DNA of 33,480 bases. It comes from Sedimentibacter hydroxybenzoicus DSM 7310 (GTDB lineage Bacteria; Bacillota; Clostridia; Tissierellales; Sedimentibacteraceae). Shown one piece after another: positions 1 to 33,480 of the stretch. The stretch lies in NCBI RefSeq assembly GCF_013403245.1, contig NZ_JACBNQ010000031.1, positions 1-33,480 of the forward strand, read 5' to 3'. Under the pieces are notes generated by a model. That model saw only the letters and a list, made by a program, of their open reading frames with translations. It was not told the DNA's origin and did not search any database. The translations under genes and the position numbers were made by a program. Every line of letters begins with the position of its first letter. The first letter of the stretch is position 1.

Positions 1-2
1 CC

Positions 3-1049
3 AGACATCTTGATAATGGCATTCCTAAAAAAGCTTTAATTTCATATCTTCGTAATGTCCGCAAATGGATTCCTGATGATCCTGTCATTCATATTGATGA
101 CAGTGATGTCGTTAAACCTTATGGTCATAAGTTTGAAGATATTGGTATTGTACGTGATGGTTCTAAAAGTACTATTTCTAAAAATGTATATGATAAAGGA
201 TATCATGTTACAGAAGCCTGTGCCATTACTAAGAGCAATCATCCTGTCAGTATTTTCTCTAAAATTCATTCCTCTCAACAGAAAAACTATACTTCTGCTA
301 ATACTATTACCTTTCAAGCTATGCAACGAGGTAAAGACCTGTTTGGTAAGGCTACTTTTGTTATGGACAGAGGCTATGATGATAATAAAATGTTTCTTAA
401 GTTAGATGAATTAGAGCAAGATTATGTTATCCGTCTTACCACAAAGAGAAAGCTGTTTTTCCATAACAAATGGGTTGCTGCTACTCAGCTTAGAAACATG
501 CGTAAAGGAAAAATTAAAACCCCTGTGTGCTATCATGGTAAACAACAGGATGCTTATTTATCTCACGTTAAGGTACAAATCACTGCTTCCAAGAAAGATA
601 TATATCTTGTTCTTGTTTATGGCCTGTCTGATAACCCAATGATGCTTGCTACTAACAAGAAACTCAAGTCTAAAGAAGATGTTGTTAATATCGCAAGATT
701 ATATTTTTCACGTTGGCGTATCGAGGAATATTTCCGTGCCAAAAAACAGATATTCCAGTTTGAAAATTTACGTGTAAGAAAGCTTAAAGCCATCAATTCT
801 CTTAATTTTTACATTACTGTTTGCATGGCTTTTCTATCTTTAATTTCCTTGAAATCGGATACCAGCGCACTTAAATCTTCTATTATTAAAAAAGCTGATC
901 CTATCAAAGAAAAGGTTCATTTCTTCTATTATCGGTTAGCTAAGGGCATATCCGGCATTCTTTCTTACGCTAAGGAAGGTGTAAGATTATGGTTTAAACC
1001 TAAGCCTCGACCGAAATTTCGTCAGCTTTGTATTAAGCTTATTTGTTAG
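3..1049 (+). CDS. IS4-type DDE transposase, 5' end outside window
   Basis: The reading frame is open from base 3 to the stop at 1047-1049, so this is the C-terminal ~348 residues of a longer protein that begins before the window. Seen: an HIDDSD segment near the left edge fits the first catalytic Asp. VMDRGYDD (nt ~360-383) fits the second Asp. At nt 702-746 the residues match the IS4 signature Y-(2)-R-(3)-E-(6)-K exactly (YFSRWRIEEYFRAKK), which supplies the catalytic Glu. The enzyme would cut and join the ends of its own insertion sequence. Family-level assignment to IS4 is secure; the subgroup is not. No frameshift is visible in the part present. The ATG at 321 is internal and not the true start. 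Confidence 0.85.
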   Translation, partial: RHLDNGIPKKALISYLRNVRKWIPDDPVIHIDDSDVVKPYGHKFEDIGIVRDGSKSTISKNVYDKGYHVTEACAITKSNHPVSIFSKIHSSQQKNYTSANTITFQAMQRGKDLFGKATFVMDRGYDDNKMFLKLDELEQDYVIRLTTKRKLFFHNKWVAATQLRNMRKGKIKTPVCYHGKQQDAYLSHVKVQITASKKDIYLVLVYGLSDNPMMLATNKKLKSKEDVVNIARLYFSRWRIEEYFRAKKQIFQFENLRVRKLKAINSLNFYITVCMAFLSLISLKSDTSALKSSIIKKADPIKEKVHFFYYRLAKGISGILSYAKEGVRLWFKPKPRPKFRQLCIKLIC

Positions 1050-1260
1050 CTTATGTAACTTAATATTTTTACTTAAGCCTATTTTCCTCTTTGGCTTGAT
1101 TTACTATGCTTTTTTTTACTAATATCTACACTTCTCTTTTGTTTTTCTCTCTGTTTTTCCCTTTTTTATTTTTCTTTCTTATTTTCTTTTTTCTTTAGTT
1201 GCTTTTTGCGGAAACTCGAATATTTAATTGTATTATAGAATTTACAGAATTTATACAAAT
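1050..1260. other. T-rich tail downstream of the transposase; IS right end not located
   Basis: No gene is seen. From about 1090 to 1200 the plus strand is almost pure pyrimidine (long T/C runs), then the base composition returns to ordinary AT-rich sequence after GCGGAAACTCG at about 1207. The right end of the insertion sequence probably lies in this stretch. Its inverted repeat cannot be identified because the left end is outside the window. Confidence 0.4.
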
Positions 1261-1261
1261 G

Positions 1262-1288
1262 AAAAAATCCCTAATTGATTTTAGGGAT
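1262..1288 (-). terminator. Rho-independent terminator of xpt
   Basis: An 8-bp perfect stem (ATCCCTAA at 1267-1274 with TTAGGGAT at 1281-1288, 6-nt loop) is followed on the minus strand by a run of six T (complement of 1262-1267). It lies 60 bp downstream of the xpt stop codon. Confidence 0.8.
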
Positions 1289-1348
1289 ATTATATACTCG
1301 GAAATTTTATCATTGCCTGAAAATTCAGTGGTGAAAATTAACATGTAA

Positions 1349-1918
1349 TTATTTGAAAGTAATTTTTCCATCCTTCATTTCTTCTATAGTTGTGAGACAT
1401 TTTAAATTATATCCCATGCTTCTCAGATAATTGCCTCCGTTCTGAAAACCCTTTTCAATTGCAATACTGATACCTTCAACTGAAGCTCCTGCTTGCTCGG
1501 ATAATTCTATTAAAGCCTTCATTGCATTTCCCTCTGCCAGAAAATCATCTATAATGAGAAGCTTATCATTTTCATTAAGATATTTTTTGCTTATCATTAT
1601 ATTGTATTCTTTGCTTTTAGTGTAAGAAACAACCTTTCCTTTGTAAATATCTTTATCTAAATTTAAGCTTTCAGATTTTTTGGCAAACACAACCGGAACC
1701 TTGAAATGAAGTGCTGCCATTGCAGCAATCGCTATACCGCTAACCTCAATAGTAAGTATTTTCGTTATATTCCTATCTTTAAAAAGCTTGTAAATTTCCT
1801 CTCCCATTTCGTAGAGAAATTCAACATCAAGCTGATGGTTTAAAAAACTATCAACCTTCAGTATATTACCCTCTTTGATTTCTCCGCGTTCAACTATAAT
1901 TTTCTTTAACTTATCCAT
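1349..1918 (-). CDS. xpt: Xanthine phosphoribosyltransferase
   Basis: 189 residues, close to the usual ~190 for Xpt. The enzyme converts xanthine plus PRPP to XMP in cytoplasmic purine salvage. Seen: the Xpt-type N-terminal segment with SFLNHQLDV (residues ~24-32), and a type I phosphoribosyltransferase PRPP loop LLIIDDFLAEGNA near residue 120. The start ATG at 1918 has an AAAGGA ribosome site upstream. In Bacillus xpt is usually preceded by a purine riboswitch; the 88 bp between this gene and the upstream thioredoxin-like gene are too short and AT-rich to hold one. The two genes may be cotranscribed. The alternative, adenine phosphoribosyltransferase, is less likely because of the Xpt-specific N-terminus. 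Confidence 0.9.
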   Translation of the reverse strand: MDKLKKIIVERGEIKEGNILKVDSFLNHQLDVEFLYEMGEEIYKLFKDRNITKILTIEVSGIAIAAMAALHFKVPVVFAKKSESLNLDKDIYKGKVVSYTKSKEYNIMISKKYLNENDKLLIIDDFLAEGNAMKALIELSEQAGASVEGISIAIEKGFQNGGNYLRSMGYNLKCLTTIEEMKDGKITFK

Positions 1919-2006
1919 GGTTTTCCTTTTAAAATTAATAAACTTTATAAATAGTTATATTATCAAACGAATAAATAAAAAGCAATATAAATAAATCGAA
2001 AATTAA

Positions 2007-2339
2007 TTAATCGATGCTGTAAAACAATTCATAATACCTCGAAACTTCCTGCTCCAAGATTTCCATACCGATAATTCTTGCTTTTCTGATTGTTTCTTTT
2101 CCCTGTATAAATAAAATAATAACCGGTATCGCAAATACATTATGCTTTGACGATAATTCTACAAAATTTTCAGTTTCTACTCCGACAACCTTTATTTTAG
2201 GATATTTCTCAAGCATTTTTTCAATTTTTGGCTTCATGGCATTGCATACACTGCATGAGTTGCTTCCAAAATACACCAACATCATATCATTCTCGTTAAT
2301 TAGTTTATATAGTTCTTCATTTGTTTTTATGTTATCCAT
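2007..2339 (-). CDS. Small thioredoxin-family protein with CSVC active site
   Basis: 110 residues, a single thioredoxin fold. The redox motif is C29-S-V-C32, followed by a basic/hydrophobic helix, and the cis-proline loop reads FAIPVI near residue 73. The family does cytoplasmic thiol-disulfide exchange. The CSVC motif differs from the CGPC of canonical thioredoxin, so it may serve a specialised partner. No signal peptide is visible. It is divergent from the CoA-disulfide reductase fusion (150 bp between starts) and lies just upstream of xpt on the same strand. A link to persulfide/CoA-disulfide handling by the divergent gene is inference from position only. Confidence 0.8.
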   Translation of the reverse strand: MDNIKTNEELYKLINENDMMLVYFGSNSCSVCNAMKPKIEKMLEKYPKIKVVGVETENFVELSSKHNVFAIPVIILFIQGKETIRKARIIGMEILEQEVSRYYELFYSID

Positions 2340-2421
2340 AAATAACCCCTAAATTTGTTAATACTATATTAACACATTTAATTTAATAAAACTATACAAG
2401 ATTTATATTTCAAAATTATGC

Positions 2422-2450
2422 TTGAAATTTATATTTTAATATGCTAATAT
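2422..2450 (+). promoter_or_regulatory. Putative sigma-A promoter of the CoA-disulfide reductase fusion
   Basis: TTGAAA at 2422-2427, a 17-nt spacer and TAATAT at 2445-2450. The coding start at 2490 follows a strong AAGGGGG ribosome site at about 2478-2484. Other AT-rich hexamers nearby could also act as the -10 box. Confidence 0.5.
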
Positions 2451-2489
2451 TTGAATATAATGATATAATTAAATTTCAAGGGGGCTATT

Positions 2490-4994
2490 ATGAGCAAAAA
2501 AATAGTTATTATAGGCGGTGTTGCAGGCGGTGCAAGCACAGCGGCAAGATTGAGAAGATTAGACGAAACATCAGAAATTATAATGTTTGAAAGAGGTTCA
2601 TATATTTCATATGCAAACTGCGGTTTGCCATACCATATAGGTGATGTGATAAAGGAAAGATTCTCTTTGCTGCTTCAAACGCCTGAGGCAATGTCAGAAA
2701 AATATAATGTTGACGTCAGAGTAGATTCTGAGGTTATTAGAATTGACAGAGAAAACAAAAGTGTTGAAGTTAAAAAAGCTAAAACGGGAGAAACATACAA
2801 GGAAAGCTATGATGTATTGGTAATATCAACAGGCTCAACTCCTTTGAAACCACCGATTGAGGGAATAAACTCACCCAATATTTTTACACTTTGGACCGTT
2901 CCCGATACTGATGAAATCAAAAGCTTTATAAATGAAAAACATCCAAAAAACGCAGTTGTAATCGGGGGTGGTTTCATTGGTCTTGAGGTTGCCGAAAACC
3001 TTCATCTTGCAGGCATAAATGTTACCGTTGCAGAAGCAATGGACCAGGTTATGGCACCCATAGATTATGAAATGGCAAGATTAGTGCAGGATAATATGGT
3101 ATTAAACGGAGTTAATCTTATTTTAGGTGATGGAGTATCAAAATTCAGCAGCGAAAACGGTACGGTCACAATTACCTTAGCAAGTGGGAAAGCTTTGACT
3201 GCTGATATGGTAATTTTATCAATAGGAGTCAGACCTAACAGCCAATTAGCTAAGGATGCAGGTCTTCAGCTAAATCAAAGGGGCGGAATTGTTGTAGATA
3301 AATATTTAAAAACATCCGATCCAAGTATTTATGCTCTTGGTGATGTAATAGAAGTAGAAGAATTCATAAACAAGGGTAAGGCAATGATTGCTCTGGCAGG
3401 TCCGGCCAACAAGCAGGGAAGAATATGTGCAAACAATATTTACGGAGCTAATGAAGAATACAAAGGAACAATGGGTACTTCTGTTGCAAAGGTATTTGAC
3501 TTAACGGTTGCTTCCACAGGAGCAAACGAAAAAACTCTTGACAGAATGGGTATGCTTGAAGGAAAGGACTATTACACTGCTACTATATCACAAAAATCCC
3601 ATGCGGGATATTATCCTGAGAGCACTGAATTAATACTCAAGATGGTTTTTTCCGTCGACGGCAAAAAAATATACGGAGCACAAATTGTTGGTGAGGACGG
3701 AGCTGACAAACGAATAGATACAATTGCAACTGCAATTCGTTTGGGAGGAAGCATTTATGATTTAAAGGAACTTGAACTTGCTTATGCTCCACCGTATTCA
3801 TCCGCTAAGGACCCCGTCAATATGTTAGGTTTCGTTGCGGAAAATATTATTAAAGGCAAAATAAAACTTAATAAATGGAACGACATAGAGCCGTCAAAAC
3901 CAAGCGATTATACATTACTTGATATCAGAGAGGAAGCAGAGCTTATGGTTTTTGAAATACCCGGTGCTGTTAATATTCCTTTAGGAGAACTAAGAGGCAG
4001 AATTAGCGAGCTGAACAAGAATGATAAAATAATCATATTTTGTGCTGTTGGTGTTCGTTCTTACAATGCCGCGAGGGCTTTGATGGAAAACGGATTTAAC
4101 AATGTGTATGTCTATCCTGCTGGAACAAACTTCTATAAGAGTGTTTATTATGATTATTACAATCAATTAAACGGCATGAATAGTACAGCTCTGGATATAA
4201 AAAATGCAAACAATATTTCAGAGGAAAAAAAAACGAATGAAATAAAAGCCTCCATACAGGTTGACTGCAGCGGACTTCAATGCCCCGGTCCCATTATGAA
4301 GGTTTATGAAATCATAAACAAAATCAATGATGGTGACATCATAAAAGTTTCGGCAACTGATTCAGGATTTTCACGAGATGTTGAATCCTGGTGCAGAAGG
4401 ACGGGAAATACCTTCATAAGAACAGAAAAGGAAGGCAAAAGTAATATTGTATATTTACAAAAGGGTGCATCTGAAAAAAAAACTAATAGTTTTTTACAAA
4501 ACTCGTCAATATTGACATCTTCAAATGACGGTAAAACAATTATTGTTTTCAGCGGTGACTTGGATAAGGTTTTAGCCTCATTTGTTATCGCCAACGGTGC
4601 TGCAGCAATGGGAAGACCGGTTACAATGTTCTTTACATTTTGGGGACTAAATGTTCTGAGGAAAACAGAAAAGCAAAATATTAAAAAACCGTTCATAGAT
4701 GCCATGTTCGGTAAAATGATGCCACAAGGTGTAAGTAAATTAAAGCTGTCAAAAATGAATATGGGTGGAATGGGAACAGCTATGATGAGAAAGGTAATGA
4801 AGGATAAAAATATAGATTCTCTTGAAGATTTAGTAAAAAAAGCAATGGATAACGGTGTTAAAATGATTGCCTGCACCATGTCAATGGATGTAATGGGAAT
4901 CACTGAAGAAGAATTGATTGATGGCGTGGAATTCGCCGGCGTAGGCACGTACTTAGGCGATGCGGAAGAATCCAACGTAAATCTGTTTATTTAA
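2490..4994 (+). CDS. CoA-disulfide reductase / rhodanese / TusA / DsrE four-module fusion
   Basis: 834 residues. Module 1 (about 1-445) is a flavin disulfide reductase: FAD motif IIGGVAGGASTAARLRR at 7-23, redox Cys44 in SYANCGLPY, NAD(P)-binding GGGFIGLEVAENL near 157-169, and a C-terminal dimerisation domain. This is the CoA-disulfide reductase/NADH oxidase/polysulfide reductase type with a single active Cys. Module 2 (about 460-550) is a rhodanese with Cys518 in the FCAVGVRS loop. Module 3 (about 590-665) is TusA-like with LQCPGP (Cys598). Module 4 (about 683-834) is DsrE-like, starting at IVFSGDLDK. Together the modules can accept, relay and reduce persulfide sulfur in the cytoplasm. Such fusions are known in clostridia; the physiological substrate here is not shown. 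The 3' end overlaps the convergent YgbA-like gene by 8 bp. Confidence 0.9.
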   Translation: MSKKIVIIGGVAGGASTAARLRRLDETSEIIMFERGSYISYANCGLPYHIGDVIKERFSLLLQTPEAMSEKYNVDVRVDSEVIRIDRENKSVEVKKAKTGETYKESYDVLVISTGSTPLKPPIEGINSPNIFTLWTVPDTDEIKSFINEKHPKNAVVIGGGFIGLEVAENLHLAGINVTVAEAMDQVMAPIDYEMARLVQDNMVLNGVNLILGDGVSKFSSENGTVTITLASGKALTADMVILSIGVRPNSQLAKDAGLQLNQRGGIVVDKYLKTSDPSIYALGDVIEVEEFINKGKAMIALAGPANKQGRICANNIYGANEEYKGTMGTSVAKVFDLTVASTGANEKTLDRMGMLEGKDYYTATISQKSHAGYYPESTELILKMVFSVDGKKIYGAQIVGEDGADKRIDTIATAIRLGGSIYDLKELELAYAPPYSSAKDPVNMLGFVAENIIKGKIKLNKWNDIEPSKPSDYTLLDIREEAELMVFEIPGAVNIPLGELRGRISELNKNDKIIIFCAVGVRSYNAARALMENGFNNVYVYPAGTNFYKSVYYDYYNQLNGMNSTALDIKNANNISEEKKTNEIKASIQVDCSGLQCPGPIMKVYEIINKINDGDIIKVSATDSGFSRDVESWCRRTGNTFIRTEKEGKSNIVYLQKGASEKKTNSFLQNSSILTSSNDGKTIIVFSGDLDKVLASFVIANGAAAMGRPVTMFFTFWGLNVLRKTEKQNIKKPFIDAMFGKMMPQGVSKLKLSKMNMGGMGTAMMRKVMKDKNIDSLEDLVKKAMDNGVKMIACTMSMDVMGITEEELIDGVEFAGVGTYLGDAEESNVNLFI

Positions 4995-5310
4995 GAAAAC
5001 TATATTGTTTTAGCGACTCTATAATATGTTTTATAACTGCTGCAGGATTTTTAAATAACATTCTGGGTCCGGAGTATTTCATAACCTCTTTGATTTTGAC
5101 TCTCATATCCGGTTTATAGCAATGCATAGGGCAGTTGCTGCAAAATCCTTTGTCTTCTCCAAACTTGCAGTTACTTAACCTTTTATGGGCATACTTCTTA
5201 AGCTCCCTGCATTTTTCGCAGGGAGTAAAAGCAGTATGCCTATTCCCTTTGCAATAAATTAAAATCATCTGATCTACTATGTATTTTTCTTTTTCTATTT
5301 TACTCTTCAC
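4987..5310 (-). CDS. YgbA-like Cys-rich protein (nitrous oxide-stimulated promoter family)
   Basis: 107 residues with seven cysteines at 20, 31, 34, 48, 57, 60 and 64, arranged as YC, CEKC, NC and CSNCPMHC, which suggests an Fe-S or zinc site. The pattern matches the YgbA/NO_stim family, which is small, cytoplasmic and linked to nitrosative stress in enterobacteria; its biochemical role is poorly defined. The start is GTG at 5308-5310, supported by a GGGGAGGGTG ribosome site just upstream. It converges on the CoA-disulfide reductase fusion, overlapping its 3' end by 8 bp, so each transcript is antisense to the other at the end. Family assignment is from the Cys pattern and length. Confidence 0.7.
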   Translation of the reverse strand: MKSKIEKEKYIVDQMILIYCKGNRHTAFTPCEKCRELKKYAHKRLSNCKFGEDKGFCSNCPMHCYKPDMRVKIKEVMKYSGPRMLFKNPAAVIKHIIESLKQYSFLK

Positions 5311-5524
5311 TATAACACCCTCCCCGTTTTATAAAGAAAAAAAGCTGTCTCCAAATTCCTATGGCAATAAAAGTTCCATATATTTTTATGGAACTTTTAT
5401 CATTTTCTTTTATCATGTAATATATACCCGCGCCGGTCAATAATATTCCAATTAATAAACTAAAGATCGTAAAAATTAATGGGTTCGTGGATAAGACAAT
5501 TTCGGAATTTGTAAATAAGGCTGT
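5300..5524 (-). pseudogene. Headless small membrane-protein ORF
   Basis: A minus-strand frame is open for 74 sense codons between a TAG at 5525-5527 and a TAA at 5300-5302, overlapping the YgbA-like start by 11 nt. The translation contains a clear transmembrane segment (FTIFSLLIGILLTGAGIYY), then a polar loop (MIKENDKSS) and a second hydrophobic stretch (IKIYGTFIAIGIW). It has no ATG, GTG or TTG at a sensible place: the frame runs straight into the hairpin that borders the 151-bp repeat. I read it as a small membrane-protein gene whose 5' end was lost or rearranged at that hairpin. It may be chance coding, but the amino acid pattern looks real. Confidence 0.35.
5367..5400. repeat. 14-bp perfect hairpin
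   Basis: ATAAAAGTTCCATA (5367-5380) pairs with TATGGAACTTTTAT (5387-5400) across a 6-nt loop. It lies inside the headless ORF. Neither side has a convincing T-run, so terminator function is doubtful. Confidence 0.5.
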
Positions 5525-5708
5525 CTATGCAGACAGCTCAGATTGATGACAAAGTCATCAAGATGATAGGCTGCTGAAAAAGTTCATCCTGCAAGGCGCC
5601 GGAAGACGGGCAACCGCAGCGTATTAGACATACGTGAGGATTGACCGGATGAACGGCAACGATGCAGGGGGACTTTTTCAGCAGCCTGAGCTGTCTATGC
5701 AGACAGCT
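5520..5708. mobile_element. 151-bp hairpin-nested repeat, copy A, with 19-bp hairpin duplication
   Basis: The core is 5539-5689 (151 bp). It is flanked by identical 19-bp direct repeats at 5520-5538 and 5690-5708. Each 19-mer is a full hairpin (GCTGTCT, loop ATGC, AGACAGC). The core begins with a small dyad (TTGATGAC AAA GTCATCAA). It then carries inverted repeats: AGGCTGCTGAAAAAGT at 5568-5583, extended imperfectly to 5592, against its complement ending at 5687. No coding capacity is apparent, so this resembles a MITE. It sits in the 3' region of the SHMT-like gene. Copy B is at 23660-23848 and a remnant is at 15437-15496. Confidence 0.75.
5690..5708 (-). terminator. Probable terminator hairpin of the catabolic operon
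   Basis: A 7-bp stem (GCTGTCT/AGACAGC) with a 4-nt loop, 27 bp downstream of the SHMT-like stop codon. The second copy at 5520-5538, beyond the inserted repeat, is followed on the minus strand by CTTATTT, which is likely the original T-rich exit. Confidence 0.5.
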
Positions 5709-5735
5709 TTATTATATAGAAGGGTATCATGAAAC

Positions 5736-6959
5736 CTAAAATGAATATTCTAAATTTGTAAAGCTTTTAGAAAATTCTCCAACATCCTTAGCGACATTCT
5801 CTATTGATTCCTTATCAATTAACAACCTTTTTATAAATAATGCTATTTGTTCCATATCTTTTTCTTTTAGTCCTTTTCTTGTTACCTCAGGTGTTCCGAC
5901 TCTTATTACAGGAGAAGCACCGGAAAAATCATCAGACACTAAGATATTGGCCTTTTCTAAATATTTTGCGGGAGATGTATCTATTTTATCTCCCAAATTC
6001 ACTAACAATAAGTGAGATTCAGTAAAGCCCTTATTTTTACCTATTACATTAAATCCATAGTTGTCTAATGCAACTGCTAATGCTTTAGAATTTTTAACAA
6101 TCTGTTTACCGTATTCTTTTCCGAATTCCTTCATCTCCAAAATAGACGCTGCAAGTGCCGGTAATCTGTTTAGATGATGGCTTGTTACCAATGATGGCGA
6201 AAGAGTATTTCCTACTTTTATTATTAGTTCCTTATCATTAGAAACTACAAATCCTCCCTGAGGACCGGGAAAAGATTTATGGGTACTTCCAAACATTATA
6301 TCTGCACCCTCTTCAAGGGGATTCTTAAATACGCCTGAGGCAATAAGTCCCGTAACATGAGCAGCATCATATGCAATATAAAAGCCAAGTTCATCGGCCA
6401 ATGGTCTTAACTCTCTCACCGGCTCCTGAAACAATGTTCCTGAACCGCCGAATATGACTAGTTTAGGTCTTAATTTTCTAACCTGAGTTTTTAATGATTC
6501 AACATCAACAGCACCATCTTCTGTGAATTTCATATACTCCACATTAATTGTCTCATCAAATTGCTTAACCTGGCACATTGGTCCGACTAACCCATGTCCC
6601 CAATCCTTTAAACTTACCTCAATTACTAAATCTCCCGGCTCAAGTATTGCCAGAACCACCGACATTCCTGCCATATGACCTCCAATTGGTCTTAAATCAG
6701 CATACTTTGCTTTAAAAATATCTTTTATCAACTCTTGTGTTTCCATTTCAAATTCGTGAATATACTTGTTACCCGTATATTCTCTATCTTTTGGATTTAG
6801 CGTTGAATAACATCCATATCTGTTTCCAAAATCGCAGCTTAGGTAATTTCTTACCTTTTCACTTGAATAATTCTCAGAAGCTATTAAATTTAAACAGCCT
6901 TGTCTATAAGTTAAATGTTTATTTAACAAATTATCTATGTCTCTTGTTGACTTAAACAT
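5736..6959 (-). CDS. Divergent serine hydroxymethyltransferase-like PLP enzyme (candidate aldolase)
   Basis: 407 residues, fold-type I PLP enzyme of the SHMT family (usual length ~415). Seen: LIASENYSS at the N-terminus with the conserved Glu, DAAHVTGLIASG around the PLP-contacting Asp/His, FGSTHKSFPGPQGG with the PLP lysine K228, and VIRVGTPEVTRKG near the C-terminus. It departs from housekeeping SHMT: the YYGGCEYVD segment is replaced by EYTGNKYIHEFE, and THKT is THKS. The family cleaves or forms beta-hydroxy-alpha-amino acids. Last gene of the island, 26 bp after the sulfur-carrier gene, with RBS GGGAGG. Inference: it cleaves a beta-hydroxy amino acid made by the operon, such as 3-hydroxy-2,4-diaminobutyrate. 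Ordinary glycine hydroxymethyltransferase remains possible. Confidence 0.8.
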   Translation of the reverse strand: MFKSTRDIDNLLNKHLTYRQGCLNLIASENYSSEKVRNYLSCDFGNRYGCYSTLNPKDREYTGNKYIHEFEMETQELIKDIFKAKYADLRPIGGHMAGMSVVLAILEPGDLVIEVSLKDWGHGLVGPMCQVKQFDETINVEYMKFTEDGAVDVESLKTQVRKLRPKLVIFGGSGTLFQEPVRELRPLADELGFYIAYDAAHVTGLIASGVFKNPLEEGADIMFGSTHKSFPGPQGGFVVSNDKELIIKVGNTLSPSLVTSHHLNRLPALAASILEMKEFGKEYGKQIVKNSKALAVALDNYGFNVIGKNKGFTESHLLLVNLGDKIDTSPAKYLEKANILVSDDFSGASPVIRVGTPEVTRKGLKEKDMEQIALFIKRLLIDKESIENVAKDVGEFSKSFTNLEYSF

Positions 6960-6985
6960 GTTCGTCCTCCCTAATTAGAAAATTA

Positions 6986-7183
6986 CTAACCTCCTCCTAA
7001 CGGTTTTATAATTCTGATATTATCATTTTTACTCAATTGATAATTCCCATATTGAGACATCAAAATTTGCTTGCCGTTTATAAATACCGCTACAGATTCA
7101 ATATAGTTTAAATGTTTTATTAAATTTGACACAGTATAATTATGAGGAACTGTCATTGTTTTGTTATTAACAATTACTTCCAC
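6986..7183 (-). CDS. ThiS/MoaD-like sulfur carrier linked to the aldehyde oxidoreductase
   Basis: 65 residues, beta-grasp ubiquitin-like fold, ending in the exposed tail PLGGG that is activated to a thiocarboxylate. The start is GTG at 7181-7183. The ribosome site AGGCGGTGA overlaps the TGA stop of the aldehyde oxidoreductase gene, so the two are translationally coupled. Length and tail fit both ThiS (thiazole) and MoaD (molybdopterin). No thiamin gene is nearby, while the gene follows an AOR-family gene directly, which is a known arrangement for pterin-cofactor enzymes. I therefore infer that it supplies dithiolene sulfur for the tungstopterin of that enzyme. Confidence 0.75.
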   Translation of the reverse strand: MEVIVNNKTMTVPHNYTVSNLIKHLNYIESVAVFINGKQILMSQYGNYQLSKNDNIRIIKPLGGG

Positions 7184-7187
7184 AAAA

Positions 7188-9089
7188 TCACCGCCTATTA
7201 ATTAACCATTGCAAAGATAATTTCCTCATTGTTGACACCGTAGGATTACCATTATCGGAATGCCATCCGGCTAATTCATAATATAACTCCTTGGCTTTTT
7301 CATGAGCCTCTTTATCTAATACAACACCGTCTGTTGGTCCTCCTTTTAAAGGTATAAATATTTTTTCAGGCAACTGGTCATCATCTTTTGTAAATCCTTC
7401 TCTTGAATTAAAATAACGCATCATGTTAATACGTCTTTCTCCTACTTGCATCAGTTCGAATATTGAAGTATCCCATCCTAAACCATACTTGCAAAGTTCA
7501 ACCATTTCATCCGGTCCATAAAGCTCCCAGGCAGGACCCCATACAAATTGACACAAACACAATGTATCTAATATTGAGAAGTATTTTTGTGTGTCTAAAG
7601 CAAAACGAACTTTGTCATCGTCCATTGTAAAGTTATCTTCATAACCCTTATGTATGCCTATTTTCGCCAATCTTATTCTTTCTCTGCTGTCGGTTGGCAT
7701 TACAAGGAAAGGATCATGCTCACTTGATTGATGGTCTGCACCAAAAGGATTAACAGCATATATTAATCCTACTGCAGGTTTGAATTGAGGCATATGTGCA
7801 GGTAATTCCTGTTTTTTTACTGTTACGGTAAGTAAGACAGCTTCCTTGCCTATTTTCTCTGCAGCTCTATAACTGCCTTCGGCTAATAAATCACCGATTC
7901 CTTCCCTCTTGGCAATTTTCTCAATTAGTATAGGCAATGCTTTTTCATTGCCGAAGTCCAGTTTTATTCCATCACATGCTTCTTCATCCAATAAACCTTT
8001 TTCATAGCATTCCATTGCAAATGCAATAGTCGCACCACATGAAATAGTATCAACTCCATACATGTTACAAAGTTGATTAGCTAATGATACATATTCAAGG
8101 TCTGTCACTCCACAATAAGAACCAAAAGTTCCAACCGTTTCATATTCAGGTCCCCCATATAGAGGATCAACCAATCCGGGTACCTCAACAACTCTTTTAC
8201 ACCTTACTGCACAAGCAAAACATGTATCTCTTTCTTTTAGTATCGTGTCATACATCGTAGTTCCGGTTAATTTTTCAGCTCCCTCAGGAAAATATCCTGA
8301 TGTCCAGTTTCTGGTGACTAAGAATCCTTCATCGCTGAAGCCTTCTAAATCTCCGTCCGTTCCATATTGACCTAATCCGGCTACAGCCTCGTTTTCTTTT
8401 AACCTTTGTGTAACGCTTTTAGCAAGCTCCATAAATTTTTCTTTATTATATGGTTTAATCGGCTTACCCTTAACTACTACAACTGCCTTTAAGTTCTTCG
8501 AACCCATTACGGCTCCCATACCATTTCTGCCATTAGCTCGATTGCACATATTGATTATACATGCATATTTAACGATATTTTCTCCACCCGGACCTATTTG
8601 AGCTATTTCCACATCATCCCTGTTCAGTTCTTTACGTATTATATCTTCAGCTTCGCCTGTAACCTTTCCCCAGATATTTTCAGCACTTCTTAACTCAAAC
8701 TTGTCTCCATCTACAAATAAATAAACCGGTTTATCTGATTTTCCATTAAAAACTATTGCATCGTATCCATTGGCTTTAAGATGGGCCGGGAAAAATCCTC
8801 CTGCTTGACTGTCTCCTATTGTTCCCGTTAATGGACTTTTTGCAGTTACATTTAATCTGCTGATACCACTTATAGGAAGACCGGTTAAAGCTGAAACGGA
8901 GAAAACCAAAGTATTTTCAGGGGACAATGGATCAATACCTGATTTCATTTTATTTAATGCTAAATATAAACCCAAACTTGAGCCGCCCGGATATAATCTG
9001 TAGATTTCGCCGGGAAGTATATCTATTTTTGTTTCTCCTTTTGTAAGGTCGACCTTTAATATTTTAGCATCAGGAAATTGATTATACAT
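7188..9089 (-). CDS. Aldehyde ferredoxin oxidoreductase family protein (tungstopterin, 4Fe-4S)
   Basis: 633 residues, full AOR length. The family oxidises aldehydes to carboxylates and reduces ferredoxin, using a bis-pterin tungsten (rarely molybdenum) centre. Seen: N-terminal AOR domain with LPGEIYRLYPGGSSLGLYLA, and the pterin-contact region ANGRNGMGAVMGSKNLKAV near residues 180-200. The 4Fe-4S ligands are C290-FA-C293-AVR-C297, with a distal Cys in LDTLCLC (C511/C513), spaced as in archaeal AOR. The start at 9089 has AAAAGGAGG 7 nt upstream. It follows the TRAP binding-protein gene and is coupled to a ThiS/MoaD-like gene. The substrate is unknown; in this operon an amino-aldehyde derived from the imported solute is a reasonable inference. 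Confidence 0.9.
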   Translation of the reverse strand: MYNQFPDAKILKVDLTKGETKIDILPGEIYRLYPGGSSLGLYLALNKMKSGIDPLSPENTLVFSVSALTGLPISGISRLNVTAKSPLTGTIGDSQAGGFFPAHLKANGYDAIVFNGKSDKPVYLFVDGDKFELRSAENIWGKVTGEAEDIIRKELNRDDVEIAQIGPGGENIVKYACIINMCNRANGRNGMGAVMGSKNLKAVVVVKGKPIKPYNKEKFMELAKSVTQRLKENEAVAGLGQYGTDGDLEGFSDEGFLVTRNWTSGYFPEGAEKLTGTTMYDTILKERDTCFACAVRCKRVVEVPGLVDPLYGGPEYETVGTFGSYCGVTDLEYVSLANQLCNMYGVDTISCGATIAFAMECYEKGLLDEEACDGIKLDFGNEKALPILIEKIAKREGIGDLLAEGSYRAAEKIGKEAVLLTVTVKKQELPAHMPQFKPAVGLIYAVNPFGADHQSSEHDPFLVMPTDSRERIRLAKIGIHKGYEDNFTMDDDKVRFALDTQKYFSILDTLCLCQFVWGPAWELYGPDEMVELCKYGLGWDTSIFELMQVGERRINMMRYFNSREGFTKDDDQLPEKIFIPLKGGPTDGVVLDKEAHEKAKELYYELAGWHSDNGNPTVSTMRKLSLQWLINRR

Positions 9090-9110
9090 TCATATGCCTC
9101 CTTTTAAAGC

Positions 9111-9135
9111 TTAAGGGGAATATTATTCCCCTTAA
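9111..9135. repeat. Intra-operon hairpin between TRAP binding protein and AOR genes
   Basis: An 11-bp perfect stem (TTAAGGGGAAT / ATTCCCCTTAA) with a 3-nt loop, 12 bp downstream of the dctP stop. The minus strand beyond it reads AAGCTTTAAAAGGAGG with no proper T-run. It is therefore more likely an mRNA stabiliser or partial terminator that raises binding-protein levels over downstream genes. Confidence 0.65.
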
Positions 9136-9146
9136 ATTTTATGTTT

Positions 9147-10193
9147 TTATTTTTCAATTTCAGCTATTTCAGCCATCAATTTATCTAATATAGCGGCACC
9201 TTTAGCTCCTACCATATTTTTATATACATCGTATGCTGACTTGCTGGCTTCTTTAAATAATTCTCTTTCTTCTTGAGTTAATGTTACAATTTCTATATCG
9301 CTTGCTGCTTTTATTTTATCTAATGCTCCTCCATTCAAATCTGCTTGAGCCTGGAATGAGAAATCTCTTGTTTCTTCAACAGTTTCTAAAATCATTTTTT
9401 GTATATCTGCAGGTAAACTGTCAAAGAATTTAGGATTTACTGCAGTAGTCGTTACATAAAGACTTGAACTTCCTAATGTTAAATACTTCTGAACTTCATA
9501 GAACTTCATTTCTTCTATAGCCGATAATGGATTTTCTTGTCCTTCTATCATATTTAGCTGAAGTCCGCTGTAAACTTCCATATATGGCATTGGAGTCGGA
9601 TTTGCTCCATATGCTTCATAAGATGCAACTATCATTGGAGACGGCATAGTTCTCATCTTTAGTCCCTTCCACAATTCAGGTCTGTTTACAGGCTTAGATG
9701 TTGTCCATTCCATTGTGCCCTCTGTCCAGTATGATAAAACTTTTATATTTTTATCTGCATAAATCGCTGTTAAATCTTCATTTAATGCTTTACTGTTTTT
9801 GAATATTTCTTTATTTTTGTCCATATCTTCCGAGAATAAGAAGTGTAAAGAGAATAATTGATTTTCAGGTACTATGGTTCCTGTATTTCCGGGTGATACC
9901 ATAGCAAATTCCAGTCCTCCGTTTTGTAATAATTCACATTGTTGAGTTGCATCACCAATTTGACCTACCGGATATATATCGATATTGATTTTCCCGCCGG
10001 ATTTTTCTTCAAGTATTCTTACAAATTCTTTTACATATACATCCTGTATACTTCCGTTATTTTCTTCATGAGCAAATCTCCAGTTATATGTTTCTCCTGC
10101 GTCAGGCGACGGTGTAGCCGATTGTTGACCACAACCAACAAATAATGTCATTACCAATAATACAGATACTGCTAATAATATAGATTTTTTCAT
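9147..10193 (-). CDS. dctP: TRAP transporter substrate-binding lipoprotein, TeaA/UehA-like
   Basis: 348 residues. Signal peptide of about 20 residues with lipobox LFVGC (Cys21), so it is a membrane-anchored extracellular lipoprotein. The mature start YNWRFAHEE, and later SPGNTG, SKALNE, KGLKMRTMPSP, YGANPTPMPYMEVYSGLQ and EGQENP, follow the DctP fold. They also match closely, as far as I recall that sequence, the Halomonas ectoine-binding protein TeaA (NWRYAHEE..., IRTM..., GQENP). The Glu of AHEE, the Arg of MRTM and the Asn of GQENP are the expected ligand contacts. It is encoded between an M20 hydrolase and AOR, with DctQ/DctM upstream in the same operon. Ligand assignment to ectoine/hydroxyectoine is inference supported by the DoeA-like gene. 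Confidence 0.88.
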   Translation of the reverse strand: MKKSILLAVSVLLVMTLFVGCGQQSATPSPDAGETYNWRFAHEENNGSIQDVYVKEFVRILEEKSGGKINIDIYPVGQIGDATQQCELLQNGGLEFAMVSPGNTGTIVPENQLFSLHFLFSEDMDKNKEIFKNSKALNEDLTAIYADKNIKVLSYWTEGTMEWTTSKPVNRPELWKGLKMRTMPSPMIVASYEAYGANPTPMPYMEVYSGLQLNMIEGQENPLSAIEEMKFYEVQKYLTLGSSSLYVTTTAVNPKFFDSLPADIQKMILETVEETRDFSFQAQADLNGGALDKIKAASDIEIVTLTQEERELFKEASKSAYDVYKNMVGAKGAAILDKLMAEIAEIEK

Positions 10194-10212
10194 CTTTTAA
10201 ATCCTCCTGATA

Positions 10213-11391
10213 TTAATCATTTAAATAATTTAATGTTGATCTTACATGCATCTCTACTCCATATTTCAGAGTATCTTCATCTATGGAAAACCTTGGATGA
10301 TGATGAGGATACATGGTTTCTTTTAATTCATTACCATTTCCTATAAAATAAAATGCACTTGGAACCCTTTGTGAGAATTCAGCAAAATCTTCTCCTGCCA
10401 TACATCTGTACTCTTCAATGTTTTCATCAGTTCCATATGTCTCTGTTAGCGCATTTCTTATGTATGAAACCATTCTTGCATTGTTTTGTAATGATGGATT
10501 GCTTGGAATAAACTTCAAATCATACTTAACATTCATTGCTTCACATATACCATTTATCACCCTTCCAAACTTTTCTAATAATGCTTTCTTTTCAACTTCT
10601 TCATTTTTAAATAGAAATCTTATAGTACCTCCGATTTCAACCTTTTGGGCAATTATATTTCTTCCTGTGCCGCCATTTATTTTACCTATCATTATTGTTA
10701 TAGGATTTAATGGATCTATTTCTCTTGTTTGTATTGATTGTATAGTCTGGATAATATTAGATGAAGCTATTATCGGATCTAAAGCAGTGTGTGGTGAGCC
10801 GGTATGACCGGGTTTCCCGTATATCTCTAACTCAAACTCTTCTAACGCTGCCATAACCGGTCCTTCTGATAATCCAACCACTCCGCTTTTTAGAGGGGTC
10901 CAAAGATGTATACCGAAAGCTGCATCGACTTTTGGATCTTCTAAAACACCTTCATTAATCATATCCAATGCCCCGGCTTCCTCTTCGTTCGGTTGAAACA
11001 CAAATTTTACATTTCCGTTTATATTATCCTTATATTTGCACAAAATTTTTGCTGCTATTAACAGCATGGCAGTATGTCCGTCGTGACCACATGCATGCAT
11101 AATACCTTTATTTACAGATTTAAAAGGAACTTCTGCTTCTTCATTTTGAGGCAATGCATCAATGTCTGCTCTTAGCATTACAGTCTTACCCGATTGTTTC
11201 CCTCTTAATAAACCTACTACTCCTGTCTTAGCAACCTTTTTTACCTCTAACCCAAGCAAATTCAGATAGTCGTATACAATTTGTGAGGTTCTGTATTCTT
11301 CATATCCTAATTCGGGATGCATATGAAAATCTCTTCTGAGGGCTATCAGTTCCTCTTCCAATTCAAAAATATCTTTTTTTATATCATTCAT
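10213..11391 (-). CDS. M20-family amidohydrolase, candidate N-acetyl-diaminobutyrate deacetylase
   Basis: 392 residues, M20D (hippurate hydrolase/amidohydrolase) type, cytoplasmic. Seen: RRDFHMHPELGYEEYRTS at 19-36, metal and catalytic residues in HACGHDGHT (Cys101, His103, His106), the catalytic Glu pair in QPNEEEAG (~136-140), the GKPGHTGSPH dimerisation-domain His, and a C-terminal metal His in HHHPRF. The family removes acyl groups from amino acids and small amides. It starts 14 bp after dctM. In ectoine catabolism the product of the DoeA step is acetyl-diaminobutyrate; from memory an M20-type deacetylase (DoeB2) has been annotated as an alternative to the AspA-type DoeB. That role is inferred here. 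A general N-acyl amino acid hydrolase is the alternative. Confidence 0.85.
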   Translation of the reverse strand: MNDIKKDIFELEEELIALRRDFHMHPELGYEEYRTSQIVYDYLNLLGLEVKKVAKTGVVGLLRGKQSGKTVMLRADIDALPQNEEAEVPFKSVNKGIMHACGHDGHTAMLLIAAKILCKYKDNINGNVKFVFQPNEEEAGALDMINEGVLEDPKVDAAFGIHLWTPLKSGVVGLSEGPVMAALEEFELEIYGKPGHTGSPHTALDPIIASSNIIQTIQSIQTREIDPLNPITIMIGKINGGTGRNIIAQKVEIGGTIRFLFKNEEVEKKALLEKFGRVINGICEAMNVKYDLKFIPSNPSLQNNARMVSYIRNALTETYGTDENIEEYRCMAGEDFAEFSQRVPSAFYFIGNGNELKETMYPHHHPRFSIDEDTLKYGVEMHVRSTLNYLND

Positions 11392-11405
11392 AATTCATGT
11401 CCTCT

Positions 11406-12671
11406 CTATATTAAAAGCAAAGATACCTGAGGCACAAATATAATAATCACAGATATAATTATAAGCATAATCAAATATGCAGGTAACCTTTTGACCACCA
11501 TTAAAAATGGTCTGTCAAAAATTGCACATGCTGTGAAAATATTGCATCCGAACGGCGGGCTTATAGATGCGAGTGCAGCCTGTAATGTAACAATAATTCC
11601 AAGATGTATGGGATGTATCCCTGCCTGTACCGCCAATGGGAAAAATATCGGAGTAAGTATTACAATAGCCACAATTGAATCCACAAACATACCTGCTATA
11701 TAGAAAAATATAGTAACTGTTATTAATATCTTAAGTGCAGTCGGATTTACCCCAAGAACTGCCTGTGTTATCATTTGAGGTATTCTTGCATAGGATATCG
11801 CCCAAGAAAATAAGCTTCCTGCTGCCACTAATATAAATACCGCTGTTGTCACAACAGCTGTTGATAAAGCTATATTTCTAAAGTCCTTAAACTTAATTGA
11901 TTTAAATAAAAATACTTCTAATAAGGTTGCATATAATACTCCCATTGCAGCTGCTTCCGTAGGACTGAATTTACCGGAATATATACCTGCAAAAATTATT
12001 ATAGGGAAGCCTAATGGTCCGATTGCTTTTTTTAATGCAGCCACCTTTCCGTTTAAATCAATTTTTTTCGTTCTTTGAATACCTTTTTTCTTAGCTCTAA
12101 AAAAATTATATAAAGAGAAGAAAAATAATATTATTAATCCCGGAATTATTCCCGCTTTGAAGAGATCCCCTACGGATGCTCCGGTAACTACACAATACAT
12201 AATCATTGATATGCTTGGTGGAATTAGCAATGCAATGATAGCTGAACTAATTATAAGAGCAGTGGTATCTTCATCCTCATATCCGCTGCTTATCAATCTG
12301 TTTCTCATAGGTTTCCCGATTGCAACAACCGTCGCTTGTGTTGAACCCGATATGGCACCAAATATTGTACAGGTTGCCGCAGTCGTAATAGCCATACCTC
12401 CATGTATGTGCCCAACGAAAGTATCTACAAAGTCTAACAGCCTGTTTGATGTCTGACCCGCACACATAATATCTGCTGCAAATATAAACATCGGAACAGA
12501 CAATAAAACGATTGGCTGAACTCCGGCTATCAATTGTTGAGTTGCTAAAAGAGGATTAATATTTGGGAAATATGTTAAAATTACAGCCAAAGGTGCTACT
12601 ATCATTGCTATGTACATAGGAAAGTTTAAAATAAACAATACGGCCATTATTAGCATAAGCATCCATACCAT
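11406..12671 (-). CDS. dctM: TRAP transporter large permease
   Basis: 421 residues, almost entirely hydrophobic, with about 11-12 transmembrane segments as expected for DctM. Seen: an N-terminal MVWMLMLIMAVLFILNFPMY helix, GAISGSTQATVVAIGKPM, and SPTEAAAMGVLYA, a hallmark of the family. It forms the sodium-driven translocation channel with DctQ and receives solute from the binding protein encoded two genes downstream. Start ATG at 12671 with an AAGGAGGAATC ribosome site; it starts 1 bp after the dctQ stop, so the two permease subunits are coupled. Confidence 0.92.
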   Translation of the reverse strand: MVWMLMLIMAVLFILNFPMYIAMIVAPLAVILTYFPNINPLLATQQLIAGVQPIVLLSVPMFIFAADIMCAGQTSNRLLDFVDTFVGHIHGGMAITTAATCTIFGAISGSTQATVVAIGKPMRNRLISSGYEDEDTTALIISSAIIALLIPPSISMIMYCVVTGASVGDLFKAGIIPGLIILFFFSLYNFFRAKKKGIQRTKKIDLNGKVAALKKAIGPLGFPIIIFAGIYSGKFSPTEAAAMGVLYATLLEVFLFKSIKFKDFRNIALSTAVVTTAVFILVAAGSLFSWAISYARIPQMITQAVLGVNPTALKILITVTIFFYIAGMFVDSIVAIVILTPIFFPLAVQAGIHPIHLGIIVTLQAALASISPPFGCNIFTACAIFDRPFLMVVKRLPAYLIMLIIISVIIIFVPQVSLLLI

Positions 12672-12672
12672 G

Positions 12673-13251
12673 TTATGATTCCTCCTTTTCTTCTTCCAAT
12701 TTATCGATTAAATTAGATAAATCTGTTTTTACTTCAAGATTCAAAGGAACTCTTATATCGCTTGTTAAGTAAAAATTATCTTTATCCGTAATATTAAAAA
12801 TAAATGATCTGATATATTCTATCGTTGCCAATAAAAAACCTAAAGGAACAACTGAATAAATCATATAGATTGGAATTTGCAATGCCGGTGTAACTCTGCC
12901 AAGGCTTTGAACACTGATTATATATCTTGCGGCCAAAAATGTTATATAAGCGGTGGCTAAAGCAGAAACAAAAGAAATTACAATCATAAATAATTTCTTA
13001 TATTTATTGCTTACCATGTCAAATACTATTGACATAGTAATATGTCTGCCTTTTCTTGCACAATAACCAAGACCGAAGAATGACACTAATATCAATAAAG
13101 CTGATGCAACCTCTTCAGAAAATGTTAAGCTTTTATTCATAACATTTCTCATAAAAACACCAACTATTAATAAAATTGCCATTAATATTACAGAGTAGCT
13201 TAGAACAAATTCTTCAAATCGTGATAATGTCTTAGTAAAAAACTTATTCAT
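12673..13251 (-). CDS. dctQ: TRAP transporter small permease
   Basis: 192 residues with four predicted transmembrane segments (about 15-35, 48-68, 88-110, 128-150) and the DctQ pattern SLTFSEEVASALLILVSFFG. A charged, acidic cytoplasmic C-terminus (DKLEEEKEES) follows. It is the membrane partner that organises the DctM/DctP interaction. It is the second gene of the solute-catabolism operon after doeA, separated by 66 bp that carry a 15-bp-stem hairpin. Confidence 0.9.
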   Translation of the reverse strand: MNKFFTKTLSRFEEFVLSYSVILMAILLIVGVFMRNVMNKSLTFSEEVASALLILVSFFGLGYCARKGRHITMSIVFDMVSNKYKKLFMIVISFVSALATAYITFLAARYIISVQSLGRVTPALQIPIYMIYSVVPLGFLLATIEYIRSFIFNITDKDNFYLTSDIRVPLNLEVKTDLSNLIDKLEEEKEES

Positions 13252-13276
13252 AAATTTTCCTCTTTCTATAATAGTT

Positions 13277-13310
13277 TGTACGTATCAAAGCATAAGCTTT
13301 GATACGTACA
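13277..13310. repeat. 15-bp perfect hairpin between doeA and dctQ
   Basis: TGTACGTATCAAAGC (13277-13291) pairs perfectly with 13296-13310 across a 4-nt loop. The minus-strand downstream sequence has no T-run, so it probably acts on mRNA processing or stability, separating doeA from the transporter genes, rather than as a full terminator. Confidence 0.65.
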
Positions 13311-13317
13311 CTAATTA

Positions 13318-14493
13318 TTATTTCACCAGTAACTTTCTTGGATAGTTTGTCAACAATTCAACTCCCGTTTCTGTGATCCTAATTGGTTCACTTATATCGA
13401 CACCGCAATCATCAAGCCATATACCGGGCATAAAATGAAGAGTCATATTTGGTTTTAGAATAGTCTTATCACCAGGTCTTAAGCTGACAGTATGCTCACC
13501 CCAATCCGGAGGGTAGTTAAGTCCAAATGAATAGCCAACGCGTGAATCCTTTATAAATCCACTCTTGGCAATGCTTTTAGCCCATGTTCTTTCTATATCC
13601 TCACACGTAATACCCGGTTTAATAATTTCAAGTGTAGCTTTTATACCCTCAACTACAACTTCAGATAAATCTTTAACTCTTTGTGGTGCATTTCCTAATA
13701 TTATTGTTCTTGATAATGGGCAATGATATCTTCTGTAATTTCCCGCAATTTCCACAAGTACTGTATCTCCGTCCCTATACGGCTCATCTGTCCAGCTTAA
13801 ATGAGGAGTTGAAGTTCTTATTCCACTCGGCATGAGCGGAACTATAGATGCATAATCGCCGCCATACTCTTCAGTACCATATATCTGAGCATGATAAACG
13901 TTTGCGGCTGCTTCATTTTGCCTTACACCCACATTAATAGACTCAAAAGCAACTTGCATTGTTCTTTCAACTATTACAGCAGCTTTTTTTATGTATTCTA
14001 TTTCTTTATCGGATTTTATAATCTTCACCCAATTGACAATGTTGTTTCCATCTGCAAATCTTGCATTAGGTAAGTCATTAACTAAAGTTTCCTGGCATTT
14101 AGCTGTAAAGTAATAAGCATCCATTTCTGTAGCTATAACCTTATTATCGTATCCCTTTTCTTTTAAAATGTCGGACACAAAATCCATTGGATGCTTTATC
14201 AATGAATGAACATAATCATCCGTATATGGTCGGATATTTTCTTCTGAAAGCCATGATGTTAATTTTGCTGCATTACCATCTTGTCCTCTTCCAACCCATA
14301 TCGGTTCCTCCCGGTCAATCATCACAATTAAGCATTGATGCACATAAAATGACCATCCGTCAAATCCGGAAAGATAATTCATATTTGCCGGATCTGTCAC
14401 TATTAAGACCTCAATACCTTTTTCCTCCATACTTAATTTTGTGTTTTTAATCCTTTGTTTGTACTCCGCAACATCAAAATACAACGATTTCAT
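13318..14493 (-). CDS. doeA: Ectoine hydrolase-like M24-family enzyme (DoeA/EutD type)
   Basis: 391 residues, creatinase/aminopeptidase-P pita-bread fold: N-terminal creatinase domain (~1-150), C-terminal M24 catalytic domain. DoeA opens the pyrimidine ring of ectoine (or hydroxyectoine) to acetyl-diaminobutyrate. DoeA-type stretches, compared from memory, are SGFDGWSFYVHQ near residue 47, VNWVKIIKS, EYGGDYASIVPLMPSG, EIAGNYRRYHCPLSRT with Glu248 (the expected catalytic Glu), and a C-terminal run with YPPDWGEHTVSLRPGDKT and FMPGIWLDDCG. These separate it from prolidases and creatinase. Start ATG at 14493 with GGGAGG 8 nt upstream. First gene of the operon, right behind the palindrome TTGTCGACAA. 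Confidence in the subfamily is good; ectoine versus hydroxyectoine preference cannot be read from sequence. Confidence 0.85.
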   Translation of the reverse strand: MKSLYFDVAEYKQRIKNTKLSMEEKGIEVLIVTDPANMNYLSGFDGWSFYVHQCLIVMIDREEPIWVGRGQDGNAAKLTSWLSEENIRPYTDDYVHSLIKHPMDFVSDILKEKGYDNKVIATEMDAYYFTAKCQETLVNDLPNARFADGNNIVNWVKIIKSDKEIEYIKKAAVIVERTMQVAFESINVGVRQNEAAANVYHAQIYGTEEYGGDYASIVPLMPSGIRTSTPHLSWTDEPYRDGDTVLVEIAGNYRRYHCPLSRTIILGNAPQRVKDLSEVVVEGIKATLEIIKPGITCEDIERTWAKSIAKSGFIKDSRVGYSFGLNYPPDWGEHTVSLRPGDKTILKPNMTLHFMPGIWLDDCGVDISEPIRITETGVELLTNYPRKLLVK

Positions 14494-14531
14494 TAATGCA
14501 ACCTCCCTTTATTATAATACCATATTGTCGT

Positions 14532-14541
14532 TTGTCGACAA
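14532..14541. promoter_or_regulatory. Predicted GntR operator in the doeA promoter
   Basis: The perfect palindrome TTGTCGACAA, with a second half-site ATTGTCG at 14524-14530, lies 38 bp upstream of the doeA start. On the minus strand TTGTCG (14536-14541) is followed 16 nt later by TATTAT, so the site probably covers the -35 box. The same palindrome occurs in the regulator's own promoter. Confidence 0.65.
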
Positions 14542-14574
14542 GCTTGATTATTTTAATATCTTATATATAGCAAT

Positions 14575-15252
14575 TTATTTAAATATACCGTCTTTATAAG
14601 AAATGATATGTCCCCTCAGTGCATTTTTACATCTATCTATATCCTTGCTACGTAAGCTTTCAATAATTTCATAATGATCTGTTGCCGACATAATCAAATC
14701 ACCGGTCTTTAACATATCATACAGCATAGCTATTCTTAATTGAAAAAACATACTTTCTAATATTTTAACTCTTCTCTGACTACCGGATTTCTTCCATATA
14801 AACCTATGAAAATCCATATCCTTTTTATTAATTAATAAGGACTTTTTATTATCATCTATTGATGATTCTGCGATACTAACCATATCTTTAACAATTTGTT
14901 CTAAATGATTAAAATCATCTTCTGTAAGTTTATTTTCATAAATTAAAATTTTATTAATATTGTTTTCGAGCAATAATCTGATATCAAATACCTCCTTGAT
15001 ATCATCTAAGCTGTATTCGGTTACATATGTTCCCTTTCGAGGCAAAGTAGTGAGAATACCATCATTTTCAAGTTCTCTTATCGCTTCTCTGATCGGGGCT
15101 CTGCTTATACCTAATTTATTAGCTACTTCGCTTTCATTTATATGGTCACCAACTTTATATTCCCCGCTTAGTATCGCTTCCTTAATATAATCAACTACTA
15201 CACTATTAAGATTTTCTCTTCTACTTAAATAAGCCTGTACATCAGCTAACAT
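14575..15252 (-). CDS. GntR-family (FadR/FCD) transcriptional regulator
   Basis: 225 residues from the chosen start: N-terminal winged helix (about 10-75, with ESEVANKLGISRAPIREAIRELENDGIL) and a C-terminal all-helical FCD ligand domain (about 85-220) with Asp/His candidates for a metal site (DFHRF, DHYEII). The start is ATG at 15250-15252, because TTGGAGG ends 6 nt before it; an upstream in-frame ATG at 15276 has no ribosome site and would place it before that Shine-Dalgarno. It is encoded directly upstream of doeA in the same direction. It most likely binds TTGTCGACAA in both promoters and responds to the imported solute or a breakdown product. It is not the MocR-type EnuR regulator known from proteobacterial ectoine clusters. 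Confidence 0.88.
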   Translation of the reverse strand: MLADVQAYLSRRENLNSVVVDYIKEAILSGEYKVGDHINESEVANKLGISRAPIREAIRELENDGILTTLPRKGTYVTEYSLDDIKEVFDIRLLLENNINKILIYENKLTEDDFNHLEQIVKDMVSIAESSIDDNKKSLLINKKDMDFHRFIWKKSGSQRRVKILESMFFQLRIAMLYDMLKTGDLIMSATDHYEIIESLRSKDIDRCKNALRGHIISYKDGIFK

Positions 15253-15306
15253 CATTAACCTCCAACTAAAATGCATAATATAGAACCGTTATCATACATT
15301 TAGATA

Positions 15307-15335
15307 ATTATACCACATCAATTGTCGACAATCAA
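15307..15335 (-). promoter_or_regulatory. Promoter and operator of the GntR regulator
   Basis: On the minus strand TTGATT (complement of 15330-15335), a 17-nt spacer, then TATAAT (complement of 15307-15312). The dyad ATTGTCGACAAT at 15321-15332 lies in the spacer and touches the -35 box, so a bound dimer would block polymerase. This is the arrangement for negative autoregulation. Confidence 0.75.
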
Positions 15336-15380
15336 CAATTATTTTTACTTTTTTATGCAATACTATTTTAAGCAGATGAC

Positions 15381-15397
15381 CCAAATCTTTGATTTGG
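15381..15397. repeat. Small hairpin next to repeat remnant
   Basis: CCAAATC TTT GATTTGG, a 7-bp perfect stem, lies between the repeat remnant at 15437-15496 and the regulator promoter. It could be a second exit hairpin for the feo transcript, but it has no clear T-run. Confidence 0.4.
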
Positions 15398-15436
15398 TAT
15401 CAGTCGCTTATACTGTAAGTGAAACAAAAAAGATGC

Positions 15437-15496
15437 CTGTTAAGACAGCTTAGATTGATGACAAAGTCATCAAGATTGTAGGCTGTTAAGACAGCT
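15437..15496. repeat. Remnant of the 151-bp hairpin-nested repeat (locus C)
   Basis: Two copies of CTGTTAAGACAGCT (15437-15450 and 15483-15496), each a small hairpin, flank 32 bp. Those 32 bp match the left end of copies A and B (GATTGATGACAAAGTCATCAAGAT, given here only to identify positions 15453-15476, then TAGG). The rest of the element is missing. The junction TAGGCTGTTAAGAC looks like recombination over GCTGTT, shared by the element's left inverted repeat and its flank. Confidence 0.65.
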
Positions 15497-15650
15497 ATTT
15501 ATTTATTGTAGAACACCCTTCAGATTTGCTGCACCCTGAACATCCTGAATGACAACCCGAACCGTTCTTTTTTTGTTTTTTCATGAATACCACAACACCT
15601 GCTATAATTACTACAATTATCGAAATTACAATAATATCTGAAAAATTCAT
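15495..15650 (-). CDS. FeoB-associated Cys-rich membrane protein
   Basis: 51 residues: one N-terminal transmembrane helix (about 4-23, IIVISIIVVIIAGVVVF), a basic patch KKQKK, then a Cys-rich tail CHSGCSGCSKSEGC. This matches the small proteins found next to FeoB in Firmicutes, thought to help ferrous iron transfer at the membrane. The start is ATG at 15648-15650, with AGGAGGTG immediately upstream (complement of 15655-15662). A longer frame extending into the palindrome array is not supported. It is third in the feoA-feoB direction, separated from feoB by 292 bp filled with tandem palindromes. Confidence 0.85.
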   Translation of the reverse strand: MNFSDIIVISIIVVIIAGVVVFMKKQKKNGSGCHSGCSGCSKSEGCSTINK

Positions 15651-15669
15651 AATACACCTCCTGAATTTT

Positions 15670-15936
15670 GGGGACATTCATCCTATCCCACAGAGACTCA
15701 CTCTTAAGAAAGAAGTGTGTCCCCTTTCCGATTTCTTCAATTTGGGGACATTCCTCTGACCCCAGAGACTTACCCCTTAGAAAGAGGTGTGTCCCCTTTC
15801 CTTCTGACTTTAGGGGACATTCCTCTGACCCCAATAGTCTTACTAATAAGAAAGAGGTGTGCCCCCTTTCCTTCTGACTTTAGGGGACATTCCTCTGACC
15901 CCAATAGTCTTACTAATAAGAAAGAGGTGTGTCCCC
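15670..15936. repeat. Four tandem ~70-bp palindromic units behind feoB
   Basis: Units run 15670-15724, 15744-15796, 15813-15866 and 15883-15936, with periods of 74, 69 and 70 bp. Each unit starts GGGGACATTC and ends GTGTCCCC (GTGCCCCC in unit 3), so each can fold into a hairpin of about 14 bp with two mismatches. Units 3 and 4 are identical over about 60 bp except one base (15862/15932), indicating recent duplication. Short open frames crossing the array follow the repeat and are not genes. REP-like palindromes of this kind can terminate or stabilise mRNA. Confidence 0.85.
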
Positions 15937-15942
15937 TTTCCT

Positions 15943-17958
15943 TTATAGAATCAAGTTTCCAATCTGATATACCAGCATTCCCACAACATAGGCCGTCACT
16001 GTCTGATATACAGCAGTCATCACCGCATACCTAACGGAGCCAAGCTCTCTTTTTGTAGCCGCAAAGGCTGCAATACAAGGCATGTATAGCAATGTGAACG
16101 TTAAAAACGCAAAGGAGCTCAGTGGTGAAAAAATGGTGCTTATTGCGGTAGAAAGCTGCAAATCTGAAGAAGCCCCGGTTAATACCGACAATGTGCTTAC
16201 AACTGCTTCCTTTGCAGTAAGACCTGTTATTATTGCTGTGGATGCTCTCCAATCATTAAATCCTAACGGTATAAACACCGGTGAAATTACCGAACCTATT
16301 GAAGCAAGTATACTGTGTGTACTGTCTTCAACCATATTAAAAGACCAGCTAAAGCTTTGTAAAAACCATATAATTATTGTTCCTAAGAAAATAATTGTGA
16401 ATGCTCTTTCTATAAAATCCTTTCCTTTATCCCACATATTTAATATTATACTTTTTCTTGAAGGAATTCTATATGCAGGAAGCTCCATAACGAAGGGGAT
16501 AGGCTCTCCTTTAAAAATTGTACTTTTTAGCAAAAGTCCTGAAAGAATTGCCACCACCATTCCCATTATATAAAGTGAAATCATAACTGCGGCAGCATTT
16601 TCCGGAAAAAATGCCATGGTTATCATACCATAAATCGGCAGTTTTGCACTGCATGACATAAAAGGTGTGAGAATTATAGTCATCTTTCTGTCTCTTTCGC
16701 TTGATAGTGTTCTCGTTGCCATTATGGCAGGAACACTGCAGCCAAAGCCTATAAGCATCGGAACAAATGAACGACCTGATAATCCTATTTTCCTTAACAA
16801 TTTGTCCATTAAAAAAGCAACTCGTGCCATATATCCGCTGTCTTCCAGAAATGACAGGAAGAAAAATAAAACAACTATGAGCGGCAGGAAGGACAGCACA
16901 CTTCCAACGCCTGCAAATATACCGTCTATTACCAATGAATGCAACAAATCATTTACTTCAAACCTTATCATTAAATCTGACACATATTCTGTAGTTACTC
17001 CTATTATTTCTTCTAAATAACCTTGAAGCGGAGCTCCTATCAAACCAAAGGTCAGCCAGAAAATAACAAACATTATTCCTATAAAAATCGGTATCCCAAA
17101 GTACTTGTGAGTCAGTATTTTGTCTATTTTTTCTGACCGTATCTGTTCATTTGTTTCTTGTTTTTTAATTACCGTATCTTCGCAAATTTTCTCAATATAT
17201 ACATATCTCATATCTGCTAAAGCAGCTTCTCTGTCTATTTCTAATTTCATTTCCATATCTTCCACTACATGATTGATAATATGGAGTTGATTTTCTGATA
17301 TATTCAATTCTTTAAATGTAGGTTCATCGCCTTCCACCAACTTTGTAGCCGCAAAGCGGAGAGGATATCCTGCTTCCCTTGCCTGATCCTCTATCAGATG
17401 TGAAATAGAATGAATTGCTTTATGTACCTCTCCGGTACAAAAATCAAGCTTCCTAATACTTTTATCCTGTGACTGTGCCATCTTCATAACCACATCTATA
17501 AGCTCTGATATCCCTTCGCCCTTACTTGCAGATATGGGCACTACGGGAATACCTAAATGGTCAGATAGTCTTTTTACATCAATAGAGTTACCGCTGGCTC
17601 TTACTTCATCCATCATATTTAATGCTATAACCATTGGTATGGAAAGCTCCATTAATTGAAGCGATAAATAAAGATTTCGTTCAATATTTGTTGCGTCAAT
17701 TATATTTATTATTAAGTCAGGGTTTTCCTTTAAAAGGAAGTCTCTCGTTACAACCTCTTCCATAGAGTATGGTGATAGTGAATAAATGCCGGGCAAATCT
17801 ACCAAAGAAGCATCCTTGTATTTTTTAATTTGACCTTCTTTTTTTTCTATCGTTACCCCGGGGAAATTTCCAACATGTTGATTGCTGCCTGTCAGTGCGT
17901 TATAAAGAGTTGTTTTGCCGGCATTTTGGTTCCCTGCAAGAGCAAAAATATATTTCAT
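15943..17958 (-). CDS. feoB: Ferrous iron transporter FeoB
   Basis: 671 residues. N-terminal GTPase domain: G1 GNQNAGKTT (9-17), G2 region NFPGVT, G3 DLPG, G4 NMMD. A helical GDI-like linker runs to about 280, then a polytopic membrane domain with two Gate motifs, including FGCSVPAIMATR. It imports Fe2+ across the inner membrane. The start overlaps the feoA stop by 4 bp. The stop falls 7 bp beyond the last unit of a tandem palindrome array. G1 has QNA where many FeoB proteins have PNC or PNV; the P-loop GxxxxGKT is intact. The C-terminus is complete. Confidence 0.95.
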   Translation of the reverse strand: MKYIFALAGNQNAGKTTLYNALTGSNQHVGNFPGVTIEKKEGQIKKYKDASLVDLPGIYSLSPYSMEEVVTRDFLLKENPDLIINIIDATNIERNLYLSLQLMELSIPMVIALNMMDEVRASGNSIDVKRLSDHLGIPVVPISASKGEGISELIDVVMKMAQSQDKSIRKLDFCTGEVHKAIHSISHLIEDQAREAGYPLRFAATKLVEGDEPTFKELNISENQLHIINHVVEDMEMKLEIDREAALADMRYVYIEKICEDTVIKKQETNEQIRSEKIDKILTHKYFGIPIFIGIMFVIFWLTFGLIGAPLQGYLEEIIGVTTEYVSDLMIRFEVNDLLHSLVIDGIFAGVGSVLSFLPLIVVLFFFLSFLEDSGYMARVAFLMDKLLRKIGLSGRSFVPMLIGFGCSVPAIMATRTLSSERDRKMTIILTPFMSCSAKLPIYGMITMAFFPENAAAVMISLYIMGMVVAILSGLLLKSTIFKGEPIPFVMELPAYRIPSRKSIILNMWDKGKDFIERAFTIIFLGTIIIWFLQSFSWSFNMVEDSTHSILASIGSVISPVFIPLGFNDWRASTAIITGLTAKEAVVSTLSVLTGASSDLQLSTAISTIFSPLSSFAFLTFTLLYMPCIAAFAATKRELGSVRYAVMTAVYQTVTAYVVGMLVYQIGNLIL

Positions 17959-18188
17959 ATGCTAAATACCTCTTTCAATTCAATTTTAGAGGCCTCTTCT
18001 TTTCTTATTGTCAGTACATAATTTCTTAAAGATAATTCAATCGGATCACCCATCGGTGCTACTTTTCTTACCTTAACTTTTGTATTTGGTGTTAAACCCA
18101 TGTCCAACAGTCTTCTTCTCAGCATTCCATGTCCACCAATTGATGAAATAATACCGCCTTGACCAGGTTTAATATTATCTAACGTCAT
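17955..18188 (-). CDS. feoA: Ferrous iron transport protein FeoA
   Basis: 77 residues, SH3-like FeoA fold: IKPGQGGIISSIGGHGMLRRRLLDMGLTPNT then KVRKVAPMGDPIELSLRNY. It is a small cytoplasmic partner of FeoB needed for Fe2+ uptake. The start is ATG at 18186-18188, because GGAGGA lies 7 nt upstream. A TTG 15 nt further up is in frame but overlaps that ribosome site. It is cotranscribed with feoB (4-bp overlap) from a Fur-type promoter. Confidence 0.92.
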   Translation of the reverse strand: MTLDNIKPGQGGIISSIGGHGMLRRRLLDMGLTPNTKVKVRKVAPMGDPIELSLRNYVLTIRKEEASKIELKEVFSI

Positions 18189-18216
18189 ATCCCATTCCTC
18201 CAATCATATACGATAT

Positions 18217-18272
18217 TGAGAATCATTATCATCATCTGATTTTATTATATTCCTATAGATAATCATTGTCAA
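18217..18272 (-). promoter_or_regulatory. feo promoter with two Fur boxes
   Basis: Minus strand: consensus TTGACA (complement of 18267-18272), 17-nt spacer, consensus TATAAT (complement of 18244-18249). Fur-type 7-1-7 sites are TGAGAATCATTATCA at 18217-18231 (one mismatch to TGATAAT-N-ATTATCA), just downstream of the expected transcription start, and AGATAATCATTGTCA at 18257-18271 (two mismatches), across the -35 and spacer. Iron-loaded Fur would shut the promoter. Confidence 0.85.
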
Positions 18273-18314
18273 TAAGAACCTTGCGTAAAATATTAAAATA
18301 AACTTGAAAAAAGC

Positions 18315-18371
18315 TTGACATCCATAACATACAATTGTATTATATCGTTATAATACAATTGTATGTTATGG
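18315..18371 (+). promoter_or_regulatory. blaI-type promoter inside a 50-bp perfect palindrome
   Basis: TTGACA at 18315-18320, a 17-nt spacer and TATTAT at 18338-18343. The 23-bp arms 18322-18344 and 18349-18371 are perfectly complementary around TCGT. Each arm holds TACAATTGTA (18330-18339 and 18354-18363, 24 bp centre to centre), resembling the TACA-TGTA operators of BlaI/MecI. One site covers the spacer/-10 and the other follows the start point, fitting autorepression. Confidence 0.8.
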
Positions 18372-18399
18372 ACAAAGATAATAAATCACAGGAGGAATT

Positions 18400-18783
18400 A
18401 TGAATAAGAAAATTGACCGATTGCCAGATGCAGAGATTGAGGTAATGAAAGTAATATGGAATAACGAAACACCCATAGCTACGGTGAAAATCAAGGAGAT
18501 TTTAGACAATAAAAGAATCTGGAATCTTTCAGCTCTTCAGACTATTTTGTCTCGGCTTGTAAAGAGAGGGTTTCTTAGTACAGAAAAACAAGGGAAAAAC
18601 AGATATTATAATTTCCTAATATCCGAGGATGAATATTTGTCGGTAATTAATAAATCATTTTTGGAAAGATTAAATGATAATTCAATAAAAAAATTTGTTT
18701 TATCTTTATGTAACAGTAATTCCATATCCGAGGAAGAATTAATCGAAATTAAGAAAATAATCGAGGATAAGGTGGGAAAATAA
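18400..18783 (+). CDS. BlaI/MecI-family repressor
   Basis: 127 residues: winged helix (about 5-75: LPDAEIEVMKVIWNNETPIATVKIKEIL, then LSALQTILSRLVKRGFLSTEKQGKNRYYNF) and a C-terminal dimerisation helix pair. The family represses genes until a membrane sensor-protease (BlaR1/MecR1) cleaves it. ATG at 18400 follows AGGAGGAATT. A short BlaR1-like N-terminus follows directly, 1 bp after the stop, but is broken. The operator pair lies in its own promoter. No beta-lactamase is nearby, so the controlled function is unknown, and without a working sensor the repressor may be constitutive or respond to another signal. Confidence 0.88.
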   Translation: MNKKIDRLPDAEIEVMKVIWNNETPIATVKIKEILDNKRIWNLSALQTILSRLVKRGFLSTEKQGKNRYYNFLISEDEYLSVINKSFLERLNDNSIKKFVLSLCNSNSISEEELIEIKKIIEDKVGK

Positions 18784-18784
18784 T

Positions 18785-19005
18785 ATGTATGATAAAATAA
18801 TAAATGCTTTTATTGAAAATACAATTATAGGTTCTTTGTTGATATTGGCTGTATTTCTATTTTCAGCACCGTCATAAGAGCTTATATGGGAGAGGAAAGA
18901 ATTGATATTACAGAATATATGAATTTTACAGATAATGATAAGGTTGTTAATATTGATAACAGAGATTTTCTTGAGGCAGATAAAGAAGTGTTGTTTCAGA
19001 ATTAA
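18785..19005 (+). pseudogene. Remnant of a BlaR1/M56-type sensor gene
   Basis: ATG at 18785 opens a 30-residue peptide (MYDKIINAFIENTIIGSLLI then LAVFLFSAPS) that looks like the first transmembrane helix of a BlaR1/M56 protein; it stops at 18875-18877. In the next frame, from about 18865, an overlapping 46-codon stretch (STVIRAYMGEERIDITEYMN and onward, ending VLFQN) runs to a stop at 19003-19005. Both pieces together are far shorter than a ~400+ residue sensor. This fits a large internal deletion plus a frame change. The N-terminal part is convincing; the C-terminal part is not recognisable by family and could be a separate short ORF. Confidence 0.45.
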
Positions 19006-19027
19006 TGATATGTCTCCTTTTTTAAAA

Positions 19028-19055
19028 GGGTATGATTACAAATGTAATCATACCC
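19028..19055. terminator. Bidirectional terminator hairpin
   Basis: GGGTATGATTAC (19028-19039) pairs perfectly with 19044-19055 over a 4-nt loop (12 bp). On the minus strand it is followed by TTTTAAAAAAGG; on the plus strand by CTACTCGATTTTC. It lies between the converging blaI remnant and the PII-like gene, and the minus-strand exit is the better one. Confidence 0.7.
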
Positions 19056-19075
19056 TACTCGATTTTCACTTATTG

Positions 19076-19426
19076 CTATTTCAAATCATCTGCATTTGAT
19101 CCATACACTTCTAACACCGGTATAACAAACATAAATCCAACACCCGGTTCATTAAAATAATCCAATTCTTCCCTGACTTTTCCTACTACATCATCAAGTC
19201 TTTCTCTCTCTTTAATAATGCTTATTATCATTTTGCTGTATGGTTTTCTGCCGTCAATAAGCTTTTTTACATTATCAAGCATGGGTATGTTGATATTGTG
19301 GTCTAAAAGAACCTTACCCATACCTTGACTGTCAATTGTGGTAGCGCCTATTTCCTCCTGGTAAAAAACCTCATGTATATTATCTAATTTGGATATGTCG
19401 TTTAAAATTAAAAATAAGGCAAACAT
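19076..19426 (-). CDS. PII-like small signalling protein
   Basis: 116 residues. The secondary-structure pattern is beta-alpha-beta-beta-alpha-beta as in GlnB/PII: MFALFLILND, then IHEVFYQEEIGATTIDSQGM, GKVLL, SKMIISIIKERERLDDVVGKVREEL, and GVGFMFVIPVLEVYG. The last strand resembles GKIFVLPVEEA of PII, and GATTIDSQGMG resembles the strand before the T-loop. A long, uridylylatable T-loop is missing, and the PII ammonium/2-oxoglutarate residues cannot be identified. Its function is unknown; PII-like proteins often bind nucleotides and control a neighbour. It is not in an obvious operon: a 186-bp gap with a palindromic insert separates it from the MBL hydrolase gene upstream. Confidence 0.55.
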   Translation of the reverse strand: MFALFLILNDISKLDNIHEVFYQEEIGATTIDSQGMGKVLLDHNINIPMLDNVKKLIDGRKPYSKMIISIIKERERLDDVVGKVREELDYFNEPGVGFMFVIPVLEVYGSNADDLK

Positions 19427-19495
19427 TAAAGCATAAAACCTCCCATTATTTAGTCCTGAGTTTCTGATTTTATCTTTGTATCATTAGTCGCATTC

Positions 19496-19576
19496 ATTAT
19501 ATCATATCTGAGCCGAGTACAGCGCAAGCTCGCTTGCATTGCCGAGGCGATGGTATGATATATGTATTATATCATA
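19496..19576. repeat. Palindromic insert flanked by 11-bp direct repeats
   Basis: ATTATATCATA occurs at 19496-19506 and 19566-19576, flanking 59 bp. The insert is much richer in GC than its surroundings and contains GCAAGC TC GCTTGC plus the half-palindrome TATGATATA (19554-19562). That half can pair with either flanking repeat. It again looks like a small element sitting in a hairpin, with part of that hairpin duplicated. No gene is seen. Confidence 0.55.
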
Positions 19577-19612
19577 AGGAATTTTTCAATTCAACACATG
19601 TATCAATAATTT

Positions 19613-20290
19613 CTAAATGAAAACACTTTCATTTATATTTAATATTTCCACATTGGATAATTTTACTTTGTTTTTAAATTCTTCCGGATTTGCTTTAATT
19701 AAATCAAATGTATTATAATGGAACGGAATAACCGTTTTCGGCTTAATGAAATCTACTGCTTTAACTGCATCGTTAATATCCATGGTATAATTCCCGCCTA
19801 TAGGCAAGAAAGCTACATCTATGTTTTCATCTTCTAATAATTTCATGTCAAGTGTAAGTCCTGTATCTCCTGCATGATATACCTTATTACCGCTTATATG
19901 TATTATAAATCCGCCGGGGTTACCGCCGTATATCATATTGCCGTTGTCAGATATACCTGAACCGTGCAATGCGTTGGTCATTTTTACAATACCAAAATCA
20001 AATTTCGTTCGTCCTCCGATATGCATTGCATGTATTTTTATATTAAATTTACTAAGATATGCGGAGATCTCAGCATTTGCTATAACTAAAGCTCCACTTC
20101 GCTTAGCTATGTCAACAGTATCTCCTATATGATCGCCATGTCCGTGTGTTACAAAAATATGAGTAACATCCGATAATTCATCCAAATTAATATTTGCAAG
20201 TGGATTTCCTGATATAAACGGGTCTATAATACCCTTAAATTTTCCCTCTTCAATTATTACAGCCGAGTGTCCTAAATAAGTAAGTTTCAT
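19613..20290 (-). CDS. MBL-fold metal-dependent hydrolase, UPF0173 family
   Basis: 225 residues from ATG at 20288-20290 (a GTG 9 nt upstream is in frame but sits only 2 nt from AAAGGA). Metallo-beta-lactamase fold with the zinc motif [10 protein letters not shown] near residue 48, later metal ligands AGDT and the His of IPFHYNTFD, starting [13 protein letters not shown] as in UPF0173/YtkL proteins. It is cytoplasmic; the substrate of this family is not established. It lies 39 bp downstream of livF on the same strand, so it may be cotranscribed with the transporter, but a functional tie is unproven. Confidence 0.88.
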
Positions 20291-20329
20291 TTCAGCCACC
20301 GTCCTTTCAATTTTAACTATATAATAACT

Positions 20330-21055
20330 TCATACGGAAATAAAATCAACGTTTTTCTTTCCCAGATAAGCTTCCTTTATCTTTTCATTTTTTATAAGCT
20401 CATTGGCATTACCCTCCATAGTTATGATACCTTGCTCAAGTACATAGGCATAGTCGGCTATGGATAGTGCCTTAAAAGCATTTTGTTCAACCAATAATAT
20501 CGTCTTGCCCATATTATTTATTTCAATAATTATATCAAATATTGTGTTTATTAATAAAGGAGCAAGACCAAGAGACGGCTCATCAAGCAATATTAAATCG
20601 GGATTGGACATCAGACCTCTTCCCATTGCAAGCATTTGCTGCTCTCCGCCCGAAAGTGTTCCCGCTACTTGCTTTTCTCTTTCCTTTAATATAGGGAAAA
20701 GATCAAATATTCTGTTTAAATCCTTGTCTATTCCATTTGTATCACTTCTAAGAAAAGAACCCATTCTAAGATTCTCCATAACAGTCAGATTGGCAAATAT
20801 TATTCTTCCTTCAGGAACCTGACATATACCGGACTTTACTATTTTATGTGCTTGTTTTGAAAGCTTTTCTCCCTTGTAAAATATTTCGCCTTCCTTATAT
20901 TTAACTATACCGCTTATAGAATTTATCAACGTGGATTTGCCTGCTCCGTTTGAACCGATTATGGAAACTATCTGCCCTTGTTCAACATTCAGGGATACTC
21001 CCTTTAAAGCATGAATACCTCCGTAAAATACACTCAAATTATTAATCTTCAGCAT
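20330..21055 (-). CDS. livF: Branched-chain amino acid ABC transporter ATP-binding protein LivF
   Basis: 241 residues. Walker A GSNGAGKST (~34-42), Q-loop region CQVPEGRIIFANLTVMENL typical of LivF, signature LSGGEQQ, Walker B LILLDEPSLGLAP, and the switch His position occupied by LLVEQN as usual for LivF. It powers import together with LivG and the LivHM channel. The start overlaps the livG 3' end by 14 bp, showing translational coupling. Last gene of the five-gene liv cluster. Confidence 0.93.
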   Translation of the reverse strand: MLKINNLSVFYGGIHALKGVSLNVEQGQIVSIIGSNGAGKSTLINSISGIVKYKEGEIFYKGEKLSKQAHKIVKSGICQVPEGRIIFANLTVMENLRMGSFLRSDTNGIDKDLNRIFDLFPILKEREKQVAGTLSGGEQQMLAMGRGLMSNPDLILLDEPSLGLAPLLINTIFDIIIEINNMGKTILLVEQNAFKALSIADYAYVLEQGIITMEGNANELIKNEKIKEAYLGKKNVDFISV

Positions 21056-21824
21056 AAGTCTTCTCCTCTTTCCCTAAATAGGCTTCAATAACTTTTTTGT
21101 TTTCCTGAATTTCCTTTGGTGTTCCAAGGGCAAGAGGAATACCAAAATTAAGTACAAAAATTCTATCGCATACACCCATTATTAAATCCATATGATGCTC
21201 TATAATTAATACAGTTAAATCGAATTTATTTCTTATTTCCTTTATTAATTCCATAAGCTGTATGGTTTCTTCGGGATTCATGCCTGCAGCTGGCTCATCA
21301 AGGAGCAGCAATTTAGGATCTAGTGCAAGAGCTCTTGCTATTTCAAGCTTTCTTTGAAGCCCGTACGGTAAATTTGAAGCTACTATATCCTTATAATCCC
21401 ATAAACCCATCAATTTTAACAACCCGTCCGTTTTATTTTTCAAATATCTTTCCTGAAGCTTAAATTTTCCTATTCTCATTATTGAACTGAATATATTATA
21501 ATCAGCGGATTTATGGCATGCCGTCAACACATTTTCATATGCGGTAAGCTTTTTAAACAGTCTTATATTTTGAAATGTTCTTGTTACTCCCATATTTGCT
21601 ATTTCATAAGGTTTTTTCCTTTGAAGTTTCTTATCATTGAAATATATTTCTCCCTCAGTTATTGAATATATGGCCGTAATTAAATTGAAAATGGTTGTTT
21701 TCCCCGCACCGTTAGGACCAATCAACCCGAAAATTTCCCCTTGTTCAATATGAAAGCTCACATTATCAACAGCGGTAAGACCTCCAAATCTTTTTGTTAC
21801 GTTATTAAGAGAAAGCACATTCAT
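21042..21824 (-). CDS. livG: Branched-chain amino acid ABC transporter ATP-binding protein LivG
   Basis: 260 residues. Walker A GPNGAGKTT, VTRTFQNIRLFKKLTAYENV after the Q-loop (the LivG hallmark), signature-like LPYGLQRKLEIARAL, Walker B LLLLDEPAAGMNPEE, switch HHMDLIMGVCDRIFVLNFG. It is the second ATPase of the Liv/HAAT family importer. It overlaps livM by 4 bp upstream and livF by 14 bp downstream. Confidence 0.93.
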   Translation of the reverse strand: MNVLSLNNVTKRFGGLTAVDNVSFHIEQGEIFGLIGPNGAGKTTIFNLITAIYSITEGEIYFNDKKLQRKKPYEIANMGVTRTFQNIRLFKKLTAYENVLTACHKSADYNIFSSIMRIGKFKLQERYLKNKTDGLLKLMGLWDYKDIVASNLPYGLQRKLEIARALALDPKLLLLDEPAAGMNPEETIQLMELIKEIRNKFDLTVLIIEHHMDLIMGVCDRIFVLNFGIPLALGTPKEIQENKKVIEAYLGKEEKTYAED

Positions 21825-22729
21825 GATTTTACCTCCTCTTTCTTATTTCCTATTCTTTGTCTGACAAAATTTATAAATTTTTTAGCTGATTTTATAATAG
21901 ATTTTATGCTGAATTCCTTGCCTCCCATTAAACCCTGTGGTCTTGTAATCATAATCAATATAACTGCCGCACCGTAGATTACTAATCTCCAATTGTAGAA
22001 GCTTCTTAGAATTTCCGGCAGGAATGTAAGGAGTATCGTACCGATTACACTTCCCGATACGCTGCCTAATCCACCGAATATTACTATAATTGTAAGCTCT
22101 GTTGACTTCACCATTTTAAACATAATAGGCTGAATGTACCCTAAATAATGTGCCAGCAGTCCACCTGATATTCCTGCATACAATGCACTTATGGCAAGGG
22201 CCATCATTTTATATTTAAATACATCTATTCCAATGGTTTGCGCGGCAAGTTCCTCTTCTCTGATTGCTACCATGTTTCTTCCATGTCTTGATCTGATGAT
22301 TGATACCAAGACAAACACCGCAACAATATTTATAATAATAACATTGAATAATGTTGTCGTACCTTGTGTAGGAATGCTTGAAAGACCTCTTGCTCCCCCG
22401 AAATACTGAACATTATCCAATATTAATCTCGTTGCCTCACCAAAACCTAAAGTTGCAATACAGAAATAATCTCCTTTTAAATTCAATGTTAGCTTACCGA
22501 TAACCAAGCTGACGAGCATAGCTGATACGCCACCAATTAACAACGCAATAAAAAAAGGTATTCCGTACTTCATTGTCATTGAAGAAGCCATGTATGCTCC
22601 TATTGCCATAAAGCCTGCATGTCCAAATGAAAATAAACCGGTAAATCCAGTCAGCAAAGACAATCCAAGAACGGTCATTAAGTTTATGCCTGACAATATT
22701 AATATTCCTGATACATAATCCCAACTCAT
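21821..22729 (-). CDS. livM: Branched-chain amino acid ABC transporter permease LivM
   Basis: 302 residues, about 8-9 transmembrane helices, with LivM features LSLLTGFTGLFSFGHAGFMAIGAY near the N-terminus, the ATPase-coupling loop AIREEELAAQTIGIDVFKYKMMA, and VIFGGLGSVSGSVIGTILLT. It forms the membrane channel with LivH. It starts 9 bp after livH and overlaps livG by 4 bp. Confidence 0.93.
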   Translation of the reverse strand: MSWDYVSGILILSGINLMTVLGLSLLTGFTGLFSFGHAGFMAIGAYMASSMTMKYGIPFFIALLIGGVSAMLVSLVIGKLTLNLKGDYFCIATLGFGEATRLILDNVQYFGGARGLSSIPTQGTTTLFNVIIINIVAVFVLVSIIRSRHGRNMVAIREEELAAQTIGIDVFKYKMMALAISALYAGISGGLLAHYLGYIQPIMFKMVKSTELTIIVIFGGLGSVSGSVIGTILLTFLPEILRSFYNWRLVIYGAAVILIMITRPQGLMGGKEFSIKSIIKSAKKFINFVRQRIGNKKEEVKS

Positions 22730-22738
22730 GATAACCTC

Positions 22739-23623
22739 CTATGCCTTATCTTCTGTTGTCTTACCCATCAATCCCGTAGGTTTTACTACAAGAACTAATA
22801 TTAAAAGTGCAAAAGCAATTAAATCTCTGTATTGTGATGACAAATATCCGGATACCATGGTCTCTATAAGTCCTAAGAGAACAGAACCTATAACTGCTCC
22901 CGGCAAGCTTCCCAAGCCACCAAAAACTGCCGCTATAAATGATTTTGTGGTTATATTTCCTATCTGCGGATAAACCGTATACCTCATTCCAAAAAGCATA
23001 CCTGCAAGACCCGCCAATAGTCCACCTAATACAAAGATAATAAAAATAACCTTATCTACATTTACTCCCATCAATGTACTTCCTTTTATGCTGTACGATG
23101 TAGCTCTTATTGATAGTCCTATCTTTGTTTTCTCAATAATATACACCAATACCATTAAGCTTATTGCAGATATCACAAACATCAATAAATCAATCCTGCC
23201 CAATGCAACACTTCCAAGCATAATTGGTTCAGATGAAAAAACTGTCGGATACGATCTGAATGTCGGTCCTATGGGTGAAGCAATAACCACATTCTCTAAA
23301 AATATTGAAGCTCCCATGGCAGATATAATGAAATAAAGAAAAGGAGCATTCCTTTTTCTTAAAGGCCTGTATACGATTTTTTCCATTACTACAGCAAGAA
23401 TACCTGAACCAAATGCAGATAATACAAACGCTATAAAAAACGGTACTTTTAGAAAAGTTAAACTAAAATACCCTATATAAGCTCCTATCATTATTACTCC
23501 GCCATGAGCGAAGTTTGAAAAATTCATTATGCTGTACACGAGAGAATATCCTACCGCCATCAAAGCATAAACACTTCCTATGGATAATCCGTTTATAATC
23601 TGTTGTAAAAATAGTTCACTCAT
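22739..23623 (-). CDS. livH: Branched-chain amino acid ABC transporter permease LivH
   Basis: 294 residues, about 8 transmembrane helices, with QQIINGLSIGSVYALMAVGY at the N-terminus, the coupling loop IRATSYSIKGSTLMGVNVDK, and AAVFGGLGSLPGAVIGSVLLG near the C-terminus. Start at 23623 with AGGAGGAACAA upstream. It is separated from livK by 259 bp that contain copy B of the 151-bp repeat, so the permease-ATPase block sits downstream of two identical hairpins. Confidence 0.93.
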   Translation of the reverse strand: MSELFLQQIINGLSIGSVYALMAVGYSLVYSIMNFSNFAHGGVIMIGAYIGYFSLTFLKVPFFIAFVLSAFGSGILAVVMEKIVYRPLRKRNAPFLYFIISAMGASIFLENVVIASPIGPTFRSYPTVFSSEPIMLGSVALGRIDLLMFVISAISLMVLVYIIEKTKIGLSIRATSYSIKGSTLMGVNVDKVIFIIFVLGGLLAGLAGMLFGMRYTVYPQIGNITTKSFIAAVFGGLGSLPGAVIGSVLLGLIETMVSGYLSSQYRDLIAFALLILVLVVKPTGLMGKTTEDKA

Positions 23624-23659
23624 TTGTTCCTCCTATTGCAGGTGGTTTATTCAACTAAA

Positions 23660-23848
23660 GGCGGGGGTAACCCCGCCCCAGATTGATGACAAAGTCATCA
23701 AGATGGTAGGCTGTTGAAAAAGTTCATCCTGCAAGGCGCCGGAAGACGGGCAACCGCAGCGTATTAGACATACATGAGGATTGACCGACTGAACGGCAAC
23801 GACGCAGGTGGACTTTTTCAGCAGCCTGAGGCGGGGGTAACCCCGCCC
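23660..23848. mobile_element. 151-bp hairpin-nested repeat, copy B, with 19-bp hairpin duplication
   Basis: The core 23679-23829 (151 bp) differs from copy A at about 7 positions. The flanks 23660-23678 and 23830-23848 are the same 19-mer, GGCGGGGGTAACCCCGCCC, a complete GC-rich hairpin unrelated to the flank of copy A. Terminal inverted repeats lie at 23708-23732 and 23804-23827. It sits between livK and livH, so the original single hairpin was probably an intercistronic stop or stabiliser and is now doubled. No T-run follows either hairpin. Confidence 0.75.
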
Positions 23849-23882
23849 TCAGTTTATACCTAAACCTCCAAGATGAAAAATA

Positions 23883-25049
23883 CTATTGCAAGCCGTATTT
23901 TTCTTGGAATATATAGTCAGCATTTTCAATTTTAACTATTGCAGCTTGCTTTCCGACAGGATTATGGTCTTCTTCACTTAATTTTATAGTTCCGGTTACA
24001 CCTTCTACAGTAACCTTTGTCAATGATTCTGTTATTTTCTCAGGATCTGCGGAGCTTGCATCAATGATGGCAGCTTCCAACAGCTTGAATGCATCATGTG
24101 CCATGTATCCGTTTAATTCCATCGGAAGGTTGTATTTTGCCCTGTATGCTTCCTGTAACGGCTTAACTTCAGGGTCATTAAAGTCTAAATGATTTACGAC
24201 ATAGCTGCCTTCAATTGATTTAGCAGCCATTTCCATCAGCTGCTCTGACGGCCATCCGTCACCGCCTATAAGTGTTGCATTTATTCCAAGATCACGTGCC
24301 TGATTGGCGCTTAATGCAACTTCCTTGTAATAATAAGGCATCAAAATTAAATCCGGCTTTGCATCTTTAATTTTACTGAGCTGAGGTCTGAAATCAACAT
24401 CACCTTCTTTGAAACCCTCTTTTGCTACTATTTTACCGCCTTTTTCTATAAATGTTTTTTCAAAGAACTCTGTAAATCCTTGTGAATAGTCACTTGCAAC
24501 GTCATACAGTATGGCAGCATTTTTTAATCCTAATTTGTCACATGCATAACCTGCTGCAACGGCGCCTTGATATGGATCAATGAAACAAACTCTGAAATTA
24601 TATGGTTTAACCTTTCCATCATCACCTACAGTAACTTTTGGATTTGTGGCAACCGTTGCAATATCAGGAACTTTGTATTGCTCAAGAACTGCAGAAATTG
24701 AAATTGCCTGACCGCTTGCATTCGGTCCTATTATTGCAACTACATCATCCTGAGTGATTAGTCTTTTTACGGCATTTACAGCCTCAGCTGCATCTCCTTT
24801 TGTGTCATAATAAATACCTTCAACTTGCTTGCCCAGCAGTCCTCCCTTCGCATTTACTTCCTCAATCAACATTTTTACAGTATTGCTTTCACATGTTCCC
24901 CAAACTGCCTGGTCACCTGTTAATGAACCAATCCAACCTATTTTGATTGTGTCACCTGAGGCTTTGGGCGTTCCGGAACCACCGCAAGCTGTAAGCATCA
25001 TCGCGAAAATCAATAATACACTGACTATCAATAATACATTTTTTTTCAT
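23883..25049 (-). CDS. livK: Branched-chain amino acid ABC transporter substrate-binding lipoprotein
   Basis: 388 residues. Lipoprotein signal MKKNVLLIVSVLLIFAMMLT then AC-GGSG (lipid Cys22). Periplasmic-binding-protein type I fold: IKIGWIGSLTGDQAVWG at the mature N-terminus, VVAIIGPNASGQAISISAVLEQ, AAILYDVASDYSQGFTEFFE. It captures the amino acid outside the cell and delivers it to LivHM. The exact ligand cannot be told; leucine, isoleucine and valine or another amino acid are all possible. RBS AGGAGGAAGCG. First gene of the cluster. Confidence 0.92.
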   Translation of the reverse strand: MKKNVLLIVSVLLIFAMMLTACGGSGTPKASGDTIKIGWIGSLTGDQAVWGTCESNTVKMLIEEVNAKGGLLGKQVEGIYYDTKGDAAEAVNAVKRLITQDDVVAIIGPNASGQAISISAVLEQYKVPDIATVATNPKVTVGDDGKVKPYNFRVCFIDPYQGAVAAGYACDKLGLKNAAILYDVASDYSQGFTEFFEKTFIEKGGKIVAKEGFKEGDVDFRPQLSKIKDAKPDLILMPYYYKEVALSANQARDLGINATLIGGDGWPSEQLMEMAAKSIEGSYVVNHLDFNDPEVKPLQEAYRAKYNLPMELNGYMAHDAFKLLEAAIIDASSADPEKITESLTKVTVEGVTGTIKLSEEDHNPVGKQAAIVKIENADYIFQEKYGLQ

Positions 25050-25389
25050 CGCTTCCTCCTAATTTATAAATCTGCTGCTTTTTGTACAAACATTTATTTA
25101 TAATAAACTATTAACTTTTGTTGAATTTAATGTCATATATTTTATAATTGCACATATTTTATTAATGCAAAATATACTATATTACGATAATTTTCAACTG
25201 TTTGACTTTATCATCTTAAGATTTATTTAAGTTGATTTTATGTATAAAAGTGGTATAATATATTAAATTATTAAATAATAATGCTCCTTGCATAATATAC
25301 TTGTTATATATTCAATGAGAGATGTGTATTCGACTTTTCATAAGGGAGGTCGAAAATTTTTTTAAAGCTTTAATAGCTTTGGAGGAATT
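25050..25389. promoter_or_regulatory. Divergent control region: livK (minus) and the activase gene (plus)
   Basis: Plus-strand promoter: TTGATT 25232-25237, 16-nt spacer, TATAAT 25254-25259. It leaves a leader of about 125 nt. In that leader TTCGAC (25329-25334) pairs with GTCGAA (25349-25354), extendable by two pairs, and is followed by AA and seven T (25357-25363), like a weak intrinsic terminator ahead of the ribosome site. A further AAAGCT/AGCTTT stem lies next to GGAGGAATT. For the minus strand TTGCAT and TTATAA 17 nt apart at about 25135-25165 may serve livK. No gene is seen. Confidence 0.5.
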
Positions 25390-28300
25390 ATGAAAAAATA
25401 CCTGATGGGACTTGACATTGGTTCTACAACAGTAAAAATTGCGGTAATAGATAATTTCAAAAACTTAGTGCATAAGCAATATGAGAGACATTATTCAGAC
25501 ATAAAAAATACTGTCGCAGAAATTATTAAAAATTCATATGACAAACTTAAGGACAGTCGGATAAAAATAAACATCACCGGGTCCGGTGCTATTGATGTGT
25601 CAAAATATTTAGGAATTACGTTTGTCCAAGAGGTTGCCGCGTCAACGAAAGCAATCGAACAATATATTCCCGGTACAGATGTTGTTATTGAATTAGGTGG
25701 CGAGGACGCCAAAATAACTTATTTGTCGGGAAATCTGGAGCAGCGTATGAATGGTTCCTGCGCAGGAGGTACGGGAGCTTTTATAGATCAAATGGCTGTT
25801 TTAATGAAGACAGATGCTGCCGGGCTGAATGAATTATCTAAAAAGCACAAAACAATATATCCAATCGCATCACGCTGCGGCGTATTTGCAAAGTCGGATA
25901 TTCAGCCACTTTTAAACGAAGGTGCAAGGCAAGAGGATATAGCAGCTTCTATATTTCAAGCAGTTGTAAATCAAACAATAAGTGGACTTGCTCAGGGTAG
26001 ACCTATAAAAGGTAATGTTGCCTTTTTAGGAGGTCCTTTGTTTTTCTTGTCTGAGTTTAGGGAGAGGTTTAAAGAAACATTAGAACTTAATGAAAAAAAC
26101 TCTACATGTCCGGAAGATGCAAATTATTATGTGGCTATAGGCGCTGCTCTGATGTCAGAAGAAAATGAAGAAATAAGTTTTAATGACTTTTATACCAGAA
26201 TAAATAATACAATTAACCATTCAAATATTGAGTATAGAAAAAAAGATTTAGAGCCATTATTTGAATCAGAAGAAGAATATAATAAATTTCTTTCAAGACA
26301 TAATCAACATAATGCAATTAAAAAGAACATTGAAGACTATGAAGGTCCTGCTTTCTTAGGAATCGATGCCGGCTCAACAACAACCAAGCTTGCTTTGATT
26401 ACTGATAAGGGTGAATTATTATATTCATATTATTTCAGCAATGAAGGAAATCCTTTGAATTCTGCCGTAAGAGCAGTAAAATTGCTCTATTCGCAATTGC
26501 ATGATAGGATAAAAATTGCATATACAGCCGTAACAGGTTATGGAGAGCACTTAATTAAGGCGGCACTTAACGTTGATGTCAGTGAAATAGAAACAGTGGC
26601 ACACTACAAGGCAGCTGACTTTTTCTTAAGAGGTGTTGATTTTATAATCGATATTGGCGGACAGGACATGAAGAGCATGATTATCAAGGATGGAGTTATA
26701 GATTCCATTATGCTCAATGAAGCTTGCTCCTCCGGCTGCGGATCATTTATTGAAACATTTGCTAAATCATTGGAAATGACCGTACAGGAATTTGCAGAAG
26801 AAGCAATTTTTTCTAAAAATCCTGTTGATTTAGGAACCAGATGTACCGTATTTATGAATTCAAAGGTTAAACAGGCGCAAAGAGAAGGAGCTACATTAAG
26901 CGATATTTCTGCGGGTATATCCTATTCCGTAATAAAAAATGCTTTGTTTAAAGTAATACGATTAAAATCTCTTGATTCATTGGGAGAAAAGATTGTTGTT
27001 CAGGGAGGTACTTTCTACAACAATTCTGTATTACGAGCTTTTGAACTGATAACCGGCAGAGAAGTGGTAAGACCTGATATAGCCGGAATTATGGGGGCAT
27101 TCGGAGCAGCCATAATAGCACAAAATCAATATGACGAAAAAAAGGAAAGTACATTTGTCAGTGTTAATCAGCTTGATAATTTTTCTTTTGATACTTCCAT
27201 GGAACGCTGCGGACTCTGCACCAATAATTGCCTGCTGACCATCAACAAGTTTTCAGACGGAAGATACTTCGTATCAGGAAACAGGTGCGAGCGCGGTGCT
27301 GAAAAATATATCCATGTAGAAAAGAAAGAACCATTGCCTAACCTTTACAAATATAAATATAAACGAGTATTTGACTATAAGCCGCTTTCTGTAAAAGAAG
27401 CAAAAAGAGGTTTAATCGGCATACCGAGAGTATTGAATATGTACGAGGATTATCCTTTCTGGTTTACATTTTTTAACGAGTTAGGATATAGAGTCGTTCT
27501 TTCAGGCATGTCCAGCAAAAAAATATACGAGCTTGGAATGGGTACAATACCTTCAGAATCTGTATGTTATCCGGGTAAAATAGCGCACGGGCACATAGTA
27601 GATTTGTTAAACAAGAAGGTCCCTAAAATATTCTATCCTTGTATTTCATACAACATAAAGGAAGATGAAAATGCCGGTAATCACTATAATTGCCCGGTCG
27701 TTGTTTCTTATCCTGAATCTATAGAAGCAAATATTGATTTAAGTAATATTAAATTTTACAAACCTTTCCTTAATTTAAATGACAAAGAAAGATTAATACA
27801 GAAGCTATATAGAGAAATTGGTGCATCTGAGGATTTATCATATGAAGAAATTAATAATGCAGTAAATAGGGCATATGATGAATTGTTAAATTATAAAGAT
27901 GATGTTAAAAAAGAAGGATTAAAGGCTATTGAATATATTAAGAAAAACAATAAAAAGGGAATAGTGCTGGCTGGCAGGCCATATCATGTAGACCCTGAAA
28001 TTAATCATGGTATACCTGAAATGATAGAAGGCTACGGAATTGTAGTGTTATCAGAAGATTCATTGGAAAAAGCACAAATTGAAAGACCTTTAAGAGTAAT
28101 CGACCAATGGTCATACCATACAAGGTTATATTCAGCTGCAACCTATGTTTCAAATACTGATTACCTTGAGCTTGTCCAGCTTAATTCCTTTGGCTGCGGA
28201 CTTGATGCGGTAACTACAGACCAGGTTAATGAAATACTTACAAAAAATAATAAAATATATACTGTAATTAAAATTGATGAAATAACAAACCTTGGAGCCA

Positions 28301-29709
28301 TAAGGATACGTATACGCTCACTTCTTGCTTCCATAGAAGAAAGGGATCGAACCGGAATTGTTCATATAAAAAAAACAGGCGCCTTTGAAAAAATTGAATT
28401 TACAAAGGAAATGAAAAAGAAACACACAATTTTAGTTCCCCAAATGTCTCCAATTCATTTTCAATTTATAGAAACGGCGGCTAATTTTACAGGATATAAA
28501 ATGGTGGTATTACCTGCAGTGGATAAAAAGGCAGTGGATGCCGGGTTGAGAGTTGTAAATAACGATGCCTGCTATCCTTCTATTATTGTAATAGGCCAGC
28601 TTATAAACGCACTTGAATCAGGCAAATACGATTTAAATAATGTCTCCCTGATGATTTCTCAGACCGGCGGAGGCTGCCGTGCTACCAATTATATCGGATT
28701 TATAAGAAAGGCATTAAAGGATTTGGGATATGGACATATACCTGTTATATCCTTTAACTTAGTTGGTCTTGAAAAACATTCAGGCTTCAAATTAACAGCA
28801 TCCTTTTTACACAGATTAGCTATATCCATGGTTATAGGAGATACCCTGATGCGTGCAACCTACAGAACAAGGCCTTATGAAAAGATAAAAGGTTCCGTAG
28901 ATGAAATGTATGAAAAATGGGTTCAAGCGAGCTATAATGTTATTGAATCAGGTGGATATAAAAAATTCAGAAACCTGATAAACAATATAGTTAATGATTT
29001 TGATAACATTGAGTTAAATGAAGATATAGTTAAGCCAAAGGTTGGTATAGTGGGGGAAATACTTGTTAAATTCCATCCTAATGCAAACAATGATGTATTT
29101 TCATTGCTTGAAGAAGAGGGGGCAGAAGTTGTAGTTCCGGATTTGTTAGATTTTTTCTCATATACTACACTTAATGGTGTTATAAAATATGATGAAATGT
29201 TAACCGGAAGCAAAAAAGACAAATTTATCAGTGCTACAATAGTAAAAATAATTGATAAATATAAAAAACCCAGTGTTGATGCATTTAAAAATTCCAAGAG
29301 ATTTTTATCACCTTCAAATATTTTAGAACTTGCTCATAAAGCTCAAAAGTTCTTATCATTAGCAAATCAATCCGGAGAGGGATGGTTTTTAACAGCCGAA
29401 ATGATTGAGCTGTTAGACAGCGGAGTTAATAACATTTTATGCTTGCAGCCGTTTGCTTGTTTGCCTAACCATATTACGGGCAAGGGCATGATTAAAAAGT
29501 TAAAGGATGCATATCCGATGTCAAACATAGTTCCGATTGACTACGATGCGGGTATAAGCGAGGTTAACCAAATTAACAGAATTAAGCTCATGCTGACAAA
29601 TGCTATAAGAAATATGCGGCAAACCGGAAAAACTTCATCCATGGGCCTGAATAAAGTAGAAGATACAGCTGTTGCATATGATATGAAAGTAAGTGAACAG
29701 GAAATTTAA
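25390..29709 (+). CDS. Giant BadF/HgdC-type activase fused to dehydratase-like domains
   Basis: 1439 residues. Domain 1 (about 1-270) and domain 2 (about 320-590) are both BadF/BadG/BcrA/HgdC-type ASKHA ATPases ([31 protein letters not shown]). Each keeps cysteines for a bridging 4Fe-4S cluster: C124 and C163, 39 apart as in HgdC, and C446 (or C450) and C485. A Cys cluster follows at C607-GL-C610-TNN-C614 and C633. Then come a DUF2229-type region (from about 665, [20 protein letters not shown]) and an HgdB-like C-terminal half. Related proteins use ATP to push electrons into 2-hydroxyacyl-CoA dehydratases or similar; the substrate of these giant versions is not known to me. Single gene with its own promoter and a strong terminator. 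Confidence 0.88.
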
Positions 29710-29712
29710 TAC

Positions 29713-29760
29713 CTGATAAAAAATAAAACATTCGGTTAAGAATGTTTTATTTTTTATCAG
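29713..29760. terminator. Bidirectional terminator, 21-bp perfect stem
   Basis: 29713-29733 pairs perfectly with 29740-29760 over GGTTAA. The stem carries A-runs and T-runs within both arms (TAAAAAATAAAA / TTTTATTTTTTA), so each strand ends with a T-rich tract. It separates the convergent activase and arcC genes, 3 bp after one stop and 17 bp from the other. Confidence 0.9.
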
Positions 29761-29776
29761 ATATCATTTATTAGCA

Positions 29777-30727
29777 TTAATTATCTTGGACTACAGTACC
29801 GGTCAAGCCATTTAAGGCATCCCTTGATTTATACAATGATGTTATTATAGATTTTCTTTCCGGGTGTGATTTTACAAATTTAACAGCAGCCATCACCTTT
29901 GGAAGCATACTGCCCGGTGCAAAATGACCTTCTTCCATGTATTTTTCCGCTTCTTTTACAGTCATGAAAGATAAATCCTGTTGATTTGGTTTTTTAAAGT
30001 TGATGGACACTTTTTCGACCTCTGTTAGAATCATCAGTATATCTGCACCAATGTCCTCAGCAAGCTTTTCTGCCGCTAAGTCCTTGTCAATTACTGCAGC
30101 AATTCCTTCAACTGATCCATCTTCATTTTCAACTACAGGTATGCCGCCGCCGCCGCAAGCAATAGCAATAGTAGAGTCCCACAATCTTTTAATAGTATCA
30201 ACTTCTACTATCTTTTCAGGCATAGGTGACGGTACAACTCTTCGCCATCCCCTGCCTGCATCTTCTTTCATAATATAACCTTTTTCGTCGGTTATTCTTT
30301 TAGCTTCCTCTTCTGTATAGAACATTCCTATAGGTTTTGTAGGGTTATTAAAAGCTTGATCATTTTTATTTACAACTACCTGTGTCACAATAGTTACAAC
30401 CGGAAGTATCCTGTTTCTCTTAGCCAATGAATGTTTTAATCCTTGCTGTATGTGATAGCCTATATATCCTTGAGTCATTGCTCCACATACATCAAACGGC
30501 ATTGCCGGTGTTACGTCTTTTGCAGTTTCAGATGCTAATAATAATCTGCCGACCTGCGGACCGTTTCCATGGACTATGGCTATTTCATAGCCGGTACAGC
30601 TAATCTCTGCAAGATACTCACAAGTTCTTTTTACAACCTCCAATTGAGCTTCAGCTGTTGACGGCATACTTTTATCTTCTAAGGCATTTCCGCCTAATGC
30701 AATAACTACTTTAATTATTTTGTCCAT
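29777..30727 (-). CDS. arcC: Carbamate kinase
   Basis: 316 residues, full length. It makes ATP and carbamate from carbamoyl phosphate and ADP, the energy-yielding last step of the arginine deiminase pathway. Seen: VIALGGNALEDKSMP at the N-terminus, HGNGPQVGRLLLASE (~55-69), GWRRVVPSPMPEKIVE, IACGGGGIPV, AVIDKDLAAEKLAEDIGAD and FAPGSMLPKVMAA, all typical of ArcC. Last gene of arcA-arcB-arcC, 30 bp after arcB, with RBS AGAGGA. It ends at a bidirectional terminator. Confidence 0.96.
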   Translation of the reverse strand: MDKIIKVVIALGGNALEDKSMPSTAEAQLEVVKRTCEYLAEISCTGYEIAIVHGNGPQVGRLLLASETAKDVTPAMPFDVCGAMTQGYIGYHIQQGLKHSLAKRNRILPVVTIVTQVVVNKNDQAFNNPTKPIGMFYTEEEAKRITDEKGYIMKEDAGRGWRRVVPSPMPEKIVEVDTIKRLWDSTIAIACGGGGIPVVENEDGSVEGIAAVIDKDLAAEKLAEDIGADILMILTEVEKVSINFKKPNQQDLSFMTVKEAEKYMEEGHFAPGSMLPKVMAAVKFVKSHPERKSIITSLYKSRDALNGLTGTVVQDN

Positions 30728-30757
30728 TATATTCCTCTCTAAAATAATGTCTTGACT

Positions 30758-31753
30758 TTAAGCTATTGTTGCAACTATTACCGCTTTAATTGTGTGAAGG
30801 CGGTTTTCCGCTTCATCAAAAACAACTGAATGTCTGCTTCTGAATACGTCATCTGTCACTTCTCTTATATCATAGCCAAGTTCCATTTGTTCTTTAGCCA
30901 GTTTTGTTTCAAGATCATGAAATGAAGGCAGGCAATGCATAAATATTACATCATCGTTTTCTGTTACTTTTAATAACTCCATAGTAACTTTGAATGGCGT
31001 AAGCATTTTAACTCTTTCAGGAATTTGAGCTTCTTCACCCATTGATGCCCATATATCAGTATAAATTACATCCGCTCCCTTTAAGCATTCCGGATTGTCG
31101 GATATTTCTATGCTTCCGCCTGTAAAAGCTGCAACCTTATATACTCTGTCCAGTACTTCCTTATCCAATTGATCGCTAAGCTCCTTAGGACCATATGCCA
31201 CATAATGCATCCCCATCTTAGCGCATCCGTACATCCACGCATATGACATATTATTTCTGATATCTCCGGCAAATACAACCTTGACCTTATTTAACGGCTT
31301 CGAGATATGCTCTTCTATAGTCAACAAGTCCGCCAGTATTTGAGTGGGATGATCCACATCTGTTAATCCGTTCCAAACAGGAATACCTGAATATTTAGCC
31401 AGTTGTTCAACTGCTTCTTGTTTATATCCTCTGTATTCAATGCCGTCATAAAATCTTCCTAATACCTTTGCGGTATCTTCCAATGATTCTTTCTTACCCA
31501 TTTGAGAGCTTGAGGAATCCAGAAACGTTACGTGAGCTCCTTCATCCAGCGCAGCCACTTCAAAAGCACATCTTGTTCTTGTTGATGTTTTTTCAAATAA
31601 CAGAACAATGTTTTTTCCCTTCAGCAAATAATTAGAATCTCCTGAACGTTTCTTTGCTTTTAAATCATGCGATAAGTCTAATAAGTATCGGATTTCTTCA
31701 GTCGTAAAATCCATTAATGTTAAAAAACTTTTTCCTTTTAAGTTTACTGCCAT
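30758..31753 (-). CDS. arcB: Ornithine carbamoyltransferase (catabolic context)
   Basis: 331 residues from ATG at 31751-31753, chosen because GGAGGT lies directly upstream (complement of 31758-31763); an upstream in-frame ATG at 31783 lacks a ribosome site. Carbamoyl-phosphate loop S57-TRTR61, DHPTQ in TDVDHPTQILADL, and the ornithine loop HCLPSFHD. In this operon it would run in the phosphorolytic direction, citrulline to ornithine and carbamoyl phosphate. Sequence alone does not separate catabolic ArcB from anabolic ArgF; the arcA/arcC neighbours decide. Confidence 0.93.
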   Translation of the reverse strand: MAVNLKGKSFLTLMDFTTEEIRYLLDLSHDLKAKKRSGDSNYLLKGKNIVLLFEKTSTRTRCAFEVAALDEGAHVTFLDSSSSQMGKKESLEDTAKVLGRFYDGIEYRGYKQEAVEQLAKYSGIPVWNGLTDVDHPTQILADLLTIEEHISKPLNKVKVVFAGDIRNNMSYAWMYGCAKMGMHYVAYGPKELSDQLDKEVLDRVYKVAAFTGGSIEISDNPECLKGADVIYTDIWASMGEEAQIPERVKMLTPFKVTMELLKVTENDDVIFMHCLPSFHDLETKLAKEQMELGYDIREVTDDVFRSRHSVVFDEAENRLHTIKAVIVATIA

Positions 31754-31887
31754 AATTACCTCCAAATCAAATATAAAATACATAAAATAATTGCAACTTG
31801 TTTAAATATTACTTTTGTTGTATAATTAATTATGTTAACACATAATTGTTCAACACGCAATAAAAAATTATAAACATTTAAAAAAAG
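31754..31887. other. arcA-arcB intergenic region
   Basis: 134 bp, about 80% AT, between two codirectional genes. It contains TGTATAATTAATTATG and TTAACACATAATTG, which could hold a secondary promoter or an ArgR-type site, but no match is good enough to call. No terminator is visible, so arcA and arcB are probably cotranscribed. Confidence 0.3.
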
Positions 31888-33111
31888 TTATAAATTTTCT
31901 CTTATTAAAGGCATGCTCATACACCTTGGACCACCTCTGCCTCTTGATAATTCAGAGCTTGGCATGGTGTGAACTTTAATGCCTTCCTGTTGTAAAATTT
32001 CATTTGTTACGTAGTTCCTTGAATATACAATGACTTCTCCGGGAGCAATACACAATGTATTTGAACCATCATTCCATTGTTCTCTTGCAGCATCTATAAC
32101 ACTGTTGCCTCCGCACTTAATTAATTTTACGTTATCCAAATGAAGCTCCTTTTTCAAAATATCTTCTAAGGTGCCTTTTTCTTCTGTTATACTAATTTTT
32201 CCTTCAATGTCTCTTTGAAGAACATATACATTCATATCTGATTTTATGTTGGGATGAATTGTGAATTTGTCATAGTCAACCATAGTAAATACGGTGTCTA
32301 GGTGCATAAATGCTCTCGTCTTAGGTATGTCAACAGCCAATACTTTCTTAAATGTAGTATCTTCTGTAAGTAATAAACTCGCAAATTTTTCTATGGCATT
32401 AGGATTAGTTCTTTGAGATATGCCGACCGCAACAACCTCACTGTTTAATACTAAAATATCTCCACCTTCAAGGGAAGCTTTTTCACATCTGTCATAATAC
32501 AATTTAGTTTCTTTGTATTTTAGATTACAATTAAAAATATATTTTGCAAACAAGGTTTCTCTGTTTCTTGTTACAGTAAACATTTTATGAATGGTAACAC
32601 CTTTTCCCACTGTTGCAAAGGGATCTCTGGTAAAATATAAATTAGGCATGGGATCAATTATGAAAGGATATTGGTTGCTTAAATAGTCTGCTAACCTCGG
32701 TCCTCTGTAATCATTAATTTCTGATTTTCGTATACCTTCCATCATTTTAACGACCATTTCTCTGTTGCTTTTAAATGATAAGAAAAATTCTTTTAATATC
32801 CTTGACTCTCTTCTTTCTTTAATATCTGCTTCTTCTATATATTCGTCGATAAATTGATTCTTAATATCTTCATTTACTAATGAATCTGCAACTAAATCTT
32901 CTAAATATACAGTTTCTATATTCATTGACCTGAAGATATCAGCAAAAAAGTCATGCTCTTCCTGTGCTTTTTTCAAGTAAGGAATATCATCAAAAAGTAA
33001 CCTTTCAAGATATTCGGGCATTAAATTCTCTAACTCTCTTCCGGGTCTATGCAACAAAACCTTTTTTAATCTACCTATTTCTGAATAAACATTAATAGAT
33101 GAACTGCTCAA
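31888..33111 (-). CDS. arcA: Arginine deiminase
   Basis: 407 residues, standard length. It hydrolyses arginine to citrulline and ammonia in the cytoplasm. Seen: N-terminal [35 protein letters not shown] (~155-168), EGGDILVL (~216), [13 protein letters not shown] (~265-277), and the catalytic Cys397 in [12 protein letters not shown] close to the C-terminus. First gene of arcABC. An arginine/ornithine antiporter (ArcD) is not in the window and may lie beyond the right edge or elsewhere. Confidence 0.97.
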
Positions 33112-33392
33112 AACATCACCACCATTATATTATTTGACAACGATTTCTTTATGCTGACTACATGCTTGACCTTTAATTTATGCATTTTCTAAGAAGTAAT
33201 GTAGGTAAGTAAGTTGTCTACCCTGATGTAAGTATGACCAAATGAAAAGTAAAATATTAATTGTAAGTAAGTTTATATAAACTGTCAATTTTATCTAATT
33301 ATATTTTATTAAAAATTTTTTTGGTTGTCAAGGATAATTTTAAATAAATATAAAATTAGTAAATAAATATACAATTTGATAAAAGCTATAGA
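33112..33392. other. Upstream region of arcA, no gene seen
   Basis: About 280 bp of AT-rich sequence that must carry the arc promoter. A minus-strand TATAAT occurs 12-20 bp before the arcA start, too close to be the main -10 with a normal leader. GTAAGTAAG-type short direct repeats occur at about 33208-33216 and 33263-33272. No reliable ArgR, CcpA or Fnr/Crp-like site could be called. Confidence 0.3.
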
Positions 33393-33480
33393 AAAAGCAA
33401 CCAATCGGGTAGGAGGCTCCCATTAATTGGGTAGCCGACCTCCCGCACCACCGTACGTACCGTTCGGTATACGGCGGTTC
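33393..33480 (-). mobile_element. 3' end of a group II intron (domains V and VI), continuing past the right edge
   Basis: On the minus strand, 33480 down to 33445 reads as domain V: ACCGCCGTA pairs with TACGGTGGT, then comes a TACC/GGTA inner stem with a GAAC loop and the 2-nt CG bulge. Immediately after, 33443-33412 forms domain VI: GGAGG ... CCTCC, with an inner stem ACCC/GGG and an AATTAAT loop. The intron would end a few nt later, near 33395-33402. Reverse transcriptase and the 5' part must lie to the right of the window. The order and shape of the two stems is characteristic; the class is not assigned. Confidence 0.75.

Follow-up and report, generated by a model that had tools for sequence, protein, structure and literature searches.

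What does an anaerobic Firmicute do with an ectoine-type operon that carries few of the enzymes described for ectoine breakdown? In the window (the whole stretch of 33,480 nucleotides from Sedimentibacter hydroxybenzoicus DSM 7310 analysed here), nine genes form a single minus-strand run (5736–15276) in the order gntR-doeA-dctQ-dctM-M20-dctP-AOR-thiS-SHMT-like. The first-pass annotation had described this tightly spaced run; all of its genes were found again, with intergenic gaps of 1–81 nt and with Pfam and NCBIfam family calls that agree with the earlier ones. As it had also observed, no DoeC, DoeD, EnuR or DoeX-like gene lies within the run. When the same gene order was sought in other anaerobes it recurred with the same members, for example in Peptoclostridium litorale, and because these members recur in other genera and families, the order does not stem from chance (two loci, L017 and L102, are one Gudongella locus, whose identical proteins were counted once). 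Our analysis supports the proposal that this anaerobic Firmicute has a DoeA-type catabolic operon of the ectoine family whose enzymes differ from the described set and which stands under an FCD-type GntR regulator. We consider it probable that the operon imports 5-hydroxyectoine and ferments it to acetate and two glycines via an SHMT-like retro-aldolase, followed by an aldehyde:ferredoxin oxidoreductase (AOR) or ALDH.

The predicted ectoine/hydroxyectoine hydrolase of the DoeA/EutD type, an M24-fold protein encoded at 13318–14493 (minus strand), was assigned by profile scores, alignment and phylogeny. It scored 519 bits with the TIGR02993 ectoine hydrolase model (cut-off 613) and 221 with DoeA_2, compared with 111 for the best prolidase model; against solved structures, DoeA gave 395 bits and the best prolidase 107. 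In a tree that was restricted to ORFs with at least 330 aligned residues (leaving out, for instance, both pieces in L038), the protein fell with EutD-type proteins, within a clade of 13 members (clade A; support 100/99). The EutD-type active-site stretches (E-[IL]-x-G...YHxP and PPDWGE), at whose positions prolidases presumably hold their metal ligands, are kept both in this protein and in clade A. Profile scores, structure matches and the tree rule out a prolidase or creatinase identity; judged by its sequence, the protein is a relative of EutD/DoeA and nearer to the characterised members than to either of those families.

Import may be served by a TRAP system consisting of the small permease DctQ (12673–13251; PF04290, 88.6 bits), the large permease DctM (11406–12671; PF06808, 347.5 bits) and the TeaA/UehA-like solute-binding lipoprotein DctP (9147–10193), all on the minus strand, the last assigned by domain and structure matches. 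The solved proteins nearest to DctP by sequence are 4pfi, 3gyy, 2vpn (TeaA) and 3fxb (UehA), at 226–206 bits. Equivalents of TeaA Glu9, Arg144 and Asn184 are kept, whereas three aromatic positions, which we take to line the TeaA pocket, are changed in an alignment read by eye (F66 to N, W167 to Y, F209 to Y); the ligand-contact roles of the compared TeaA residues are likewise our assumption. The resemblance to TeaA claimed earlier holds at the level of nearest structures but not at these three positions. Between dctP and dctM lies the gene for an M20 amidohydrolase (10213–11391, minus strand), a candidate N-acetyl deacetylase by its domain matches and its CGHDGH and NEEEA motifs. Its score with the CpsA model (412; cut-off 500) exceeded that with DoeB2 (NF038260, 277; cut-off 550), both being below cut-off, and by these scores it is not clearly a DoeB2.

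The gene that sets this operon apart from the described ones most directly encodes an SHMT-like PLP enzyme (5736–6959, minus strand; domains, alignment and tree). In SHMT, Glu57 and the folate-binding loop serve the folate reaction. Both the loop and the EGxP stretch with Glu57 are missing in 13 of 13 SHMT-like members and kept in all 15 GlyA-family paralogs. The SHMT-like proteins retain the PLP lysine and equivalents of Asp200, His203, His126 and Arg363, share an invariant SDDFSG loop and form one clade (support 99/97) that is tied to the DoeA operon. SHMT-fold enzymes of the threonine aldolase/transaldolase kind cleave β-hydroxy-amino acids without folate. With such L-threonine transaldolases and threonine aldolases (7k34, and the fluorothreonine transaldolase model) and with an archaeal SHMT (4bhd), the protein has the fold family and PLP in common; the Glu57 stretch is changed in 7k34 too, whereas 4bhd keeps EGxP. 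Bit scores were 307 with the SHMT model NF000586 (cut-off 335) and 212 with the fluorothreonine transaldolase model (cut-off 650), versus 657 and 119, respectively, for the GlyA of the same genome. A role as the housekeeping GlyA can be ruled out, with the folate features gone and another GlyA-family gene present in nine of nine SHMT-like genomes tested. For two of these, G047 and G099, we are unsure whether the other gene is the housekeeping enzyme: it falls into a four-member side group whose motif at the PLP lysine reads TTTK or STTK instead of THK. An AlphaFold2 model of the SHMT-like protein, computed with four sequences, was too poor to use (mean pLDDT 69, and below 50 in the active-site stretches).

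The AOR-family protein (7188–9089, minus strand) has AFOR_N and AFOR_C domains and the cluster motif CFACAVRC, that is, CxxCxxxC together with a distal Cys. It matched the AORs 1aor, 9mqx and 9g7j over its full length (398–313 bits) and shares their cluster motif, yet belongs to an operon-type subfamily: identity is 64–86% to the AORs of related loci versus 34–39% to three paralogs (G000, G099 and G103) and 29% to one in G255. Downstream lies a gene for a ThiS/MoaD-type sulfur carrier ending in GGG (6986–7183, minus strand; domain matches and gene context), which likely serves the pterin cofactor of the AOR. Such a thiS gene adjoins the operon's AOR in eight of nine AOR-bearing loci; in the ninth (L012), only 28 nt separate AOR from the SHMT-like gene, which counts against the pathway. 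The ALDH variant L013 likewise lacks thiS. In G047, an ALDH gene occupies the AOR-thiS slot, and no AOR gene (PF01314) was found in that genome. In G103, no AOR stands beside the cluster, while a ThiS-like gene and a 64%-identical AOR are found elsewhere in the genome.

From these gene identities, and from their conservation, losses and swaps, we infer the substrate, the individual reactions and their direction. The DctPQM system would import 5-hydroxyectoine, whose ring DoeA would open to N-acetyl-hydroxydiaminobutyrate; the M20 enzyme would then remove acetate to give (2S,3S)-2,4-diamino-3-hydroxybutyrate (hydroxy-DABA). As a β-hydroxy-α-amino acid with the L-allo-threonine configuration, hydroxy-DABA would be of the type for whose cleavage SHMT-fold enzymes need no folate, and the SHMT-like enzyme, as a folate-independent aldolase, could yield glycine and aminoacetaldehyde from it in a retro-aldol step. 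Aided by its likely sulfur carrier, the AOR might oxidise aminoacetaldehyde to a second glycine while reducing ferredoxin, a step that ALDH would take over in the relative whose genome gave no AOR match. The predicted net reaction is C6H10N2O3 + 3 H2O -> acetate + 2 glycine + 2 [H]. Aminoacetaldehyde is reactive, which counts against this pathway, and we know of no AOR that prefers it. Hydroxy-DABA is reported as an intermediate detected during growth of Ruegeria on hydroxyectoine (PMC8739950). By the same account, Ruegeria seems to convert it quickly to DABA, a point that also weighs against the pathway.

The two glycines may feed the cell's glycine reductase. GrdB-family genes (PF07355, a model that does not separate glycine, betaine and sarcosine reductase) were present in nine of nine SHMT-like genomes tested and in none of four without an SHMT-like gene, a co-occurrence that partly reflects shared ancestry, has no background rate and leaves out four SHMT-like genomes (G230, G232, G255 and G326). 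The window's own genome carries a cluster of grdE/G-, B-, A-, C- and D-type genes, whose B subunit, read to an in-frame TGA only, scored 561 with the glycine-type and 555 with the sarcosine-type model, both under cut-off. Within the order, the SHMT-like gene occurs in 10 of 249 genomes and DoeA clade A in the identical 10, while five further genomes hold other kinds of DoeA only, all without the SHMT-like gene. A close version of the operon is found in G255, with DoeA, AOR and SHMT-like proteins 85–88% identical. Two genomes count against the pathway: in G326 the SHMT-like gene (73% identical) is an orphan, with no DoeA match in the genome, and the bin of L019 has a clade-A DoeA with no SHMT-like, AOR or GrdB match, its contig ending inside the operon. 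Taken as a whole, a hydroxyectoine-to-glycine Stickland route in strict anaerobes—in which a folate-free SHMT paralog and a tungsten AOR (or ALDH) yield two glycines for a selenoprotein glycine reductase—seems to us somewhat more plausible than its negation.

The same genes could work in another order, with DoeA releasing Nγ-acetyl-hydroxy-DABA, the SHMT-like enzyme cleaving it to glycine and N-acetylaminoacetaldehyde, AOR forming N-acetylglycine, and the M20 enzyme finally liberating acetate and glycine. Consistent with this sequence of steps are the M20 protein's closeness to general amidohydrolase and CpsA-like models rather than DoeB2, the lower reactivity that an acetylated aldehyde would presumably have, and a 2:1 mixture of α- and γ-acetyl isomers that H. 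elongata DoeA is reported to yield from ectoine (available parts of PMC5924519). EutD, however, is reported to give α-acetyl isomers from ectoine and hydroxyectoine (PMC8739950), and acetylation of the α-amino group precludes the aldimine with PLP; we regard this order as unlikely, if worth keeping in mind. We give a slightly smaller chance to the first-pass reading, in which ectoine would be degraded to aspartate, with AOR in place of DoeC, a transaminase encoded elsewhere making aspartate semialdehyde, and the SHMT-like enzyme in a side role. Ectoine and hydroxyectoine are both accepted by the DoeA/EutD and TeaA/UehA proteins of known systems (PMC5924519, PMC8739950), and two class-III aminotransferases (PF00202) are encoded in the window's genome, so an ectoine route is still conceivable there. 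In G255, by contrast, a search confined to this aminotransferase class gave no match. EutB (TIGR02991) exceeded its cut-off in 0 of 13 genomes, the best scores being 46 bits in G000, 39 in G255, 264 in P. litorale, 252 in G103 and 235 in G013; because G255 has no class-III match and EutB-like matches of at most 39 bits, the DoeD route looks closed in that genome. Neither gene lies in the operon, and a DoeD/DoeC route is not supported by these searches. An aspartate route also fails to account for the SHMT-like gene, or for why genomes that hold other DoeA kinds only are without it. The earlier idea that AOR, ThiS and SHMT replace DoeD and DoeC is only partly borne out: the enzyme set does differ from the described one, but the better fit is a different lower pathway, one that makes sense only for hydroxyectoine.

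Should the substrate be no ectoine at all, a repurposed DoeA might act on some other compound derived from a β-hydroxy-amino acid, either N-acylated or a cyclic amidine. The altered aromatic positions in DctP, the separate branch formed by clade A, and DoeA and M20 scores below the curated cut-offs of ectoine models would fit such a substrate; we nevertheless think it improbable, given the retained EutD-type motifs and the presence of TeaA and UehA among the nearest solved binding proteins. That the SHMT-like enzyme is an ordinary hydroxymethyltransferase, placed in the operon by chance, would agree with its fold family and PLP residues, but we hold this to be very improbable in view of the universal loss of the folate features, the additional GlyA-family genes, and the link of its orthologs to DoeA clade A. 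For hydroxyectoine, P. litorale hints at another use: a EutA-like gene directly follows its operon, and its EutB-like/threonine-dehydratase-like gene (264 bits; cut-off 413) lies about 8 kb before it.

The operon probably answers to its first gene product, a GntR-family protein with an FCD domain (14575–15276, minus strand; GntR 64 bits, FCD 49.5 bits), whose start may lie a few codons downstream and whose orthologs, 51–74% identical, stand before doeA in related loci. A palindrome, ATTGTCGACAAT (putative operator 1; 15321–15332, minus strand), overlaps the gntR promoter predicted by a promoter scan (TTGATT 15335–15330, 17 nt, TATAAT 15312–15307; minus strand) at the end of its first hexamer. 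This 12-mer occurs once in each of three whole genomes, always at the same position before gntR, and the reversed control gave 2, 0 and 1 sites; L016, which comes without the region upstream of gntR, was counted as a miss for operator 1. Putative operator 2, TTGTCGACAA (14532–14541, minus strand) with a CGACAA half-site at 14530–14525, lies over the first of the two hexamers predicted as the doeA promoter (TCGACA from 14538, 16 nt, TATAAT ending at 14511; minus strand). This promoter matches the consensus at 11 of 12 positions and is the best of 35 in the region. Shuffled sequences gave more promoter-like sites (47.5) than the 35 found, so what speaks for the predicted promoters is solely their overlap with the operators. 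The GntR/FCD protein would bind and repress its own promoter and that of doeA through the palindrome TTGTCGACAA, overlapping the −35 hexamer of both. A 15-pair hairpin between doeA and dctQ (13277–13310) is a possible attenuation or mRNA-processing element; an 11-pair hairpin lies between dctP and AOR (9111–9135).

With ectoine catabolism in Ruegeria and Halomonas (EutD/DoeA, EutE/DoeB, Atf/DoeD, Ssd/DoeC, EutABC, EnuR, UehABC/TeaABC), the operon shares a EutD-type ring hydrolase, a TRAP importer of the TeaA/UehA kind and a deacetylase-type enzyme. It differs in lacking DoeC, DoeD, EutB, EutC, EnuR and AsnC and in possessing the SHMT-like enzyme, AOR, ThiS, an M20 protein (below DoeB2) as deacetylase candidate, and an FCD-type regulator with its own palindromic putative operator. 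The first-pass annotation had called the route undescribed. This held for the gene set: among the matches listed from the open-access literature (titles, abstract starts and term counts), we found neither this set nor a hydroxyectoine aldolase route, nor anything on the fermentation of ectoines. It did not hold for Clostridia in general, for which putative ectoine clusters are already in print (PMC13188858). As far as the available text goes, those Gram-positive clusters (pucR-eutBCD-atf, abgB-thrA-adh; Bacilli and Clostridia) likewise have EutD in Firmicutes, a putative amidohydrolase (abgB) and an aldehyde dehydrogenase, but they carry eutB, eutC, atf and PucR, and in the main text the terms ferredoxin, hydroxymethyl and aldolase were not found.

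Ectoines are described as among the most widely made salt-stress solutes (PMC13342039), and even for aerobes the handling of hydroxyectoine's hydroxyl group (EutABC) is described as uncertain (PMC8739950). A retro-aldol route, if true, would bypass this hydroxyl step and account for the presence of a sulfur carrier and an AOR next to an ectoine hydrolase. It can be tested in a named strain, P. litorale DSM 5388. Such a route would also add a new aldolase for β-hydroxy-diamino acids and would tie the fate of an osmolyte to glycine reductase, and through it to acetate and ammonia, in anoxic saline habitats.

Nine genes lie on the minus strand within positions 5736–15276 of the window (contig C25; genome size 3.8 Mb, completeness 99%), separated by intergenic gaps of 81, 66, 1, 14, 19, 57, 4, and 26 nt, with feoA and feoB upstream and ygbA downstream. 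The operon is real and conserved, and the family assignments of the first-pass annotation were right, as judged from model scores and recurrence in other loci. A search for the same gene order, proposed earlier as a check, recovered the nine-gene set in Peptoclostridium litorale DSM 5388 (locus L018) and in loci L014, L016, L098, and L099. Locus L012 has eight genes and lacks thiS, as only 28 nt separate its aldehyde:ferredoxin oxidoreductase (AOR) and SHMT reading frames. The Gudongella loci (L017, L102) carry gntR–doeA–AOR–thiS–SHMT with no adjoining TRAP or M20 genes, the Oscillospiraceae locus L020 reads gntR–doeA–M20–SHMT–dctQMP, a different contig there carrying an AOR of 64% identity and a ThiS-like gene, and in L013 an aldehyde dehydrogenase replaces AOR–thiS. 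Genome G232 holds two operon pieces, each ending at a contig end. In genome G084, the operon is broken inside M20 (L015:12564–13334) into two sites on one contig; the second part (L103:5343–10462: M20 end, dctP, AOR, thiS, SHMT) lies ~0.7 Mb off, close to phage-like genes (read by eye), and the split looks as after an inversion or insertion.

The M24 enzyme (13318–14493) proved to be of the DoeA/EutD type rather than a prolidase, as first proposed: it scored 395 bits against the solved DoeA chain 6twk and 107 bits against the top prolidase chain, and retains the EutD-type stretches EIAG...RYHxPxSRT and YPPDWGE, where prolidases differ. Its score to the ectoine-hydrolase model was 519 bits (cut-off 613). 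The suggested likeness of the binding protein to TeaA held in part: at positions with presumed roles in TeaA, DctP keeps Glu9, Arg144, and Asn184, while three aromatic positions are changed. Its closest solved structures are 4pfi (226 bits), 3gyy (222), 2vpn (220), and 3fxb (206), of which 2vpn is TeaA and 3fxb is UehA (PMC5924519). M20 contains the motifs CGHDGH and NEEEA but does not qualify as a clear DoeB2. The AOR (7188–9089) is full-length, and GGG forms the C-terminus of the ThiS-like protein (65 residues).

The SHMT-like protein (5736–6959) departs from canonical SHMT. In all 13 orthologs, which form a single clade (support 99/97), the EGxP stretch with its glutamate (Glu57 in E. coli numbering) is replaced by RYGCY-(seven residues)-REY, and the folate loop NKNxxP...VTSG[IVL]R by a shorter SDDFSG loop, whereas both are retained in 15/15 GlyA-family paralogs from SHMT-like-bearing and other genomes. 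The PLP lysine and the equivalents of Asp200, His203, His126, and Arg363 are retained. Against the SHMT model (cut-off 335), the protein fell below the cut-off with 307 bits versus 657 for the genome's own GlyA; against the fluorothreonine transaldolase model (cut-off 650), it scored 212 versus 119. Its nearest PDB entries are the SHMT 4bhd/4uqv (280 bits), followed by threonine aldolase 7k34 (166) and, about equally, SHMT 3gbx (165). Loss of the glutamate in SHMT stops the folate-dependent reaction, and aldol cleavage persists; SHMT-fold enzymes favor L-allo-threonine. By derivation, (4S,5S)-hydroxyectoine would give (2S,3S)-2,4-diamino-3-hydroxybutyrate (hydroxy-DABA), of the allo series. 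Cells grown on hydroxyectoine were reported to contain low levels of hydroxy-DABA (PMC8739950).

The slot between dctP and the SHMT-like gene is filled in genome G047 by a 468-residue aldehyde dehydrogenase (best model betaine-aldehyde dehydrogenase, 425, cut-off 669; aminobutyraldehyde dehydrogenase subfamily, 384, cut-off 615). AFOR_C matched in 12 of 14 genomes searched, with no match in G047 or in bin G102. Two unrelated aldehyde-oxidizing enzymes in one slot are the best evidence that an aldehyde is the cleavage product. ThiS accompanies the operon AOR in 8/9 loci (window, L014, L016, L018, L098, L099, L102, and L103) and is absent in G047, where the aldehyde dehydrogenase takes the place of AOR; as it is likewise missing in L012, the tie between thiS and AOR is a tendency. 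Downstream of the SHMT-like gene, G232 carries an apparent tungstate-type ABC transporter, moeA, moaA, and moaC (read by eye).

PF07355—the GrdB family, covering glycine, betaine, and sarcosine reductases—was found in 9/9 SHMT-like genomes versus 0/4 without the gene among the 13 genomes tested. Contig 15 of the window's genome bears grdE/G-, grdB-, grdA-, grdC-, and grdD-type genes with thioredoxin reductase and thioredoxin-like genes; its B subunit, read to the in-frame TGA, scored 561 for the glycine type and 555 for the sarcosine type, both below cut-off, and a betaine-type copy (633) lies on contig 27. The grdB- and grdA-type genes have in-frame TGA codons, as expected for selenocysteine.

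Across 249 genomes of the order, which includes both the window's genome and G239, the SHMT-like gene (counted at E ≤ 1e-100) occurred in 10, as against 15 for DoeA; the ten were exactly those with a DoeA 74–100% identical to the window's, in genomes that are related, such that the counts are not independent trials. Five genomes (G160, G195, G198, G238, G245) had only a 53–57% DoeA and no SHMT-like gene at that threshold, and G239 had both DoeA kinds. In a maximum-likelihood tree, the window's DoeA fell in a 13-row clade (clade A; 100/99) separate from the 53–57% kinds, Bacilli, and Proteobacteria. A sample of 392 genomes from the class yielded the SHMT-like gene in three and DoeA in four: G000 and G047 had both genes, G464 and G488 DoeA only (51–54%), and G326 the SHMT-like gene only. 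This orphan (L130:13290–14552; 73%), whose genome gave no DoeA match, is a remnant or else reflects a different role for the enzyme. Also counter to the pattern, bin G102 has a clade-A DoeA on a contig (L019) that stops past dctP, and none of SHMT-like, AOR, and GrdB matched anywhere in the bin.

Taken together, we read the operon best as hydroxyectoine fermentation with a retro-aldol step, and moderately favor the full scheme: TRAP import, ring opening by DoeA, deacetylation by M20, cleavage by the SHMT-like enzyme to glycine and aminoacetaldehyde, oxidation by AOR to a second glycine, and glycine reductase, with deacetylation and cleavage in either order. We argue against an ectoine-to-aspartate route, which involves an aminotransferase step: G255 (one contig, 98% complete), in which DoeA, AOR, and SHMT-like proteins share 85–88% identity with those of the window, has no match to PF00202, the aminotransferase class covered by the search, and no EutB-like match above 39 bits. 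This was seen in the relative only, and two PF00202 genes are present in the window's genome itself. EutABC activities are described as uncertain (PMC8739950). On the P. litorale contig, an EutA-like gene (L018:19340–20083; 157 bits, cut-off 318; arylmalonate decarboxylase 147) lies directly 3′ of the operon and an EutB-like/threonine-dehydratase-like gene (L018:160–1401; 264 bits, cut-off 413) before it; hydroxyectoine may have a second, EutABC-like use there.

Regulation may run through two predicted operators. ATTGTCGACAAT (15332–15321) overlaps the final bases of TTGATT in the predicted promoter of gntR (14575–15276), and TTGTCGACAA (14541–14532) spans the first hexamer of TCGACA-16-TATAAT, the predicted promoter of doeA and the top-scoring one in the region; with 35 promoter-like sites versus 47.5 in shuffles, the promoter scan alone is no evidence. 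The 12-mer ATTGTCGACAAT has a single copy in each of G000, G255, and G047, every time upstream of gntR (reversed control: 2, 0, and 1 copies). Its core TGTCGACA lies upstream of gntR in 9/12 loci and in the gntR–doeA spacer in 10/12; elsewhere in these loci (220,969 bases) we found two copies, both in L018, one just before dctP, and L020 has no exact copy. From sequence, we infer that GntR would repress both its own gene and the operon. Terminator-like sites number 19 in the region versus 5.4 in shuffles; strong hairpins of 15 pairs (13277–13310, doeA/dctQ gap) and 11 pairs (9111–9135, dctP/AOR gap) may act in attenuation or mRNA processing. Three stem-loops whose AGACAGC-like arms are related (5520–5537, 5688–5709, 15481–15496) flank the operon on either side, possibly a small repeat element.

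Elsewhere, the window encodes a DDE transposase domain close to the contig start (321–1049), an 834-residue pyridine nucleotide-disulfide oxidoreductase–rhodanese–TusA–DsrE fusion (2490–4994) adjoining YgbA (4987–5310), an ABC transporter set of the branched-chain amino-acid type accompanied by a metallo-beta-lactamase-fold protein (19613–25049), a 1439-residue CoA-enzyme-activase-type protein (25390–29709; BcrAD_BadFG + DUF2229), and consecutive amino-acid kinase, aspartate/ornithine carbamoyltransferase, and arginine deiminase families (29777–33111), by look an arginine deiminase pathway cluster.

Putative ectoine clusters with eutBCD-atf, PucR, and abgB-thrA-adh have been described in Bacilli and Clostridia (PMC13188858, 2026); the words ferredoxin, hydroxymethyl, aldolase, and Peptoclostridium are absent from that paper's main text, and among the open-access matches listed we found no description of the present route. 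Other Clostridia carry further DoeA kinds. A 53% kind (L131:4153–12154, L096, L097) sits with a different TRAP set, M20, and a PRK07475-family protein (scanned in L096), and L131 also has threonine-dehydratase-like and RidA-like genes (read by eye); we read this as an EutA/EutB-like arrangement. The Clostridia bin locus L028:4866–20206 combines EutA-like (149.5 bits, cut-off 318), M20, TRAP, and DoeA genes and, a few genes beyond, a diaminopropionate ammonia-lyase (635 bits) along with two more genes that by eye look peptidase/deacylase-like. Finally, near a DoeA of 56–57% in L093–L095 (L094:3400–10716) and of 51%, unplaced, in L132 lies a PLP enzyme, methionine-gamma-lyase-like or of the Cys/Met type (482 bits to a methionine gamma-lyase subfamily model in L094; L093, L095, and L132 read by eye). 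Ectoine would have another anaerobic route if diaminobutyrate were converted to 2-oxobutyrate by gamma-elimination.
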